Positions 1 to 64,000 of a stretch of DNA of 64,000 nt are shown piece after piece. The translations under genes and the position numbers were made by a program. The DNA is taken from contig NZ_MWPH01000004.1 in assembly GCF_002177135.1 (NCBI RefSeq), positions 62,001-126,000 of the forward strand, written 5' to 3'. The notes beneath the pieces are model-generated. The model saw nothing but the letters and a program-made list of their open reading frames with translations, did no database searches and had not been told where the DNA came from. The first letter of the stretch is position 1; each line of letters begins with the position of its first letter. Source of the DNA: Natronolimnobius baerhuensis (GTDB taxonomy: Archaea; Halobacteriota; Halobacteria; Halobacteriales; Natrialbaceae).

Positions 1-277
1 TTTGGTGTTCATGCAGCAACTGGACCTGACAGTTCTGGTGACTGTGATTGGCTACTCGAGCGTTCGATTCTGTCATTCGAATTGAGTAATAGCGAATTAC
101 TGGTGTTGCATCGTTCACCGTGCATTGAGACGCTGCCTTTCTGTAATCCGTTCTTGGACCACGGTAACATAGAATTTCGCTGGATGGGAGTCTCTCGAGA
201 CACTCCTCTCATGACTATCGAAACTGAGAGGGTCGACAAATAGGGAAAGCGCAGTAGTAGTGAGGGTCACTGGTTGG
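1..277. other. gene-free left edge
   Basis: I see no credible coding sequence here. The one open frame on the minus strand (about 76 codons) is Ser-rich, has no family resemblance and no promoter. The stretch ends at the first copy of the palindromic element. Confidence 0.5.
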
Positions 278-362
278 TATAGTAACAACTGCAACTAGTT
301 ACACACTGATCGCACAGCTGTCGTGCGATCAGGTGTGTATTGACTGACAGTGGCTACTATAG
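278..362. repeat. palindromic CTATAG element, copy A (85 bp)
   Basis: The left end reads TATAGTAACAACTGCAAC and the right end GTGGCTACTATAG, so the termini are imperfect inverted repeats. The middle folds into a stem with perfect 10-base arms CTGATCGCAC and GTGCGATCAG around a 7-base loop. It lies upstream of the IclR gene. At least six more copies occur in this window, always between genes, in both orientations. Confidence 0.85.
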
Positions 363-452
363 TGTGTTTGTGGCTGCCCAGTCGGTGTCCGCCCGCTACG
401 TCCGACAGACTAAGCCAGCGCGACCACCGCTGATCGCAATCCGAATATACGG

Positions 453-460
453 GATTTATT
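453..460 (+). promoter_or_regulatory. TATA-like box of the IclR gene
   Basis: The bases GATTTATT centre about 27 bases before the ATG at 484. That is the spacing expected for a leaderless haloarchaeal transcript and is the reason for preferring this ATG over the upstream GTG at 469. Confidence 0.45.
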
Positions 461-483
461 GTCTCTGAGTGCTATGTCCATCC

Positions 484-1251
484 ATGGCAAATCAGATCGG
501 ATCGACGGTCAAAACGACGGAGACGTCGTTCGAGATCGTTCGAACCATCCGTGATCGTGGTGGCGCGACAATCGAGGACCTCTCGAGGCAGCTCGGACTC
601 TCTGAAAGCACAGTTCATCGCCATCTCGTCACCCTTCGCAACCACAACTACGTCGTACAGGAGGGTGATCAGTACCAGATTGGCCTCGGTTTTCTCACGA
701 TGGGTGGCTATGCCCAGCGACAGGTGACAGCCTATCCAAAAATTAAGGAGAAAGTCGACGAGTTGGCGGCCGAAACCGGGGAGCGCGCCCAGTTCATCGT
801 CGAAGAACACGGCCAGCGTGTCTATCTCTACACTGACGTTGGCGAAAGTGCAGTCCAGACTGGTGCCCACGTCGGCAAACGAGGTGCAATTCACACCAGC
901 GCGGCGGGCAAGGCAATCCTCGCGAATCTGCCGGACGACCGCATTGATACCATCATCGCTGAACACGGTCTCTCGGAAGGTACCACCGACAGTATCTCAA
1001 GCAGAGCCGATCTCTATGACGAGTTAGAAACAATCCGAGAGCAGGGATACGCGTTCAACCAACAGGAGACCACGGAAGGTGTCAACGCTGTCGGTGCCGC
1101 AGTCCTCGATTCTGACGGCACAGTCATCGGCTCGCTGAGTGTCTCCGGGCCAGCAAATCGAATCAAAGACGACTGGCTCACCGAGGAACTCCTCGAGCAG
1201 GTACTCGGTGCGGTGAACGAACTGGAACTCGATATCAAACACGCCGTCTAA
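484..1251 (+). CDS. IclR family transcriptional regulator
   Basis: A DNA-binding repressor or activator of the IclR family, expected to bind a small metabolite. The 255-residue length is normal. Residues about 10-60 form the winged helix-turn-helix, with recognition helix LSESTVHRHL near 39-48. The rest is the IclR effector domain, with the typical HTSAAGKAILA segment and a C-terminal region containing VGAAVLDSDG and SVSGPANRI. It stands alone: the neighbour downstream is on the opposite strand and the palindromic element A lies upstream. In haloarchaea such regulators often control sugar or aromatic catabolism, but nothing adjacent identifies the target. The decayed hexuronate genes 15 kb away are too distant to assign. 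Confidence 0.93.
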   Translation: MANQIGSTVKTTETSFEIVRTIRDRGGATIEDLSRQLGLSESTVHRHLVTLRNHNYVVQEGDQYQIGLGFLTMGGYAQRQVTAYPKIKEKVDELAAETGERAQFIVEEHGQRVYLYTDVGESAVQTGAHVGKRGAIHTSAAGKAILANLPDDRIDTIIAEHGLSEGTTDSISSRADLYDELETIREQGYAFNQQETTEGVNAVGAAVLDSDGTVIGSLSVSGPANRIKDDWLTEELLEQVLGAVNELELDIKHAV

Positions 1252-1695
1252 TCACTCGGGGACGCTTTTTCGCCCTGTCAGTTGGTCAGGATCGAGGCGA
1301 AAGTCGTGAAACTCGATTTCGTCTCGCGGCCGGTCGAAGATGTCGACCGTCGGAATACTAACTGCCCACATCCCCTGAACAGCTACTGACTCGGGATGTG
1401 CAGTGGCTAACTCCTCGAGCGTCCCCGTCGCGATGACACTTCGCCAGCCGTCGGCGGTTTCACTGTAGGTAACGAACGAAACCGGATTCTCGAGGAGATC
1501 CTCTTTGGACGAGCCTGGTGGAAACGAGAGCCGAAAGTAGAAGCACTCATCTGCGTTGTAATAGCCATACGAGACTGGCAGTGATGCGGGTGGCTCGTCG
1601 CTGGTCGTCGCGAACGAGAGGACACCCGTCCCACCCGTTCCCAGGAATTCGGTCCGTTCATTCCCAGCGAGCGTCGTCCATCGGAGTCCGTTCAT
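1252..1695 (-). CDS. pyridoxamine 5'-phosphate oxidase-like flavin-binding protein
   Basis: A 147-residue PPOX-fold protein of the small haloarchaeal type, probably binding FMN or a deazaflavin in the cytoplasm. The pattern GTGGTGVLSFAT, then PVSYGYYNADECFYFRLSFPPGSS, then PVSFVTYSETADGWRSVIATGTLEE, is the split-barrel core seen in this family. The substrate cannot be told from sequence. It is convergent with the IclR gene, with stop codons adjacent. A distant relative lies at 56605-57126. Confidence 0.85.
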   Translation of the reverse strand: MNGLRWTTLAGNERTEFLGTGGTGVLSFATTSDEPPASLPVSYGYYNADECFYFRLSFPPGSSKEDLLENPVSFVTYSETADGWRSVIATGTLEELATAHPESVAVQGMWAVSIPTVDIFDRPRDEIEFHDFRLDPDQLTGRKSVPE

Positions 1696-1861
1696 GGGTA
1701 TCCGTACAACTGCGACGACGAAAAATCCCCCTTGTGAGTTGTGGGGCTATGGCTCGGTAGAACGGTCGGCCGTTAATGACGACTGTATATGTATAAAATA
1801 ATGGTGGTTAAGATTCAGAGGTTGTTTCCAATTCAATAATACGATGTGAAGTATCACCGAT

Positions 1862-3241
1862 TCAGGCGAGGGTCCGTCCGGTCTCGAGCGACGCTGAATT
1901 CTGGTACTGACTGTCAGTGATCGAGGGTGTTTCTTCGGCGGCTAGGTCGCTCTCTTCGGCGACAACGTATTGGACTTCGACGATAACTGGGTCGTCGGTC
2001 GTCGTCGCGAGGGCAGTCTGAATCCGATCAGCAAGTCCCGGATTCTCACCCGGACTCGTTCCGGAGACAGTGACGACGACCCGGTCAATCGAGCGCAGCG
2101 GATAGTCGTCATCGAGAGTCACCTCGACCGACTCACGCTCGAGGTCCGCGTAGGCGGGTTCAGTGAGGGCTTCGTCGACCGCGTCATTCGCCGTCGAGGT
2201 GAGTTGCGTCGCCTGGAATTCGACAAGAGTGACGCCGGCAAGGGGAGCCGCCAGCAACAGCAGCGCAACGCCGAAGAGGACTCCGTACGTGTACGTCGGC
2301 TTTCGGGTTGGGGGCACGTCGAACAGCCCCTGTGGACGGTAGCCGGCGACCCACAGCGTGACCAGCGCAGCGAAGTTGATCGAGAGCACGTTGACGACGA
2401 CGAGCACGAGCGCGCCGAGCGCCGCACCGTACATTCCCCAGGCGGTCGTGATGCCGACGGCCGCCGCAGGCGGGATCAACGCCGCCGCGATCATCACGCC
2501 GACGATAGCCTCCGAAAAACCGCGGGTGAGGCTGAGGATGCCCGCGACTCCGGCCCCGAGTGCGACGGCAATCGACAGCAGGTTTGGCGAGACGCGCTCC
2601 TCGAGTTCGGCGACAACGACGATGTCGACACCCCCAGGTTCGAACCCGCCCAAGCGGGCGAGGGTCGCAAGACCAATCGAGGCGACGATCACGACGACGA
2701 TACCGATGGTCTGGTATCGGAACCCCGTCGTCCGTAACTCGTTGTCGCCGGTGACGATCCCGACGCTGGCGGCGAGTGCCGGTCCCAGAAGCGGTGCGAT
2801 CACCATCGAACCAACGACGACCGCTGGCGAATCCGAGAGCAACCCTGCGGTCGCGACGACCGCGCTGATGAGCAACATGACGAGGTAGATCGTCATTGAC
2901 GGCGTGAATTCGTCGGCTTTCGTCCGCAACACCTGTCTCGAGGTCCGCTCGCCGCGGGTCCCGCCGTGGCTGTACTCGTCAAGCAACTCGTCGAATTGTT
3001 TCGAGACGACCGTCTGGGCGTCGATGACGACGACTCTCGCGTCCTCGAGTCCGGCGTCGGCCAACCGGTCCAGCACGGGCTCGACGGCACGGGTCGGCAG
3101 CGGCAGGCGAACGACGGCCGCGTCGGTTGTTCTGCTGCCGGTTGCCTCGTCGGTGACGACGTACTCGATTCCCTCGTCGTCAAGTACATTGAGAACTGTT
3201 TCCCGCCGGGCCGTCGGCACGGTGATCTCGAGGTATCGCAT
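1862..3241 (-). CDS. DUF389 (TIGR00341) family membrane protein
   Basis: A polytopic membrane protein of 459 residues, the normal length. Residues 1-105 form a soluble N-terminal domain (MRYLEITVPT start, two short ferredoxin-like halves). From residue 115 there is a run of about six or seven hydrophobic segments rich in Gly and Ala, with the conserved stretch VVVGSMVIAPLLGPALA. The C-terminal part from about residue 345 is again soluble. The biochemical role of the family is unknown. The palindromic element B lies directly upstream of its start, between it and the CBS protein gene. Confidence 0.9.
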   Translation of the reverse strand: MRYLEITVPTARRETVLNVLDDEGIEYVVTDEATGSRTTDAAVVRLPLPTRAVEPVLDRLADAGLEDARVVVIDAQTVVSKQFDELLDEYSHGGTRGERTSRQVLRTKADEFTPSMTIYLVMLLISAVVATAGLLSDSPAVVVGSMVIAPLLGPALAASVGIVTGDNELRTTGFRYQTIGIVVVIVASIGLATLARLGGFEPGGVDIVVVAELEERVSPNLLSIAVALGAGVAGILSLTRGFSEAIVGVMIAAALIPPAAAVGITTAWGMYGAALGALVLVVVNVLSINFAALVTLWVAGYRPQGLFDVPPTRKPTYTYGVLFGVALLLLAAPLAGVTLVEFQATQLTSTANDAVDEALTEPAYADLERESVEVTLDDDYPLRSIDRVVVTVSGTSPGENPGLADRIQTALATTTDDPVIVEVQYVVAEESDLAAEETPSITDSQYQNSASLETGRTLA

Positions 3242-3273
3242 CGCCTGATCCGATCACAGGGAGCGGGATAGTT

Positions 3274-3433
3274 CTATAGTCCCAACTGCAACGAGTGACA
3301 CACTGATCGCACAGCCGACTCACGGGCACATCGTGCCCGTTCGCTTGTCCGCGGTTCTCGTTCGCTTCGCTTACTCCGAACCGCGCTCCTGTCGTGCGAT
3401 CAGGTGCGCAGTGACGTGCAGTGGCTACTATAG
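3274..3433. repeat. palindromic CTATAG element, copy B (160 bp) with loop cassette
   Basis: Outer ends are CTATAGTCCCAACTGCAAC and GTGGCTACTATAG, as in copy A. The inner stem CTGATCGCAC/GTGCGATCAG is conserved but its loop holds about 75 extra bases. The insert contains a GGGCAC/GTGCCC hairpin and the pair CGCGGTTC/GAACCGCG. Between this element and the CBS gene (3434-3665) I see no gene, only a short GGCACC repeat near 3476-3498. Confidence 0.85.
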
Positions 3434-3665
3434 GGCCGGGCGTTCAGCCGCTCGATCACCGAACGACCGTCATCGGCACCGGCACCGGCACCGGTACGCG
3501 CCGCAGACCTGCTTGGCGATGCTCTCGAGCAATAGGCGCGACGAACCACGGAGATCAGCCGCCCGACGTTCGTCTGGGAGGTCGACGCGACCGCTGGCAC
3601 GACACGCTCAACGTGGTCGTCCTCGAAAACGAGGAGGGTACAGTATCCCGGACACAGGCAGTCAT

Positions 3666-4883
3666 CTACTCCTCTAGGAGCCAGCCGAAACGTTTGTCCC
3701 AGAACTCCTCACCCGGTGGTTTCTTCGTTCGACCGTGAGTTTTCGCGTCGCGGATCTGGCGCTCGAGCACGTCTCGCGCCTCGTTGATCGCGTGCGTGGC
3801 GCCGTAGCCTTCTCCGGATGCGATGAACAGTCCACTGTCGGTGTAGAGTCGAACGCGAGCGAGCAGGAGCGACCGGCCGCGTCGCGTTTCGTCGTGTTCC
3901 TGCAGGTGGATCTTCGCGTCGAGGACGTTCATCCCGTGGTCCCGGTCGTCGAACTTCTCGACCATCGCGACGATATCGTCGTAGGAGAGATCGTCGATCA
4001 GGCTGGCACCGTAGAGTTGCACGCCGCGGTTGCCGCCGGCTTCCCAGGTGAGCGAGTCGAGGACATCAGTCTTCGTCACGATGCCATCGGGAGAGCCGCC
4101 GTCGGTCACAATCAGCGACGAGGCGCCAATCTCGAACATCTCCTCGACAGCCGTCTCGAGCGTCGCAGTTGGTTCGATGGTCCGAACCGGCGACGCCATG
4201 ACGTCCCTGATCGGCAAATCGAGCATGTGCTCGAGTTCGCCCTCCCGTGCGCCGAAGCCGCCGCGGCGTGCACGGGCCGTACTCGAGGAAATCTCGCCGC
4301 CGAAGGGGTCCACGCCGCCGGCGTCGCCACCTTGGCTCTGGACCTCTGCCCGGACTGTTAGGTTGGTGACGTCGTAGAGACTCAGGATACCGACCGCTGA
4401 TCCATCTTCGACGACGGGCAGGTGGGTAATGCGGTGTTCCCGGAACGTGTGCAGCGCCTCGCCGAGTCGTGACTCCGGTGTGAGCGAGACCGGGTCTGTC
4501 GAGGCGGCTTCGGCAACCGTCGCCGCATCGAGATTCGGTTTCACTGCCTCGAGAATGCCGTCAACAGTGACGACGCCGCGCAACTCGTCGTTCTCGAAGA
4601 CGGGGAGCAGCTGGGAGTCGCTGTCAATCATTAGCTGCGCGACTTTGCGGACGTCTTCGTCGGCTGTCAGCCGGGGGACGTGCCAGACCAGCGAGCCGAG
4701 TTTTTCGTTCGGCTGGCGATGTGACGTGGCCAGTTGTCTGCGGGTGATGACACCCTCGAATTCGTCGCCGTGAACGATGACGCCTCTGACGTCAGCGTCC
4801 GCGAACGTGCCGACGAGTTTCGAGACGGTGGTATCCGGGGCAAACTCGACGTAGTCTTCTGAAATGATGGCTTCGATATCCAT
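3666..4883 (-). CDS. four-CBS protein with HPF/RaiA-like C-terminal domain
   Basis: A 405-residue cytoplasmic protein. CBS motifs are visible at about residues 8-52, 68-115, 127-175 and 222-275; pairs of these normally bind adenine nucleotides. A linker at 185-215 is Gly/Ser/Arg rich. Residues about 288-382 have the beta-alpha-beta pattern of ribosome hibernation factors (DAKIHLQEHDETRRGRSLL, then LYTDSGLFIASGEGYGATHA, then a helix DVLERQIRDAKTHGR). A role in ribosome silencing that responds to energy charge is therefore plausible, but this is inference from pattern. The ATG at 4883 (MDIEAIISED) was chosen because the 45 residues upstream are Arg/Thr/Cys-rich and not protein-like. Confidence 0.85.
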   Translation of the reverse strand: MDIEAIISEDYVEFAPDTTVSKLVGTFADADVRGVIVHGDEFEGVITRRQLATSHRQPNEKLGSLVWHVPRLTADEDVRKVAQLMIDSDSQLLPVFENDELRGVVTVDGILEAVKPNLDAATVAEAASTDPVSLTPESRLGEALHTFREHRITHLPVVEDGSAVGILSLYDVTNLTVRAEVQSQGGDAGGVDPFGGEISSSTARARRGGFGAREGELEHMLDLPIRDVMASPVRTIEPTATLETAVEEMFEIGASSLIVTDGGSPDGIVTKTDVLDSLTWEAGGNRGVQLYGASLIDDLSYDDIVAMVEKFDDRDHGMNVLDAKIHLQEHDETRRGRSLLLARVRLYTDSGLFIASGEGYGATHAINEARDVLERQIRDAKTHGRTKKPPGEEFWDKRFGWLLEE

Positions 4884-5103
4884 GATGATCGTTCGTAGAG
4901 CAGTCGTTCGGGCGGTACAGCCACAGACGGTCGGTCGTATTCGATAGTTCGGTGGACAGTACCAAATACTCGGTGGTCGTTCCCAATCTCGGGTATGATT
5001 GGTGTCTAACAGTTTCAATTGTTACGCCATAGTAGTATGAGTATACAGACCCCCGATTTCTGTGATGGTCGCCGGTACATGACATGGCTATTTAGGTTCG
5101 TTC

Positions 5104-5514
5104 ATGATACGGCAGGGCATGGGTTCACAGCGCGGTGTAGCAGGCTACCTGCCATACCTAGCAGCACTCGCGCTTGCGATTCACGGACTCATTCACTTCC
5201 TTGGGATTGGGGTATACTTCGAAGCGGTCCAGATGGCTGATCTTCCCTATAAGACGACACTGCTCGACGGTGCCATCGACGTGGGTGACGTGGGAATCCG
5301 GATCTTTGCCGTACTGACCGCCGTAGCGGGTGTCGGGTTCATCGTATCGGCTGTTGCGTTAGTGACCAACTGGCGATACTGGCGACAATTGTTGCTCGCA
5401 GTCACAGTGTTTTCACTCGTTTGTACTACCTTTGACTGGTCAGTTGCTTCGATGGGGGTTCTGGCCAATCTGGCGATTCTGGCTGTCCTTCTCGTTCAAC
5501 TGCGGCAAGCTTGA
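5104..5514 (+). CDS. small polytopic membrane protein, function unknown
   Basis: A 136-residue protein with four predicted membrane spans (about residues 15-37, 63-85, 92-112 and 115-134). There are few charged residues and no motif I can assign. It starts 220 bases from the divergent CBS gene. A second ATG at 5119 (MGSQRG) could be the true start. The DUF2267 gene follows 29 bases downstream, so the two are probably cotranscribed. Confidence 0.7.
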   Translation: MIRQGMGSQRGVAGYLPYLAALALAIHGLIHFLGIGVYFEAVQMADLPYKTTLLDGAIDVGDVGIRIFAVLTAVAGVGFIVSAVALVTNWRYWRQLLLAVTVFSLVCTTFDWSVASMGVLANLAILAVLLVQLRQA

Positions 5515-5543
5515 TGTTCCTGCTCGGTGGTCGTCCAAGTGCG

Positions 5544-6014
5544 ATGAACTTCGACGAATTCACCGGCGAGATACAGCACCGACTCGAGTTTCCGGACACC
5601 GGCCGAACCGTTCGGTCGATCCGAGCAACGCTCATGACGCTCGGCGAGCGGATTCCCGAGGGCGCGGCCGAAGACCTCGCGGCGTCGCTGCCGATGGAAA
5701 TCAAGTGGTACATGACCGGTGCGGTGCAAGATCACGGCCAGCGATTCGACTGGCAGGAGTTCATCTCGCGGGTCAGCGACCGCGAAGGTGATCGGACCGA
5801 CCGTTCGGAAGCCGCCTATCACTCTCGGATCATCGTCGACTTCGTGGAATCGCAGGTGCCCACGTCGGACTTCCAGCAACTCCGCGATCAGTTGCCCGAG
5901 AGTGCGGACGACGAGAACTGGGCTAAACTGTTCGAAGTTGTCGACAGCGGCGGCTGGGGTGCTGCTCAGGAGGCCCAGACAGGTGGCGGACCACAGTCCG
6001 AGACCAACGAGTAA
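5544..6014 (+). CDS. DUF2267 family protein
   Basis: A soluble acidic protein of 156 residues. It begins MNFDEFTGEIQHRLEF and contains two helical repeats with TLMTLGERIPEGAAEDLAASLP and FVESQVPTSDFQQLRDQLPE, the pattern of DUF2267, whose function is not established. The ATG at 5544 is preferred to the TTG at 5511, because the family starts at MNFDEF and the earlier start overlaps the previous gene. The last 15 residues are a Gly/Gln tail. Confidence 0.88.
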   Translation: MNFDEFTGEIQHRLEFPDTGRTVRSIRATLMTLGERIPEGAAEDLAASLPMEIKWYMTGAVQDHGQRFDWQEFISRVSDREGDRTDRSEAAYHSRIIVDFVESQVPTSDFQQLRDQLPESADDENWAKLFEVVDSGGWGAAQEAQTGGGPQSETNE

Positions 6015-6196
6015 ACACCTCGAGCGCCGGCATCACGTGTACCTACAGACGATGAAGACGCGATACGAAAGAACACAACCGAGCAAATCATACGGACCTT
6101 ACTGTTCCCGTGATACAGCGTGCTCACTCTCGCTGTACAGTGGTACTACCAAATCTCTCATCACCTGTCGACCGTCACCTATCGAATCGACTCACG

Positions 6197-6385
6197 TCAC
6201 TCGGTTTTGATCTCGATATCGCCGACTTGTGTTGTCTCGTGATACGTACAGATATAGACCACCATCTCCTCGGAGGCGACGACCGTCCGCCGGTCGATTG
6301 TCGACGAGGGTACAACGCTTGGCGGACTCGACCTGTACGACACGATGATTGGCGCGGACACGCAGATTCCGGACAGTCCGTCGAA
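6197..6385 (-). pseudogene. orphan C-terminal tail of a cupredoxin (halocyanin-like)
   Basis: A minus-strand frame open for 62 codons ends in YICTYHETTQVGDIEIKTE. This matches the copper-site end of the cupredoxin encoded at 10526-11014 (YVCRLHETTMRGDMQLEE). The Cys and His ligands are kept but the Met position is Gln. The N-terminal copper His and signal peptide are absent: a stop sits at 6386-6388 and the UspA gene begins to end at 6404. I read it as a remnant of a truncated gene. The rest of 6015-6403 shows nothing else. Confidence 0.5.
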
Positions 6386-6403
6386 CTAATCTCGAGGCGG
6401 CGG

Positions 6404-7306
6404 TCACGGCGACTCGGCGCTGACCGGAACGCAAAATACCGGCACGTCGGCCTGCCGGACGACGTTCTCGGTGACGCTCCCGAGGAACCACTGTCCGATG
6501 CCGGTTCGGCCGTGTGTTCCCATGACGATGAGATCGACGTCGCGCTCGCTCGCGGTCGTGAGGATCACGTCTGCTGGCGGGCCAGTCGCAACCGTGCCGG
6601 AGACGCTGACGCCGGCGCGACGGGCGTGCTCTCGAACCGTGTCAATCGCGTCCTCGCCGCTGTGCTCGAGCGCAGCAAGGAGTTCCGCCGGTGCTTTGAC
6701 TCGGGAGACGCGACTCGTGTCGACGGAGTACACCGCATGAACCAGCGACTCTAACTGGCTTGCCAGTGCGATCCCCCAGTCGGCCGCAATCGCCGCGCCG
6801 TCGCTGCCGTCAGTCGGGAGGAGAAACTCGTCGAATGCGACCTCGTCGGATTCGGTCGCGTCGGCGTTCGGCGGAACGGCAAGGACAGGCGTCCGTGCCG
6901 TCCGGAGGACGTTCTCGGTGACGCTGCCCAGAAGGACCCTGTCAAGCCCTGTCCGACCTGTCGTCCCCATCGCGATGACGTCGATTTCGCGCCGCGAGGC
7001 GTACTCTCGGATCGACTGGAACGGCGTCCCACGCGTGACGGTCATCGTCACCTCGAAGTCTGCCTCGTGGGATCGGACCATGTCCGCAACGGTCTCCACT
7101 GCGTCTTCCGCCTCGGCCTCGAGCGACGCGTAGACTGGCTCTGCCATCTCGGCGACCCCGTCCAGATCGCTGCGAATGGCGACGACTGAGAGGACGTGCA
7201 CGTCTGCACCAGTCCGCGACGCGAGTGCAATGGCCTGTCTCGCTCCCGCGAGGGCACCCTCGCTGTCGTCAGTCGGTATTAGTATAGAGTCGATGAACTG
7301 GCTCAT
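6404..7306 (-). CDS. tandem two-domain universal stress protein UspA
   Basis: A 300-residue cytoplasmic protein made of two Usp domains (about 1-143 and 153-298). Each starts with a strand ending in PTDxS (ILIPTDDSEG, FLLPTDGSDG). Each ends with the ATP-binding G-2x-G-9x-G-S signature (GTTGRTG..LLGSVTENV and GTHGRTG..FLGSVTENV), so both are of the nucleotide-binding type. The ATG at 7306 (MSQFIDSI) is preferred over the GTG nine bases upstream. The gene lies just downstream of the TreT-like gene in the same direction, 85 bases away, so cotranscription is possible. Confidence 0.93.
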   Translation of the reverse strand: MSQFIDSILIPTDDSEGALAGARQAIALASRTGADVHVLSVVAIRSDLDGVAEMAEPVYASLEAEAEDAVETVADMVRSHEADFEVTMTVTRGTPFQSIREYASRREIDVIAMGTTGRTGLDRVLLGSVTENVLRTARTPVLAVPPNADATESDEVAFDEFLLPTDGSDGAAIAADWGIALASQLESLVHAVYSVDTSRVSRVKAPAELLAALEHSGEDAIDTVREHARRAGVSVSGTVATGPPADVILTTASERDVDLIVMGTHGRTGIGQWFLGSVTENVVRQADVPVFCVPVSAESP

Positions 7307-7391
7307 AGCTGTCACGTCACCCCTTCACCGCCACAGCGGATAATGATGTGGGGCAGTGACGTGGGGTCGGTAAGTCAGAGGACCCACCTCA

Positions 7392-8645
7392 TCACTGGGG
7401 GCGATCCAACTCGTCGGCGATTACACCAAGTAGCTCCTCGAGTTGGCGAGGTAACAGGAACTGCTCGCGAACGTGCTCGCGTGCGTTCTCGCCAAACTGC
7501 GCCCGACGGTCGTCGTCCTCGAGGAGATCTCGGACGCGGTCGCCCGCACCCGCCGCGTCGTCCGGGCCGACGAGATAGCCGTTCACCCCGTCGTCAATCT
7601 GCAGCGGGATACCGCCGACGTTCGATCCGACGACCGGCGTACGCTTCCAGAGCGCTTCCGAGACGACCAGTCCGAACCCCTCACGAAGCGACTTCTGGAC
7701 GACGACGTCCGACTCGCGCTGCAGGACGTTCACCCCGGTATCCGGCAGATCGGGCAGCACGTGGACGTCTGGATCGGCGGCCGCCTCCTCGGCGACCTGT
7801 TCGTACAATTCCAGGCCCTCCGGATCGTCGCCGGCCATCCCGCCGACCAGCGCGAGCTGGAGGTCGGGGATGTCCTCGCTGGCGCGACGGTACGCCTCGA
7901 GCGTGCCGAACTGATCCTTCCACGGATCGAATCGAGAGATCTGTGTGACGAGGGGCTTCTCGAACGAGAGCGGATCTAGCCGGTCGCGCTCGGTCCCCAC
8001 CGTCTTCGCGTCGAGTGACCGATTTTTCTCCGTTACGGGGTCGATAGAGGGATAGATGATACTCGTTTCCGGAACGTCGGTATCGCCGATATAGCCAGTC
8101 CGGCTGAAAATAGCGTGGTCGACCCGGTTCGTGTACTCAGAGACGAACGCGAGATACTCGTCATCCGGATCGGTCAGGTCGATGTGACAGCGCCAAACAA
8201 TCGGTACGTTCGGCATCGTCTCCTCGAGACGGTCGAGCATTCCGAGCGGCTGTGGATCGTGGAGTATGAGAAGGTCATACTCGGCCTCGCGATCCTCGAG
8301 TTCGAGGGCGTTTCGCTCTGTGACCGTCCGATAGGTCGCTTTCATATCGTCGGTCAGCGGCGGCCCGCTGCCCTGGAGCGCGTTGTGCATTGCCTTGGTC
8401 ACCTCGAAGAATTTGTCGGTGGCGTCCATGACAAGCCAGTCGGTATTGATCTCGAGGTCGTTGCACAACGGGACGATTGACCGAAGCAGTTCGGCGACGC
8501 CGCCGCCGGTCGCGGTCGAGTTGACGTGCAGAACGCGAACATCGTCTACGTCGTCGGCGAGCGCGTGGAGGAACTCGAGACGATCATGGGCTGTTACGTC
8601 GGTATACGCCTCCATCGTTCGATCCGGGAGTGATGGCGCGTGCAT
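7392..8645 (-). CDS. treT: trehalose synthase TreT-like glycosyltransferase (GT4)
   Basis: A 417-residue GT-B glycosyltransferase. It resembles the glycosyltransferring trehalose synthase, which joins NDP-glucose and glucose. The N-terminal donor/acceptor loop reads HVNSTATGGGVAELL. The middle has LVTQISRFDPWKDQ, and the C-terminal nucleotide-sugar site is REGFGLVVSEALWK with the EX7E pattern, followed by VGGIPLQI. Trehalose would act as an osmolyte or stress protectant, which suits the UspA neighbours. Two ATGs are close (8645 and 8615, MEAYTD). A weak TATA-like GATACAGC lies about 28 bases before 8645. Upstream residues in the longer frame are Arg/Thr rich and unlikely to be translated. Confidence 0.85.
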   Translation of the reverse strand: MHAPSLPDRTMEAYTDVTAHDRLEFLHALADDVDDVRVLHVNSTATGGGVAELLRSIVPLCNDLEINTDWLVMDATDKFFEVTKAMHNALQGSGPPLTDDMKATYRTVTERNALELEDREAEYDLLILHDPQPLGMLDRLEETMPNVPIVWRCHIDLTDPDDEYLAFVSEYTNRVDHAIFSRTGYIGDTDVPETSIIYPSIDPVTEKNRSLDAKTVGTERDRLDPLSFEKPLVTQISRFDPWKDQFGTLEAYRRASEDIPDLQLALVGGMAGDDPEGLELYEQVAEEAAADPDVHVLPDLPDTGVNVLQRESDVVVQKSLREGFGLVVSEALWKRTPVVGSNVGGIPLQIDDGVNGYLVGPDDAAGAGDRVRDLLEDDDRRAQFGENAREHVREQFLLPRQLEELLGVIADELDRPQ

Positions 8646-9096
8646 CGTTCTAGCCGTCGTACAACGACTAGCTGTATCAGTTGTGGGGGAGACCGTTGTT
8701 CGACGTCGCCAGCGTCCTCCGAATCCGTGTTCCTCGTCGGCTCCCCAGTGGTGCGGATCGAAGTCGGCAAACGGGTTCGTACTTCGATGATCAGGTGAGA
8801 CCAGTTCTGATTCATGTGTTGGCTCCGATTTTTGAAACGGCCGTCTCAACAATATAGCCAATCGGGTTCGCCTCGAACTGGAGTCGGAGTTTACCGTTGG
8901 GACTATCCTCGAGGGCGGGGTACGCGAAGAGACTATATTCCGAACATCATCTCGAGCGAGGTATTTGATCGTACGTTCAGTGCCATCCGGTGGGTCACAC
9001 GTACTGTCGGTCAGTACGACCGCCGTACTCCTCAGACCGAATGACTCTCACGTATCCGTGTGATGCGATTATAGCCCCCGATGGGGTAGAGCGCCT
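8646..9096. other. intergenic region between divergent treT-like and membrane protein genes
   Basis: No convincing gene on either strand over 450 bases. Open frames here have atypical composition. The stretch should contain the two divergent promoters. Confidence 0.4.
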
Positions 9097-9561
9097 ATGG
9101 CGTCACCACTTCGACGAGCGCTGGTCTTGATCGGCGGCTCAGTCGTGGCTGCTGCCGTGATGACTGTTATCCTCGATCCGCCGGATACGACAGCTCTCGT
9201 GCTTACGTTCGGTGTGATACTCCTCGCCGCCCTCGTCCTTTCCTACGGCGTTGGCTATCTCGGTCTCTCGTGGGTAGATACTGCGTATCCAATGCCGGAG
9301 CCGACGAGTAACCCCACTGAGCCGGGAACTGAGGCCTCTCAAGCGGATCGCGAGAATTTCAAGTGGATGATCAGGGAGGGAATCGGCGTCGCGATTGCGT
9401 CGTTGTTCGGGTTGATTCTGCTCGTCCTGTTCTTGCTCGAGGAGACGGCACTCATCCAGTCCCAGCAGTTGACGGTTGGCGATATCGGCGTTCTCACGGT
9501 GCTGTTCGTCCTCGTGCTGACGCTGTTCGTGGTCGGTCTCTGGAGTTGGCGAGGCCGGTGA
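9097..9561 (+). CDS. membrane protein of unknown function
   Basis: A 154-residue protein with two N-terminal membrane spans (about residues 7-27 and 33-55), an acidic and Pro/Thr-rich loop (65-90), and two C-terminal spans (about 95-113 and 125-150). No family recognised. It sits alone between the divergent treT-like gene and element C. Composition and codon use are normal for the region, which supports a real gene. Confidence 0.7.
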   Translation: MASPLRRALVLIGGSVVAAAVMTVILDPPDTTALVLTFGVILLAALVLSYGVGYLGLSWVDTAYPMPEPTSNPTEPGTEASQADRENFKWMIREGIGVAIASLFGLILLVLFLLEETALIQSQQLTVGDIGVLTVLFVLVLTLFVVGLWSWRGR

Positions 9562-9627
9562 CGACGCTGATCGACCTGGCCGTCTGTTTCGACGAGACAG
9601 TGCCTGTTGGATCGGCCCACAGCTGTA

Positions 9628-9805
9628 CTATAGTAACAACTGCAACGAGTGACACACTGATCGCCGATCCTGCTCGCGGCTCACTGCGTTCCCCGCTCGC
9701 TTTTCCGCGGTTCTCACTCGTTTCACTCGCTCCGAACCGCGTCCGTTCCGAACCGCGCATCCGTCTGGCGATCAGGTGTGCACTGACGTGCAGTGGCTAC
9801 TATAG
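9628..9805. repeat. palindromic CTATAG element, copy C (178 bp) with loop cassette
   Basis: The ends are CTATAGTAACAACTGCAACG and GTGGCTACTATAG. The inner stem is CTGATCGCC/GGCGATCAG, changed on both sides relative to copy A, so pairing is kept. About 95 bases in the loop contain TTTTCCGCGGTTCTCAC and two CCGAACCGCG segments that pair with each other. The bases from 9806 to 9950 show no gene. Confidence 0.85.
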
Positions 9806-9950
9806 TGCATTCACTTCCTTCATTCTGACAGAGTGCGAGATCACCTTCGTTGGCTGCAACCACTCCCCGCCGCTTCTCTCCGCCGTATGAGCGGAGACCG
9901 TCTCAAGTCACTGGATCGCGTTCGGATATGTGAACGCAGCGGGCGGTATA

Positions 9951-9960
9951 GCTTTATTGT
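9951..9960 (+). promoter_or_regulatory. TATA-like box of the UspA gene at 9984
   Basis: GCTTTATTGT is centred 28 bases before the ATG, the leaderless spacing. Confidence 0.4.
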
Positions 9961-9983
9961 ACTTGGTCGTGCAGTGAGAGGCG

Positions 9984-10430
9984 ATGGCGGAACACATTCT
10001 CGTCCCCGTTGACGGCTCACCGCTCTCGAGGCGAGCGCTCGAGGTGGCCTGCGAGGAGTACAGTGACGGCGAAATCAGTGCACTGCACGTGATCGATCCA
10101 ACCGAACCCGGCTACAGTGTCTACGGGGCCGATCCCGAACTGGCGAGAGCGCCGCGACAGGGATCTAATGACTGGTATTCGACGGGCGAGGAGCATGCGG
10201 AGGAGCTGTTTGCGGAGTTAGAGGAGGTTACGACGGCCGAGACGTCAGTTCGAACGGAGACGGTCGTCGGCCGGCCTGATCGGGAAATTCTCTCGTATGC
10301 TGCTGACAACGACATCGATCAGATTATCATGGGGAGTCATGGTCGAAGCGATGACTCACCACTCTTGCTTGGCGCGACCACCGAGGCGGTCGTGTTCCGG
10401 TCGCCGGTTCGGGTTTCGGTGATTCGGTAG
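9984..10430 (+). CDS. universal stress protein UspA, single domain
   Basis: A 148-residue Usp protein starting MAEHILVPVDGSPLSRRALE. The C-terminal ATP-site signature is GSHGRSDDSPLLLGATTEAV, slightly longer spaced than usual but with both Gly groups kept. It ends with the strand PVRVSVIR. A cupredoxin lipoprotein gene follows about 95 bases downstream in the same direction. One of seven intact UspA genes in the window. Confidence 0.92.
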   Translation: MAEHILVPVDGSPLSRRALEVACEEYSDGEISALHVIDPTEPGYSVYGADPELARAPRQGSNDWYSTGEEHAEELFAELEEVTTAETSVRTETVVGRPDREILSYAADNDIDQIIMGSHGRSDDSPLLLGATTEAVVFRSPVRVSVIR

Positions 10431-10525
10431 TCCTCGAGACTGGACGGTGGACTGGATAGACAGCCCAACCAGTGTCTGACGACACGCAAATGGAAGGTGT
10501 CCGTTTAGGGGGCTGCTGGGGCTGC

Positions 10526-11014
10526 ATGGTACCGATGGTTCCAGAGTACGGTTTATCACGTCGAGAGACACTCCGTCTTGGAAGTAGTGCTCTGTTGGTC
10601 ACACTTGCTGCTGGCTGTGCGGATGAAGGGCCAGGTGAGGAAGACGATGGAGACGAATCCAACGACGTTGAACCGGATGGAGCGCTTGAGCCCGATACGC
10701 GGATTCTCTTTGACGCCCAAACATCGGGGTGGGTTGGGATCGAACCCGACGAAATCGCAGATGAAGAGAACCCGACACTCACCCTGCAAGCGGGCGAACA
10801 GTACGAGATCGGCTGGTTCGAAGGCGACGGCGCGACACACAATATCGAACTCGTCGACGACAACGACGACGTGGTCGGCGACTACCAGACCGACGAGGCA
10901 GAAGAGGGTGGCGACGAGCAACTCATTCACTTCGAAGCGACGGACGAAATAGCCCAGTACGTCTGTCGCCTACATGAAACCACAATGCGCGGAGATATGC
11001 AACTCGAGGAATGA
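10526..11014 (+). CDS. cupredoxin (halocyanin-like) lipoprotein
   Basis: A small blue-copper protein, exported and anchored outside the membrane, likely an electron carrier. The N-terminus has a twin-arginine stretch (SRRETLRLG), a hydrophobic segment and the lipobox LAAGC; after it comes a Glu/Asp-rich linker. Copper ligands are visible: His in GATHNIELVD, then Cys, His and Met in YVCRLHETTM. The ATG at 10526 or 10535 fits best because it gives a short n-region before SRR; an upstream GTG at 10472 and ATG at 10490 would add a Cys/Gly-rich extension. It may donate electrons to the cba oxidase, but that is inference. Confidence 0.85.
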   Translation: MVPMVPEYGLSRRETLRLGSSALLVTLAAGCADEGPGEEDDGDESNDVEPDGALEPDTRILFDAQTSGWVGIEPDEIADEENPTLTLQAGEQYEIGWFEGDGATHNIELVDDNDDVVGDYQTDEAEEGGDEQLIHFEATDEIAQYVCRLHETTMRGDMQLEE

Positions 11015-11032
11015 GGCTGGCGCTCCCGTCGG

Positions 11033-11458
11033 CTATCGAACGACGACGACCGGAACAGGAGATCGGCGAACAACGGCTTCGGCGACGCTCCCAAGCAGAA
11101 TTCGGGAAATACCGTCACGGCCGTGGCTTCCCATGACGATGGTGTCGTAGCCACCATCATCTGCGTAGGCGATAATTTCGTTATGAGGTTCGCCTGTAAC
11201 ATGATCCGTCTCGAGATCGCGATCATGCGTCGCTGCGACCGTCGCTGCATCCTCGAGAATCGCCTCGCCGTTCTGGGTGGCCTCCGCAATGACTGGCGTG
11301 ATCGTCTCTCCATCGCCAAACGCTGCCCAATACCCCTCAGGAACCGGAACGACGTACAAGGCAGTGACTGTCGCCTCCGGAAACGTCTCGAAACTGTACT
11401 CGAGTGCGGCGCGTGCCTGGGGTGAGCCGTCGAACGGTACGAGGATCTGCTCGCTCAT
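11033..11458 (-). CDS. universal stress protein UspA, single domain
   Basis: A 141-residue Usp protein starting MSEQILVPFDGSPQARAALE and ending with GSHGRDGISRILLGSVAEAVVRR. The ATG at 11458 was chosen because everything upstream in the long open frame is translated repeat cassette. It is 70% similar by eye to the next gene at 11753-12178, so the two look like a local duplication later separated by the cassette-bearing repeat. Confidence 0.92.
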   Translation of the reverse strand: MSEQILVPFDGSPQARAALEYSFETFPEATVTALYVVPVPEGYWAAFGDGETITPVIAEATQNGEAILEDAATVAATHDRDLETDHVTGEPHNEIIAYADDGGYDTIVMGSHGRDGISRILLGSVAEAVVRRSPVPVVVVR

Positions 11459-11489
11459 GGTATGTGGTATGCTGTCAGTACGTATAATA

Positions 11490-11735
11490 CTATAACAGCC
11501 ACAGGCAGCCACAGGAGGTACGCGGTTCGGAGCGAGTACGCGGTTCGGAGCGAACGTAGTGAGTGAGAACCGCGGAAAAGCGAACGGGGAGGAACGACCC
11601 GTGAGCGAACGGAGTGAGTGAAAACCGCGGAAAAGCGAATTACGCGGGATAAAGATCCCGCGAAGCGTGTGAACGGGCACGAGTGCCCGTGAGCAGACGG
11701 TGGACGAAGCAAGCGTGAGTGAACAGGGACACAAG
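11490..11735. repeat. half element with tandem cassettes (copy H)
   Basis: The left end CTATAACAGCCACAGGCAGCC is a decayed element terminus; no right terminus is recognisable. The inside holds one 18-bp unit (CGCGGTTCGGAGCGAGTA), then the 55-bp unit starting at 11548 and again at 11603 (core GTGAGAACCGCGGAAAAGCG). It ends with CGCGGGAT/ATCCCGCG and GGGCAC/GTGCCC hairpins. The same units occur in copy E at 17513-17735. Confidence 0.75.
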
Positions 11736-11752
11736 AACCACGACCCGAGAAC

Positions 11753-12178
11753 TTACCGAACGACGACAACAGGTACCGGTGCGCGGCGAACGACGGCTTC
11801 GGCGACACTCCCCAGCAGCAATCGGGACAGGCCGTCGCGACCGTGGCTACCCATGACGATCAGATCAAACGCATCATCGGACACCCTCGCAACAATGCGG
11901 TGCTCCGGCTTGCCGGCCTCGAGTGTCGTGGCAATCTCGCGGTCGTGGGCCGCCGCCAGTTCGATTGCTTCCTCGAGGATCATCGTCGCATACGACCGTG
12001 CGCGATCAGTGACGGGCAGTTGTAGTTCCGGTCCGTCCAGCAGCGACACGTGTTGCGCTGGAATTTCGATCACGTACAGCGCCGTTATCGCGGCGTCGGG
12101 AAACCGCTCGAGTGTGAACTCGAGGGCCTCGTCTGCGAGCGGCGACCCGTCGTATGGAACGAGAACGCGGTCGGCCAT
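11753..12178 (-). CDS. universal stress protein UspA, single domain
   Basis: A 141-residue Usp protein starting MADRVLVPYDGSPLADEALE, with the nucleotide-binding tail GSHGRDGLSRLLLGSVAEAV. Same length, strand and architecture as the gene at 11033. Its start region faces element D. Confidence 0.92.
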   Translation of the reverse strand: MADRVLVPYDGSPLADEALEFTLERFPDAAITALYVIEIPAQHVSLLDGPELQLPVTDRARSYATMILEEAIELAAAHDREIATTLEAGKPEHRIVARVSDDAFDLIVMGSHGRDGLSRLLLGSVAEAVVRRAPVPVVVVR

Positions 12179-12282
12179 ACGGGAGAGACACGGACGCGAC
12201 GGATAACGATATGTATGTGCACACAGAGTAAACTCTCACGGCACGCTATGGGTCAGCGAATTTGAAACGGACTGGTGAACAT

Positions 12283-12366
12283 CATAGTAGCCACTGCACG
12301 TCAGTGCACACGCAATCGTATGATGGCTGTACGATTGGTGTGTAAACAGTTGCAGTTGTTACTGCA
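12283..12366. repeat. palindromic CTATAG element, copy D (84 bp, opposite orientation)
   Basis: It begins CATAGTAGCCACTGCACG and ends GTTGCAGTTGTTACTGCAG, so it is the reverse orientation of copy A, with a worn right terminus. The inner stem is CAATCGTA/TACGATTG; both arms differ from copy A but still pair, which indicates selection on the fold or recent paired change. The flanks (12179-12282, 12367-12500) hold no gene. Confidence 0.75.
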
Positions 12367-12500
12367 GTTCCAGTGCAATTGCAACTGCTTTGGATTGCAC
12401 GGTCTATGGGGGCACCAGTCCGTCTGAGTTGATGGCCTCGAGGATGAGAGTCGTCGAACTGGGCGCACAACGTACAGACTCTACTGACAACTGATCCGTG

Positions 12501-13166
12501 CTACGACTGGTCAACGAGAGCCGGGATGACTGTTGACTCGACCGCAGTCAGTCGCTGCGAGACCGCAGAGACAGAAATCTCGAGGCGATCAGCCAGTTCC
12601 GCCAGCGTCACTCCTCGGGGCTGCTCGTAGTAGTCCAGTTCGACGGCGAGTTCGATAGCCTCCCATTGCTTGGCTGTGATCGTAGACGTCTCGAGTTCGG
12701 TTGTTGTTGTTGTGCTGTCGTCACTGAACGTCGTGAGGTGGCGAAGCGTAACCGATGCCCCGCTGTCTGTGAGTCGCTCGATGAGGGCTGACAGTTGGTG
12801 TCGGTCCTCGAGTGTGACGGTGACAACGAGGTTCCCGTGCTCAACGGCGTCGATGCTATAGACACAGTCGAAGGCATCGAGGACAGAGCAGACACAGGTG
12901 TTCGGCGTTTGCTGTTCAACATAGAGCGGTTCGCAGGTTTCGTCCGTACAGACGGTCGCCGTGCTACGACAGGTGCCATCGGGTGATCGGTTCTGAGAGA
13001 CCGACACCGCATCCCGTGTTTCAGAGAGCAGCGCAGAGCCAACCGCCGACCGCGGCTCGACGGCGATAGTCGCCTGCAGTGGCGCAGTTGCCGATGTCGA
13101 TGGCGGTGTAGACGACACTGACGAGGCTGAGTGAGATGACGGAGACTGGCTCTGGTCTGGCGCCAT
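12501..13166 (-). CDS. bacterio-opsin activator type HTH regulator with Cys-rich middle
   Basis: A 221-residue DNA-binding protein. The last 60 residues are the HTH-10 domain (TAKQWEAIELAVELDYYEQP, then LAELADRLEISVSAVSQRL). The first 40 residues are Ser/Pro/Thr-rich and probably disordered. The middle has six cysteines between about 67 and 107 (CRSTATVCTDETC and CVCSVLDAFDC), an arrangement that could bind metal or sense redox state; the ligand is unknown. ATG at 13166 follows a TATA-like GGCATATACC at 13191-13200. A further ATG lies at 13184. Confidence 0.82.
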   Translation of the reverse strand: MAPDQSQSPSSHSASSVSSTPPSTSATAPLQATIAVEPRSAVGSALLSETRDAVSVSQNRSPDGTCRSTATVCTDETCEPLYVEQQTPNTCVCSVLDAFDCVYSIDAVEHGNLVVTVTLEDRHQLSALIERLTDSGASVTLRHLTTFSDDSTTTTTELETSTITAKQWEAIELAVELDYYEQPRGVTLAELADRLEISVSAVSQRLTAVESTVIPALVDQS

Positions 13167-13190
13167 AGTGGCTGTTATGGGCATCCAGGT

Positions 13191-13200
13191 GGTATATGCC
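13191..13200 (-). promoter_or_regulatory. TATA-like box of the Cys-rich HTH regulator
   Basis: On the minus strand it reads GGCATATACC, centred about 30 bases before the ATG at 13166. Confidence 0.4.
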
Positions 13201-13388
13201 GCCCTTGTTCCATAGCACTGGGAATAACGATGCACCCTCTCGACGAAGCGTTCATGTTTGCTGCTAACACCGCTCTTTTTGCTCTCTGAGACGGACGGGG
13301 GTGTCCCTGTTCACTCGAGTGCTCTCAGGCGGCGATAGCACGGTTCTCACGCGCTACGAATCTAAAATCGCCCCCGAAGCAGTTCGCA

Positions 13389-14024
13389 TTAGACGAACTG
13401 GACGACGTCCGGCAGCGGGAGCAGCGGCACCATGAACAGTCCCGCGATGGTGACAAGCCCCATCAGGACCGGGAACAGGATCATCGGATAGTTCGTCCCC
13501 TTGAGGACCCGGCCGAGGTCACTGCCCATACTCGAGAGTGATGGCGTTGTACTCTGTCGGAGGATCACCAACTCGAGGGCGAACAGGATGACTGTCGCCG
13601 CTGCAGAGACCATACAGAACGGACAGATTTCACCGATGACGCCGAGTTGTAGGTAGACGAAGTAACTGGAAAACAGGACACCACTGGCCGTAATGGGGGT
13701 CAGTATCTTGATAAGTAGGGGGTGTCGCGTGTCGAACCACCAGAGGGCAAGCCCAATCGTTGTCAGGTAGTAGAACCCACCAAGCGTCGCTAACGGAATC
13801 CCGAAGACGTACGCCCATGGACTTGTGATAACTTCGATACTTCCTTGGACTGGTGCATCCGCTGGTATTGCAGGAATTGCAAATAGGTGTATCGCAGTCA
13901 GTAAGACGGTGACGAGCCAGCCAATCACTGCAACAAGCGTGAAAGCCCCAAACAGGGCCGATACTCTCGGGGAATACTCCCACTCGTAATCGAACGACAT
14001 CGGATTTGGTGTTTCGGTGGACAT
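13389..14024 (-). CDS. VKOR-like membrane protein, thiol oxidase homologue
   Basis: A 211-residue protein with five membrane spans of the vitamin K epoxide reductase fold. Such proteins reoxidise a DsbA-like partner and pass electrons to quinone. The active-site CPFC is at residues 134-137 (GEICPFCMVSAA). The loop before the second span (about 48-75) keeps the SPWAYVFGIPLATLGGFYYL pattern but has no cysteine, so the usual shuttle Cys pair is missing. No DsbA-like gene is next to it. Start at 14024 (MSTETPNP) is supported by a TATA box at 14045-14053. Confidence 0.85.
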   Translation of the reverse strand: MSTETPNPMSFDYEWEYSPRVSALFGAFTLVAVIGWLVTVLLTAIHLFAIPAIPADAPVQGSIEVITSPWAYVFGIPLATLGGFYYLTTIGLALWWFDTRHPLLIKILTPITASGVLFSSYFVYLQLGVIGEICPFCMVSAAATVILFALELVILRQSTTPSLSSMGSDLGRVLKGTNYPMILFPVLMGLVTIAGLFMVPLLPLPDVVQFV

Positions 14025-14044
14025 ACAAGACTGACTTTGTGGTG

Positions 14045-14053
14045 GGTGTATAA
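14045..14053 (-). promoter_or_regulatory. TATA box of the VKOR-like gene
   Basis: Minus strand TCTTTTATA, centred about 25 bases before the ATG at 14024. Confidence 0.45.
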
Positions 14054-14234
14054 AAGAATTGTGCTCTATTCCCAATTCAATAGCAAATACCATTCGGGAA
14101 CGGAGACAGCTGTTGTTCCGAAAATGGAGCCAACAGACGGTCCACCATGGTTGGACACTGTGTGCTGTGTCTCCCTGCATTCCCGTCGGTCACGCGGCAA
14201 CAACAGTTATTCACCAAGGCGACAATACGTTCGT

Positions 14235-14672
14235 ATGTGCGCTCGAGTCGCCGATATCATGACTACTGACGTCGTCACCGCAGACAAGGCGTCATCGCTC
14301 GAGACGGTTGCCGAGCAACAGCTCAGACACGACGTTGGCAGCGTCATCATCACCACTGATGGCGAGCCGTACGGGATCATCACTGAGACAGATATCGTGC
14401 ACGCAGCCTACAAGAGCGCCCGTGCACTCGCAGACATTTCGGCACAGGCTGTCGCCAGCCATCCACTGACCACCGTCGATCCTGACCGGTCTATCCGATT
14501 CGTCGTCAAACGGATGCAAGACGAGCGGATCAAGAAAGTGGTCGTCGTCGACAGCCTCGAGGTCGTCGGCATCATCACAACGCAGGATTTGATCGACCAT
14601 TACGGTCTTCTGACTAGTGAGCTGAAAGACGTGACACAACAGCACCGTCAGCGACGGAAGTTCATGCACTGA
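14235..14672 (+). CDS. two-CBS domain protein
   Basis: A 145-residue stand-alone CBS pair, expected to bind adenine nucleotides and act as a regulatory sensor. The first CBS runs from MCARVADIMTTDVVTADKAS to GIITETDIVHAAY. The second runs from AVASHPLTTVDPDRS to VVGIITTQDLIDHYG. The ATG at 14235 starts right at the domain; the long upstream frame is Cys/Arg rich and not protein-like. The partner protein is not evident. Confidence 0.9.
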   Translation: MCARVADIMTTDVVTADKASSLETVAEQQLRHDVGSVIITTDGEPYGIITETDIVHAAYKSARALADISAQAVASHPLTTVDPDRSIRFVVKRMQDERIKKVVVVDSLEVVGIITTQDLIDHYGLLTSELKDVTQQHRQRRKFMH

Positions 14673-14845
14673 ACTCACCAGACGCATCTCCCTTACCGTG
14701 TCGGCAACCGTCTCTGTGTGGAGGACTCGAGTGGCAGACTCGCGAGCGACTCTCCACATGGGTTGTTCTCGACGCGAGCGGACGTCAGCCTCTGGAGACG
14801 AGGCAGGAATCGTTACGGGAGCCGGTGATAGTCAAATCGGCGACC

Positions 14846-14944
14846 TCACGTGGTGTTCGCCAGCGTCTGTCGGAGTAACGACCGCTGCCCGCGCCGGAGT
14901 TGCGCCGAGACGGCGGATGTTGAAATCTCGAGTTTGAAACTCAT
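14846..14944 (-). pseudogene. C-terminal remnant of an HTH-10 (Bat-type) regulator
   Basis: The minus strand encodes LEISTSAVSAQLRRGQRSLL followed by RQTLANTT and a stop. This is the recognition helix and C-terminal end of a bacterio-opsin activator type HTH; the equivalent helix in the gene at 24000 is [18 protein letters not shown]. Upstream in frame, YSTPFRAMSFK resembles a shortened version of the conserved YY..PR turn, and then similarity is lost in AT-rich sequence. Only about 33-45 residues of an expected 200 survive. Confidence 0.55.
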
Positions 14945-15946
14945 GGCTCGAAAAGGAGTAGAATAGTCAACATCAATATGTGTATCGTAACAAGCTAATA
15001 CATTTCTATGAAATTACGTCTGTAATCACTATCTTGTGCTCAAACGTTCTAAATACATCTTTGTTGTCTAAAGCTGTTTCATACCAATATCTCAACTCGA
15101 AAGAAGAGCATCCAAACTGGACGAGAACACGTTGGAAGGTATTTCAACTTATGCAATTATATCTCCTGTATAGACAACATATTAATTCTATCGGCGAAAT
15201 TTTTCTGTATCCTCCACTATAGTGTGGGACTCACAGAAATAGCTACTGAGAGTACTCTGCCTACATATCGAAATACAGTATAGTAATCTATATCGATAGA
15301 TAGTGGTATCCGATGACCACTGATTTACCAAGTCATGTTTGTCTCGGGGGGGCACCATCGACACCACTTTCGGGCTTAGTTCACCGGTGGTATTTAAACG
15401 GCCCAATAGAGCTGTTCGGAGCCATCGAATATGTGGTATAGAAACTGAAACAGTGCTATTGGGTAGGGACAGCATCCAAGTAACGATCCTCGAGTGTTTC
15501 CATCTATACGCCCGCTCGAGTCGAATTAGCCCGATATATACATCCACATTTGTGTAATTTGTGGTGGAGCACTACAGTGATTGGCGCAGAAATTATCTGC
15601 AGGTTGTCCATACAACGACTCACCCCTTCGTTTGTGCTTGTCGAACAACTGTCTATTCGATTTTGATACCAGTTTGAAATTCTTTGGCGCTTTGAGACGG
15701 TACTCTCAGTGAGTAGTCGACTGTGCGAGGGTGTTAGTATAGTGGCCTGTGCAGACACTTTCTGACCCATTCTCTTGAAATAGTAACGCTACTTATACAA
15801 ATCGGTGAACAGAACGTCTCTAAGGACGAACAGACGTCGCGACCGTAGTCCTCACCCACTCATTCGAACGCATCGAACGCAACCGAAAAGCGGAGACTCC
15901 TGCAGAGATGTCCATCCTATTGCGTATGTGCTAGATACTCGCTGCT
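14945..15946. other. AT-rich gene-poor island
   Basis: About 1 kb with clearly lower GC than its surroundings and no credible gene. Open frames on both strands have Ile/Leu/Tyr/Ser-rich composition unlike haloarchaeal proteins. No terminal inverted repeats or transposase motif were found. It separates the HTH remnant from the fused UspA/uronate isomerase remnant. Confidence 0.5.
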
Positions 15947-16070
15947 ATGCCAATCAAGACAGTCTTACTTGTCGTTAGCAACGAAGACAGCGATCACACC
16001 GAGCGGGTGACTGATACTCCCCTCGAGATCATAGCCCCCTCGACGCAACCGTCATCATGAGACACGCCAT
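15947..16070 (+). pseudogene. frameshifted N-terminal remnant of a UspA-type protein
   Basis: It begins MPIKTVLLVVSNEDSDHTER and continues to LEIIAPSTQPSS before a stop. Shifting frame near 16030 restores PLDATVI, the expected continuation of the first Usp helix and strand. The remaining 100 or so residues of the Usp fold, including the ATP signature, are gone; sequence passes directly into the uronate isomerase fragment. Confidence 0.5.
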
Positions 16071-16515
16071 TCCCGAAAGCAAAACTCTCCTCTCGGAGAT
16101 GAACATCGAAGTCTTCTGTACGACCGATGACCTGACATCGTCCCTCGAGACCCACGAACAGGCCGAATCGGCCCTCGATACCGACGTCCGCCCGACGTGG
16201 GGACTCGACCGTGCACTCCACATTGGCCGTAACTCCTGGCATACGTTCGTCGACCAACTCGAGCACGCGACCGACACTGCCACCAGTTCCTTCTTGGGAT
16301 TCCTCGAGGCTTTCGAGAAGACACACAACTTTCGACGCCCACGGCTGCCGGGCGAGCGACTCCAACCTCGAGCAGTTCGTAACGCATCCGGTGAGCCAAC
16401 GACGTACGCGAGACATCTATCGGCGCGCACTCGAGGGACGCACGCTCGCTCCTGACGACGTCACCGACGTTCAGGCGTTCCTGGTCGAGACGGCCACGCG
16501 GCTCAGCGCAGAGTC
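16071..16515 (+). pseudogene. uxaC: internal fragment of uronate isomerase, frameshifted
   Basis: Two frames together resemble the middle of glucuronate/galacturonate isomerase. The first frame gives EMNIEVFCTTDDLTSSLE, then DVRPTWGLDRALHIGRN and FLGFLEAFEKTHNF. After a small deletion near 16335 the next frame gives TTFDAHGCRASDSNLE and then IYRRALEGRTLAPDDV and VQAFLVETATRL. The conserved CTTDDP-like, RPDKALHI-like and GCRxSDH-like motifs are recognisable, the last with His replaced by Asn after SDS. Both ends of the roughly 470-residue enzyme are missing. The gene is dead. It precedes the intact SDR gene by about 75 bases. Confidence 0.65.
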
Positions 16516-16589
16516 GCCCCGTCACGCATCGGGCGTCGAAAACACGGAACATACATGCATCTGTACCGCAACGACTTCGATACGAACAC

Positions 16590-17414
16590 ATGACAACCCC
16601 AAACGACTTCGATCTTGATGGCACGGTGTGCGTCATAACGGGCGGCTCAGGCGTCCTCGGGTCGGCAATGGCGAAAACTATCGGCGAAAACGGTGGCACG
16701 GTCGTCCTTCTCGCACGCGGCGAAGAGAAACTGGCAGCAGCCAGCGACGAACTCGCCGAGCGAGATATAGAACACAGTACGATCCCGGCGTCGGTCCTCG
16801 ACCGCGCGGAACTGGACGCGGCCGCCGAAACCGTCGTCGAGGAGTACGGACGTATCGACGTCCTCATCAACGGCGCGGGTGGCAACCACCCCGATGCAAC
16901 GACCGGAGCGGACACCTCCTTTTTCGACCTCCCGAAAGAGGGCCTCGAGCAGGTGACGAACGTCAACTTCGTTGGGACAGTTCTTGCATCGCAGGCCTTC
17001 GGGAAGCACATGGTCGAGCAGGGCGAGGGTACCATCCTGAACGTCTCGTCGATGAACGCCTTTACCCCGCTGACCAAGATTCCGGGCTATTCGGGCGCAA
17101 AGGCCGCTGTCTCGAACTTCACCGAGTGGCTGGCTGTCCACATGGCACAGGAGTACTCGCCGGATATTCGCGTCAATGCGATTGCACCCGGGTTCTTCCT
17201 CACGGAGCAGAACCGCTATCTGTTGATCGATGAGGATACGGGCGAGTACACCGACCGTGGCCAGTCGATCATCGACCACACCCCACAGGGCCGGTTCGGT
17301 GACCCGGAAGATCTCGCGACGACAGTCTGCTGGCTGCTCGCACCGGGTGCGGAGTTCATCACCGGAACTGTCATTCCGATTGATGGCGGGTTCTCGGCGT
17401 TCAGCGGCGTCTAA
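16590..17414 (+). CDS. SDR oxidoreductase, probable D-mannonate/fructuronate reductase
   Basis: A 274-residue classical short-chain dehydrogenase with Rossmann motif ITGGSGVLGSAMAKTI, NGAGG, catalytic Ser in VSSMNAFTPL and YSGAK (Tyr and Lys). The loop GGNHPDATT and the long lid FFLTEQNRYLLIDEDTGEYT are typical of the SDR-type mannonate oxidoreductases that reduce fructuronate in hexuronate catabolism. The surrounding wrecks of uronate isomerase and probably mannonate dehydratase support this. The frame is intact and ends just before element E. Whether it still has a pathway to serve is unclear. Confidence 0.82.
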   Translation: MTTPNDFDLDGTVCVITGGSGVLGSAMAKTIGENGGTVVLLARGEEKLAAASDELAERDIEHSTIPASVLDRAELDAAAETVVEEYGRIDVLINGAGGNHPDATTGADTSFFDLPKEGLEQVTNVNFVGTVLASQAFGKHMVEQGEGTILNVSSMNAFTPLTKIPGYSGAKAAVSNFTEWLAVHMAQEYSPDIRVNAIAPGFFLTEQNRYLLIDEDTGEYTDRGQSIIDHTPQGRFGDPEDLATTVCWLLAPGAEFITGTVIPIDGGFSAFSGV

Positions 17415-17464
17415 CATCATTCTTGCATACGACCTCCGAGACTGGCAGCGGCAGCGGACAACGA

Positions 17465-17864
17465 CTATAGTAGCCACTGCACGTCACTGCACACCTGATC
17501 GCCAGACGGATGCGCGGTTCGGAACGAGTACGCGGTTCGGAGCGAGTACGCGGTTCGGAGCGAGTACGCGGTTCGGAACGAGTACGCGGTTCGGAGCGAA
17601 CGGAGTGAGTGAGAACCGCGGAAAAGCGAACGGGGAGGAACGACCCGTGAGCGAACGGAGTGAGTGAGAACCGCGGAAAAGCGAACGGGGAGGAACGACC
17701 CGTGAGCGAACGGAGTGAGCGAGAACCGCGGCAAAGTGAATAGTGCGAGACCGGCGGTCTCGCATACCATGCGAACGGCGCGTTGCGCCGTGAGCAGACG
17801 GGGAGGCACGACCCGTGAGCAGGTTCGGCAATCAGTGTGTCACTCGTTGCAGTTGCTACTATAG
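17465..17864. repeat. palindromic CTATAG element, copy E (400 bp) with tandem cassettes
   Basis: Outer ends are CTATAGTAGCCACTGCACG and GTTGCAGTTGCTACTATAG; the inner stem is CTGATCGCC/GGCAATCAG with mismatch. The loop carries four 18-bp tandem units at 17513-17584 (CGCGGTTCGGAACGAGTA and variants). Then follow two full 55-bp units at 17594-17648 and 17649-17703 and a partial third. Each 55-bp unit contains a GCGGTTC/GAACCGC pair. Further GGCGCG/CGCGCC-like and GAGACCG/CGGTCTC hairpins follow. It lies between the SDR gene and the GH2 remnant, whose sequence begins within 10 bases of the element end. Confidence 0.88.
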
Positions 17865-17873
17865 ATCGCCGGC

Positions 17874-18029
17874 ATGTCACTATGGATTCTGTGTAACTTC
17901 CGGACAGCCAGGCGCCAGGGCGGCTACCAGCGAGGCTACAACCGCACAGGTGTCGTCGACCAACACGGCCGCAAAAAGCAGGCGTTCCACGTCCTGGGGA
18001 CGTTCTACCAGCAAAAGCGAGCCGAATAA
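17874..18029 (+). pseudogene. C-terminal remnant of a GH2 glycosidase
   Basis: The frame reads MSLWILCNFRTARRQGGYQR then GYNRTGVVDQHGRKKQAFHV and LGTFYQQKRAE before a stop. The W-I-L-x-x-FRT-x-RR run and the NRxGVVD...KKQAFxVL run are the end of the catalytic barrel of family 2 glycosidases (beta-galactosidase/beta-glucuronidase). Over 500 N-terminal residues, including both catalytic glutamates, are missing, and element E sits exactly at the break. A beta-glucuronidase would fit the hexuronate theme of its neighbours. Confidence 0.65.
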
Positions 18030-18673
18030 GATCTCTCATCCGTGAGACGCGCAGTCTACCCCCACTCGACTGGTCGTAAGCACTCGCGTTTCGGACTGTC
18101 CACTCTCACATGCGTTTTCACCGTTTGTGCCGCTCGAGGCGAGTCTATAACGCTTTCCAAGAGCGCGACCACGCTTTGCTCTACAGCATCGAACAGCAGC
18201 GGCGCGTCAGCAACGCAGTCTGGACAGTCACTCGAGTCCTCACTACTCGAGTGTGCTGGTGGAACGGCTTGCAAACGCTAGCCTGACTGGAGTCGTTGTT
18301 CTCCCTGGTCGAATCTCTCTTTACAACCCCTCTCGAGGGGAACAATCGGCCGCTCGAGTGTTCGAAACGGAGAGTGTCGGTTCGACACCACAGGATTATT
18401 TACGACAGTACTTCCGTAATCTATGATCGCGGACGATGAATCCAGCACCGCCGTGTGTAACTCATCACCAGTGTGTTCGAGAGGAACGAACAGTACGGCG
18501 GGAGCCAGTGAAACAGACTGGTATCAGTCACCGACAGATCGACCGCAGGGAAGCACGGACTCGACTCGAGGAATTGTACCTACAGACCGTCTAAAACGTG
18601 TGTCGAGCAGTCTCGGCCGCCCACCTCGCTCGCCGAACAGAATCACTGTGTGCCCGGAGCGTCAGTAACCTGT
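18030..18673. other. decayed gene-poor stretch
   Basis: No intact gene. Several short frames have biased Ser/Thr/Arg composition. A TATA-like GGATTATTTACG occurs at 18392-18403 with an ATG at 18423, but the 79 codons that follow resemble nothing I know. Confidence 0.4.
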
Positions 18674-18772
18674 ATGGTACAGCCAGCAGTAGTAGTACCG
18701 CCAGAACCGGACGACCGATGGACACTTGCCACGCAACTGGGCGTCACGGACGCCGTGATCCACCCACTCGAG
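18674..18772 (+). pseudogene. possible N-terminal remnant of mannonate dehydratase
   Basis: The frame starts MVQPAVVVPPEPDDRWTLAT and continues QLGVTDAVIHPLE. This resembles the beginning of haloarchaeal mannonate dehydratase-like TIM-barrel enzymes (PPEPDxRWTLAKQxGV..AVIH). After residue 33 similarity stops and the sequence becomes AT-rich. The assignment is from memory of the family and is uncertain, but it agrees with the uronate isomerase and SDR upstream. Confidence 0.4.
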
Positions 18773-19135
18773 ACTGCTGGTAGGACTGTCTCCAACGTTG
18801 GCCACAATGCGACCGTACTCACAGAATGCTCGTTATTAAATAATACATTGTATTCAGATATATCTGGCTACATTTGGGAACCATCAACTGTGAGAGACAC
18901 TCTCCCAGCTTGAGCGCCATCGCTGATTCTCTTACTAACATATTTCACTTGGCCGATAAAGCCTCGATATTGCTGTGGAGGTCACTGACTCGTCGGATCT
19001 GTTTTAGTCAATTGGCAATGCGAGTGAGAACCATATTTCTGTTCGGAGATGCTATCTGAATACAGATATGATTGACTATTGATTCTGTATCTTATAGGTT
19101 TGGCAAGCACCTAACGGGAGGAACGCTCGAGTCGG
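18773..19135. other. AT-rich gene-free stretch
   Basis: No gene recognised. Several TATA-like words occur (TTATTAAATAATAC near 18833). It separates the pseudogene field from the hut region. Confidence 0.4.
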
Positions 19136-19801
19136 TCACTTGGTGTTCAATCCAAGATCTTGGACGGAGGGGAGAGACCATCCGTAGGTTACGGCGATCA
19201 GCCGGGTGAGGACGGTGACGGCAGCACAGGTCGCCGCTGCGGTGGCGCTTGCGCCTCCGAGACTATCGACGACGAAGTATGAGGTTCCACCGAGGACCGC
19301 ACAACTTGCGTAGAAATCGTCAAAGAGGATGAACGGGGCACGATCCAACAGGATATCGGCGACTGCACCGCCACCGGCGGCGTTAATCGTCGCAATCGCG
19401 ACGACCCCAATCGCTGAAATACCCGCTTCAGTTGCGACGATTGCCCCGGTGGTCGCAAACGCGGCGAGTCCAATCGCGTCCGAAATCAGCGTGATCGGAT
19501 GCGTATCTGGCTCGGTCAACACAGCGCTCAGCACAATCGCTAAGCCGACGCCGAACAGTCCGAGCGCGATTTCAATCGGGAGTTGCAACGCCAGCGGGAC
19601 ACGGTTGACGAGGAGGTCCCGTGTGACGCCGCCAGCGAACGCCATCGCCAGTCCGACGATAGCGATTCCAAACACGTCGAACTCTTCGCGGATCGCCTTC
19701 GACGACCCCACGAGCGCGAACGCAATTAGCCCGATGGTGTTCATGACGGCAAACGGGTCGCCAAAGAGCGTTACGAGAAGGTCCTGACTCACTATGGTCA
19801 C
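19136..19801 (-). CDS. TRIC/UPF0126 family cation channel-like membrane protein
   Basis: A 221-residue protein with seven membrane spans, of the prokaryotic trimeric intracellular cation channel family. The two-fold internal repeat shows in the paired glycine motifs AFAGGVTRDLLVNRVPLA and NAAGGGAVADILLDRAPF. Family members conduct monovalent cations. The GTG at 19801 is taken; a GTG nine bases later is as likely. It is downstream of hutI on the same strand, 111 bases away, in the place where hutH is often found in other haloarchaea. Confidence 0.88.
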   Translation of the reverse strand: MTIVSQDLLVTLFGDPFAVMNTIGLIAFALVGSSKAIREEFDVFGIAIVGLAMAFAGGVTRDLLVNRVPLALQLPIEIALGLFGVGLAIVLSAVLTEPDTHPITLISDAIGLAAFATTGAIVATEAGISAIGVVAIATINAAGGGAVADILLDRAPFILFDDFYASCAVLGGTSYFVVDSLGGASATAAATCAAVTVLTRLIAVTYGWSLPSVQDLGLNTK

Positions 19802-19912
19802 TTACGAACGCCCCTGTATTGAGCGCTCTGCTCTGTCTCGAGCGAGCTTATCGGTTCCTCCCAGAGTGTTATCGGTCCACGCCGAAAGACACGAAGCCGG
19901 TGAATTCCCACT

Positions 19913-21226
19913 TCACTCGCTGCTCTTGGACGAGGATCTCGCGCTAGCGTTTCTCTCGCTGACGACCTCGCCGTCTTTGAGAACCGATCCGACGACACGC
20001 TCGTCGTACCGATACGGCAGGTGTCGGTACGAAGGTGCCTCGAGGACGACCACATCGGCCGGCGTGCCGACCTCGAGTGTGCCTGTGCCATCGAATCGAT
20101 TGATCGCGGCGGCCGCCCGGTCGGTGATGCCACGGAGTGCTTCGCCGGGTGTCAGTCCCATTCCGACGCAGGCAAGCGTCGCCGTGAAGCCCTGTCGTTT
20201 TGCGTAGCAGTTCGGATTGAAATCGCTCCCGAGTGCCGGAATGGCGTTTCGCTCGCGATAGGGCTCGAGGTCGGGATACTCACCGCCGAGGCCGAACGCC
20301 GTCCCAGGTAAGAGCACCGGCGTGACGTCGGCCTCAAGCAGCGTGTCGATATCGTCCGGCGTCGACTGGAGCAGGTGGTCAGCGCTTGCCGCCGAGACTG
20401 CTGCCGCCACCTTCGAGCCACCGAGGTTTTCGAACTCGTCGATGTGGAGTTTCGGCGTCAATCCGTGGTCTGTGCCTGCCTCGAGTATCTCACGAGACTG
20501 GTTAGCGGAGAAGACGTCCGCCTCACAGAAGACGTCGCAGAACTCGGCGACGCCCTGTTGTTCGACGGCGGGGAACTGGTCCTCGATGACGGACGTGGTG
20601 TACTCCTCAGCGTCAGTGTCGTCGGGAACGGCGTGTGCGCCCATGAACGTGGCGACGATGTCGATTGGGTGGCGCTCGTCGGCGCGGCCAATTGCCGCGA
20701 GGAGTTTCAGTTCGGTCTCGGTATCGAGTCCGTAGCCGGATTTGATCTCGAGGGTGGTCGTCCCAGCCGCAAGCATCGTGTCGAGTCGCTCGAGCAGGCT
20801 GTCCGTGAGTTCGTCTTCGCTCGCCTCGCGAACGGCTCGGACGGTGCGGAGAATGCCGCCGCCGTCGGCGAGAATTTCCTGGTAGCTCGTGCCGCGGAGT
20901 TTGGCTTCGAACTCGTCCGAGCGGTCACCTGCGAAGACCGCGTGCGTGTGCGGGTCGACAAAGCCCGGCAACACACACTTCCCGCTCGCATCGAGTGCTT
21001 CGTCTGCGTTGTCGATTGGATACTCTCGAGTGAGCTCATCGCTCGAGCCGACGGCAGCGACCTCGCCGTCCTCGAGGACGACTGCTGCATCGGGCAGTAC
21101 GGAGAGGACGGGACCGTCGGGCGGGCCGCCGGAGCCGTTGGGGGTCGTTCCCGCCGCGTCGGTTTCCGCACTGTTCGCGGGTCCAGTAACCAGTTCGTTC
21201 GCGTTGTAGATGACCGTGTAGCTCAT
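19913..21226 (-). CDS. hutI: imidazolonepropionase HutI
   Basis: A 437-residue cytoplasmic amidohydrolase that opens imidazolone propionate to N-formimino-glutamate, the third step of histidine degradation. The metal-site motif VDPHTHAVFAGDR, the later DVFCEADVF and HIDEFENLGG, and LGSDFNPNCY near the C-terminus are all present. An insertion rich in Gly/Pro/Ala (residues about 20-40) is a haloarchaeal variation. The start overlaps the stop of hutG by four bases, so translation is coupled. Confidence 0.96.
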   Translation of the reverse strand: MSYTVIYNANELVTGPANSAETDAAGTTPNGSGGPPDGPVLSVLPDAAVVLEDGEVAAVGSSDELTREYPIDNADEALDASGKCVLPGFVDPHTHAVFAGDRSDEFEAKLRGTSYQEILADGGGILRTVRAVREASEDELTDSLLERLDTMLAAGTTTLEIKSGYGLDTETELKLLAAIGRADERHPIDIVATFMGAHAVPDDTDAEEYTTSVIEDQFPAVEQQGVAEFCDVFCEADVFSANQSREILEAGTDHGLTPKLHIDEFENLGGSKVAAAVSAASADHLLQSTPDDIDTLLEADVTPVLLPGTAFGLGGEYPDLEPYRERNAIPALGSDFNPNCYAKRQGFTATLACVGMGLTPGEALRGITDRAAAAINRFDGTGTLEVGTPADVVVLEAPSYRHLPYRYDERVVGSVLKDGEVVSERNASARSSSKSSE

Positions 21227-22197
21227 GATTCACCCTCCAGATAGCCGGTGATCGCGTGAGCGACCGTCCGCGCGGCGGCGTCGACAGTGCGACCGTCTGT
21301 ATCTAACGACGGCGCACACTCGACGACTTCGACGCCGGCGAGTCGGTCGTCAGCGGCGAGTTTCCGTACTGCGGCGAACAGTTCGCGGGTCGTCAGCCCG
21401 CCCGGTGTCGGCGCACTCACGCCCGGTGCGGCACTCGCCTCGAGGACGTCACAGTCGACGCTCAGGTAGAGTGTGTCGACATCCTCGAGTGCATCCTGTA
21501 CCGTCTCGACGACAGCGCGTGGGCCGTCTGCGAATGCGTCTGCCGGAACAATCCGTCCTCCCTGCTTGCGGACGTACTCGATGTAGGCGCTCGAGGTTTC
21601 GAAATGTCGTGCTCCGACGGCGACGTACGTCTCGAGACCAGCCTCGTGCAACTGTCGGTATGGGGTTCCGCTCGTTGGGCCGTCTCGCACCTCGCGACAG
21701 TCGAGGTGGGCGTCGAAGTTGACGACTGCGACGTTGCCTTCGGACTCGAGCAACGGCGCGACGTTCCCGTAGGTCAGCGAGTTATCGCCGCCCAGAAACA
21801 CCGGGAGCGGTCCCAAGTCGTGGATCTCTGTGGCAACATCTCGGACGTGACTCTGGACGTCGGCGACATTCGTCTCCGGCAACTCGAGGTCGCCAAGGTC
21901 ACAGATTGCTGTGCTCGAGTCGCTGTCGACGACTGTCTCCTCGATCCCCGTTCCGCCAGCCGACAGGTGCGCCGTCTTCGTGGCCGCGAGCGAGCGACGG
22001 ATCTCGAGGGGGCCTTCTCGCGTCCCTTTGCGGCCAATCACCGCGCCGTCGTAGGGTTCGCCCACGAGGGCGACTGCCGCATCCGTCGCGTCTTCGAACT
22101 CGCTAGCTGTGACGATATCGCCGAACTGCCGGTCGTTCGGGTCGCTCGAGGGGCCGGTCCATCCCTCCCAGTCGGGATGTGCAATTGCTCGAGTCAT
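21223..22197 (-). CDS. hutG: formimidoylglutamase HutG (arginase fold)
   Basis: A 324-residue ureohydrolase that releases formamide from N-formimino-glutamate. The binuclear manganese motifs are present: [18 protein letters not shown] and [14 protein letters not shown]. The overlap with hutU (four bases) and hutI (four bases) marks it as the middle gene of a tightly coupled operon hutU-hutG-hutI. Confidence 0.96.
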
Positions 22198-23915
22198 TCG
22201 TCGTACATTGGAATCCGAACGTTCGAGTGGGCTGCTTCGTCCAGTGCCTCCTCGTAGCCTGCATCGGCGTGACGAATGACGCCCATGCCGGGGTCCGTCG
22301 TGAAGACGGCTGCTGCCTTCTCGGCAGCAAGGTCCGTGCCGTCGAGGACGACGTGGTTGTTCGTATGCAGCGAGTTTCCGATGCCGACGCCGCCGCCGTC
22401 GTGGACGCTGACGATGTCAGCGCCGCCGGCGCAGTTGACCAGCGCGTTGAGAATCGGCCAGTCGGCGACGGCGTCGGTGCCGTCTTTCATCGCTTCGGTC
22501 TCCCGATTCGGACTGGCGACGCTGCCCGCATCGAGGTGATCTCGAGTGACAACGATTGGGGCCGAAATCTCACCCTCGGCGACGAGTTCGTTGATCCGGA
22601 GCGCGAAGCGAGCGCGCTCAGTATGTTCCTCGCTGTCGGTCGCGTACCCGAGCCAACAGACTCGACTGGGGAGTCCCTGGAACTGTACCTGTTCCTGTGC
22701 GAGGTCGATCCAGCGACGCAGGTGGTCTTTCTCGGGGAACAACTCGAGGACGGCTTCGTCGGTCCGGTGGATGTCGGCGGGATCACCCGAGAGCGCGGCC
22801 CACCGGAACGGTCCCTTGCCGCGACAGAACTGCGGGCGGATGTAGGCGGGGACGAAGCCTGGAAAGTCGAAGGCATCGTCCATTCCGCGGTGGTCCTGAA
22901 CCTGTCCGCGGATGTTGTTACCGTACTCGAAGGCGATTGCACCTCGCTCCTGTAACTCGAGGATCGCGTCGACGTGGCGTTCCATCGTATCCAGGCTCGC
23001 CTCGAGATAGGCGTCAGGGTCGTCCGCGCGCAACTCGTCGGCTTCCTCGACCGTGTAGCCATCAGGGTAGTAGCCCTCGAGTGCGTCGTGGGCGCTCGTC
23101 TGGTCGGTGACCACGTCCGGAACGTAGCCCTGCTCGAGCATGGTCTCGAGGAGTTCGGCTGCGTTGACGTGGACGCCGACGCTGTAGGGCTCGCCAGCCT
23201 CGCGGGCGTCTTCTGCGCGGTCGATGGCGTCTTCGATGTCGTCGGCCTTTTCCATGCAGTAGCCGGTGTCGATGCGCCGGTCGATTCGTTCCTCGTCAAC
23301 TTCGGCGGCGATACAGACGCCCTGATTCATCGTCACCGCAAGCGGCTGTGCACCGCCCATGCCACCGAGACCGGCGGTGACGACCGTCTTCCCGGTGAGG
23401 TCGCCGTCGTAATGCTGTCGAGCGAGTTCGGCCAGCGTCTCGAACGTTCCCTGAATAATCCCTTGAGTGCCAATGTAGGCCCACGAGCCGGCGGTCATCT
23501 GGCCATACATGATCTTCCCTTCGGCCTCGAGTTCGTGGAAGTGATCCCAGTTATCCCAGTTGCCGACCAGGTTGGAGTTCGCGATTAACACCCGCGGCGC
23601 GCGCTCGTGCGTTCGAAACCGTCCGACTGGCTTGCCCGACTGTACCAACAACGTCTCGTCGTCCGCGAGCGAGCGCAGTTCCGAGAGAATCGCGTCGTAG
23701 GCGTCCCACGACCGCGCCGCCCGCCCGGTGCCGCCGTAGACAACCAATTCCTCCGGCTTCTCTGCAACCTCCGGGTCGAGATTGTTGTTGAGCATCCGTA
23801 GCGCCGCTTCCTGTCGCCAGCCCTCACACTCGAGGTCGGCTCCAGTCGGCGCGCCCTGGTACTCCTCCCACTGCTCGCTCGGTTCGCCGTCGCCGAGAGT
23901 CGAATCAGTTCCCAT
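22194..23915 (-). CDS. hutU: urocanate hydratase HutU
   Basis: A 573-residue NAD-dependent enzyme, near the normal 550-570, converting urocanate to imidazolone propionate. Hallmarks are [18 protein letters not shown], the nucleotide site [35 protein letters not shown] and DGSxAVADWP-like [18 protein letters not shown] at 23915 (MGTDSTLG) begins 26 bases after a TATA-like GGTATTACTTC on the minus strand, so the transcript is probably leaderless. The long upstream frame crosses the divergent promoter and is not coding. Confidence 0.96.
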
Positions 23916-23936
23916 GTGACAGAGAACCACGCGACG

Positions 23937-23978
23937 AAGTAATACCGACGGTGTTCCGTTCGGAATAGGTTTTATATA
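23937..23978. promoter_or_regulatory. divergent hut promoter with palindromic operator candidate
   Basis: The minus-strand TATA GGTATTAC (23937-23945) serves hutU; the plus-strand TATA TTTATATA (23971-23978) serves the regulator at 24000 (ATG 27-28 bases on). Between them lies the perfect dyad TTCCG-TT-CGGAA at 23954-23965. A protein bound there would touch both promoters; the regulator itself is the obvious candidate. Confidence 0.55.
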
Positions 23979-23999
23979 CGCCATCTGTGTACAGCCGCT

Positions 24000-24650
24000 A
24001 TGTACGAGGCGACATTCTCGATTACAGACTCGAGTGCTTACACTGGGCCGACCGGTGATGCGGACTGCCGGATCGAACTCTGGTGTAACGACCACACGGA
24101 CCTGCTCTACATCTCCGGCACCGAAATCGAGCCCCTGTTAGCCCAGATTCGATCTGACATCGGCATCGAGACCGAACTACGCCGCGACGAAGAAGCCGTC
24201 GTCATCACGAGTTCGTGTCTCAAAGAGCACGAGGTGACCCACATCGAACGCTACCTGCAGGCGTACAACTGCCTCCTCTTGCCGCCGCTCCGATACGAAA
24301 ACGGCGCAAAACAGTGTCGAATCCTCGCACTCGAGTCGGCAAATCTCACTGACCTCTATGCGGAGCTGGTCGCGGACGGCTTCGAGATCGACGTCCGAGC
24401 GAAACGTGAGATCAGCACGCCGGTCCAGTCGACCCCGCTTTTGACCCTCGATGACGTCTTGCCGGAACTCACTGAACGCCAGCGAGATGTCCTCACGCTA
24501 GCGGTGGAGTGGGGATATTACGACCTTCCTCGAGAGACAACGACGGCGGACCTCGCCGACGAAATTGGGGTCAGCCGGCGGACGGTAGAAGATCATCTCC
24601 GACGTGCTGAACGAAAGTTGCTCACGTCGCTCGTTTCATATCTGTACTGA
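24000..24650 (+). CDS. Bat-type HTH-10 regulator, probable hut regulator
   Basis: A 216-residue DNA-binding protein. The first 140 residues are the mixed alpha/beta sensor region usual in this family. The C-terminus is the HTH-10 domain: [20 protein letters not shown], then [20 protein letters not shown] and RRAERKLL. It is divergent from hutU with 84 bases between the starts, which suggests it controls the hut operon and itself. It converges on the YjiH-type transporter gene. Confidence 0.9.
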
Positions 24651-24672
24651 AAGCGTCGGGATGGATGTCCGA

Positions 24673-26142
24673 TTAGAGCAGGCCAAGCGCTGCAACCGCG
24701 TGCGTGATCACCGTGATGACCGGGATCAGGATGATCGTCCGCATGACGAACAACAAGACGAGGTCGCGGAATCGGATCGGAATGTCGCTAAACATATCCA
24801 TCATCATCGGCGCGGTCGCAGAGAAGAAGATCAACTGCGAAATCGATAGCAGGGCGATGAAGAAGCGTGCCATCGCCTCGGCTTCGGCGACCAGCAGCGC
24901 CGGAATGAACATCTCGGTGATCCCGATGATCGACGCCGGGGCAACGATTTCGGCGTCAGGAATGCCAAGGAGTTCGAAGACCGGAATCAACGGCTGTGAG
25001 ATAATATCGAACGTTGGCGTGTACTCGGCGACGATGACGGCTGCGAGACCAATCGACAGAATCGTCCCGAGGATGAGAATCGTGAGTTTGATGCCATCGA
25101 TAAAGCCACGAACCGACGCCCCGACGATTGTTCCACCCTCCTCTGCCTTCGTGACCGCCTCGGAGAGTCCGAACCGGAAGTAATCGCCCGGAGAGCCCCG
25201 GAACGGCGTCTCGGGATTCGGTTCGGCGACGTACTCCTCAGGGACTCTACTCAGCGGTGGAATACGGACCAAAATTGCAGCCGTCACCGCGATACAGAGC
25301 AGATACGAGAGGAAGATGACCGGAAAGAGCTCGAGCAGGTCGACTGTCGCGGCCACGACGCCGACGAATCCAATCGAAACGGTCGCAAAACACGTACTGA
25401 TGATGTAGACGTCGCGCTTGGAATACTCACCGCGGTCGAAGACGTTTCGCGTCACGTAGAGGCCGACGCTGTAAGATCCGACCCACGAGGCGACGCTGTC
25501 GAGTGCCGACCGCCCCGGAATCTTGAACAACGGCCGCATGATCGGCCGAGCCATCGTCCCGACGAACTCGAGGCCGCCCAGTTCGACGAAGAGGTTGATG
25601 AAGATGGCACCGATTGGGATGATGACCGCGACGCTGAGGATGAGCGTGCCCCAGACGAGGCCGCCGGTACTCGGGCCGATCAGCCACTCGGGGCCGACCT
25701 CGAGGAACAACACCGGCGCGAGTACGGCACCAGCGACACGGAAGAACCAGAAGGGTGTCGACGTCTCCCAGTAGGGCAGCGCCAGCTGTGTCGTGAGACT
25801 GTCGCTGATTGAGACGGCGCCACGTTTTCGAAGCTCAGCGAGTGTGGTCAACAGCCCACCCGAGATAATGAGTGCAAGCGCGTAGGCTCCCGCAAACGTC
25901 GGATACGTTCCCGTAATCCAGCTGACGACAATATCGAACGGGACCGTTATCTGGCCGTCCCAGGGGACGGGGACGAGAAAGAAGAAAAACCCGATCAGAA
26001 ACGCAACCACGAACTTCGACACCGGTCCCCCTCTGATTTCAGTAAGATCGATGTCCTCGAGTGTCTTCGTCTCAGGTTCCGTTTCGACTCGTTTTGTTTC
26101 CTGTTCGTCCCGTGACCACGCCGCTTCGTCGAACATAGTCAT
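24673..26142 (-). CDS. YjiH family transporter-like membrane protein (Gate domains)
   Basis: A 489-residue polytopic membrane protein with about 10-11 spans. Nucleoside-recognition (Gate) segments are visible, for example VASWVGSYSVGLYVTRNVFD and FIPALLVAEAEAMARFFIA. The first 40 residues are acidic and cytoplasmic. YjiH homologues often sit beside histidine utilisation genes, so uptake of histidine or urocanate is a fair guess but not shown by sequence. ATG at 26142; a second ATG at 26136. The upstream region has a TATA box near 26192-26202 and two tandem 10-base repeats. Confidence 0.85.
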   Translation of the reverse strand: MTMFDEAAWSRDEQETKRVETEPETKTLEDIDLTEIRGGPVSKFVVAFLIGFFFFLVPVPWDGQITVPFDIVVSWITGTYPTFAGAYALALIISGGLLTTLAELRKRGAVSISDSLTTQLALPYWETSTPFWFFRVAGAVLAPVLFLEVGPEWLIGPSTGGLVWGTLILSVAVIIPIGAIFINLFVELGGLEFVGTMARPIMRPLFKIPGRSALDSVASWVGSYSVGLYVTRNVFDRGEYSKRDVYIISTCFATVSIGFVGVVAATVDLLELFPVIFLSYLLCIAVTAAILVRIPPLSRVPEEYVAEPNPETPFRGSPGDYFRFGLSEAVTKAEEGGTIVGASVRGFIDGIKLTILILGTILSIGLAAVIVAEYTPTFDIISQPLIPVFELLGIPDAEIVAPASIIGITEMFIPALLVAEAEAMARFFIALLSISQLIFFSATAPMMMDMFSDIPIRFRDLVLLFVMRTIILIPVITVITHAVAALGLL

Positions 26143-26165
26143 ACTGTGGGGTGCCCGCTAACAAG

Positions 26166-26185
26166 TGCCATATGGTGCCACATGG
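26166..26185 (-). promoter_or_regulatory. tandem 10-base repeat, operator candidate of the YjiH gene
   Basis: TGCCATATGG is followed directly by TGCCACATGG. The pair lies where transcription should begin, about 20 bases after the minus-strand TATA box TTATTATAAATC at 26192-26203. Confidence 0.35.
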
Positions 26186-26312
26186 TGGGTGATTTATAAT
26201 AAACTAGTACTCAGCTCAGCCATACGCCCACTTCATTCAGCCATGGGCCATTCGCTCGAGCGTTCGGTATCCATACCAGACAGGACTTAGTCGTGGAGTC
26301 TCTTTCTCCGAT

Positions 26313-26930
26313 ATGAACGAGCAGACGCCGAGGGTGGGTCGCGACGGAATAGGCACGGGAATCGATGGGCCAATTCGCCGTCGAACGGTGCTGAGTATCA
26401 CGGCTGGGATTGGCGTTACGGCACTTGCTGGCTGTCTCGGAGAGGACGACGACGCACCGGATCCGATCACGATTGACGCTGATCGAGCCTGCGACCAGTG
26501 TACGATGCAGATCGGCCAGCATCCAGGACCAGTTGGACAGACACACTACGCCGACTCTGAAGCCGTCATCAACGAGGATCGACCAGCGCAGTTCTGTAGT
26601 TCCGTGTGTACATACACCCACACGTTCGAACAGGAAAGTGCCGATCACGACCCCACGGCGATGTATCTAACCGATTACTCGAGCGTTGACTATGATGTCC
26701 AAGCCGATGGCGACGCTGAGGCGATCAGCAGCCACCTCGAGGCCGACACGTTCGCGGCTGCGGACGGACTCACGTTGGTCGTCGACAGTGATGTCGAGGG
26801 TGGGATGGGAGCGTCGATGATCGGCTTTCGCGAGAATACTGAGGCAGAGGAGTTTCAGGAGGAGTACGGCGGCGAGCTGTACGACCACGGGGAGGTCACG
26901 CCGGAGTTGGTCATGTCCCTGATGGACTGA
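26313..26930 (+). CDS. nosL: NosL family copper-binding lipoprotein
   Basis: A 205-residue exported lipoprotein. Residues 21-41 carry IRRRTVLS, a hydrophobic segment and the lipobox LAGC. The mature part has the NosL features: CDQCTMQIGQHPGPVGQTHY (Cys and Met copper ligands), PAQFCSSVCTYTHTF, and MGASMIGF. NosL delivers Cu(I) to periplasmic targets, classically the NosZ CuZ site. The nosYFD genes lie next to it, convergent, with a 16-base gap between stops. Confidence 0.9.
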   Translation: MNEQTPRVGRDGIGTGIDGPIRRRTVLSITAGIGVTALAGCLGEDDDAPDPITIDADRACDQCTMQIGQHPGPVGQTHYADSEAVINEDRPAQFCSSVCTYTHTFEQESADHDPTAMYLTDYSSVDYDVQADGDAEAISSHLEADTFAAADGLTLVVDSDVEGGMGASMIGFRENTEAEEFQEEYGGELYDHGEVTPELVMSLMD

Positions 26931-26946
26931 TCGAACGCAAGGGAGG

Positions 26947-27828
26947 CTATCGGCGGACGCCCCAGACTGCAACCGCGAGCGAGCCAAGCGTCCATGCGAG
27001 CAGTCCGACGAGACTCGCAATCGGCGAGGCTACTTGTGGCCCAGTTCCCGACGCGACGATGATCGTCGTCTCGAGGACAAGTCCGCGATAGGCACTGAGG
27101 GGGCTGATCGCCAGCGCGTACAACAGGTCGGCGTCGCCGATCACGCCCTCTGCAAGCCCGTAGACGAGTGCGAGATCGAAGCCGACGAGGAGCGCAACAA
27201 GCGCGACGATAGACAACCCAAGCGCGCTTCGGGTTGCGCTGACTACCGCCGAGATCGCGAGTGCAACGGCGAGCACGGCGAGTGCGAACAACACTGTCAG
27301 GACAAGAAACCGGGCGAACAGCACCGGCGAGTCGGCACCGGCGTGTGTCGCGTAGAGTCCGGCAGTGCCATCCGCTGTGACGGCAATCGCGACCGCAGCG
27401 ACGACGAGCGGCAGCGCAACCCCAACTGTAAGTCCGACAGCCCGGCCCGCGTAGACGCCGAGGACGATCTCTCGAGGCGAGACGGGATACGTCTCGAGGA
27501 CATCGAGTTCACCCCGCTCGTCATCGGCGAGAATCGCTCGGTAGCCGAATGCGATGGCGACAATCGGCACAAGCAACTCGAGGGGGGTCAGCAAGTCGAC
27601 GGCCGTCGGGAGGTAGCCAGCGGTGTAGCCATCGCCGATCCAGGTGACTCCGAGGACGACCGCTGTGAGCGCGGCCGCAAGCAGGTAGAACGTTCGGTTT
27701 CGGGCGACGGTCCGGAGTTCGCGTCCAATAATCGTCCAGAGAAGGTGGCCGGTTCCCGGTGTCTGTGCAGACACCGACGAGTCGGCGTCGTGGCTGCTGT
27801 CGTCAGCGCCGGCAGTTTGGCCACTCAT
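26947..27828 (-). CDS. nosY: ABC transporter permease NosY
   Basis: A 293-residue permease with six membrane spans after an acidic 25-residue tail. It starts the ABC-2 type core with IIGRELRTVARNRTFYLLAA and has the coupling region ADDERGELDVLETYPVSPREIVLGVYAGR, typical of NosY. With NosF it forms the transporter that works with NosD in copper-site assembly. It overlaps nosF by four bases. Confidence 0.92.
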   Translation of the reverse strand: MSGQTAGADDSSHDADSSVSAQTPGTGHLLWTIIGRELRTVARNRTFYLLAAALTAVVLGVTWIGDGYTAGYLPTAVDLLTPLELLVPIVAIAFGYRAILADDERGELDVLETYPVSPREIVLGVYAGRAVGLTVGVALPLVVAAVAIAVTADGTAGLYATHAGADSPVLFARFLVLTVLFALAVLAVALAISAVVSATRSALGLSIVALVALLVGFDLALVYGLAEGVIGDADLLYALAISPLSAYRGLVLETTIIVASGTGPQVASPIASLVGLLAWTLGSLAVAVWGVRR

Positions 27829-28655
27829 TCGTCGGTCACCCCCTGTACCCGGACGGTTCCCGCCTCGGCTGCAACTGACTCCTCGTAGACCGCACGGAGT
27901 GAATCCACCTCGAGGGCTGCCTGAATGTTCGCCGGTGAATCTTGGTGCAGAATCTGTCCGTTGTCGAGGACTGCAACGTCGTCGGCAGTCCGGTCAACGA
28001 GTGCCAGATCGTGGGAACTCAACAGCACGGCGGTTCCGTCAGCAGCCAGTTCGGACGCGACGTCGAAGACATGGCTGCTCATCCCAGGATCGAGACCACT
28101 CGCAGGTTCATCAAGGACGATAATCGGTGGATCGCCAATCGTTGCCTGTGCGATGCCGACCAGTCGAGTCATCCCGCCCGAAAGCGCTTCGACAGGGCGA
28201 CTGGCAGCATCGGCGAGTCCGACCGTCTCGAGGCGATCCATGGCGTCGGTTTCAGCCTCGTCAGCACCGACCAGCGACGAGTAAAAGCGCAGCGTCTCGA
28301 GAACGCTAAATCCGGGTCGAAACGCGGGCTGTTGTGGGAGATAGCCAATCCGGCGAGCGGCCGCGTCGCCCCGATAGCTGACCGATCCCGATGTCGGCTC
28401 GAGGAGGCCGGCGAGCACCCGAAGCAGCGTCGTCTTCCCGGAGCCGTTCGGGCCGATCAGCGCCGTGACGGTCCCGGTGTCGACGGTCGTGGAAACGTCT
28501 TCGAGAACCGAAACTGTCCCGTAGTCGTGGTCGACGCTGTCGGCCTCGAGAACGGCCTGCTGTGTGGATGCGTCCGCTGGCGTCGTCTTGGTATCGTTCG
28601 ATTCTGCGTCGCTAGCCGCGCTCGTGCTCGTGTTTGTGTTCGTATCCGTGGTCAT
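27825..28655 (-). CDS. nosF: ABC transporter ATP-binding protein NosF
   Basis: A 276-residue ATPase. Walker A is IGPNGSGKTTLL, the signature is ALSGGMTRLVGIAQA (a Gly-Gly-Met variant), and Walker B is IIVLDEPASGLDP, followed by the switch histidine in LLSSHDLALVD. The first 35 residues are Thr/Ser/Asp-rich and extra compared with most homologues. It overlaps nosD and nosY by four bases each, so nosDFY is one translationally coupled operon. Confidence 0.93.
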   Translation of the reverse strand: MTTDTNTNTSTSAASDAESNDTKTTPADASTQQAVLEADSVDHDYGTVSVLEDVSTTVDTGTVTALIGPNGSGKTTLLRVLAGLLEPTSGSVSYRGDAAARRIGYLPQQPAFRPGFSVLETLRFYSSLVGADEAETDAMDRLETVGLADAASRPVEALSGGMTRLVGIAQATIGDPPIIVLDEPASGLDPGMSSHVFDVASELAADGTAVLLSSHDLALVDRTADDVAVLDNGQILHQDSPANIQAALEVDSLRAVYEESVAAEAGTVRVQGVTDE

Positions 28656-30595
28656 TGTGCCTCGTGACTCGTTCGGTCACAGGACCAGGCTCGATCCGCC
28701 CACACTGTTCCCTCGAGTAGGTCCGGATTGTTCGGTTCGCAGGTCGGTGCCAGGTCGACGATGCTGCCGGTTCGCATTCCGGGGACGGTCCCCTGGAACC
28801 CAGAGAGAGCCTCGAGTCCGGGTGCACGTGACAGGGTCGGCGTGCCGTCGACGCGGTGGAGGCGCTGGTCGATGGGTGCTGTTGGCGAGTACGCCCGGTC
28901 GACAGTTGTCTCGGCGCTGCGGTCGCCGGGGAAGGGTAGTGCCCCCTGCCAGTAGTTCCCGCTCTCGCCGTCAGTCCAGATTCGCAGCGGGCCGGTGCCG
29001 GCTTCAGCGTGAATCTCGTTGTCGATAAAATCGTTTGCGGTGACCTGATTCGTGGGCAACATCGCGCGGGTTTGGGCGCCGATTTCGTTGCCCGCGATCA
29101 CGTTGCGCTCATAGAGCGTGTCCGTCGCATCGACCCGGAGTCCGACATGGCTGTCGGTCAGGACGTTCCCGGCGATATAGGAGGAACTTCCGCTGGGGAA
29201 CAACGCGTAGTCCGCGTTCTGCACCACGTTATCGACGATGGCGTTTCGCTCGGGACCAGTCATGATATAGATGCCCGTATTCGACTGATTGCGCACCTGA
29301 TTCTCCGCAAGCAGCGAGTCTGAGGTATGCATCAGGTGAACCCCGAGTCGGTTCTCCTCGAGGTGGTTGTTCCTGATGATCGTGTCGGGAGAGCGGTGAG
29401 TATAGATGGCGTCTCGCCCATCAAGTACTGTCGAGTCCTCGATGACCACTGGCGACCGGAATGCGAGAATCCCCGTGTGTCCATCCTCGAGGTCATCGGG
29501 ACTATCGATGGTCACGTTTCGGACGACTGACTCGCCGCTCCGGCGGAGAATAACGCCACTCGGTGCGTCGTCTACGGTGACGTCTTCGATCAGAGCCCCG
29601 GGTGCGGAGTGGACACCGATGCCGGCGTCTCCGCCCGCGTAGTTCCCTTCGAACGTTCCGTCCCAGTCGTCAGAGTCCGGATCATCGCCCGGAAGGTCGC
29701 CATCGCCCAACCGTTCGGAGCCAGACCCGACAATCTCGAGGCCAGTAATCGCCGTTCGCTCTGCTGTCGCGGTGATCACTGTCCCGTTGTCGCCACCATC
29801 GATGGTGACGTTCCCCTCGCCAACGAGCGTCAGCGGCCGATCAATCTCGAGGCGCTCCTCGTATTCGCCGTCGGGAACGAGCACAGTCGTGTTCGCTGGC
29901 GCTTCCTCGAGAGCTTCCTGGACGGTGTCGGTGTCCTCACCGACGACGGTCGAGACGGGCCGGTCGCGGAGGGCCGTTGCAGCCTCGACTCGCTGGTCCC
30001 CCTCGCGGTGCTGGTCGTCGACTCGATCCCGTACCGCTGTTGCCTCGTCAGTCTCGAACTCGGCCTCAAGGAGTTCATCCCACGTGAGGACGATGCCGTC
30101 GTGGGTTTCGGCGAACGCGTGGGCGTCTTCCCGGTCAGAAAATGGCATCACCGTATCGCCACCGGGTGCAACCGCATCGCTCTCGGAGACGTACCAGGCG
30201 TCCTCGGCGTCGTGCCAGGCTGGCTGATTGTCGACCGTTGGATACCCGTCCGCGTTCAACTCGATGTCAGTCGCCGAATAATCGCTGACGTAAATCGTCA
30301 ACGGGTAGCCAAACTGCTGGGTATGGCCCTCGCTCCGCTGTGCGGTGACGAACGTCTCGAGGCCGTAATAGCCAACGACGTACTCGTACTGGGAGTAAAA
30401 CACCTGCGCCTTCGGCAGTTCGACCTCCTCCTCGAGGCCGCGTTCGTCCTCGAGGGCGAGTCCCATCGAGACGGTGTCGTCGAAGAGCGCAGGCTCAGGG
30501 TCGCTCGTTTCGACATCGAGTACAAACAGGCCGACTATGGCCACCGCAACGACGAGAACGACGCTGACGGCGACGAGACGCCATTGGCGCTTCAC
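28652..30595 (-). CDS. nosD: NosD beta-helix protein with NosL-like N-terminal region
   Basis: A 647-residue exported protein with an N-terminal membrane anchor (residues 8-27). Residues about 40-190 do not belong to the usual NosD. They contain YPLTIYVSDYSATDIEL, AWYVSESDAV, TVMPFSDREDAHAFAETHDG and VLTWDELL, which read like a NosL domain. From about 215 the right-handed beta-helix follows (VQEALEEAPANTTVLVPDG, then many NTGIYI- and GVHLMHTSD-type coils). NosD helps mature a periplasmic copper site. No nosZ is in the window, so the client is uncertain. Confidence 0.92.
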   Translation of the reverse strand: MKRQWRLVAVSVVLVVAVAIVGLFVLDVETSDPEPALFDDTVSMGLALEDERGLEEEVELPKAQVFYSQYEYVVGYYGLETFVTAQRSEGHTQQFGYPLTIYVSDYSATDIELNADGYPTVDNQPAWHDAEDAWYVSESDAVAPGGDTVMPFSDREDAHAFAETHDGIVLTWDELLEAEFETDEATAVRDRVDDQHREGDQRVEAATALRDRPVSTVVGEDTDTVQEALEEAPANTTVLVPDGEYEERLEIDRPLTLVGEGNVTIDGGDNGTVITATAERTAITGLEIVGSGSERLGDGDLPGDDPDSDDWDGTFEGNYAGGDAGIGVHSAPGALIEDVTVDDAPSGVILRRSGESVVRNVTIDSPDDLEDGHTGILAFRSPVVIEDSTVLDGRDAIYTHRSPDTIIRNNHLEENRLGVHLMHTSDSLLAENQVRNQSNTGIYIMTGPERNAIVDNVVQNADYALFPSGSSSYIAGNVLTDSHVGLRVDATDTLYERNVIAGNEIGAQTRAMLPTNQVTANDFIDNEIHAEAGTGPLRIWTDGESGNYWQGALPFPGDRSAETTVDRAYSPTAPIDQRLHRVDGTPTLSRAPGLEALSGFQGTVPGMRTGSIVDLAPTCEPNNPDLLEGTVWADRAWSCDRTSHEAQ

Positions 30596-30668
30596 AGTTG
30601 TCTTCAGCGCGGGACCTACGTATAGCGTTTGGTGTGGCTGTCGAATCTATGGGTTCGTGATCACAGGA

Positions 30669-30753
30669 TATAGTAGCCACTGAACGTCAGTGTGCACCCA
30701 ATCGCACGATAGCTATGCGATTAGTGTGTACACAGTTCCAGTTGTTACTATAG
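30669..30753. repeat. palindromic CTATAG element, copy F (85 bp, opposite orientation)
   Basis: It runs TATAGTAGCCACTGAACG to CAGTTGTTACTATAG. The inner stem is AATCGCA/TGCGATT. It lies in the divergent interval between nosD and the lipoprotein gene at 30872, so it is in a promoter region, not at a 3' end. Confidence 0.85.
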
Positions 30754-30840
30754 GTGCTGTGGCCGCTCTCGTCGAGACAGCCCATGTTCGCTGTGTGTCT
30801 CGGCCGTGTGCAGTAGTGTTTTGACTACGACTCACCTCAA

Positions 30841-30850
30841 GGTATATACA
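30841..30850 (+). promoter_or_regulatory. TATA box of the lipoprotein gene at 30872
   Basis: GGTATATACA is centred about 27 bases before the ATG at 30872. Confidence 0.5.
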
Positions 30851-30871
30851 CAATCCCGATAGAATTTGTCT

Positions 30872-31399
30872 ATGAAGCGACGACAAATTATTTCGTCTAT
30901 CGGTATTCTCGCTACTTTCGTCTCCACAGGTTGTCTCGACAGCGAATCCGACGAAGCCGAAAATGGCGACGTTGGCACTCAGGATGGCGAGAGTGAACCC
31001 AAAGAGGAGGAGGAGGAGACAACTGGGGCTGTGAGAAACAGACTCTTCACTCTTCGGGGAAAACTCGTCGAAGAGCGTTCCATTCCGAGTAGGTATGATG
31101 TCATATCAGGGGAAACTGATACTATCAAAAACGAGGGCCTGTACCCTGAATTTCTGGAGAACGTAGAAGAGTATGCTGAAGAAGCCGAACTCGGGTCGTA
31201 TATCAACGTGAGATCGGTTACCGAGAATTCTGACGAAGGAAAAGAAACGCTCACCGCCACCGCAGAAGTCCATCAAGCGGGGACACCGCCTGCACCACAT
31301 CACAATGACCACCCAGGTCGTCGCGAAAAAACGTTTCACATGGAACACGATGGAGCTTTCTTGATGGTATTCATTCAGTATCCAGCCGACGACGAATAG
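30872..31399 (+). CDS. lipoprotein of unknown function
   Basis: A 175-residue secreted lipoprotein. The signal is MKRRQIISSIGILATFVSTG followed by the lipobox Cys (STGC). A very acidic linker (residues 25-52, Glu/Asp/Gly) leads to a small domain with VRNRLFTLRGKLVEER and a C-terminal FHMEHDGAFLMVFIQYP. No family recognised. The ATG at 30872 is chosen over TTG at 30866 because of the TATA box spacing. Confidence 0.75.
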   Translation: MKRRQIISSIGILATFVSTGCLDSESDEAENGDVGTQDGESEPKEEEEETTGAVRNRLFTLRGKLVEERSIPSRYDVISGETDTIKNEGLYPEFLENVEEYAEEAELGSYINVRSVTENSDEGKETLTATAEVHQAGTPPAPHHNDHPGRREKTFHMEHDGAFLMVFIQYPADDE

Positions 31400-31593
31400 T
31401 CAATCATCAGTTCGGACTTTCCGAGACGGTAATTTTGTTCGTATCCTCGTTGTCCGATGCGTCAGAGGCAATTGGTAGGCCAGAAAACCGATGAGCGAAT
31501 ACAAAAACAGCAGAGCGACTGTTTGGGAACGTGTCAAAGCTGGTGTTCACCGTGGTCGGCATATTTTTAGTTCCTCTGTCTCACTTATACTAT

Positions 31594-32007
31594 ATGACGA
31601 CGAACGGAACGGAACTCGAGGATCGAACGCGTCGGCTGGTCGGCATTGGGGTTGGTATTCTCACTGCTGCTACGTTCGCCGTATTGGGTGTCGTCGTCCT
31701 CGAGAGTATCTTCTATGGCGTACTGATGGCGTCGTTCTCCGGTGGCGGCTCGGTGTTGGCTGTCCCGTGGCGACTTCGGCTGTCGGCTGCACAGGCCAGT
31801 GCGGATGAGCGTGTGTCGTTCTCCGAGACCGTCGCCCGTGCGGGTGGAAATGCACAGCAAGGGTTGTTCGGCGTCGGCCTCGTTCTCGGTGCGGCCGCGA
31901 TGTTTACTCTCGCACTTGGTGGCACCAACCCCAGTCCGACGCTCGGAATCACTGTGGGCATCTCGAGTGCGGTTCTCGTTGCGTATATTGGCGCTGTGAT
32001 TCTGTAG
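31594..32007 (+). CDS. small membrane protein of unknown function
   Basis: The form from ATG 31594 has 137 residues, with spans at about 17-45, 88-108 and 117-137 and a soluble loop rich in Ala/Glu. A TATA-like CATATTTTTAG at 31559-31569 is the right distance upstream. A GTG start at 31531 would add one more hydrophobic segment (LVFTVVGIFLVPLSHLYY) that looks like a real span, so the longer 158-residue form is a serious alternative. No family recognised. Confidence 0.65.
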   Translation: MTTNGTELEDRTRRLVGIGVGILTAATFAVLGVVVLESIFYGVLMASFSGGGSVLAVPWRLRLSAAQASADERVSFSETVARAGGNAQQGLFGVGLVLGAAAMFTLALGGTNPSPTLGITVGISSAVLVAYIGAVIL

Positions 32008-32090
32008 GCATCTGGTGAAGGATTGCGCAACTACGCTGTCAATCATGTGCGCCCTCGACGATTGCGTCTTGGTTACGCCGACAATGTCAG

Positions 32091-32174
32091 ATAGTAGCTA
32101 TTGAAAGTCACTGCACACCTGATCACAGGATGACGTTGCGATCAGTGTGTAAATCGTTTCAAGAGCTACTATAG
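32091..32174. repeat. palindromic CTATAG element, copy G (84 bp, opposite orientation)
   Basis: It runs ATAGTAGCTATTGAAAG to GAGCTACTATAG. The outer arms have diverged together: ATAGTAGCTATTGAAA here pairs with TTTCAAGAGCTACTAT, where other copies have GCCACTGC and GCAGTTGT. The inner stem is CTGATC/GATCAG. It lies between convergent genes. Confidence 0.85.
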
Positions 32175-32253
32175 CACAGTTTGCATCCCTTGCTCTGTGA
32201 CCGCAGAGAGCGATACGGACAGGTTGGGTACAGCCCATTGTAAAAAATCTGTA

Positions 32254-32694
32254 CTATGGCAATAGACCGAACCCACTCTCTGCTGTCGTTTCCTCACCCA
32301 TGTCTTCGGTTACGGTGACAGTGCCTGGGAGGTCTCCATCGACGGAGACTACCACACGATACGAGACAGTTTGGAAAAGCTCATCACAGGTATCGCTTCC
32401 GCTGTGTTGTCGAGTAAGTCGAATCTGCAGTTCATCACGTTCGGCGTCATAAGAGGGCTCTGCAAGGTGTTCACTATAGCACGCGTTACCAATTCCATAC
32501 GCGCCTATCACGTGTATTTCATCATCTTCAAAACTGACGGCTGGGTCATCATTCATTCCCTTGTCAACGTCAACACCTGTCTCGAATTCATAGTGGGTGA
32601 TTACTGTACTTCCACTATTGAGATTTCCAAGGCATCCAGAGACGGACACAGAGATGAGCATTCCGGTGCTAGCGAGAAGGGACCGTCGTTTCAC
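32254..32694 (-). CDS. lipoprotein of unknown function
   Basis: A 146-residue secreted protein starting at GTG 32694 with MKRRSLLASTGMLISVSVSG and lipobox VSGC. The mature part contains two cysteines that could pair (GNACYSEHL and SDTCDELF) and a C-terminal beta-rich segment. Similar small lipoproteins are common in haloarchaea; no function known. A TATA-like CTTATAGTC at 32714-32722 (minus strand) supports this start as leaderless. Confidence 0.72.
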   Translation of the reverse strand: MKRRSLLASTGMLISVSVSGCLGNLNSGSTVITHYEFETGVDVDKGMNDDPAVSFEDDEIHVIGAYGIGNACYSEHLAEPSYDAERDELQIRLTRQHSGSDTCDELFQTVSYRVVVSVDGDLPGTVTVTEDMGEETTAESGFGLLP

Positions 32695-32819
32695 ACTAAA
32701 ATCAAGAGACGTTGACTATAAGTGCTTTCTCCCGACTCGAACGGAATACTGACCGACATATGTGGCCTCAGTCTGGTGAATGTTGAAATAACGCTACGGG
32801 AAGCGTTCTATGACACCCT

Positions 32820-33842
32820 CTAGGCCTGCAGTTCGATCATCGCGGTGTGCTCCTCGAGCCACGCTTCAGCGTCGAGTGCAGCCATGCTCCCGGTGCCGGC
32901 CGAGGTAATCGCCTGCCGGTAGTCGGGGTCCATCACGTCGCCAGCGCCGAAGACGCCGTCGACGGTCGTCTCGGTTGTCATCCCCTCGAGTGTCTCGAGG
33001 TGGCCGCTGTCGGCGAGATCGACGGGGGTCTTCTCGAGGAAATCCGTGTTCGGGATGTGGCCGACACCGTAGAAGATGCCGCCGACGTCGATGCGTTCGC
33101 GGTCGACCTCGTGGTCATCCAGGGTTGCAGTCGGGTGGCCGTCGGGATGGGAGACCAGCGTTGCACCGGTGACGCCGGTGCCCTGTGAGCCGTGAATCTC
33201 GAGGAGTTCGGTGTTCCAGCGGAATTCGATTGCGTCGTGTTCACGCGCTCGCCGCGCCATGATGTCCGAGGCACGAAGCTCGTCACGTCGGTGAACGACG
33301 GTCACGCTGTCGGCGAATTTCGTCAGGAAGAGCGCTTCTTCCATGGCGCTGTCGCCGCCACCGATGACGAGGACGTCGTCACCACGGTGGAACGCACCGT
33401 CACAGGTCGCACACGTCGAGAGGCCGTAGCCCATCAGGTCGTCCTCGCCGTCAGCGCCGACCCAGCGGGCGCTCGCGCCGGTGGCAACAATCAGGGCACG
33501 CGTTCGGATAGTGTCACCGCTCGCGAGGGCGAGTTCGAACGGCTGGTCCTCGAGGTGGGCAGCGTCGACGGTGCCGTGTCTAAACTCAGCCCCGAAGCGC
33601 TCGGCTTGCGCTTTGCCCTGCTGAATCAATTCCATGCCGCCGATTCCCTCGGGAAATCCGAGGTAGTTCTCGACGTCGGTTGTCAACGTGAGCTGGCCGC
33701 CGGGTTCGGGCCCCTCGAGGACGAGTGGCTCGAGGTCGGCTCGTGCGGCATAGACCGCAGCCGAGAGGCCGGCAATGCCGGAGCCGACGATGACGACGTC
33801 TCGAGTCGTAGGCGTGTCGGCTGTCGTGGAATCCGTGTTCAT
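32820..33842 (-). CDS. trxB: thioredoxin-disulfide reductase
   Basis: A 340-residue flavoprotein that uses a reduced cofactor to reduce thioredoxin. FAD site GSGIAGLSAAVYAARA near residue 20, redox-active CATC at 144-147, second dinucleotide site VIGGGDSAMEEALFL, and C-terminal FAD motif VFGAGDVMDPDYRQ. In haloarchaea the electron donor may be NADPH or ferredoxin-linked. It overlaps trxA by four bases, so reductase and thioredoxin are one coupled unit. Confidence 0.95.
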   Translation of the reverse strand: MNTDSTTADTPTTRDVVIVGSGIAGLSAAVYAARADLEPLVLEGPEPGGQLTLTTDVENYLGFPEGIGGMELIQQGKAQAERFGAEFRHGTVDAAHLEDQPFELALASGDTIRTRALIVATGASARWVGADGEDDLMGYGLSTCATCDGAFHRGDDVLVIGGGDSAMEEALFLTKFADSVTVVHRRDELRASDIMARRAREHDAIEFRWNTELLEIHGSQGTGVTGATLVSHPDGHPTATLDDHEVDRERIDVGGIFYGVGHIPNTDFLEKTPVDLADSGHLETLEGMTTETTVDGVFGAGDVMDPDYRQAITSAGTGSMAALDAEAWLEEHTAMIELQA

Positions 33843-34198
33843 TCGGTGTGGGTTTCGATCAGGGTTCGCAGTTGGTCGGCGGGCAGTGCGCCAGTCTGTT
33901 GGTCGACCTGCTCGCCGTCAGCGTAGAGGACGAGCGTCGGGACGCCACGGACGCCGTAGGATTCCGCCAGCTGTGGATGCTGGTCGACGTCGACTTTTGC
34001 GATGGTCGCGTCCGTCTCTCCCGCGAGTCCGTCGAGGACGGGCTCGAGCATCTTGCATGGCCCGCACCATGTTGCGAAGAAGTCCACGAGGACGACGTCG
34101 TGACGGTCGATGAGGTCCTCGAGGTGGTCGCTACCGTCGACCTCGAGCGGTTTTGCCGGCGATTGTGCGTCCGATCCGCTGTGGGTATCAGTTGTCAT
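33839..34198 (-). CDS. trxA: thioredoxin
   Basis: A 119-residue thioredoxin with the active site FATWCGPCKM (Cys45 and Cys48), the cis-proline in RGVPTLVLYADG, and an acidic N-terminal tail of about 25 residues. It is the substrate of the adjoining reductase. ATG at 34198 is preferred to the GTG at 34201. The next 215 bases upstream are AT-rich and gene-free. Confidence 0.95.
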   Translation of the reverse strand: MTTDTHSGSDAQSPAKPLEVDGSDHLEDLIDRHDVVLVDFFATWCGPCKMLEPVLDGLAGETDATIAKVDVDQHPQLAESYGVRGVPTLVLYADGEQVDQQTGALPADQLRTLIETHTE

Positions 34199-34413
34199 CA
34201 CTGCTCTCTACGGGCCGAATGCTTGTAAAGGTTTTGTAGGTATTGCACAATTCAGTGTACTTCGAAGGAAGGTTGATTTCTGGTATGATTGGATAGATGC
34301 GCTGTAGCGATGCTATTGAACTTTCGTGGACGAATATGTGGCACTCTCGAGATGTATTGCTCTGAGCAATGTTGCACCATATCGGAAATACAAGTCGAAT
34401 CCAGTAGCGCGGG

Positions 34414-36267
34414 CTACTCGTGGGGGTGGAACCGCTTGACGGCACGGTCGACTGCGTCCGTCTGTCCGAGGAACGTCACACGATCACCATCTCGAAGTTC
34501 GTGATCGCCCGTCGGCACTTCGGTTGTCCCGTCTTGGTGAGTGAGCAGTCCGACAATGACACCGTCGGGAATTTCGGCGTTGAGTTCGGCGATGGTCTTT
34601 CCGACGAGGTCCGTGGCCGTCACCTCGATCTCTTGGACGTCACCCGTCCGCCCGAGTTCGTTCATCCACGCCGACAGCGACGGTCGTTCGAGGACGTTCT
34701 CGAGCGACCACGCGGTTGCCATCGAGAGATCGATTGCATGGACGCCGAGTGATTCGAAGGCGTCGACGTTGTCGGGTTGGTTCACCCGTGCGGCGACCGT
34801 GTCGACGTCGAAAGTCGTTTTTGCGAGCTGACAAACGAGCAAGTTAACGTCGTCGTCAGGCGTGACCGCGATAACAGTCTTCGCCTCATCTGCGCCCGCT
34901 TGCTCGAGGATCCTGGCGTCAGTGCCATCGCCCTCGAGTGCACGAAGGCCGCGTTTGCGAGCAGTTTCGACTGCATCGGAGTCGGTGTCGATCAGTTGTA
35001 CGTTCTCTCCGTCCTGTTCGAGTCGTTCTGCGAGCGAGAGACCGACGCGGCCCCCGCCGATGATGAGTGTGCGCATTGGTGAAACGCCGAGTGAGGTTGC
35101 GATCTGTCGTGCGAGGCCAGCCTGAAGGACGACTGTCGCGAAGATGATGAGAAAGACGGTTCCGGCGAGCAGTTGAGCCTCCTGTGGCCGACCGAGTGCC
35201 TGGAGTTCGACGGCAAACAGCGTCGCGACGCTTGCGGGGATGATCCCGCGCGGGCCGACGGCGCTCAGAAAAAGCCGTTCGTTGGTCGTAAAGCGCTCGT
35301 GGGTCGTCGAGAGGTAGATGACGGCTGGCCGGAGCACCAGCGTGATCGCGGCGACGATGGCAAGCCCGGCCAGTCCAAGCGCACGGATATCCGCAAAGTC
35401 GATCAACGCCGCCAGCGCGACGAAGATAAACGAGAGGACGACGACCGAGAGGTCATCGAGGAAGTCGATCACGTCCTCGTGGTACGGCAGGTCAACGTTT
35501 CCGAGAACAAAGCCGGCCATTGCGGCAGCGGCGATACCCGTCTCGCTCGCAATCGTTTCAGCACCAGCGTAGGCGACGATGATCCCGGCAAGAACGATCA
35601 ACCGGGCGTGAAGCGGCGCTGCAGACGGTCGGGACTGTCCATGCTCGAGGAAGAACCAGACCGCAGCCGCAACGAGCGCACCGACTGCGAGCCCGATTCC
35701 CAACCGTCTCGCAAACTCACCGACGAGCGCGGCCGGTGTTCCAGTCCCCGCGACGAGGACTTCGAAGATGACGACAACCAGAATCGCCGCGGTGATATCG
35801 TTGATTACACCTTCACCCTCGAGAACGCTGGCAACGTGATCGCGCACGGTCACGACCTGCAGGATCGGTCCGATCACCGTCGGCCCGGTCGCAATCAGCA
35901 GTGCGCCGACTAGGAGGCCGACCTCGAGACTCGTCTCGAGAAAGACGACGACAGCGGCGGCCGTGCCGAGCCAGGTGATCGCCGCGCCGATGGTGGTGAG
36001 CCGAAGCAGCGCCGTTGGACTTTCCCGAAGCTTCTCGAGGTGGAGGTGATAGCCGCCTTCGAAGAGGATGATCGCGACGCTGACGCCGACCATCGCCGAG
36101 AGTCCGCCGCCGAAGCTCTCCTGGGAGACGACCCCAAGCACTTCGGGACCGATCACAATCCCTGCGACGATCAAAAAAAGGACGCTCGGAATGTGGATTT
36201 GGTCGGCGAGAACGCGGGAGGCGACCCCGAGTGCCAGAATGAGTGCGACGATTGCGATGAGAGTCAC
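34414..36267 (-). CDS. cation:proton antiporter with TrkA-N/TrkA-C domains
   Basis: A 617-residue membrane protein. Residues 1-390 are 12 spans of the NhaP/CPA type, with conserved EGEGVINDITAAI and VGPRGIIPASVATL (the latter typical of Na+/H+ antiporters). Residues about 398-520 form an RCK/TrkA-N nucleotide-binding domain (IIGGGRVGLSLAERL). Residues about 530-617 form TrkA-C. The RCK part likely gates transport in response to a nucleotide. Important for sodium, potassium and pH balance in a halophile. It stands alone. Confidence 0.92.
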   Translation of the reverse strand: MTLIAIVALILALGVASRVLADQIHIPSVLFLIVAGIVIGPEVLGVVSQESFGGGLSAMVGVSVAIILFEGGYHLHLEKLRESPTALLRLTTIGAAITWLGTAAAVVVFLETSLEVGLLVGALLIATGPTVIGPILQVVTVRDHVASVLEGEGVINDITAAILVVVIFEVLVAGTGTPAALVGEFARRLGIGLAVGALVAAAVWFFLEHGQSRPSAAPLHARLIVLAGIIVAYAGAETIASETGIAAAAMAGFVLGNVDLPYHEDVIDFLDDLSVVVLSFIFVALAALIDFADIRALGLAGLAIVAAITLVLRPAVIYLSTTHERFTTNERLFLSAVGPRGIIPASVATLFAVELQALGRPQEAQLLAGTVFLIIFATVVLQAGLARQIATSLGVSPMRTLIIGGGRVGLSLAERLEQDGENVQLIDTDSDAVETARKRGLRALEGDGTDARILEQAGADEAKTVIAVTPDDDVNLLVCQLAKTTFDVDTVAARVNQPDNVDAFESLGVHAIDLSMATAWSLENVLERPSLSAWMNELGRTGDVQEIEVTATDLVGKTIAELNAEIPDGVIVGLLTHQDGTTEVPTGDHELRDGDRVTFLGQTDAVDRAVKRFHPHE

Positions 36268-36340
36268 GATTGATCAGCGGTGAGCGAGCACGCGGTGGTC
36301 CCGGCTATGCTGAGCCCACACGAGTGGGTCTTCAATGGCA

Positions 36341-37381
36341 TCAATCATCACCGTTTGGTGTGGTGTGTGCGCTCGAGTCGTCCGAACCGGTCGATTGGAC
36401 GACCTTGTAGAGGATCATTGACGCGACGAAAAACGACGAGCCGACGAGCAGGAGGACGCTCACGAGATCGAGCGCGTCCGTGCCAAGCCAGTTTGCGAGT
36501 TCGGACAGGGCGATTCCGCCGCTGGCGAAGACCATCATGAGACCGAAATAGACGATGACGTCGTCCTCATCGACCATCGTCGTTGCAGCGGAGCCGATGC
36601 GAGCGCCGAGAGCACTCCCGACTAGCAGCAAGGAGACGACCGTCAGGTCGACGCTGCCAGACATCCCATAGGTGAAGGTCCCGAACGCGCCCGAGAACAG
36701 CCCGGCGAACAGGCTGGTGCCGACGGCTGCAGTCAGCGGCGTCCCGATCAGGTAGTAAATCGCGGGCATGCGGATGAAGCCACCACCGACGCCGATCAGC
36801 CCCGAGACGAGGCCGACGCTCCCGCCGGCACCCGTGATTGTCCACACCGATGCGCGCCCGCCGGACGTGAGTGAGATCATCGGCGGGATGGTGTAGGACT
36901 GTATCTTCTGGCCGATGGCCGGAATGTCCTCATCACTGACGTCGTCGGAACCGTCATCGCCTCCAGTGTCGTCCCCATCCTCGAGGGTGGCGGCTCGGCG
37001 AAGGAACAGCGCGCCGATCCCCGCAAGCAGGACGACGTAGGCAATGCCCGTGACGAGATTCGCGATTCCCAGCGCCTCTAAGCCAAAGACAAGGCGACTG
37101 CCGAGTTCGATCCCAATCGAGAGCACGATGAACAGGATCGCGCCGAGTTTGTAGTCGACCTGTCCGATATCGTAGTGCTTCAGGACGGCAATCACCGACG
37201 TCCCGAAGTAAAACGCCAGTCCGCTCCCGATAGCGACCGACGCAGGGTAATCGAGCAAGAGCAGCGTCGGCGTAATCAGGAACGAGCCACCCATGCCGAA
37301 GAAGCCAAACAGGACGCCGACCATGAAGCCAAAGCTCACGAACAACACCAGCAGAGTCAGACTCAGTCCCAGTAGCTCCAT
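36341..37381 (-). CDS. TauE/SafE family sulfite/sulfonate exporter-like protein
   Basis: A 346-residue membrane protein with two inverted groups of about four spans, each with the family motif (GVLFGFFGMGGSFLITPTLL and GLVSGLIGVGGGFIRMPAIY). The connecting loop (about 145-170) is very acidic. Family members export sulfite or organosulfur compounds or import thiosulfate-like anions. Right upstream is a 48-residue membrane protein, a regular companion, and sulfur-transfer genes lie 11 kb away. Confidence 0.92.
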   Translation of the reverse strand: MELLGLSLTLLVLFVSFGFMVGVLFGFFGMGGSFLITPTLLLLDYPASVAIGSGLAFYFGTSVIAVLKHYDIGQVDYKLGAILFIVLSIGIELGSRLVFGLEALGIANLVTGIAYVVLLAGIGALFLRRAATLEDGDDTGGDDGSDDVSDEDIPAIGQKIQSYTIPPMISLTSGGRASVWTITGAGGSVGLVSGLIGVGGGFIRMPAIYYLIGTPLTAAVGTSLFAGLFSGAFGTFTYGMSGSVDLTVVSLLLVGSALGARIGSAATTMVDEDDVIVYFGLMMVFASGGIALSELANWLGTDALDLVSVLLLVGSSFFVASMILYKVVQSTGSDDSSAHTTPNGDD

Positions 37382-37384
37382 CGA

Positions 37385-37531
37385 TTAGGCGTCCGTGATC
37401 GTTTTAATCAGTGGCGTTGCAACTCGCTCGAGAGCGCCGTACCCGACGTAGAGGACGACGGCCTGAACGAGGATGACGCCCACGAGGAGCGTCGCCTGTA
37501 CCGGTGCAGGAACTGTGGCGAACTCGATCAT
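37385..37531 (-). CDS. 48-residue single-span membrane protein paired with TauE/SafE
   Basis: It starts MIEFATVPAPVQATLLVGVI, continues LVQAVVLYVGYGALERVATP and ends LIKTITDA. One membrane span covers about residues 11-32. The stop lies three bases before the TauE/SafE start, so the two are coupled. Small proteins of this kind (I believe now grouped as DUF7512) accompany TauE/SafE genes in haloarchaea, perhaps as a subunit. Confidence 0.75.
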   Translation of the reverse strand: MIEFATVPAPVQATLLVGVILVQAVVLYVGYGALERVATPLIKTITDA

Positions 37532-37937
37532 GCGTCGCACCCTCCATTCGCAGTTGGTAGTGTACAGCTCATGGATTTCTACTCATTACTCTCTACTCCG
37601 AGGGAGTGTATAACGCTTTTGGGACTCAAGAACAATATTACTCCAGCCTATGCGACGCCTATCCAACGAGAATATTTCCATACGTTATGGAGATATAGAT
37701 CCTCGAGTTCGTCGTCGCGCACACCGACGGTGCGTCTCGCCCGCGCCATATCGAACGATTGTCGGATAGAAGGCGCACATGGGGTCCACTCACACAGACT
37801 TCGATAGCAGAGATCTGCCCGCACATTCCACGGTCTGGCCAAGAGTCAGTGTCCACATCAAACTCAGTTGCTGCCAGGTATGCTGCCATATATTGGGATA
37901 CCCAAACAATATTATGCTGTCAGACCGTACGAGGCGT
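37532..37937. other. divergent intergenic region
   Basis: About 400 bases without a credible gene between the divergent small membrane protein and the UspA gene. The end near 37905-37914 (ACAATATTAT) serves as the likely TATA region of the UspA gene. Confidence 0.4.
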
Positions 37938-38774
37938 ATGAAAGCGGTACTCGCCACAGACCTCTCGGCGGCCAGCGAGGCGACCATCGAGAATGAGACC
38001 TGCCTCGAGTGTCTCGGTCGAATCGGCATCGAAGAGATGCACCTGGTGACGGTCATTCCGTCAAACGTCCACGCGGGCATGCCCGGAATCGACTTCGAAA
38101 AACGGCGTCGAAACGCGATCTCAGCGTACGAAGGCGTTATCGAACGCGCTGGCTTCGATGTCGAGACGCATGTTGTCCGCGGGACCCCACACCGCCGCAT
38201 CCGCGGCATCGCCGAAACGATTGGGGCGAGTCTCACCGTTGTCGGCTCGCGCGGGAAAAGTCCACTCGAGAATCGGGTTATCGGCTCGACGGCGCGCAAC
38301 CTCGCCCGAACGACCGAGACGCCGCTACTGGTCAATCGAATCGAACGCGAGGCCGACGATCCGACCGTCGTCAGACAGCACTTGTTCCAGCGAATGCTGT
38401 ATGCGACGGATTTCTCCGAAAACGCAGATCGTGCGTTCGAAGCGTTCTCGTACCTGCGTCATGCAACCCAGGAGGCGACGCTCGTCCACGTCGAAACGCC
38501 GAAAGATCCCGGTCCGACGGAGGCAGACGACCCCGAAACACAGCTTTCAACGTTGGCCGACCAACTCGAGGAGTGGGATATTGACACCCGTCTCGAGATT
38601 CGCCAGGGTGATCCAGCCGACGAGATTCTCGCCGTCGAAGACGCCGTCGACCCGACGACGATTCTCGTCGGCTCGCGCGGTCACAGCCGGCTTCGGAGAC
38701 TACTGCTGGGGAGCGTTTCTGAGGACCTGGTTGCGCAAGCAAACGGCAACGTGATGCTCGTGCCACCTGCCTGA
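37938..38774 (+). CDS. tandem two-domain universal stress protein UspA
   Basis: A 278-residue protein with two Usp domains (1-140 and 150-278). Domain 1 starts MKAVLATDLSAASEATIENE and has the ATP signature GSRGKSPLENRVIGSTARNL. Domain 2 starts RMLYATDFSENADRAF and has GSRGHSRLRRLLLGSVSEDL. Both are of the ATP-binding type. The upstream part of the long frame is not protein-like; ATG 37938 fits the TATA region. The gene converges on the methyltransferase gene. Confidence 0.93.
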   Translation: MKAVLATDLSAASEATIENETCLECLGRIGIEEMHLVTVIPSNVHAGMPGIDFEKRRRNAISAYEGVIERAGFDVETHVVRGTPHRRIRGIAETIGASLTVVGSRGKSPLENRVIGSTARNLARTTETPLLVNRIEREADDPTVVRQHLFQRMLYATDFSENADRAFEAFSYLRHATQEATLVHVETPKDPGPTEADDPETQLSTLADQLEEWDIDTRLEIRQGDPADEILAVEDAVDPTTILVGSRGHSRLRRLLLGSVSEDLVAQANGNVMLVPPA

Positions 38775-38787
38775 TCGCGCCGCACAA

Positions 38788-39342
38788 TTACCGAGAGACG
38801 ACAACTGCCAGCGTCTCTGGCCGGTCGTGGACACGCTCGAGGGAGAAGCCAACGTCCTCGAGGTGGGCCACGACCTCGTCGGGACCGAATCGTTCGTCGA
38901 CTGGCGGGCCGTCAGCACCGGTTCCAGTGGCCGACCAGTCGACGGTGACGAGACGACCGCCCGGACGAATCACGCGGGCGAGTTCCGCCATCGTCTCGTC
39001 CGTGGCGTACTCATGGTGGGTCATCGTCGAGAAGGCCCCGTCCAGTTCGTCGTCCGCGAAGGGCAACGAGTCGATCCCTGCGGTGACGAACTCGACGTTC
39101 GCTGTGCAGCCTTCGTCGCGGTGGTACTCGTGCATCTCCTCCTGTAGGTCGACTGCGTACAGCGTCTCGACGAACGGAGCAACATCTCGGGAGTAGAAGC
39201 CCGTTCCCGATCCAAGATCCGCGACGACAGCCTCGGCGTCGGGTGCGAGCATCTCGAGCAGTTCCTCGCGCGAGCAAAAGCGATAGCGTGACGGATCCTC
39301 GAGTTTGTCAGCGCGGTCGATGGGGAACGTGTGAAATCCCAT
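38788..39342 (-). CDS. class I SAM-dependent methyltransferase
   Basis: A 184-residue cytoplasmic methyltransferase of the UbiE/COQ5-like group. The SAM site is VVADLGSGTGFYSRDVA, followed by the acidic strand end AVDLQEEM and the post-motif segment GAFSTMTHHEYATDETMAEL, then IRPGGRLVTVDW. The substrate is unknown. It starts at MGFHTFPIDR. It lies downstream of the metal ATPase group on the same strand, 55 bases past the deoxyhypusine-synthase fragment. Confidence 0.88.
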   Translation of the reverse strand: MGFHTFPIDRADKLEDPSRYRFCSREELLEMLAPDAEAVVADLGSGTGFYSRDVAPFVETLYAVDLQEEMHEYHRDEGCTANVEFVTAGIDSLPFADDELDGAFSTMTHHEYATDETMAELARVIRPGGRLVTVDWSATGTGADGPPVDERFGPDEVVAHLEDVGFSLERVHDRPETLAVVVSR

Positions 39343-39396
39343 AGCGACACTTTTGGGCGGCAGGCACAAGAGTGTGCCTGCTCGAGAGGAGGTCGA

Positions 39397-39711
39397 CTAG
39401 TTGAACGCGCCTGCCACGAGCAGCGGGAAGACCAGCGTCGCCTCCGCTTCGATCTGTGTGTAGTTCGCTCGTTCGTCCTTGATTTTGCCCCACGAGACTG
39501 CCTCGTTCGGCGGGGCACCCGACAATGAGCCGTCTCCTTCCATCCCTGTCGAAATGTATACGACGTAATCCGCGCCGCCGCGGAACAGATTGGTCATAAT
39601 CGCGTGATGTTTCGGGACGCCGCCACCGACTGCGATCAGCCCCGTTGTGTCTGCGAGTAACCCATCCTCGATGAGGGAGCGAAAGCGAGCGAGTAGGGTG
39701 GAGTCGTTCAC
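39397..39711 (-). CDS. C-terminal fragment of deoxyhypusine synthase-like protein
   Basis: Only 104 residues, against about 300-350 for the enzyme that starts hypusine formation on aIF5A. The retained part is the active-site end: VGGGVPKHHAIMTNLFRGGA, YISTGMEGDGSLSGAPPNEA, then VSWGK with the catalytic lysine, and LVFPLLVAGAF. The N-terminal NAD- and spermidine-binding core is missing and nothing upstream can supply it, as the frame starts (GTG) on the last bases of the ATPase gene. Either a truncated relic kept by cotranscription, or a small protein with a new role. Confidence 0.8.
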   Translation of the reverse strand: MNDSTLLARFRSLIEDGLLADTTGLIAVGGGVPKHHAIMTNLFRGGADYVVYISTGMEGDGSLSGAPPNEAVSWGKIKDERANYTQIEAEATLVFPLLVAGAFN

Positions 39712-41735
39712 TCGTCGAATCGCAACAGCCGCAACCCGATCAGGCTGACGAGGACAGTCGACCCCTCGTGACCGACGACCGCAACCGGGAGCGGGATTCC
39801 AGCGGTGAGAATCGCGATGACCATGATTGCAATGGCTCCGAACGCGATGGCGAAGTTGATGTACAGCGTCCGGCGCGTCTCCTTGCTGAGGGCGAACGCG
39901 TAGGGAAGCCGATTGAGTTTGTCCGACATGAGGACGATATCGGCCGTCTCGAGTGCGACGTCAGTTCCGACGCCACCCATGCCGATGCTGATATCGGCCG
40001 TTGCGAGCGCGGGGGCGTCGTTGACGCCGTCACCAACCATCGCGACAGCCTCGTGGCGCTCCTGGAGTGCCTCGATGTGATCGACTTTCTCCTCGGGAAG
40101 CAACGACGCGTACACCTCATCGATACCCAGTTCCTCGGCGATGTACTGAGCGACCCGCTCGTTGTCGCCAGTCAGCATGACGACCTGTTCGACGCCACGT
40201 TCGCGAAGTTGCTCGATCATCTCGGCTGCGTCGGGACGGATCGTGTCGGTAAACGCGAGCCAGCCGAGCACGGATAGCTCCTCGTCAGTCTCGCTCACGA
40301 CGAGGACACTCGTTTTTCCCTTGTTCTCGAGGTTGCGGACAGCCTCGAGACCAATTTCGCGGCCATCAATCGAGCGATCCTCGAGGACGGTCTCGACGTA
40401 GCGCGGGTTCCCGATGTGGATTGTCTGTCCGTCGACGGTCGCGTGGACACCTTTGCCGACAACGGCCTCGAAGTCGCTGGCAGCAGCCACCTCGAGAGAA
40501 CGGTCCGCAGCAGCCTCGACAGTCGCCTCGGCGAGGTGGTGTTCCGACCGGGACTGGACGGCTGCCGCGAGTGCAAGCAGTCGGTCGTCAGCGTTGGAGT
40601 TGTACTCGAGTGCGCTGTCTGCGAGCAGGTCGCTGTCGAGTGCACCGCCGTCGGTTGAGAGAGCCGTCTCGCGGGCGCGGACGTCAGTTAGTCGCGTGTT
40701 CCCCTCCGTCAGCGTCCCCGTTTTGTCGAACGCGATTGCGTCGACGTTTCCGGCGGTTTCGATGTGTTCGCCGCCTTTGAACAGGACACCCTGTCGGCCA
40801 CCGGCAGAGATTGCCGACAGCACTGCCGCCGGCGTCGAGATGATGACTGCACAGGGTGAGGCGGCGACCATGAGTGTCATTGCCCGATAAAAGGTCGGCT
40901 CGAACGAGTGATTCAGGAGTGTCAGTGGGAGCGCGATTGCGACCACCGTCATCGCGAACACGCCAAGCACGTAGGGCTGTTCGAAGCGGTCGATGAGTTG
41001 CTGGGTCGGCGCTCGTTTCTCCTGTGCCTCCTCGACCATGGTAATGAGCCGGGAAATCGCCGACTCCGTGGCCTCTCGGGTCACTCGCACCTCGAGGCTG
41101 CCCGTCTCGTTGATCGTCCCGCTGAAGACCTCGTCCCCGGGTTCTTTCGCCACGGGCACCGATTCGCCAGTGAGTGAGGACTGATCGACCGTGCTCTCGC
41201 CGGTTTCAACGACGCCATCGAGGGGCAACCGTTCACCGGGGCGCACAACGAACACGTCGCCGACCTCGACGTCATCGATTGGCGTCGTCGTTTCCGTCCC
41301 GTTGCGAAGCACCTGCGCCGATTCCGGGCGCATCTCAACAAGCGACTTGATCGCGGTTCGTGACCGGCCAATCGCATACTCCTCGAGGACGCCCGAGAGC
41401 GAGAACAGGAACAACAACATTGCGCCCTCGAACGGTGCGCCGATGTACAGCGCCCCGAGCGCGGCGATAATCATGAGGAGATCAATCTCGACTGCCGGCT
41501 CTCGTATCGCCGCAACGCTCGCTTTGAGGCCGTACCAACCGCCGAAGACGTAGGCTGCGCCATACCCTCCCCAGACGACCGACGACGGCGCACCGAACCA
41601 ACTTCCGAAGAGTCCGACAAACATGCCAACAAACGTGATACCGACGAAAATCGCCTGTCGGCGTAATTCGAGTCGGTCCGTCAGCGCTGCTGACCGTTCA
41701 GCAGCGTTCGAGACGGAACTCGAGCTGGTATCCAT
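39708..41735 (-). CDS. P1B-4 type heavy-metal translocating ATPase
   Basis: A 675-residue membrane pump without an N-terminal heavy-metal domain. The transmembrane metal motif is SPC at 293-295 (AASPCAVIIS), the phosphorylation site is DKTGT at 337-341, the hinge GDGVNDAPAL is present, and the last span has HEGST at 656-660. SPC plus HEG(G/S)T places it in group P1B-4, whose members export Co(II), Fe(II) or Zn(II). ATG 41735 avoids overlap with the upstream copper ATPase, from which it is 61 bases away. Likely cotranscribed with it. Confidence 0.92.
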   Translation of the reverse strand: MDTSSSSVSNAAERSAALTDRLELRRQAIFVGITFVGMFVGLFGSWFGAPSSVVWGGYGAAYVFGGWYGLKASVAAIREPAVEIDLLMIIAALGALYIGAPFEGAMLLFLFSLSGVLEEYAIGRSRTAIKSLVEMRPESAQVLRNGTETTTPIDDVEVGDVFVVRPGERLPLDGVVETGESTVDQSSLTGESVPVAKEPGDEVFSGTINETGSLEVRVTREATESAISRLITMVEEAQEKRAPTQQLIDRFEQPYVLGVFAMTVVAIALPLTLLNHSFEPTFYRAMTLMVAASPCAVIISTPAAVLSAISAGGRQGVLFKGGEHIETAGNVDAIAFDKTGTLTEGNTRLTDVRARETALSTDGGALDSDLLADSALEYNSNADDRLLALAAAVQSRSEHHLAEATVEAAADRSLEVAAASDFEAVVGKGVHATVDGQTIHIGNPRYVETVLEDRSIDGREIGLEAVRNLENKGKTSVLVVSETDEELSVLGWLAFTDTIRPDAAEMIEQLRERGVEQVVMLTGDNERVAQYIAEELGIDEVYASLLPEEKVDHIEALQERHEAVAMVGDGVNDAPALATADISIGMGGVGTDVALETADIVLMSDKLNRLPYAFALSKETRRTLYINFAIAFGAIAIMVIAILTAGIPLPVAVVGHEGSTVLVSLIGLRLLRFDE

Positions 41736-41796
41736 ATCGGGAGTTGTCTTTGGGCCAGAATAAGCATTTGTATCGTGGAGGCCAAAGCCGGGTACA

Positions 41797-44220
41797 TCAC
41801 AGCGACCGCGACGAGTTGATGACGACCAGCAGACTGCTCGTTGCCATTGCGAGGGCTGCAACGAGTGGACTCAGTAGCCCAGTGATCGCAACTGGGATTG
41901 CAATGGCATTGTAGACGAATGCCCAGCCCAGATTCTGGCGGATTCGGCGGTGTGTCCCCGACGAAATGTCGAAAACGTCGACGATAGAGCCGAGGTCATC
42001 GCCAAGGATCACGGCGTCTGCAGCATCGGTCGCGAGTTCAGTGCCGCTCCCCATCGCGATTCCGACGTCTGCGGCAGCCAACGCGGGCGCGTCGTTGCTT
42101 CCATCGCCGACCATTGCGACCGTTCCGCGCGTCCGGAGCCGACGGATCGTCTCGGCTTTGGCCTCGGGCGGGACCGCTTCGAAAACGTCGTCGACGCCGT
42201 CGATGGCGCGAAACCGATCAGCCGAGGCCCCCTCATCACCGGTGAGGACGACGACTGATCGATCAACTGAGAGCGTATCGATCACCGTCTCCCAGTTCTC
42301 ACGGGGCGAGTCGCTGACTGCAATGACGCCGTGGACACGACCATCCCAACCGACGACAACTGGTACCTCACCCGCAGATCGTGTCTCTTCAATACTCGCT
42401 GCCAGTGACGCTGGAATCGAGAGGCCACGGCTACGGGCAAATTCGGGATGCCCAACGAGCGTGCGCTCACCGTCGATGACGCCGGTAACGCCTCGAGCAG
42501 TTCGTTCGAAGTTTCCAACGTCAACAGTTTCGACTGCATCACTATCTGTGTCATCGAACGGTGCATCGGCGATTGCACGGCCGATTGGATGCTCGGAGAG
42601 CGCTTCGACGGCCTTGGCGCGGCACAAGACAACACCGGCATCGACCGGCTCTCGAGTCTGGTCGGTACTCTCGTCGACGTAGACGTCCGTGACAGACATC
42701 TCTCCCTCAGTAAGCGTCCCGGTCTTATCGAGGACGACAACATCGATAGTCGGTGTCGCTTCGAATATCGTCTCCGTTGCAACGACGATTCCGCGTCGGG
42801 CTGCCGTCTGGATACCCGACGCGATTGCAAGCGGTGTCGCAAGTCCAAGCGCACACGGACAGGAGACGATTACGACCGTGAGCCCGACAAGCAACGCTGT
42901 ACTCGGACTCGAGCCGGTCACGAGCAGTACAGTTGTTGCGATAGTCGCGAGGACGACAACGAGTGGAACGAAGACTGTCGCGAGTTTGTCTGCGAGTCGC
43001 TGGATGCCCGGTCGGGCGCTTTGAATCGACCAGAGTAGCGACACTAGTCTATCGTGGGTACTTTTTGCGTCGTCACCGACCTCGACGACGACCGGTGCAT
43101 CTGTGACGACGGTCCCACCTCGAACAGGATCGCCGGGCGTTTTCGTCACTGGCAGAGACTCGCCAGTAATCAGCGATTCGTCGACGGCCGCCTGTCCCTC
43201 GTGGATCGTTCCATCGAGTGGGATGCGCTCTCCCGAGCGAACGAGGAGGTGGTCGCCCGGATCGATGGCAGACAGTGCAACTGTGTCACCGCTGTCTGCC
43301 AGTCGGGCGGTATCGACCTGTGCTTCGGTCAGCTCACTCAGCAGTCCCGCAGCGCGGCGCTTGATCCGGGTTTCGTAGTAGGTGCCAGCGGTGACGACGA
43401 GGACAACCGCGACGGACACATCGAAGTACAGATCTGTCCGTCCCAGAACCATCGCGAGGGTACTGTACGCGTACGCCCCCACGGCAGCCAGCGAGACGAG
43501 GAGATCCATATTGGGCATTCCCGACCGGAGGCTGACGTAGGCCCCGCGCAAGATAGGCCAGCCAGTGTAAAACAGGACGAACGACGTCATCAACCAGATG
43601 TTCACTACGAGGTAGTAGCCATCGTAGCTCCCGAACTCCGCCAACGGCTCGTAGCCAAAATACGTCGGATAGAGAAACACGCCATACCAGACCATCACCA
43701 TCATCCCGAACAACCCGCCACCGATAAGGAATTTCACCAGTGAATCATCGCGGGTGCGGTCGTCCTGCTCGTTCGTCCGTTCGCGAGCGTCATAGCCGTA
43801 CCCCGAAAGCACAGTCGGAAGCGCCGTCTCGTCGAGGGCCTCAGGATCGTACGCCACCCTGACCGTATCAGTTGCGTAGCTCGCCTCCACGCCGAGCACT
43901 CCCTCTGTCGCCATTGCCCGCGTCTCGAGAAATGCCTCACAGGTCGCACAGTGCATCCCATCGACCGTCAGATACGCATCCTCGCCCTCGAGATCGTCCA
44001 TCGTCGACGACTCACTCGCCAGCCGGTCACGAACGGCAGCACCGTCCGTTTCTGCAGTCTCACCGAGTGCCCGGTGGACTTCGAGACAGCCACGACAACA
44101 AAACTGCGTGTCATCGGGTCCAGTAATGGGATCACTCGAGATCGGGAGCGAACAGAGACTGCAGCCGCTCGAGTCGTCTGCAGGAGTTTCAGGTTCGGTT
44201 GGAACGGATGTGTGACTCAT
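41797..44220 (-). CDS. CcoI/FixI-like copper P-type ATPase
   Basis: An 807-residue copper pump. The N-terminus has a cysteine cluster (CSLCSLPIS at 20-23 and FCCRGCLEV at 40-45) typical of CcoI/FixI, then a heavy-metal domain with GMHCATC (88-94). The membrane metal site is CPC at 454-456 and the phosphorylation motif is DKTGT at 498-502; [10 protein letters not shown] is the hinge. CcoI-type pumps export Cu(I) slowly to build cytochrome oxidase copper sites. The neighbouring cbaDBAC operon is the obvious client. Confidence 0.92.
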
Positions 44221-44354
44221 CGGCAGAGAGACGATAGCTCGAGGCGTCTAAACAGGGTGCAGTGATGGTGCCACGCAACAGCGGCGACTGCGTTGAACGT
44301 GAGCACTAGCCACGTGAGGGCACACTCTATCGCGGGTCGCTGTCGCCCCCGCAT
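44217..44354 (-). CDS. possible 45-residue membrane protein coupled to the copper ATPase
   Basis: The frame from ATG 44354 reads [20 protein letters not shown] then [15 protein letters not shown] and ends on a TGA that overlaps the ATPase start codon (ATGA). One hydrophobic segment is followed by a His3-Cys run that could bind metal. The overlap argues for a real gene; the small size and lack of recognised relatives argue against. Confidence 0.35.
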
Positions 44355-44382
44355 GTGTTTGGAACGGTTCGGACGGTCACAG

Positions 44383-44589
44383 CTACGGTGACGTTCCATT
44401 CGACCCGTGGTCGTGGTGGTCTGGAACTGGTGTGAATGCAACATAAAGGCAGGCGAGAATCAGTATGACATTGACCGCGGCAACGAATCCGCTTGTTGCT
44501 GATCTGCCGAATCCGAACCAGGCGACAGGAATCAATGCCAGCAACCCGACTGGAAGCGAATGCCGGGGTGTGAGCGCCTCGAGTACCAT
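44383..44589 (-). CDS. 68-residue two-span membrane protein next to the oxidase operon
   Basis: It starts MVLEALTPRHSLPVGLLALI and has two hydrophobic segments (about 12-27 and 34-53), then a Asp/His-rich tail (PVPDHHDHGSNGTSP). It is divergent from cbaD, with about 100 bases between the starts, and precedes the copper ATPase on the same strand. Possibly an assembly factor or minor subunit; no family recognised. Confidence 0.6.
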   Translation of the reverse strand: MVLEALTPRHSLPVGLLALIPVAWFGFGRSATSGFVAAVNVILILACLYVAFTPVPDHHDHGSNGTSP

Positions 44590-44657
44590 ACAGGTAGTGG
44601 GCAGTATTGCGAGATAAGTACTATCTTTTGTTCCTATGGGATGGGAATTGGAATCGC

Positions 44658-44666
44658 TATTTAACC
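44658..44666 (+). promoter_or_regulatory. TATA box of the cba oxidase operon
   Basis: TATTTAACC is centred 28 bases before the ATG at 44690 and fixes cbaD as the first gene. Confidence 0.5.
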
Positions 44667-44689
44667 TATATCTATCCCAACTCATCCGC

Positions 44690-44893
44690 ATGAATTCGGC
44701 GACAGACCACGAACAGAATACACAACGACGTGAAATCGGCCACGACGAGTACAATCCGGTAGGGACACTCGCATTGATCATGCTGTACTTTCTCATTTTG
44801 GTCGCGCTCTGGTTCTTTATGTACTTTGTTGAGTTCTTGGGGAACGATCCAACGGTCGTCGGCTCTGTCTTTCTCGCAGGGGGGCTCATATGA
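44690..44893 (+). CDS. cbaD: ba3-type terminal oxidase small subunit CbaD
   Basis: A 67-residue single-span protein starting MNSATDHEQNTQRREIGHDE, with the span LALIMLYFLILVALWFFMYF. Position and form match CbaD, the small subunit encoded first in cbaDBAC of Natronomonas-type ba3 oxidases. It overlaps cbaB by four bases. Confidence 0.82.
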   Translation: MNSATDHEQNTQRREIGHDEYNPVGTLALIMLYFLILVALWFFMYFVEFLGNDPTVVGSVFLAGGLI

Positions 44894-45708
44894 ATATTCA
44901 CACGTATGAGAAACTGTGGCTCGTCGCTGCGATGGTACTAATTGTCGGGTTCATTGCGACCATCACGTATGGGTCGGTCGCCCTCGGTATCACGATGGTT
45001 GGTGATCAGGAACCGACTGTTGAACCGGGGGAACTGAACGATGACGAGCGCTTCGGAGATCCTGGCGTCGAACACGTCGGTGAAAACCAATACGACGCAT
45101 ACGTCGTCGCCCAAACCTTTGCGTTCCGACCTGAGGTGCTCGAGGTCCCAGCAAACAGTGACGTAACGTTCTACGTAACCAGCCGTGACGTCATTCACAG
45201 TTACAGTGTCGTTGGGACCAACATCAACACGATGGTGATTCCTGGCGAGGTCGCCCAGATGACTGTCGAATTCGATGACCCAGGCGAGTACGGTGTCGTC
45301 TGTAACGAATACTGCGGGTTCAACCATCACGAGATGGAAGGCCAAATCCACGTCGTGCCCGAAGACGAGTTCACTCTCACCGAACTGTCGGCTACGGCTC
45401 CTGATGAAGTGACACTCGACGAGGACGTGACGATTGATGTGACGGTACAGAACGGATTGCTGGATGATATCGAGACGGAAGTAACTCTCGAGAGTGCCAA
45501 CGAAACGATGGAGACGACGCTCTCCGTCGCGGGCGACACAAGCGAGGAAACGACGTTCACACTCGAGGCGTCTGAACTTGGAGAGGGCGACCACGACTGG
45601 ACGGTCACTGCCGATGGCGAGGAAGTGAGTGGGACTGTGACTGTGATGACGGACAGCGAAGACGACGCAGACGATGCTGCTGCGACTGGAGGTGATGCTG
45701 ATGAGTAA
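44890..45708 (+). CDS. cbaB: cytochrome c oxidase subunit II (ba3 type) with extra C-terminal domain
   Basis: A 272-residue subunit with one N-terminal anchor (8-32). The CuA site is visible: His103 (VIHSYSV), Cys138, Glu140, Cys142 (CNEYCGF), His146 and Met149. It takes electrons from a copper protein or cytochrome. Residues about 163-255 form an additional beta-rich, Ig/CARDB-like domain (TLDEDVTIDVTVQNGL, GEGDHDWTVTADGEEVSGTV), followed by an acidic Ala/Asp tail; usual ba3 subunits II end near residue 165. Confidence 0.93.
   Translation: MNIHTYEKLWLVAAMVLIVGFIATITYGSVALGITMVGDQEPTVEPGELNDDERFGDPGVEHVGENQYDAYVVAQTFAFRPEVLEVPANSDVTFYVTSRDVIHSYSVVGTNINTMVIPGEVAQMTVEFDDPGEYGVVCNEYCGFNHHEMEGQIHVVPEDEFTLTELSATAPDEVTLDEDVTIDVTVQNGLLDDIETEVTLESANETMETTLSVAGDTSEETTFTLEASELGEGDHDWTVTADGEEVSGTVTVMTDSEDDADDAAATGGDADE
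45688..45696 (+). promoter_or_regulatory. Shine-Dalgarno-like site of cbaA
   Basis: GGAGGTGAT lies four bases before the ATG at 45701, inside the end of cbaB. It decides between three in-frame ATGs (45674, 45695, 45701) in favour of 45701. Confidence 0.6.
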
Positions 45709-47497
45709 TTCGACAGGTACGTATCTCGAAATGTTCCCAGCGGAAGCGAGAATTGTGCGGATGGCATTCTACAGTTCGTTCCTTGCCCTCGCAATCGGTG
45801 GGCTGTTCGGACTGATCCAGACACTTCATCGAACTGATGTCCTCCGATTTATCGATTCGACGGACTACTATACCGTTCTCACCGCACACGGCGTGTTGCT
45901 TGCAATTACGTTTACAATTTTCTTCCTCGTTGGCGTGTTCACGTGGGCGGTAACAACCAGTTTAGATCGGGGCCTCGAGGACATACGATTCACGTGGGCC
46001 TGGTACGGGTTGATGGTCCTTGGGACGGTGTTGACCGCGATTCCAATCTTCGCCGGGTTCACTGATGCAATCGACATGAGTGCCTCGGTGCTGTTTACGT
46101 TCTATGCCCCGCTGCAGGGCCATCCACTGTTCTACCTTGGACTCGTTTTGTTCGTCGTCGGTACCTGGCTCGCTGGAGCCGACTGGTTCCGGTCGTGGTG
46201 GGCCTGGAAACAGGAACATCCCGACGAGCGTATCCCACTCCCGACGTTTATGGTTCTGACGACGACGCTGATGTGGTATATCGCGACGCTTGGCGTTGCC
46301 GTTTCGATCCTCGCGTTCTTGCTTCCATGGTCACTGGGCTGGATCGACACTATCAATCCACTGCTGACCAGAACGCTATTCTGGTTCTTCGGTCACCCGG
46401 TCGTCTACTTCTGGCTGATGCCGGCGTACATGATGTGGTACATCATGTTGCCAAAGATTTCGGGCGGGAAACTGTTTAGCGATCCGCTTGCCCGTGTTGT
46501 GTTCGTCCTCTTCTTGATTCTCTCGGTCCCAACGGGGATCCACCACCAGTATCTCGATCCCGGGATCGCAGAGGGCTTCAAGTTCATCGCAATGACGAAT
46601 ACCATGTTTCTGTTGCTCCCTAGTTTACTGACGGCGTTTACTGTCGTTGCCAGCATGGAACACGGCGCTCGTCAGCGCGGCGGCGAGGGCTACTTCGGCT
46701 GGCTGACGGCACTGCCATGGCGTGACCCCATTTTCACCGGAATGGCGCTTGCGGGACTGATGTTCGCTGCTGCCGGCTTCTCGGGCATGATCAACGCCGG
46801 CATGAACATCAATTATCTCGTCCACAACACGTTCTGGGTGGTCGGTCACTTCCACCTTACTGTCGGGACAGCCGTTGCACTGACGTTCATGGCTGTTACC
46901 TACTGGTTCCTCCCACAGGTGACCGGCAAAGAACTCTGGAACCGCTCTGTTGCGCTCGGCCAGGTCGTCCTCTGGTTCGTCGGAATGACGTTCATGTCCA
47001 ATGCAATGCACCGCGCCGGCCTGCTTGGGATTCCACGTCGAACCGCCGAACCACAGTACGACGGCTTCGAGTTCGAAGCCGGCGTCGGGAGCGTCGCTGA
47101 ACTCGACGCACAGATCGTCCTCGGCGGCATCTTGCTGACACTCTCCCTGGTGCTGTTCTTTGCGAACGTGATCGGAACAGTACTCAACAGTCGCAGCGAG
47201 ACGCTTCCACCAAACGAATACGCCGAGACACTCTCCGGCCCAGAGGACGCACCACCCGTCTTGGATAACCTCAAACTCTGGACGGCGATTGCAATCGTTC
47301 TCGTCGTCTTTGCGTATACGTTCCCACTGCTAAGCATCGTCGACCGTGGCGGGCTGTTCGGCCCCGATATTACGCCGTTCCCCACACTCGTCGACCCAGG
47401 AACCGTCATCGCATACGCTGGCCAGCAACTCGAGGGCCTTGTGCTCGCAGTGATGACGCCACTCGTTGAGGCCACTCTCTCGGCCGTGATACGCTAA
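45701..47497 (+). CDS. cbaA: cytochrome c oxidase subunit I (ba3 type)
   Basis: A 598-residue haem-copper oxidase subunit with about 13 spans. The low-spin haem ligand is in TAHGVLLAITFTI. The CuB/cross-link site is FGHPVVYFWLMPAY (His and Tyr), and the haem pair is in HNTFWVVGHFHLTVGTAVAL. The absence of the D-channel motif and the HPVVYFW sequence agree with class B oxidases. It reduces oxygen at the membrane and pumps protons. The start overlaps the end of cbaB by eight bases. Confidence 0.96.
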   Translation: MSNSTGTYLEMFPAEARIVRMAFYSSFLALAIGGLFGLIQTLHRTDVLRFIDSTDYYTVLTAHGVLLAITFTIFFLVGVFTWAVTTSLDRGLEDIRFTWAWYGLMVLGTVLTAIPIFAGFTDAIDMSASVLFTFYAPLQGHPLFYLGLVLFVVGTWLAGADWFRSWWAWKQEHPDERIPLPTFMVLTTTLMWYIATLGVAVSILAFLLPWSLGWIDTINPLLTRTLFWFFGHPVVYFWLMPAYMMWYIMLPKISGGKLFSDPLARVVFVLFLILSVPTGIHHQYLDPGIAEGFKFIAMTNTMFLLLPSLLTAFTVVASMEHGARQRGGEGYFGWLTALPWRDPIFTGMALAGLMFAAAGFSGMINAGMNINYLVHNTFWVVGHFHLTVGTAVALTFMAVTYWFLPQVTGKELWNRSVALGQVVLWFVGMTFMSNAMHRAGLLGIPRRTAEPQYDGFEFEAGVGSVAELDAQIVLGGILLTLSLVLFFANVIGTVLNSRSETLPPNEYAETLSGPEDAPPVLDNLKLWTAIAIVLVVFAYTFPLLSIVDRGGLFGPDITPFPTLVDPGTVIAYAGQQLEGLVLAVMTPLVEATLSAVIR

Positions 47498-47706
47498 TGC
47501 GGATCTCGAAAGCGGGGCTCCTCGTCGTCTTGGCGATGCTTGCACCCCTCCTCGTCGAACTCAGGACAGTGCTCTCGTGGTTCGATATCGAACTGACCGT
47601 CATCGAGACGGTACTCGTCGGGGGCATCCTCGTTGCCTGTCTGCTCATCTGGGCGTTCCTTCCAGCACGGGACACCGAGACCGAACCCACGAACTCGAGG
47701 CAGTGA
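47497..47706 (+). CDS. cbaC: ba3-type oxidase small subunit CbaC
   Basis: A 69-residue protein with two spans (about 8-22 and 33-56) and a Glu/Thr-rich tail. Its ATG shares a base with the cbaA stop (TAATG). Place and shape match the last gene of cbaDBAC. Confidence 0.8.
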   Translation: MRISKAGLLVVLAMLAPLLVELRTVLSWFDIELTVIETVLVGGILVACLLIWAFLPARDTETEPTNSRQ

Positions 47707-47800
47707 CGAGTTGCTGACTCGAGTGGGGCGAATACGGTGACTGGCCGTCGATTGACTGTCTGCTCTCCACTAGGAGAGTCCCGTTGTGTGGGATTCATCG

Positions 47801-47810
47801 ATTAATTTTT
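47801..47810 (+). promoter_or_regulatory. TATA-like box of the UspA gene at 47835
   Basis: ATTAATTTTT lies about 29 bases before the ATG. Confidence 0.4.
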
Positions 47811-47834
47811 CAGCAGTACGAAATAGAGTTATAT

Positions 47835-48341
47835 ATGACGCTGGTCGTCCCGTTTGATGGGTCACAATTATCGGAAACAGCACTCGTTCGTGCGACCGAG
47901 TTCGGGAACGTTTTCGACGAAATCGTCCTTGCAGTGAGTGTCATTCCGAAGGGGAATACAAAGTACGCCAGAGAGCGCGGTTGGATTGGATCGAAGGACG
48001 ACTTCGAGATGGAGACTGTTGTCTCGAGGCTGCACACCCAAGTGACGAGTCTCTGTCCCAGCGCAAACTTTCGCCATACCGTTGTGGATCGCTATGCGCC
48101 GTCCGGTTCGATTGCAAAGCAACTGCGCAGGGTCGCACGGATCGAGGACGCCTCGATGGTCTTCATCGGGAGCGAAAACGCAGGCCAGTTCGTCTCAGCA
48201 GTGAGTAGCGTTGGTGGGAATGTCGCCACGGATACGGGCTACGATGTCGTCATCGTTCGTCATCACCGACCAGCGAAGATAAAGAAACTGCGGACTGCAT
48301 CGACACAGTCGGTGAAGTCGGACTTTTATCATCCCAGATAA
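47835..48341 (+). CDS. universal stress protein UspA, divergent
   Basis: A 168-residue Usp-fold protein starting MTLVVPFDGSQLSETALVRA. The nucleotide-binding region is degenerate: where others have GSHGR..GLLLGSV it reads GSENAGQFVSAVSSVGGNVA, so ATP binding is doubtful. A basic tail (KIKKLRTAST) extends past the domain. It follows the cba operon but has its own TATA-like box. Confidence 0.85.
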   Translation: MTLVVPFDGSQLSETALVRATEFGNVFDEIVLAVSVIPKGNTKYARERGWIGSKDDFEMETVVSRLHTQVTSLCPSANFRHTVVDRYAPSGSIAKQLRRVARIEDASMVFIGSENAGQFVSAVSSVGGNVATDTGYDVVIVRHHRPAKIKKLRTASTQSVKSDFYHPR

Positions 48342-48443
48342 GCCGTGACTGGTCGTGCTGTCGTCTGTCGTATCCACCATGGAACACCGTCGATCTGAGA
48401 CTCGAGAAGTGGAACATCACAGGTCGTCGGCAGCGAAGCCAAG

Positions 48444-48965
48444 TCAGTCAGCGCTCGTGGCCGACGTCTCCGATGCGGTCCGCTGGCTCCGCCAGATGCC
48501 CTGGAGGTACGCGCCAACGAACATGCCGGCGAGTGCCCACAAGATTGTGATGTTGCCAACGCCGAGGCTGGCGTAGGCCGCGCCGGGACAGATCCCGGAG
48601 AGGCCCCAGCCGACGCCGAAAACCGCGCCGCCGATCAGGACGTTGCGGTCGAACGATTTCAGCCGTCGACCGTAGGTATCTCCCGTCAGTGGCGCACGCG
48701 TTCGGAGTCGCGGAACCAGCGCGAAGGCGATCCCGGTGACGACCGCCGCGCCGCCCATGACGAACAGCAACCCGAAGTCCTCGAACTGCAGGAAGTTTAA
48801 GACGACCTCCGGACGGGCCATATGGCTGAATCCGAGGCCGAAGCCGAAGATCAGGCCGCCAACGAAGATCAGCGGCATGAACAGCGGATGTCTGTCGCTC
48901 GCGGGTCGCTTTGCTCGCCGCTCGCCTTTTCGAGATCCTCCCTTCGGTCGCATCTCGCTGCTCAC
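48444..48965 (-). CDS. YeeE/YedE family (DUF6691) sulfur-transport membrane protein
   Basis: A 173-residue protein, half of a split YeeE/YedE transporter. The four spans include GGLIFGFGLGFSHMARPEVV and GVGWGLSGICPGAAYASLG, with a Cys in the channel motif G-x-CPG. The natural family start would be near DRHPLFMPLIF; the 23 residues before it (MSSEMRPKGG, then RKGERRAKRP) are encoded by a repeat cassette at 48899-49002. GTG 48965 and ATG 48953 are both possible starts. It is paired with the gene at 49021. Confidence 0.9.
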   Translation of the reverse strand: MSSEMRPKGGSRKGERRAKRPASDRHPLFMPLIFVGGLIFGFGLGFSHMARPEVVLNFLQFEDFGLLFVMGGAAVVTGIAFALVPRLRTRAPLTGDTYGRRLKSFDRNVLIGGAVFGVGWGLSGICPGAAYASLGVGNITILWALAGMFVGAYLQGIWRSQRTASETSATSAD

Positions 48966-49002
48966 GGGTCGTCACCCCCCCGTTCGCATTTCCGAGATTC
49001 TC
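48899..49002. repeat. diverged cassette units overlapping the YeeE 5' end
   Basis: GCTCACGGGTCGTCACCCCC at 48960 and CGTTCGCATTTCCGAGATTC after it match the complement of the 55-bp unit of copy E (GCTCACGGGTCGTTCCTCCC, CGTTCGCTTTTCCGCGGTTC). A second worn unit starts about 61 bases earlier. No outer CTATAG ends are present. Confidence 0.6.
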
Positions 49003-49020
49003 CGACGAGAATCTCGCTCA

Positions 49021-49578
49021 CTACGGACTCACCCCCAGTGCCATCACGACCTGTGCCGTCCCAATCGCCACGATCAGGAACGTGATGACGCCGATAATCG
49101 ACGTCTTCGAGGCCGAGCCGACGCCACAGACGCCGTGGCCGGAGGTACAGCCCTTCCCAATTCGGGTTCCGATCCCGACGAGAATCCCGCCGAGGAACAG
49201 CCGCCACGGCTGGACGTCCGTCAGCCAGAGCGTGATTCCGCCGACGTCGTACACCTGTCCGGTCGAACCAGCCTCGTAGAGCCCACTCGAGACCAGGCCA
49301 GACTGGAATGTCACCGCGTAGACGGCTGCGCCCGCAATAATACCGAGCGTAAAGACGACGCGCCAGTCTCGAGAACTGCGGTACTGCTGGAACCGCGACT
49401 GGTCCGAAACGTACGACAGCGTCGACTCGAGGAACGTACTCGCACCGGCCGGAATCGCGGTGCCCAGGTAAATGACGACGGCCCCGAGGCCGACGAGTGC
49501 GCCGCCAACGGCGTAGCGACTGATCCCGTTCGGAAACAGCGATTCGAACAGTGCGGGTGCAACAAGTTCAGGTACCAT
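49021..49578 (-). CDS. YeeE/YedE family sulfur-transport membrane protein
   Basis: A 185-residue protein, the other half of the split transporter. It has five spans and the channel motif GIGTRIGKGCTSGHGVCGVG, whose cysteine is expected to handle thiosulfate-like sulfur. The first 20 residues carry MVPELVAPALFESLFPNGIS. It lies 18 bases after the rhodanese gene, so rhodanese, YedE and YeeE form an operon. Confidence 0.93.
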   Translation of the reverse strand: MVPELVAPALFESLFPNGISRYAVGGALVGLGAVVIYLGTAIPAGASTFLESTLSYVSDQSRFQQYRSSRDWRVVFTLGIIAGAAVYAVTFQSGLVSSGLYEAGSTGQVYDVGGITLWLTDVQPWRLFLGGILVGIGTRIGKGCTSGHGVCGVGSASKTSIIGVITFLIVAIGTAQVVMALGVSP

Positions 49579-49596
49579 TCGACTGGATCGTTGAAG

Positions 49597-50790
49597 TTAG
49601 TCACCGGCCAGCGAGTCCTGGCTGGCGGCGCAGTTGTTTGGACCGAGTTCGAGTTCGAATGCTTCCTCATCGTCAGTAGCTTGTTGGCCGAGGTTCGTCG
49701 CGATGATATCCTCATAGTTGGCCGGACGAGGTGGCATGTCCGAGAGGACCAACTCAACGAACTCGTCTTCGTCCATCGTCAGGGCAGCCATGTCCGCCTC
49801 GAGTTGGCCAATCCGTGCCGTGTAGGTGCCATCCTCGGCGGGTTTAGCAGCGTCGCTAAAGTGAGCGCCGCCGATCAGCGTCTCGTCAGACAGGGAGCGC
49901 ACGCGCTCTTGAAGTGACTCATAGAGTTGCCTAGCCGCCTCGGGTGCGCCGTCGTCGCCCTCCTCGAGGTCGGGGCGAGCAACGCTTTCGATGAACAGCC
50001 CATCGCCAGTCGCCAGCAGTTCGCCGTCGATCAGGTACGAGGTCATGCCGGAGGTGTGGCCAGGCGTGGAGACAGTCTCGATGGTGACGTCACCGACCTG
50101 GAATTCGTCGCCGTCTTCGGCCACTGTGACATCATCGGCGTAGGTGACGCCGCGGTCGACTGCGGCCGCTGGGATCACTCCTTCGACGCCCTCCGCGGCG
50201 AGGGCCCGAATCCCAGAGATGTGATCCGCGTGGATGTGCGTATCGAGTGCATATTTCAACTCGACGCCGAGTTCCGCTGTATCCTCGAGATAGCGGTCGG
50301 TGAACGCGCGCAGTGGATCAATGACGGCCGCTTCGTTACCGTCGGACACGAGATAGCCGAGACAGCCCGAGGAGGGACGCTGGTACTGGATGAGCGTTCC
50401 CGCGCCATCGTAGCGCTCGACCTCGACAGCGTCGTAAATGCGCGCCCAGCCGTTCATCCCTTCCTCGAGGTGGTTCACATCGTAGCCGCGCTCTTTGAGT
50501 GAGCCAGCGACGAATTCGCTGGCACCGCCTTTCGCACAGAGGACTGTGATCTCTTGGTCGTCCGGAACCTGTGCAAGAACGTCATCATCGATGTCTTCGT
50601 CGAGAAAGTGGAAGTAGGGGACGTTGATCGACTCAACAGTGTCGCCGTCGATGTTCCACTCTTCGTACTCCGACTCCATACGGGCATCAAGGAGTGTGAC
50701 GTCCTCTCCCGCATCGATTTGGGTTTTCAACTCGGTGGGCATCACCGATTCGACTGTGACGTCCGGCGTTGGAAAGTCCATGTCGTCCAT
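49597..50790 (-). CDS. rhodanese and metallo-beta-lactamase fusion, persulfide dioxygenase-like
   Basis: A 397-residue cytoplasmic fusion. Residues about 10-115 are a rhodanese domain with active Cys in LCAKGGASEFVAG. Residues about 125-330 are a metallo-beta-lactamase fold with DTHIHADHISGIRAL, VSTPGHTSGM and ATGDGLFI. Such fusions oxidise glutathione- or protein-like persulfides to sulfite, or transfer sulfane sulfur. The usual order is lactamase first; here the rhodanese leads. ATG 50790 is used; a GTG nine bases earlier is close to the best TATA-like site. The operon continues into the YedE/YeeE pair. Confidence 0.9.
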   Translation of the reverse strand: MDDMDFPTPDVTVESVMPTELKTQIDAGEDVTLLDARMESEYEEWNIDGDTVESINVPYFHFLDEDIDDDVLAQVPDDQEITVLCAKGGASEFVAGSLKERGYDVNHLEEGMNGWARIYDAVEVERYDGAGTLIQYQRPSSGCLGYLVSDGNEAAVIDPLRAFTDRYLEDTAELGVELKYALDTHIHADHISGIRALAAEGVEGVIPAAAVDRGVTYADDVTVAEDGDEFQVGDVTIETVSTPGHTSGMTSYLIDGELLATGDGLFIESVARPDLEEGDDGAPEAARQLYESLQERVRSLSDETLIGGAHFSDAAKPAEDGTYTARIGQLEADMAALTMDEDEFVELVLSDMPPRPANYEDIIATNLGQQATDDEEAFELELGPNNCAASQDSLAGD

Positions 50791-51030
50791 ATTGTACACT
50801 GCTCAGTAGTGGCTCCGAGACCTTAAGCATTTGCATGGTATTCCCCAAAGCACACAATATAGGTACAGAGTAGATGACGGAGAATGTGTACTAAGCACGC
50901 GTATGTGCCTTTAGTCGGCAGCGCAGAGATCGAACAAACAGCAGGTGTTCGTAAACAGTGCAATAATCGATATCCTTTTATGGACTGCCCCGATATTGTG
51001 TGGTAGCTCCAATACAGAGCACAAAAGAAC

Positions 51031-51276
51031 ATGAGCTCGGAATACCAGACCACAGAGACGCTCGACGTGAAAGGACAGTCCTGCCCAATGCCTATCGTCA
51101 AAACCAAACAGGCAATCGACGACCTCGAGGCTGGGGACGTACTGGAAGTCGTGGCGACCGATTCGGGAAGCATGAGTGACATTCAGGGCTGGGCGGAGGG
51201 CACCAACGGAGTTGAACTTCTTGACCAGGTCGAGGACGGCGACCGCTTCATCCACTACGTCGAGAAAACGGAATAA
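51031..51276 (+). CDS. tusA: TusA/SirA family sulfurtransferase
   Basis: An 81-residue sulfur carrier. The active-site motif is GQSCPMPIVKTK, with the persulfide Cys followed by PMP, and the fold continues with GDVLEVVATDSGS. It passes sulfane sulfur between proteins. It is the first gene of a three-gene plus-strand operon (tusA, dsrE-like, HalOD1), divergent from the rhodanese operon. Confidence 0.94.
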   Translation: MSSEYQTTETLDVKGQSCPMPIVKTKQAIDDLEAGDVLEVVATDSGSMSDIQGWAEGTNGVELLDQVEDGDRFIHYVEKTE

Positions 51277-51277
51277 C

Positions 51278-51892
51278 ATGAGCACGGACAACCACCCAGC
51301 ATCGGCTGATGACAGTAGCACTGACGCCGATTCCGAATCCGCTCCCGACAGTGACCCCGCAGAGTTGCAGGCGCTCCGCGAGCGCGTCGCCGACCTCGAG
51401 GCGTCAGTCGCCGATAGCGACACGGGTGACGACCAGAAGAAGATGACCATTGTCGCCACGCAGGGGAGTTTCGACATGGCGTACCCGCCGTTGATCCTCG
51501 CGAGTACCGCGGCGGCGTTCGACTGGGACGTCGTCGTCTTCCACACCTTCTGGGGACTCGACATTCTCCACGAAGAGAAATCAAAGACCCTCAAACTCTC
51601 CGCCGTCGGCAACCCGAATATGCCGGTCCCGAACGCCGTCGCCGCGATCCCCGGCATGGATCGGATGGCCACGCGCATGATGGAGACGAAAATCGACGAG
51701 AACGGGACTGCCACCATCGAAGAGTTGATCGACCTCTCCCTCGAGAGCGGCGTCGACCTGCAGGCCTGTCAGATGACAATCGAGTTGATGGACTACGACG
51801 AAGACGACTTCTACGACGGCGTCACCACGGGTGTCGGCGCGGCGACTGCGATCCAGCATATGGCTGAATCTGATGTCCAGTTACTCGTCTGA
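51278..51892 (+). CDS. DsrE/DsrF-like sulfur-relay protein
   Basis: A 204-residue protein. Residues 1-55 are a Ser/Asp-rich tail and a coiled coil (LQALRERVADLEASVAD). The rest is the DsrE fold, as in archaeal peroxiredoxin-family or DsrE2-like proteins: IVATQGSFDMAYPPLILAST, VFHTFWGLDILHEEK, and the conserved Cys in GVDLQACQMTIELM. It likely takes persulfide from TusA. It starts one base after the tusA stop. Confidence 0.9.
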   Translation: MSTDNHPASADDSSTDADSESAPDSDPAELQALRERVADLEASVADSDTGDDQKKMTIVATQGSFDMAYPPLILASTAAAFDWDVVVFHTFWGLDILHEEKSKTLKLSAVGNPNMPVPNAVAAIPGMDRMATRMMETKIDENGTATIEELIDLSLESGVDLQACQMTIELMDYDEDDFYDGVTTGVGAATAIQHMAESDVQLLV

Positions 51893-52146
51893 TGAGAGGA
51901 ACGACACAACGCGACAGACCGCCGGAGCGACCGAGTATACACGTCATTGAACGAATCGCCGAAGCAGATGGTGTCGATCCGGTCGACTTGGATCCGCCGC
52001 TTCACGATGTTGTCGACACAGATGCGCTTGATCGGCTATTCGACTCGAGTCACCAGGACAGTCCACCCCGTCGTGGCAGCGTTTCGTTTCGCTACCGGGA
52101 ACACGACGTGACGGTCCACGCAGACAGTCGTGTCCTCCTCGAGTAA
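51892..52146 (+). CDS. HalOD1 output domain protein
   Basis: An 84-residue protein consisting of one HalOD1 domain (SIHVIERIAEADGVDPVDLD, then PLHDVVDTDALDRLF and VSFRYREHDVTVHADSRV). HalOD1 occurs at the end of haloarchaeal two-component regulators; its biochemical action is unknown. The ATG shares one base with the DsrE stop (TGATG), so it is part of the sulfur operon. Confidence 0.88.
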   Translation: MRGTTQRDRPPERPSIHVIERIAEADGVDPVDLDPPLHDVVDTDALDRLFDSSHQDSPPRRGSVSFRYREHDVTVHADSRVLLE

Positions 52147-52337
52147 CGATTCAGAGCAGTTTCCAGCCCCGAATTGCTGCTGTCCGAGATGTCAGGTATA
52201 GCTACAATTGACACGGTTTACTGTCCGTTATTTGCGGGCAACCGCTGTCAGGGTCGCGGTTTCGCTGGTACATCGGTACAGCACTCCGTCTGGACCACAA
52301 TAGCAACCATTTTCCTGTTCGGCAGGTCGTCTCTGGT

Positions 52338-53684
52338 ATGCGTCTCTCGGGAACCGTCATCGCTGATGCACGGACCATCATCGAAGACGGCAGCGTCGTC
52401 GTCGACGGATCGCGTATCGAGGCCGTTGGGCCGCGTTCGACGCTCAGCGAGCAGTACCCGGACCACGAAGAACACACGTACGACCTGCTCTTGCCAGGGC
52501 TTGTCGGCGGACATATCCACTCGGTCCAGAGTCTCGGGCGTGGCATCGCAGACGACCACGAACTGCTCGAGTGGCTGTTCGAGTACGTGCTGCCGATGGA
52601 GGCCTCACTGACCGCCGACGAGATGGAAGTCGCGGCGAAACTGGGCTATCTCGAGATGCTCGAGAGCGGGACGACGACCTGTATCGACCATCTCTCGGTT
52701 AATCACGCCGAGCGGGCGTTCAAGGCTGCCGGCGAGATGGGGATTCGTGGCGTGTTGGGGAAGGTGTTAATGGACCAGCGCTCTCCGGATGGATTGCTCG
52801 AATCGGCCGATGCTGGCCTCGCGGAGAGCGAGCGATTGATCCGGAAGTATCACGGGTCGTTCGACGACCGCATTCGGTATGCCGTGACGCCGCGATTTGC
52901 GGTCTCGTGTACTGAGTCGTGTCTCCGTGGTGTCCGAGAGCTTGCCGACGCCTACGAGGGTGTTCGAATCCACACGCACGCAAGCGAAAATCGCAGCGAA
53001 ATCGAGACCGTCGAATCGGACACTGGCCTGCGAAACATTCACTGGCTCGACGAGGTTGGGCTCACCGGCGACGATGTCGTCCTCGCACACTGCGTCTGGA
53101 CCGACGAGAGCGAGCGCAAGGTACTCGCGGAGACGGGAACGCACGTCACCTACTGCCCGTCCTCGAATATGAAACTCGCGAGTGGCGTCGCCCCGATTGT
53201 CGACTACCTCGAGCGCGGGATCAACGTCGCGCTCGGCAACGACGGCCCACCGTGTAACAACACGCTCGATCCGTTCACGGAGATGCGACAGGGGAGTCTC
53301 TTGCAGAAAGTCGACCGACTGAATCCGGTCACGGCTGCTGCCGCCGAACTCCTCGAGATGGCGACGAGAAACGGTGCTCGCGCGGCTGGTTTCGATGACG
53401 TGGGGGAACTCCGTGAGGGGTGGCGTGCAGACATCATCGCAGTCGATACTGACCGCACGCGAGCGACACCGCTTCACGACCCGCTCTCGCATCTCGTCTA
53501 CGGCGCACACGGCGACGACGTGGTCTTCTCGATGATCGACGGCGAGGTGGTCCTCGAGGATGGTGAGGTTCAGACGGTCGACGCCGCAGCGATTCGGGAG
53601 GAAGCAACAGCGGTTGCAGAGAGTCTCGACCTCGAGTCCCATCGCGAATCGGCGCGTGCGGTTCGCCCGTCGGAGTCGAGCTAG
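52338..53684 (+). CDS. amidohydrolase of the chlorohydrolase/deoxyadenosine deaminase group
   Basis: A 448-residue metal-dependent hydrolase. Metal ligands appear in LLPGLVGGHIHSVQSLGRG, IHTHASENRSE, LAHCVWTDES and LGNDGPPCNNTLD. The order matches TrzA/AtzA and S-adenosylhomocysteine/5'-deoxyadenosine deaminases. A purine or 5'-deoxynucleoside deaminase is most likely; the substrate is not fixed by sequence. The 3' end overlaps the convergent SDR gene by four bases. Confidence 0.88.
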   Translation: MRLSGTVIADARTIIEDGSVVVDGSRIEAVGPRSTLSEQYPDHEEHTYDLLLPGLVGGHIHSVQSLGRGIADDHELLEWLFEYVLPMEASLTADEMEVAAKLGYLEMLESGTTTCIDHLSVNHAERAFKAAGEMGIRGVLGKVLMDQRSPDGLLESADAGLAESERLIRKYHGSFDDRIRYAVTPRFAVSCTESCLRGVRELADAYEGVRIHTHASENRSEIETVESDTGLRNIHWLDEVGLTGDDVVLAHCVWTDESERKVLAETGTHVTYCPSSNMKLASGVAPIVDYLERGINVALGNDGPPCNNTLDPFTEMRQGSLLQKVDRLNPVTAAAAELLEMATRNGARAAGFDDVGELREGWRADIIAVDTDRTRATPLHDPLSHLVYGAHGDDVVFSMIDGEVVLEDGEVQTVDAAAIREEATAVAESLDLESHRESARAVRPSESS

Positions 53685-54469
53685 ATGATTTGCCAGCCGC
53701 CATCGACGTGCAGCAGTTCGCCCGTGATGTAGGCTGCCTGCTCACTGGCCAAGAAGAGTGCAGCGCCGGCGACGTCGTCTGGCGTGCCCGCTCGGCCGGC
53801 AGGAACGGGTTTGATGAAGTCGTTTTCTTGTGCGCCGCGTGTTGCGTCGGCAGTCCAGCCCTCGCCGAACTCCGTTGCGATCTGTCCCGGCGCGACGGCG
53901 TTGACGCGAATATCGTGTTCGGCCAACTCGAGGGCGCATCCTCGGGTGAGCATTCGAACCGCGCCTTTCGTCGAATCGTACTGGACCTGATTGAACTGGG
54001 TGACGGTTGAACTGATCGAGGCCGTGTTGACAATGGTGCCTGCATCGCCGCGTTCGATCATGTCGTTCGCAGCGTACTGGCAGCCGAAGAAGACGCCGTC
54101 GACGTTGACGCGATGGATGCGCTCGAACTCCTCGGGCGTGACCTCCCGCATCGGCGCGTCAGCAGACAGCGCCGCGTTGTTGATCATCACGTCGACGCCA
54201 CCGTACTCGCGTGCGGCGTCGATGACGGATTCGATGTCGTCCGGGTCACTCACGTCAGTCTCGAGGTAGACGCCGGTGCCACCGACCTCCTCAACGAGGT
54301 CGTGGGTTGGCGTCTCCGCGTCGATATCCTTTGGCTCTGACTGAATGTCAGCGTTGAGAACGGTTGCGCCCGCTGATCCGAACTCGCGTGCCATCGCACG
54401 ACCGATGCCGGAACTCGCGCCCGTGATCACGACCGTCTCATCAGTGAAGTCGTACTCGAGAGTGCCCAT
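53681..54469 (-). CDS. SDR family oxidoreductase
   Basis: A 262-residue classical SDR. Rossmann motif VITGASSGIGRAMAREF, NNAALSADAPM, catalytic Ser in NTASISSTV and Tyr/Lys in YDSTKGAV. The end is DVAGAALFLASEQAAYITGE and VDGGWQII. It resembles sugar and polyol dehydrogenases, which fits the arabinofuranosidase cluster nearby, but the substrate is unknown. Confidence 0.9.
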   Translation of the reverse strand: MGTLEYDFTDETVVITGASSGIGRAMAREFGSAGATVLNADIQSEPKDIDAETPTHDLVEEVGGTGVYLETDVSDPDDIESVIDAAREYGGVDVMINNAALSADAPMREVTPEEFERIHRVNVDGVFFGCQYAANDMIERGDAGTIVNTASISSTVTQFNQVQYDSTKGAVRMLTRGCALELAEHDIRVNAVAPGQIATEFGEGWTADATRGAQENDFIKPVPAGRAGTPDDVAGAALFLASEQAAYITGELLHVDGGWQII

Positions 54470-54587
54470 AGATACACGTTACCGGCGCGATACTTAACTA
54501 TGGACGGGCAGACTGGTGTGGCCGTTGTTGCGAGCGGCTGGAATGGTCGATAGGTTGATGACGGCGGCTGAACTTGCTTCGAATGAT

Positions 54588-54995
54588 ATGACACGACGGA
54601 CGAGTGGACTGGTGCTGTTGGCAGGTGCGGTCCTCGCAACCGTCGTCGTCTACGCTGGGCTTGTCCCACGGTACGCACTCACGGATGAGCCCGCTCGAGC
54701 ACTGTTGACTCTCGTTGGCGGCTGGGTGCCGTACACGCTCGTGTTCTACTTGCTCGGGCGGTTCTACTCTTCGCCGTCCTCACTCCCGAGTATGCGAACG
54801 GCAGACCTCGGGCTTGGTGCCGTCCTGATCTTTCTGCTGCTCAGTCTCGGCCTCGAGGCGTGGGGCTTTACGCCAGAACGGATTCCGGAGGCCCATCTCG
54901 TCCAGGCAATTGGCATTTTCACCGGCCTCGCGCTCTTTGGCTGGGGAATTGGCCGTCGCTCGAAGGCGATTACGGACGTCGCTGAGACACCGTAG
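54588..54995 (+). CDS. four-span membrane protein of unknown function
   Basis: A 135-residue protein starting MTRRTSGLVLLAGAVLATVV, with spans at about 7-25, 38-58, 73-93 and 104-124. No family recognised. ATG 54588 starts just before the first span and is preferred to upstream starts that lie in the divergent promoter region. Confidence 0.7.
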   Translation: MTRRTSGLVLLAGAVLATVVVYAGLVPRYALTDEPARALLTLVGGWVPYTLVFYLLGRFYSSPSSLPSMRTADLGLGAVLIFLLLSLGLEAWGFTPERIPEAHLVQAIGIFTGLALFGWGIGRRSKAITDVAETP

Positions 54996-54997
54996 CG

Positions 54998-55450
54998 TTA
55001 CTCCGACTCGCTCGAGGCGGTCGCATCGCCGACGACTAACACGTCTCGAGCGGTGTGGCGGGTGACGCCGTCGGTGACGCTGCCGAGCATCATGCGACTG
55101 ATTCCGCCGCGACCGCGCGTGCCCATGACGATCACGTCGGCATCGATCTCGTCGGCATACTCGAGGATTTCGCGGACAGGAATGCCTTCGATGACGTCCG
55201 TCGTCACTGGAACGTCTTTGGCTTCGCCACGGGCGTCGATTCGGTCAACATACTCGCGAGCGCGCTCGCCGAGAACGGACGCTGCGCTCTCGTTTTCGCC
55301 CGGGAGCGTAACGGAGCCAAACGGTCCCGTTTCGACGACACAGATGCCATAGACTGAGGCATCGACGCTCGCTGCAAGCTCGAGCGCGCGATCTGTCGCC
55401 TGTTCTGCGTGTGAACTCCCATCGGTCGGAACGAGGATGCGGTCGTACAT
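54998..55450 (-). CDS. universal stress protein UspA, single domain
   Basis: A 150-residue Usp protein starting MYDRILVPTDGSSHAEQATD, with ATP signature GTRGRGGISRMMLGSVTDGV. An in-frame ATG nine bases upstream (55459, MALMYD) is also possible. It is divergent from the next UspA gene, so the 240 bases between them hold both promoters. Confidence 0.93.
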   Translation of the reverse strand: MYDRILVPTDGSSHAEQATDRALELAASVDASVYGICVVETGPFGSVTLPGENESAASVLGERAREYVDRIDARGEAKDVPVTTDVIEGIPVREILEYADEIDADVIVMGTRGRGGISRMMLGSVTDGVTRHTARDVLVVGDATASSESE

Positions 55451-55687
55451 GAGTGCCATCGGGCAAGCAGGTGGGCTGGGCCGATTGGTGCAGTCTTCGA
55501 CGTTCGATCACGCCGTGTGCGCTTACAGTATAATGACGCCCTCGAGCGAACGCGAGACCCACAGTCGAACCAGACCGTGACTTGTCCACCGTACTCGACA
55601 CTGGCCTCGAGTAAAGCGTTTGCTCTGACTCCCACCCCGAGTAAGCGGACACTGGACCTTTTGAGAGATGCCATCGAAGTCAGTCGT

Positions 55688-56560
55688 ATGGTACCCTGGT
55701 CGACGGACTCGACGGAGACGGTGGTGGTTCCGATTGCGAACACAGAGACAGCGACGCGCCAACTCGAGACGGCAGTCGAGTTCGCGGCTGATCGGTCGGC
55801 TCGCATTGTCCTCGTCTATATCTGTCAGGTACCACCGCAACTGTCATTGCAGGACGGCCGTCGCTACCTGCTCACCGACGACGACGAGGAACTGCTTGCG
55901 GATGCTGCTGCATCCGTCGAGACCCAGGGAATCCCAGTCGAGACACGAATCCGCCTCGCTCGAGGCGTCGCACGTGGGATCGTCGGTGCAGTCGAGGACT
56001 ACGCCAATCCGACGCTGTTTCTTGGCTGGCGCGGGCGACCACCACGGCAGAACGTTATTTTGGGCTCGTACGTCGACCGCGTCCTCCGCGATGCCGAGTG
56101 TGACGTCCTCGTCAAGCGAATCAAAACGCCGACTGGTGACGTTGACGACATCCTCGTTCCCGTCTCAACCGGCCCACATGCTGCATTTGCCGCCGAGACG
56201 GCAGCGTCACTCGCTCGAGCAAACGATGCCTCGGTCACGCTGTTACACGTCGTTGACGCCGACGACGCCGACATCGCCAAGACAGACGCACGCGCGTTAC
56301 TCGCTGAAATGGCAGCCTCGCTCGAGGACGTTCCATCAGTCGACCGGCAACTCGTCGAGGCAGCCGACGTCGCTGGGACGATCACCGACTGGAGCGCCAC
56401 ACACGATGTGACCGTTCTCGGCGTCTCTCGTGGTGGGTTACTCCAGCGTCGGCTTCTCGGGTCGATCTCACGGGCCGTTGGCCGACACGCTGCCGGGACC
56501 GTGATCCTGGCGAAACGACACGACCCGGTTCCGTCACGGCTCAAACGGCTGTTCTCGTAA
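55688..56560 (+). CDS. tandem two-domain UspA-like protein
   Basis: A 290-residue protein. The first domain (about 10-140) begins TVVVPIANTETATRQLETAV and has a degenerate tail (LGWRGRPPRQNVILGSYVDR). The second (about 148-280) begins DDILVPVSTGPHAAFAAETA and has LGVSRGGLLQRRLLGSISRAV. The Asp of the usual PxDGS is lost in both, so ATP may bind differently; similar halves occur next to amino-acid permeases in haloarchaea. ATG 55688 is used since the upstream frame is not protein-like. Confidence 0.85.
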   Translation: MVPWSTDSTETVVVPIANTETATRQLETAVEFAADRSARIVLVYICQVPPQLSLQDGRRYLLTDDDEELLADAAASVETQGIPVETRIRLARGVARGIVGAVEDYANPTLFLGWRGRPPRQNVILGSYVDRVLRDAECDVLVKRIKTPTGDVDDILVPVSTGPHAAFAAETAASLARANDASVTLLHVVDADDADIAKTDARALLAEMAASLEDVPSVDRQLVEAADVAGTITDWSATHDVTVLGVSRGGLLQRRLLGSISRAVGRHAAGTVILAKRHDPVPSRLKRLFS

Positions 56561-56604
56561 ACGGGTCCGCGACGGCACTCGAGTCGGTGTCGACCGCTCG
56601 AAAG

Positions 56605-57126
56605 TCAGTCAGGATCGTCACGACTCGAGCGTTCGGTGTACGCCGGTGGCTCGATGGCGTGGCGGATCCCCGACCAGTCGTCGATTTCGAGGCTGTAGAT
56701 CGTGGTCGTCTCGCTGGTGCCTGCGGCTTCGAAGAGTTCCGGCCGCCACGTCGGTGCCTGGGCGTCAGTGAGGTCGTCGTAGTCGGCGTCCGAGAGCGGC
56801 CGAATCGAACCAGTCACGGAGACGCTTTGCCAGTGAAACATCGTCTCGGCGCTGTAGACGAGAAAGCTGGCGACGTTGGCGCGGTCGGAGAGCGATGCTT
56901 TCTCGCTGTCGGTGCCGGTGACGTAGACGAAGTACAACTGTGACTCGCCATCGAAGCCGTAGGACATCGGCAGCAGGTACGGCGTCGGCTCGGTCGGCAG
57001 TCCAAGGACACCGAGGCTGTGGGTGGCGAGAAACTGCGTGATCGCCTCGTCATCCATTCGTTCCATCCCGTGGTCGGTGAGTTCGTCGACAGTCATCTCG
57101 CTGTGTCGAACGTGCGCAAGCGGCAT
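56605..57126 (-). CDS. PPOX-fold flavin-binding protein
   Basis: A 173-residue protein of the pyridoxamine phosphate oxidase-like group. Core features are SLGVLGLPTEPTPYLLPMSY, YFVYVTGTDSEKASLSDRAN and SVSVTGSIRPLSDADYDDL. It is longer than the relative at 1252-1695 and has a 30-residue N-terminal helix with several Met. Substrate unknown. Confidence 0.87.
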   Translation of the reverse strand: MPLAHVRHSEMTVDELTDHGMERMDDEAITQFLATHSLGVLGLPTEPTPYLLPMSYGFDGESQLYFVYVTGTDSEKASLSDRANVASFLVYSAETMFHWQSVSVTGSIRPLSDADYDDLTDAQAPTWRPELFEAAGTSETTTIYSLEIDDWSGIRHAIEPPAYTERSSRDDPD

Positions 57127-57189
57127 AATTCACACACCGGTAGTTGTCGGCCGCGAGAGCGGACGACGTCAGCAGAGACAAACAGCGAC

Positions 57190-57939
57190 TCACTCGATCT
57201 CGAGGCAGTCCGTCACTCGGTCGGCCGTATCACGGAGAAGCGGGACATCGTCGGTGAACACCTCGACTGCGACGGTCCCATCGAAGCCCGCAAAGTACTC
57301 CGAGATGATATCATAGTCTATCTCACCGGCACCAATCGGGAGGTGCGTATCACCACGGCTGCGTGCGTCGTGGACGTGCAGATGCGACACGAGGTCGCCA
57401 TACTGCGAGGCGAACCGTTTGACACCGTCGTTGCCGTCTTCCATGTAGGCGTGGCCGACGTCGAAACAGACCGCCGTGTTCGTTTCTCGAGCGAGATCAC
57501 CGAGGACGGTCAACGGCAGCCCGCGTTTCTGATGGCCGACGTTCTCGACGACGAGTTCGACGCCGCAGTCCGCTGCCGCCTCGCCAATCGCCTCGAGTTG
57601 GTCGGCAAAGAGCGGCCGCAAGTCGGTGTCATGTGGATTTCGAGCCGTCCCGTGCAACACCGCTTTCTGCGCACCAACCGAGCCAGCCCACTCGAGTAAC
57701 TGCCGCAGATACGCGATAATCGCGTCGTTGATTTCAGGAACCGGTGTCACGACGTCCTGCTTGAACGGCAGATGCACGCACAGCGACGTGTTCGCCGCCT
57801 CGAGACTCGACTCGAGACGATCAGCGTCGATTGTGTCCGTGTCCACGCCCTCGCCGAGCGTGAACTCTGCAAAGTCAAAGCCCTCGAGCGTCTCGTCCAG
57901 TCGGTCGAGCGAGTCGCCGACGGTGAGGCCACAGTCCAT
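57190..57939 (-). CDS. xylose isomerase-like TIM-barrel (sugar phosphate isomerase/epimerase)
   Basis: A 249-residue AP-endonuclease-2/xylose isomerase-like barrel. Metal-site motifs are visible: VENVGHQKRGLP (Glu), CFDVGHAYMEDG (Asp and His), LHVHDARSRGDTHLPIG (His, Asp, His) and VAVEVFTDD (Glu). Metal-dependent sugar isomerase or epimerase activity is expected. It precedes or follows the SGNH hydrolase on the same strand, 49 bases apart, so both probably belong to the carbohydrate operon. Confidence 0.88.
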   Translation of the reverse strand: MDCGLTVGDSLDRLDETLEGFDFAEFTLGEGVDTDTIDADRLESSLEAANTSLCVHLPFKQDVVTPVPEINDAIIAYLRQLLEWAGSVGAQKAVLHGTARNPHDTDLRPLFADQLEAIGEAAADCGVELVVENVGHQKRGLPLTVLGDLARETNTAVCFDVGHAYMEDGNDGVKRFASQYGDLVSHLHVHDARSRGDTHLPIGAGEIDYDIISEYFAGFDGTVAVEVFTDDVPLLRDTADRVTDCLEIE

Positions 57940-57988
57940 GGGTTGTCATCGACTGGCTCGCCCTTAATGGCCGCGTCGGGAGTGACGC

Positions 57989-59005
57989 TCACTCGGTGAC
58001 GGTCTCGAGGTGGCTCGAAAGAGCCTCAGCGAGTGTGTCCATACCGCGGTCGCTGGGGTGGAGCACGTCCCAGGTGAGGTCCGTCGCAGTCAGGAGGTCG
58101 CTGCCGTCGACGAGCGAGACGTTCTCGTGTGGTGTGGCGTCGACAACGTCCCGCAGTGCACCGCGGAAGGCGTCGGCGTGGGCAGCGTCGCCGTTGGCGG
58201 TGAGATCCGCGAAGTACGGAAACAGCGTCACGCAGACAATCGGTTTCTCCTGGTGGGCCGCAGCAATCGTGTTTGCGAAGTAGTCAGCGCGCTCGCGGAA
58301 CTCAGCGGGAGTGAACTCCGCGTTGGCCATATTGACCGAGAGCGCGAGGGTGGCAACGTCCCAGTCCTCACGGCCTGCGATGTAGTCCGCCAGTTCAGGT
58401 TCGCAGTATGCCGAGCCCGAACAGCCGAGATTGAGCGCGTCGTACCCGCAGTGGCGTGCAACCCGCGAGACGTAACTCAGGTGCGTCGCGGACGCTTTCG
58501 CGCCCTCCGTGATCGACGTGCCGTACGCGAGATACCGCGCTGCCGGTAGTTCCTCTGACGCGGGTGGGCGACAGTCTCCCGCCACGTCGTGAATCGCGAC
58601 TGGCGTAAAGCGCTCGAACCGGATCCGACAGACTCGAGGATCGAACCGACCAGTCGGAACGTCGTCTCCCAGATCGCGCAGGCGGTCGGGAACGTCCAAC
58701 GTGAGCGTCGTCGGCGTCGACTCAATCTCGAGGGCTTGCCACGGCTGGAACTCACCCCAGAAAACACGAATCTCCGTCCGCTCGGACGCAGACAGCGTAA
58801 TCTCAATCTCGCTATCGTCGGTTTCGGGAACGAATCGGATCTCGCCGTTCGTCGCGTGTCGGAGTCGGTCGCGTGCTCCGTCGTTCAGTTTAGCACCAAC
58901 GGACTCGGGGACGCGCAGCAGTCGCTCACCGTCCGCATCCCACTCGGCTGGTACCGTCTCTGCCACGTTGTGCAACGAGACGGACGGATACTCCTCGGAG
59001 CTCAT
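57989..59005 (-). CDS. SGNH/GDSL hydrolase with N-terminal beta domain
   Basis: A 338-residue protein without an obvious signal peptide. Residues 1-145 form a beta-rich domain. The catalytic block starts at AARYLAYGTSITEGAKAS (nucleophile Ser), continues with the Gly in NLGCSGSAYCEP, Asn in LSVNMANAEF, and ends with DVLHPSDRG (Asp and His). Such two-domain enzymes are often carbohydrate esterases that remove acetyl groups from plant polysaccharides. This fits the GH51 neighbour. Confidence 0.88.
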   Translation of the reverse strand: MSSEEYPSVSLHNVAETVPAEWDADGERLLRVPESVGAKLNDGARDRLRHATNGEIRFVPETDDSEIEITLSASERTEIRVFWGEFQPWQALEIESTPTTLTLDVPDRLRDLGDDVPTGRFDPRVCRIRFERFTPVAIHDVAGDCRPPASEELPAARYLAYGTSITEGAKASATHLSYVSRVARHCGYDALNLGCSGSAYCEPELADYIAGREDWDVATLALSVNMANAEFTPAEFRERADYFANTIAAAHQEKPIVCVTLFPYFADLTANGDAAHADAFRGALRDVVDATPHENVSLVDGSDLLTATDLTWDVLHPSDRGMDTLAEALSSHLETVTE

Positions 59006-59695
59006 TGCCCTACCGATTGAACGGGCCTGCCATAGCGTTACTGATACGGGTACTCCCCCGCCGCTCCGGCCCGATTACGAGTCCTACAGTTGCGTGTCGA
59101 CTCGAGGCGACAGCGTCGCAGAACATGTTCTAAAACAAACCTATATAGTAATTGACCTCCACAGTAGTGCAGAATGCTGCAATAGCATTCGTAGGAGACC
59201 TCCACAAGGACCGCACATTTATAGAAAGTTCGCGGAGTATTCCGAGAATAGAGTTAGAAAAGGACAATTAATTTGTTATTAGTGGCCTGTCCACACAATC
59301 TCCCACACTATGGCGAGAATGGACACTAATTCGACGAATATTTCGTCTATGGGCGTATTTTGGCAGTAAGTCGAGGCAATAGTATTGTTAGGTATAGGCA
59401 ATAATGTATCTCAGATACTATTGTTTGATACAGTATGGGATCAGGTGCCACCCCATCGTTTCTCCATCAGGAACAACAGATATTCTCCGAATAGGATTAC
59501 ACACATACAGCTGTAATTCATTCTTCTCCGTGTTACTCGACACCACGGTCAAAACAGACGACAATCGGCCGAGATAGTCCGATTCCGCATTGAGAAACGC
59601 CTCGAGGGCCGTACTAAACTACCGCACTCACGTGGAACGCACTAGACTACAAGCACACTTCCTCACCGCTGGAAAAATCAAGAATCTGCCCGTAG
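59006..59695. other. AT-rich gene-free region upstream of the SGNH gene
   Basis: Nearly 700 bases without a credible gene, with GC clearly lower over 59130-59520. It contains short direct repeats (GACCTCCACA at 59153 and 59209) and several TATA-like words. No transposase or tRNA is visible. Confidence 0.45.
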
Positions 59696-61867
59696 CTATT
59701 CGTACTCAGACTCGAGAAACGCCACGGTAAACGGCTCAAGATCGAGTGTGACGGTTCCCCCATCCACCGAACAGCGTTCGGTTTCGACAGCGACCGCCTC
59801 GGGGGCCTCTCGAGTGTTCTGTGCGACCATCGAGTCGGCTCCGATCCGCGAGACTGTCACGGACTCGAGAGAGGATTCACCGGCGACCTCGAGCGTGACC
59901 GTCGTCGGTCCGGCGGTCGCATCGCGGTGGACGAGACAGGTGACGAGTCGGTTCTCGTCGGGGTGAGAAACAGTCACCGCATCGAGTTGTGGTACGTCAG
60001 TTGCGGGCTCGATTGCGCCGAACAGTTCGCCGGTGTGGTCGCCGACGGGCAGTTCGGTATTGTAGGTCCCACACTCCAGGTGCGTTTTGACTGGGTGAGC
60101 GCCGACCATCGAGAATGCCTCGCGGTGGACGTAGTATGCCGGATCGGTCCACACCCGCTCGCGGTCCTTCCGGAGTCCAGCACCGTGATTGCCGACCCCC
60201 GAGTGCGTGATCATGCCGATGAGTCCATCCGAGCGAATCGCCTCGAGCAGGAACGTGGCGTCGTAGACGGCTTCGGTCATGGTCTTGTTCGTCGGGATGT
60301 CCGTCCACTCGAGCGTGTCGTCGCCGTCACGTTCGTCGTCCGCGAGCGTGGTGAACAGTTGCAGTTCGGTGATCGCCAGTTTCGGCTCGTCGATACCGGC
60401 TGCACGCATCCGCTCGGCGACGGTCTCGTACTCCCGGCCGACCTGCTCGGCGAAGGCCATGTGTGCGTTGTACAACGCCTCGAGATCGGTGTCGGTCGAG
60501 ACTGGATCGCCGACGAGCACGTGATCAGTTAGCCAGTCGAGGTCGTCCGCACACTCAGCGAGGAGTGGCTCGTTCCACTCTGTGAGGCGATTCCCACAGG
60601 CCAGCACCTCGATGTCGTCGTCGACGGCGGTCATCGCCTCGTGGAATCGAGCGAACCGGTCCGCGTAGCCGCCGGGCGTCGTCCAGGTGGTCTGCCACGG
60701 GCCGTAGACTTCGTTGCCGACCTCCCAGTAGGTCACGTCGTACGGTTCGGGGTGGCCGTGTTCGGCCCTGAGTCGACCGTATTCTGTCTCCTCCGGATCA
60801 CCGTTACAGTATTCGACCCAGTTCGCGGCTTCCTCGGCCGTGCCGTTGCCCGCGTTCAGACAGATCATCGGCTCGCAGCCGACCGCTTCGCAGAAGTCCA
60901 TGAACTCCGCCGTTCCGAATCGATTCGTCTCGAGGCCGGCCCAGGCCGGATTCGGCTTCGTCGGGCGTTCCTCGAGCGGGCCGACGGCGTCTTCCCAGTG
61001 ATAGCCGGAGACGAAGTTGCCGCCTGGCCAGCGCAGCAGGGGGAGGTTGGCGTCCCGCAGGAACGACACGACGTCGGGGTCCGCCCGCGCGATGTGATCG
61101 TCCGGGAGCAACGAGATCCCGTCGAAAACGACGTTCGATCCCGGCTCCGGTCGAATCGTCACAGCGTACAACGCGTCGGGATCGTCGAACGCCGACTGCG
61201 GGCACTCGAGGTCGAACGCGGCGGTGGTCCAGTCAGTACCGACTGCCACCGATTGGGTGGTAAGTTCCGTCTCGAGGTCGCCATCGGCGGTCACCGTCCG
61301 AATGCCGATCTCGACCGTCGTCGGCTCGTTCCCGCGGGCGGTGAGTCGCCCCTCGAACGCACGCGTTCGATGCAGCGGAAGATAGCACCATTGGGCGATT
61401 GCGCTCTCGGAATCCGCGTCGGGCACAACCTCGATCCGCTGGGCGCGGTCCCCGGCGACGCCGACGTCCGGGCTAGTGCGAACGTCGTCGCGGGTCCCGC
61501 AGTGGACCCACCACAGCGCTAGCCCGTCGCGATAGGCCTCGAGCAGTCGCTCGTGGTCCGGATAGTCACGCCGCGTGGCGTACTCGGCGACGCGGTCATC
61601 GATCTCGTCGGCGTCGTGAACCGCCGGGCGGCCGCCGTCCGGTCCGGGGCCGTGAACCTGAAACTTCCAGCTTCCGAACGTCGGGTTGTGCAGAATCTCC
61701 GCCTCGAGCGTATTTTTCGCGTTTCGAGCGGTGTAGAGGTGTTCGCCGAACTTGCCGAGGAGTTTGGGATCGACGGTTGTCTCCCCGCGAACGGTCGGAT
61801 CGACGGTCACCGTCGCTGTGTCGCTGTCGGAACTGTTGCTGTGCTCGACGAGTCTCGAGTCATCCAT
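59696..61867 (-). CDS. GH51 alpha-L-arabinofuranosidase
   Basis: A 723-residue glycosidase that removes arabinose from arabinan or arabinoxylan. It begins with a beta segment and FGEHLYTARNAKN (family 51 signature near the start of the barrel), then LRWPGGNFVSGYHWEDAVGP. The acid/base Glu is in YWEVGNEVYGPW and the nucleophile Glu in LAITELQLFTTL. There is no signal peptide, so it acts in the cytoplasm on imported oligosaccharides. An insert of about 150 residues between the N-terminus and the PGGN motif looks like a carbohydrate-binding beta module. Confidence 0.93.
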   Translation of the reverse strand: MDDSRLVEHSNSSDSDTATVTVDPTVRGETTVDPKLLGKFGEHLYTARNAKNTLEAEILHNPTFGSWKFQVHGPGPDGGRPAVHDADEIDDRVAEYATRRDYPDHERLLEAYRDGLALWWVHCGTRDDVRTSPDVGVAGDRAQRIEVVPDADSESAIAQWCYLPLHRTRAFEGRLTARGNEPTTVEIGIRTVTADGDLETELTTQSVAVGTDWTTAAFDLECPQSAFDDPDALYAVTIRPEPGSNVVFDGISLLPDDHIARADPDVVSFLRDANLPLLRWPGGNFVSGYHWEDAVGPLEERPTKPNPAWAGLETNRFGTAEFMDFCEAVGCEPMICLNAGNGTAEEAANWVEYCNGDPEETEYGRLRAEHGHPEPYDVTYWEVGNEVYGPWQTTWTTPGGYADRFARFHEAMTAVDDDIEVLACGNRLTEWNEPLLAECADDLDWLTDHVLVGDPVSTDTDLEALYNAHMAFAEQVGREYETVAERMRAAGIDEPKLAITELQLFTTLADDERDGDDTLEWTDIPTNKTMTEAVYDATFLLEAIRSDGLIGMITHSGVGNHGAGLRKDRERVWTDPAYYVHREAFSMVGAHPVKTHLECGTYNTELPVGDHTGELFGAIEPATDVPQLDAVTVSHPDENRLVTCLVHRDATAGPTTVTLEVAGESSLESVTVSRIGADSMVAQNTREAPEAVAVETERCSVDGGTVTLDLEPFTVAFLESEYE

Positions 61868-61887
61868 ACGTCGCTAGAGGAAAATAT

Positions 61888-61896
61888 CGTATTTAA
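61888..61896 (-). promoter_or_regulatory. TATA box of the GH51 gene
   Basis: Minus strand reads TTAAATACG, about 25 bases before the ATG at 61867, so the GH51 gene has its own promoter and a short or absent leader. Confidence 0.45.
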
Positions 61897-61946
61897 TTGT
61901 GTGTATTAGCGAACCCTCGTAGCGGTCTGTTCGTCCCCGTTCCGCG

Positions 61947-62159
61947 TTAGACTTCCTCGAACGGCCGAAACGGATCCCAGCGAAAGTACAGCCCAAGCGC
62001 TGCAATCGCAACCGAAATCGCCGTCACACCGAGCGTGAAGATGGCGATCACCCACGAACTCGAGCCGGGCTCGAGAAACGGAAGCAGTGCGACCGTCAGC
62101 ACCGCAATCGTCAGGCTAACCGCGACCATGAACTTGTATACCACGCCACTGACGCGCAT
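61947..62159 (-). CDS. 70-residue two-span membrane protein
   Basis: It has spans at about 10-28 and 35-58 (VVYKFMVAVSLTIAVLTVAL, then WVIAIFTLGVTAISVAIAAL), and ends WDPFRPFEEV. It sits between the importer ATPase genes and the GH51 gene on the same strand, 55 bases after the dppF stop. Small proteins of this type accompany oligosaccharide importers in other haloarchaea, by my recollection; function unknown. Confidence 0.7.
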   Translation of the reverse strand: MRVSGVVYKFMVAVSLTIAVLTVALLPFLEPGSSSWVIAIFTLGVTAISVAIAALGLYFRWDPFRPFEEV

Positions 62160-62213
62160 ACGTCTCCCTTGCCGTCAACTGATAAAAAGCCACGGGTCGA
62201 GACGAGTCGCCGA

Positions 62214-63272
62214 TTACTCGTCGAGTGTCGGCGAGTCCCAGTAGTCGTGGTCCTCGAGCGCTCTGTAACACCGTGTCGTGTGCTTGTCACCGACGGCGGT
62301 CGTCGGGGGCGCCGTTTTGCAGGCCTCTCGAGCCTTCGGACAGCGCGTGTGGAACCGACACCCTGCAGGCGGATTCTTCGGATCAGGGACGTCGATTGTC
62401 CGCAGCGGCGAGTCGGTATCGCGTTCGACATCCGGATGCAGATCCGGCGTCGCCCACATCAACACCTTCGTGTAGGGATGTTGTGGATTCGCGAGCACCT
62501 CGTCGACAGGGCCGATCTCGACGAGTTCGCCGAGGTACATAATCCCGATGCGCCCGTCGGCTTTCCCGGCCAGATAGCTGGCGTTCGAGAGGTTGTGCGA
62601 GATGAACAGGTACGACGTGTTAAATGCCTCCTGTAACTCGAGCATGAGATCCATCATGTCGATTCGCAGCGAGACGTCGAGCGCCGAGACGGCCTCGTCG
62701 GCGAGGATCAGATCCGGGTTCATCAACAGCGCGCGAATCAGCGCGATGCGCTGTTTCTCACCGCCGCTTAGCTGGTGTGGGAATCGGTTGGCGTAATCAT
62801 CCGGCGGCGTCATGCCGACCCGCTCTAACATCTCGTAGATCCGTTCCCGGCGTTCGAACGTATCCATCTCCGGGTGCGTCACCTGCAGCGGACTCGAGAG
62901 TGAGTGACGGACGCTTTTGTTCGGGTTCAGCGACGAGCCTGGGTCCTGATGGATGATCTGGAGCGATTTGCGGACCTCGTCGAACGGAATCTCGGGATTG
63001 CGCTCGTCTTTGGCCGCCCAGATATCCTGCCCGCGATAGTGGACCGTCCCGCCGGTCGGGCGCTGGACGCCGATTGCCGTCTTGCCGAGTGTCGTCTTTC
63101 CACAGCCGCTTTCGCCGACCAGCGCGACGACGTCGTTCTCGGCGATTTCGAGCGAGATATCGTCGACTGCCCGAACCGTCTCCGGATCGGAGAACACGTC
63201 GAGAAAGCCCTGTTCCTCCTCGAAGTGGACGTTGACACCCTCGAGCGAGACGACGTGATCCGAACTACTCAT
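62214..63272 (-). CDS. oligopeptide/oligosaccharide ABC importer ATPase (DppF/OppF type)
   Basis: A 352-residue ATPase. Walker A is GESGCGKTTLGKT, the signature LSGGEKQRIALIRALL, Walker B LILADEAVSALD. The C-terminal oligopeptide-transporter extension has the four-cysteine pattern CRFHTRCPKAREAC and CYRA, which may hold an iron-sulfur cluster in this family. In haloarchaea this importer class also takes up plant oligosaccharides. The GH51 gene downstream suggests arabino-oligosaccharides. It overlaps the dppD-like gene by eight bases. Confidence 0.93.
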   Translation of the reverse strand: MSSSDHVVSLEGVNVHFEEEQGFLDVFSDPETVRAVDDISLEIAENDVVALVGESGCGKTTLGKTAIGVQRPTGGTVHYRGQDIWAAKDERNPEIPFDEVRKSLQIIHQDPGSSLNPNKSVRHSLSSPLQVTHPEMDTFERRERIYEMLERVGMTPPDDYANRFPHQLSGGEKQRIALIRALLMNPDLILADEAVSALDVSLRIDMMDLMLELQEAFNTSYLFISHNLSNASYLAGKADGRIGIMYLGELVEIGPVDEVLANPQHPYTKVLMWATPDLHPDVERDTDSPLRTIDVPDPKNPPAGCRFHTRCPKAREACKTAPPTTAVGDKHTTRCYRALEDHDYWDSPTLDE

Positions 63273-64000
63273 CGACGCGCACCTCCTCGAGACTCAGCGG
63301 AATGACCTCGGGGACGCGCTCGCCGTAGTGACACGCGACGCGATGGTCGTCGGCGACGGCCTCGAGTGGCGGGTCCTCGGCGAGACACGTGTCGTCGCTC
63401 ATCGGACAGCGAGGATGATACGAACAGCCCTCGGGCACGCTGACGGGGTCGGGAGCAGCGCCGTCGATGGGGCGCATCTTCGATCTGGGGGTGTCGAGGT
63501 TGGGGGTGGCGTTCAGCAGTGCACGCGTATACGGATGCATCGACCCGGTCAGCACCTCGTCGGCGGGTCCGAGTTCGATGAAGTCGAAGGCGTACATGAC
63601 TGCCAGCCGGTCGGCGAGATTCGCAACCAGCGGCAGGTCGTGCGTGATGAAGACGATGGTCAGATCGTACTCCGCCGCGAGGTCGTCGATCAGCCCGATG
63701 ATGCTCTGTTGCATCAGCAGGTCCAGTGCGGCCGTCGGCTCGTCCATGACAAGCACCTCCGGTTCGAGGACGAGCGCGAGTGCGATCAGCGCCCGCTGTT
63801 GCATCCCGCCCGAGAGTTCGTGCGGATATGAATCGAGAACGCGATCAGCGTCGAGGTACAGGTCAGCGAGGAGGTCTCGAGCGCGGGCCATCCCCGCGTC
63901 CATGTTGCGTTCGTGGACCTCGATGGTCTCCTCGAAGTGATCGCGAATGCTCATCGTCGGGTTGAACGAACTCATCGCCCCCTGGAACACCATCGAAATT
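63265..64000 (-). CDS. ABC importer ATPase (DppD/OppD type), partial at window edge
   Basis: The N-terminal part with Walker A lies beyond the window. Visible from the Q-loop (ISMVFQGAMSSFNPTMSIRD) on: signature LSGGMQQRALIALAL, Walker B VLVMDEPTAALD, switch His in VFITHDLPLVANLAD, and the Cys-containing tail CSYHPRCPMSDDTC. It is the partner ATPase of the next gene; permease and solute-binding genes should follow outside. Confidence 0.93.
   Translation of the reverse strand, partial: ISMVFQGAMSSFNPTMSIRDHFEETIEVHERNMDAGMARARDLLADLYLDADRVLDSYPHELSGGMQQRALIALALVLEPEVLVMDEPTAALDLLMQQSIIGLIDDLAAEYDLTIVFITHDLPLVANLADRLAVMYAFDFIELGPADEVLTGSMHPYTRALLNATPNLDTPRSKMRPIDGAAPDPVSVPEGCSYHPRCPMSDDTCLAEDPPLEAVADDHRVACHYGERVPEVIPLSLEEVRVDE

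Follow-up and report, generated by a model that had tools for sequence, protein, structure and literature searches.

A divergent NosL/NosDFY set in haloarchaea, built around a NosL-NosD fusion, whose distribution tracks the CuA subunit of the ba3-type oxidase

Introduction

NosDFY and NosL are regarded as a hallmark of N2O reduction, and their genes serve to infer denitrification. All four are encoded within a 64,000-nucleotide stretch of the haloarchaeon Natronolimnobius baerhuensis (contig NZ_MWPH01000004.1, positions 62,001 to 126,000; the window), which also codes for a ba3-type oxidase. An earlier note, made from the DNA letters of the window, had read this as a nosLDFY set without nosZ that might have been recruited to load the CuA site of the oxidase or another cupredoxin. 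The locus poses the question of which copper protein such a set serves.

Components of the NosL/NosDFY locus

Domain profile matches bear out the four genes proposed earlier. These are a stand-alone nosL on the forward strand (26313..26930; PF05573, 143.2 bits; PDB NosL 7og7, E 3.5e-8) and, on the reverse strand, a nosD-nosF-nosY operon: a NosD (28652..30595; PF05048, 95.1 bits), a NosF-like ABC ATPase (27825..28655; PF00005 (ABC_tran), 105.8 bits) and a NosY-like ABC-2 permease (26947..27828; PF12679 (ABC2_membrane_2), 47.6 bits). The reverse-strand genes overlap by 4 bases at both the nosD/nosF and the nosF/nosY junctions, and nosL is convergent with nosY across a gap of 16 bases. The coupling of NosF and NosY to NosD in one operon is a feature of NosZ-dedicated maturation systems, as is a NosL lipoprotein with a CxM copper motif. 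The stand-alone NosL is a predicted lipoprotein of the latter kind (lipobox C41): its Cu(I)-site residues, C60xxC63xM65 and M165, are supported by conservation across 32 stand-alone homologues, and it has an additional cysteine pair, C95/C99, missing from the canonical NosL of the same genome.

The window NosD is a membrane-anchored NosL-NosD fusion, a feature overlooked in the first reading. This 647-residue protein combines an N-terminal membrane helix (residues 2-23), a NosL-like domain (residues 60-177; 30065..30418, reverse strand; PF05573, 61.2 bits against a cut-off of 24) and a NosD-type right-handed β-helix (residues 214-532; 29000..29956, reverse strand). It superimposes on NosD of the NosDFYL complex (7osf_A) with a Z of 39.2 and an rmsd of 2.0 over 329 aligned residues, and H420xM422 and M445 of the β-helix are conserved in both the canonical and the fusion clade. 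The system hence resembles the NosDFYL and NosDFY complexes of nitrous oxide reductase (PDB 7osf, 7o0y) in its four parts, its β-helical NosD and the CxxCxM plus conserved Met of its stand-alone NosL. It differs from them in the fusion itself, in the loss of the copper-ligand cysteines from the fused NosL domain (no Cys in 47 of the 51 fusion homologues, nor any conserved Met), and in a score of 192.5 bits on TIGR04247, below the curated cut-off of 300.

The oxidase, the copper ATPase and other genes of the window

The ba3-type oxidase and the copper P-type ATPase named in the earlier note are likewise present: the former as a forward-strand pair of CbaB, the CuA-bearing subunit II and proposed client (44890..45708; PF00116 (COX2), 46.7 bits), and CbaA, subunit I (45674..47497; PF00115 (COX1), 293.5 bits; its called start, which overlaps cbaB, is probably too early), and the latter as an adjoining reverse-strand gene (41797..44220) that exceeds the curated TIGR01511 cut-off (421.6 against 397 bits). 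The same CopA-cbaB-cbaA neighbourhood recurs in the gene maps of four further loci (L060, L061, L066 and L067). About 15 kb with unrelated genes separates the oxidase genes from the NosL/NosDFY set, and this genome has its SCO genes on other contigs, with none on that of the window. A supposed cupredoxin (10472-11014) is marginal, at 20.1 bits on PF00127 against a cut-off of 21.2. The window also contains a thioredoxin/thioredoxin reductase pair and sulfur-transport genes.

A canonical nosZ operon in the same genome

The absence of nosZ, true of the window, does not extend to the genome. A nosZ gene is found on another contig (G000:C3:596200-598002; 705.3 bits, cut-off 625) in a complete nosZ-orf-nosDFYL operon with its own orf260, nosD, nosF, nosY and nosL (L003); the window set is therefore a second, divergent set. 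The two comprise homologous NosL, NosD, NosF and NosY proteins, but only the canonical operon carries nosZ, its NosD is unfused (367.6 bits on TIGR04247, cut-off 300), and identity between the sets is a mere 25-40% (32% for the NosY pair, 36% for the NosF pair). With this identity and the separate clades of the two sets, a recent duplication of the canonical set was rejected. As the finding that would refute recruitment, the earlier note had named a nosZ gene elsewhere in the genome under shared regulation; such a gene exists, but it sits on another contig beside accessory genes of its own. A small comparison looked for exact inverted repeats upstream of 20 nosZ genes, that of this genome included, and in 53 other upstream regions (its own fusion, NosL and oxidase operon, and those of fusions in relatives); no repeat recurred at nosZ, so that the comparison has no bearing on regulation.

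Phyletic distribution of the fusion

The fusion forms a haloarchaeal clade of its own, the NosD tree splitting cleanly into 21 canonical and 72 fusion proteins, and is present in 187 of 292 genomes. Before counting, 28 of the 215 genomes recovered in the fusion search, those whose best E exceeded 1e-30, were taken to have canonical NosD only and dropped, no best E value falling between about 5e-25 and 8e-80. The individual check of the N-terminal domain covered the matches listed; in four of the fusion genomes (G025, G090, G106, G192) the best match listed aligns only from residue 222 onward, and in G288 the fusion was recovered as two pieces. A canonical, unfused NosD, and never the fusion, accompanies nosZ at each of the 20 loci examined, by which a role for the fusion as NosZ partner in other genomes was rejected; nosZ is missing altogether from 120 of the 187 fusion genomes.

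The earlier note had also proposed comparing the presence of such sets with that of cbaB across haloarchaea that lack nosZ. Here the fusion pairs strongly with cbaB: among the 292 genomes 168 have both, 19 the fusion only, 33 cbaB only and 72 neither (OR 19.3, with three cbaB matches at 1e-15 to 1e-18 left out of the counts). The association persists on stratification by genus (OR 11.3) and with one genome per genus (median OR 18.5; 13 of 15 informative genera positive). The raw association with nosZ (OR 2.5) shrinks to an OR of 1.0-1.3 by genus (median 1.03 with one genome per genus). In a joint model of fusion presence cbaB dominates (20.6), followed by bd oxidase (3.9), nirK (2.3) and nosZ (1.2), that is, the fusion tracks nirK or bd oxidase weakly. 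COX2 in general, present in 288 of the 292 genomes, had no discriminating power and was discarded as a co-occurring partner. Against the pairing, 18 of the 201 cbaB genomes have neither the fusion nor nosZ, and hence the set is not strictly required. Among relatives the set goes with a respiratory enzyme that uses oxygen, rather than with nitrous oxide reductase, a pattern suggesting that a known copper-loading machine has been given a new use.

Gene neighbourhoods of fusion loci

Among the matches listed (genomes with a position: 126 for the fusion, 132 for cbaB, 86 for nosZ, 133 for nirK), cbaB lies within 30 kb of the fusion in 14 of the 89 genomes with both, spread over 8 genera, where 2.2 are expected for an assumed genome of 3.7 Mb. 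In Natronoglomus (L155) cbaB-cbaA is immediately upstream of the fusion operon. The corresponding counts, again among the matches listed, are 1/54 for nosZ and 0/54 for nirK. The non-copper bd oxidase is, however, also found near fusions (7/54, with 1.3 expected on the same assumption); proximity is therefore not unique to cbaB, and is weakened by this control as cbaB-specific evidence. The immediate surroundings were compared at 40 fusion loci chosen for genus spread and high scores, without knowledge of the cbaB positions: within 9 kb, SCO genes occur at 22/40 of these versus 0/20 nosZ loci, and DsbD_2 genes at 15/40 versus 0/20, both neighbour domains being confirmed on representatives. Linkage to oxidase or SCO genes is seen across these loci; in the source genome the oxidase is 15 kb from the set and SCO genes are on other contigs only.

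Proposed client and alternative explanations

We consider it an evenly balanced call that the window holds a NosZ-independent NosL/NosDFY paralogue that probably serves CbaB, the CuA subunit, as its main client. Recruitment to the ba3-type oxidase, as first proposed, gains comparative support from the cbaB co-occurrence and the SCO neighbours; the specificity for this client stays putative, with the set also found where cbaB is lacking. Loading of the CuA site in particular is an inference, against which it counts that in nitrous oxide reductase NosL and NosDFY serve CuZ and not CuA, the latter using Sco/PCuAC (PMC6530538, PMC7558416).

Of the alternatives, a general loader of extracellular cuproproteins survives best, while being unlikely: it would supply Cu(I) to halocyanins, NirK and CuA oxidases alike, and the cbaB link would reflect a larger number of such proteins in species with the ba3-type oxidase. 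The 19 of 187 fusion genomes devoid of cbaB fit such a role, among them G128, which keeps the fusion, NosF, NosY and NosL, with a halocyanin-like gene directly adjoining the fusion, and has no COX1 or COX2 match, i.e. no heme-copper oxidase was detected in it. A weak nirK association remains with one genome per genus (OR 2.7), but nirK adds nothing among cbaB-positive genomes (OR 1.14), is not seen near the fusion among the matches listed, and is overshadowed by cbaB in the joint model. NirK has been suggested as recipient for the orphan nosDFY/nosL sets of the Gram-positive Parageobacillus and Bacillus azotoformans, which likewise have no linked nosZ; these differ in that guessed client and, in the portions of the papers available, no NosL-NosD fusion is described for them (PMC13068155, PMC3475470).

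It is improbable that the ABC transporter moves a non-copper cargo for this client, such as sulfur species, or acts in general copper efflux, with NosL and NosD as mere accessory binders: the CuA site is not known to contain inorganic sulfide, the Cu(I) ligands are retained in the stand-alone NosL, and the SCO/CopA neighbours point to copper delivery. The sulfur-transport and thioredoxin genes of the window would suit such a cargo, and papers disagree on what NosDFY transports, one describing sulfur export (PMC6530538) and another a copper relay (PMC13068155). Equally improbable is a backup or redundant maturation set for the NosZ of the same genome, for which the presence of that gene and the raw nosZ association speak, but which is at variance with the loss of this association by genus, the many fusion genomes without nosZ, the dedicated NosD at every nosZ locus examined and the low identity of the two sets.

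Returning to CbaB as the client, the lipoprotein NosL would bind Cu(I) on the outer side of the membrane, to which the copper ATPase may have exported it, and hand it to the β-helix of the membrane-anchored fusion, whose ligand-free NosL domain may serve permanently for docking or as a lid. NosF would then hydrolyse ATP and, by way of NosY, drive copper release into the CuA site of apo-CbaB, with an SCO chaperone/thiol reductase perhaps working alongside, and the NosZ of the genome would be served by its own canonical NosDFYL. More tentatively, and somewhat short of an even chance, a haloarchaeal NosZ-independent NosDFY branch with the fused, ligand-free NosL as docking part may, driven by ATP and together with SCO, load the ba3 CuA site in most of the class, a role in which NosDFY is not known. 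Should a terminal oxidase indeed be served by a widespread paralogous branch, nosD and nosL matches in haloarchaea would be no sign of N2O reduction, the 'nos' genes of many haloarchaea without nosZ would be accounted for, and an ABC-driven copper relay would be able to build CuA.

Relationship to known systems

The SCO genes, found near the fusion operon more often than any other additional gene, connect it to the Sco1/SenC-type CuA assembly factors, which belong to a different protein family; the portions of the sources available describe no NosDFY-type machine that serves the CuA of an oxidase. Within the open-access PMC literature, subscription journals being outside its scope, we found no proposal of an oxidase as NosDFY client. 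The same fusion architecture can be recognized, by name or domain listing, in haloarchaeal records labelled 'NosL/NosD' or 'NosD domain-containing protein', for example that of Natrinema thermotolerans CP031304 and Table 3 for Haloferax mediterranei (PMC9240420); these give a name only and assign no client besides NosZ.

A second NosL/NosDFY-type set

The four nos genes are intact and lie at 26313-30595, as placed by the earlier note. nosL is on the forward strand, convergent with nosY, and nosD, nosF and nosY form a reverse-strand operon with 4-base overlaps between genes. The absence of nosZ claimed in the same note holds for the window but not for the genome: a genome-wide search finds nosZ on contig C3 (596200-598002; 705.3 bits, cut-off 625), flanked by a 260-aa ORF, nosD (TIGR04247, 367.6 bits; cut-off 300), nosF, nosY and nosL. 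Since this nosZ has its own nosD/F/Y/L genes, those of the window, on contig C4, constitute a real, intact second NosL/NosDFY-type set, 40% (NosL), 36% (NosF), 32% (NosY) and 25% (NosD) identical to the C3 set, and they represent a fusion variant that is widespread in haloarchaea. A fourth NosL homologue of the genome is weak (C1:109127-109519, L081; 45.6 bits, above the cut-off).

The window 'NosD' is a 647-aa protein in which a NosL domain (residues 60-177; 61.2 bits, cut-off 24) precedes the NosD β-helix. Its AlphaFold model (mean pLDDT 81.4; residues 553-611 unreliable) places a membrane helix at residues 2-23, ahead of the NosL domain; a long helix (185-211) and then the β-helix (214-532) follow. 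Its top solved-structure matches are the NosD chains of NosDFYL and NosDFY (Z 39.2, 329-331 residues). The fusion is already named as such in a plasmid annotation and appears in a domain listing of PMC9240420, which also records nosFY without nosZ in H. volcanii, citing Zumft and Kroneck.

The fused NosL domain conserves neither Met nor Cys across 51 fusions from 41 loci: in 47 it lacks cysteine altogether, and in four it has two. The 32 stand-alone NosL sequences keep the lipobox Cys, a CxxCxM motif (each residue at least 91%) and a further, invariant Met. They also show an additional pair, C95/C99 in window numbering (88-91%), which is found in stand-alone NosL of the window type but is absent from the canonical NosL of the same genome. 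On the NosD side, H420, M422 and M445 are conserved in 68/72 fusions and 21/21 canonical NosD proteins, and are predicted to bind copper.

Distribution of the fusion

In 292 genomes drawn from the haloarchaeal class, the fusion query matches 215. Matches are strong in 187 (best E <=8e-80) and weak in 28 (best E >=5e-25), the latter counted as canonical NosD only. In the same sample nosZ is found in 86 genomes, cbaB in 201 (three weak matches dropped), nirK in 161, bd oxidase in 173 and COX2 in 288. nosZ is absent from 120 of the 187 fusion genomes; where nosZ loci were fetched, one per genome, all 20 carry NosD of the canonical type, and the fusion is at none of them. A NosD tree separates 21 canonical from 72 fusion sequences without exception. 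Of the 72 loci retained on scanning a single 84,980-member collection of species genomes, all are archaeal by title, with haloarchaeal names, bar one contig of a bacterial Nitriliruptoraceae MAG (SLRZ01000135.1). This carries a haloarchaeal fusion with nosF and nosY, 65% identical, and is probably a binning error.

Association with the ba3-type oxidase

Comparison of the set with cbaB across haloarchaea, which the earlier note envisaged for those lacking nosZ, gives strong co-occurrence: both are present in 168 genomes, the fusion only in 19, cbaB only in 33 and neither in 72 (OR 19.3; genus-stratified 11.3), with detection bias possible because both queries come from the N. baerhuensis genome; each of the two score distributions, however, has two clear peaks. 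When every genus is represented by a single genome (n=77), the median OR is 18.5 for cbaB (resampling range 8.9-52.5), 1.03 for nosZ and 2.72 for nirK; the association is positive in 13/15, 6/11 and 11/17 informative genera, respectively. Within cbaB-positive genomes nosZ (OR 0.70) and nirK (OR 1.14) contribute nothing. The bd oxidase, which contains no copper, served as a control (OR 2.4). In a joint model the values are 20.6 for cbaB, 3.9 for bd, 2.3 for nirK and 1.2 for nosZ.

In the window, a copper P-type ATPase (41797-44220; TIGR01511 score over cut-off) and the ba3-type oxidase genes (44890-47497) together lie 11-15 kb from the nos set. Within 9 kb of 40 other fusion loci, with domains confirmed on representatives, we observed SCO1/SenC 22 times, DsbD_2 15, cbaB 6 and copper ATPase 6, versus none of the four around 20 nosZ genes; a set of 47 loci of at least 15 kb, overlapping in part in species with the former, gives SCO 27, DsbD_2 18 and cbaB 6. 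In Natronoglomus (L155) cbaB-cbaA is directly followed by fusion-nosF-nosY-nosL, and one stretch in Halohasta (L191) holds DsbD_2, SCO, NosL, CcdA, fusion, F, Y, SCO, cbaA, cbaB and copper ATPase. Among the positions listed, cbaB lies within 30 kb of the fusion in 14/89 genomes from 8 genera, where 2.2 would be expected; for nosZ the count is 1/54 and for nirK 0/54. The bd oxidase is also found this close (7/54, 1.3 expected; 4 genera), so closeness by itself is unspecific for copper oxidases. No SCO gene is near the window set, the two of this genome being on C1 and C2.

Several loci of relatives (L035-L039, L055, L056, L058) have paired fusion paralogues ~1.5-8 kb apart, with another NosL-like lipoprotein, DsbD_2 and SCO between them in L035, L038 and L039; the window has a single copy. 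DUF7471 (PF24283), a small membrane protein, is near the fusion operon in 8/40 loci (L044:3275-3694; also L049, L062, L071, L073) and in 0/20 nosZ loci.

Client proteins

The set most likely supplies copper to extracellular cuproproteins distinct from NosZ; among candidate clients the ba3 oxidase ranks first. In nitrous-oxide reductase NosL is required for CuZ and not CuA, which depends on Sco/PCuAC (PMC6530538, PMC7558416); loading the CuA of an oxidase would thus be a new role for a NosDFY machine. Searches of open-access papers turned up no proposal of an oxidase as NosDFY client; for orphan nosDFY of Bacillaceae a NirK link has been offered as a guess (PMC13068155, PMC3475470).

A halocyanin, or a mixed client set, is a possible alternative. 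No close CbaA turns up in any of the 19 fusion genomes without cbaB. In 18 of them the COX1 matches are all distant relatives (best E 1e-9 to 1e-55; identity no higher than 36% among the matches listed), against E <=1e-282 for two CbaA positive controls. The remaining one, G128, which may be an anaerobe, has no COX1 or COX2 match, and keeps the fusion, NosF, NosY and NosL (L111:8359-12566, L111:13112-13738) adjoining a halocyanin-like gene; a client other than an oxidase is best looked for in this genome. G128 is haloarchaeal, with a G+C of ~46% at this locus. Conversely, 18 cbaB genomes have neither fusion nor nosZ.

Other genes of the window

Directly beside the copper set, 19913-24650 holds imidazolonepropionase-, formiminoglutamase- and urocanate hydratase-like ORFs of histidine degradation, named by eye from their sequences, and an HVO_A0563-type HTH_10 regulator. 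A 104-aa ORF at 39397-39711, adjoining P-type ATPases, resembles deoxyhypusine synthase (PF01916, 112.8 bits) over no more than its final 90 positions and is a truncated or fragmentary gene. Adjoining the oxidase genes is a sulfur cluster (48444-51892) of two Sulf_transp proteins, a rhodanese/metallo-β-lactamase protein and a DsrE-like protein.
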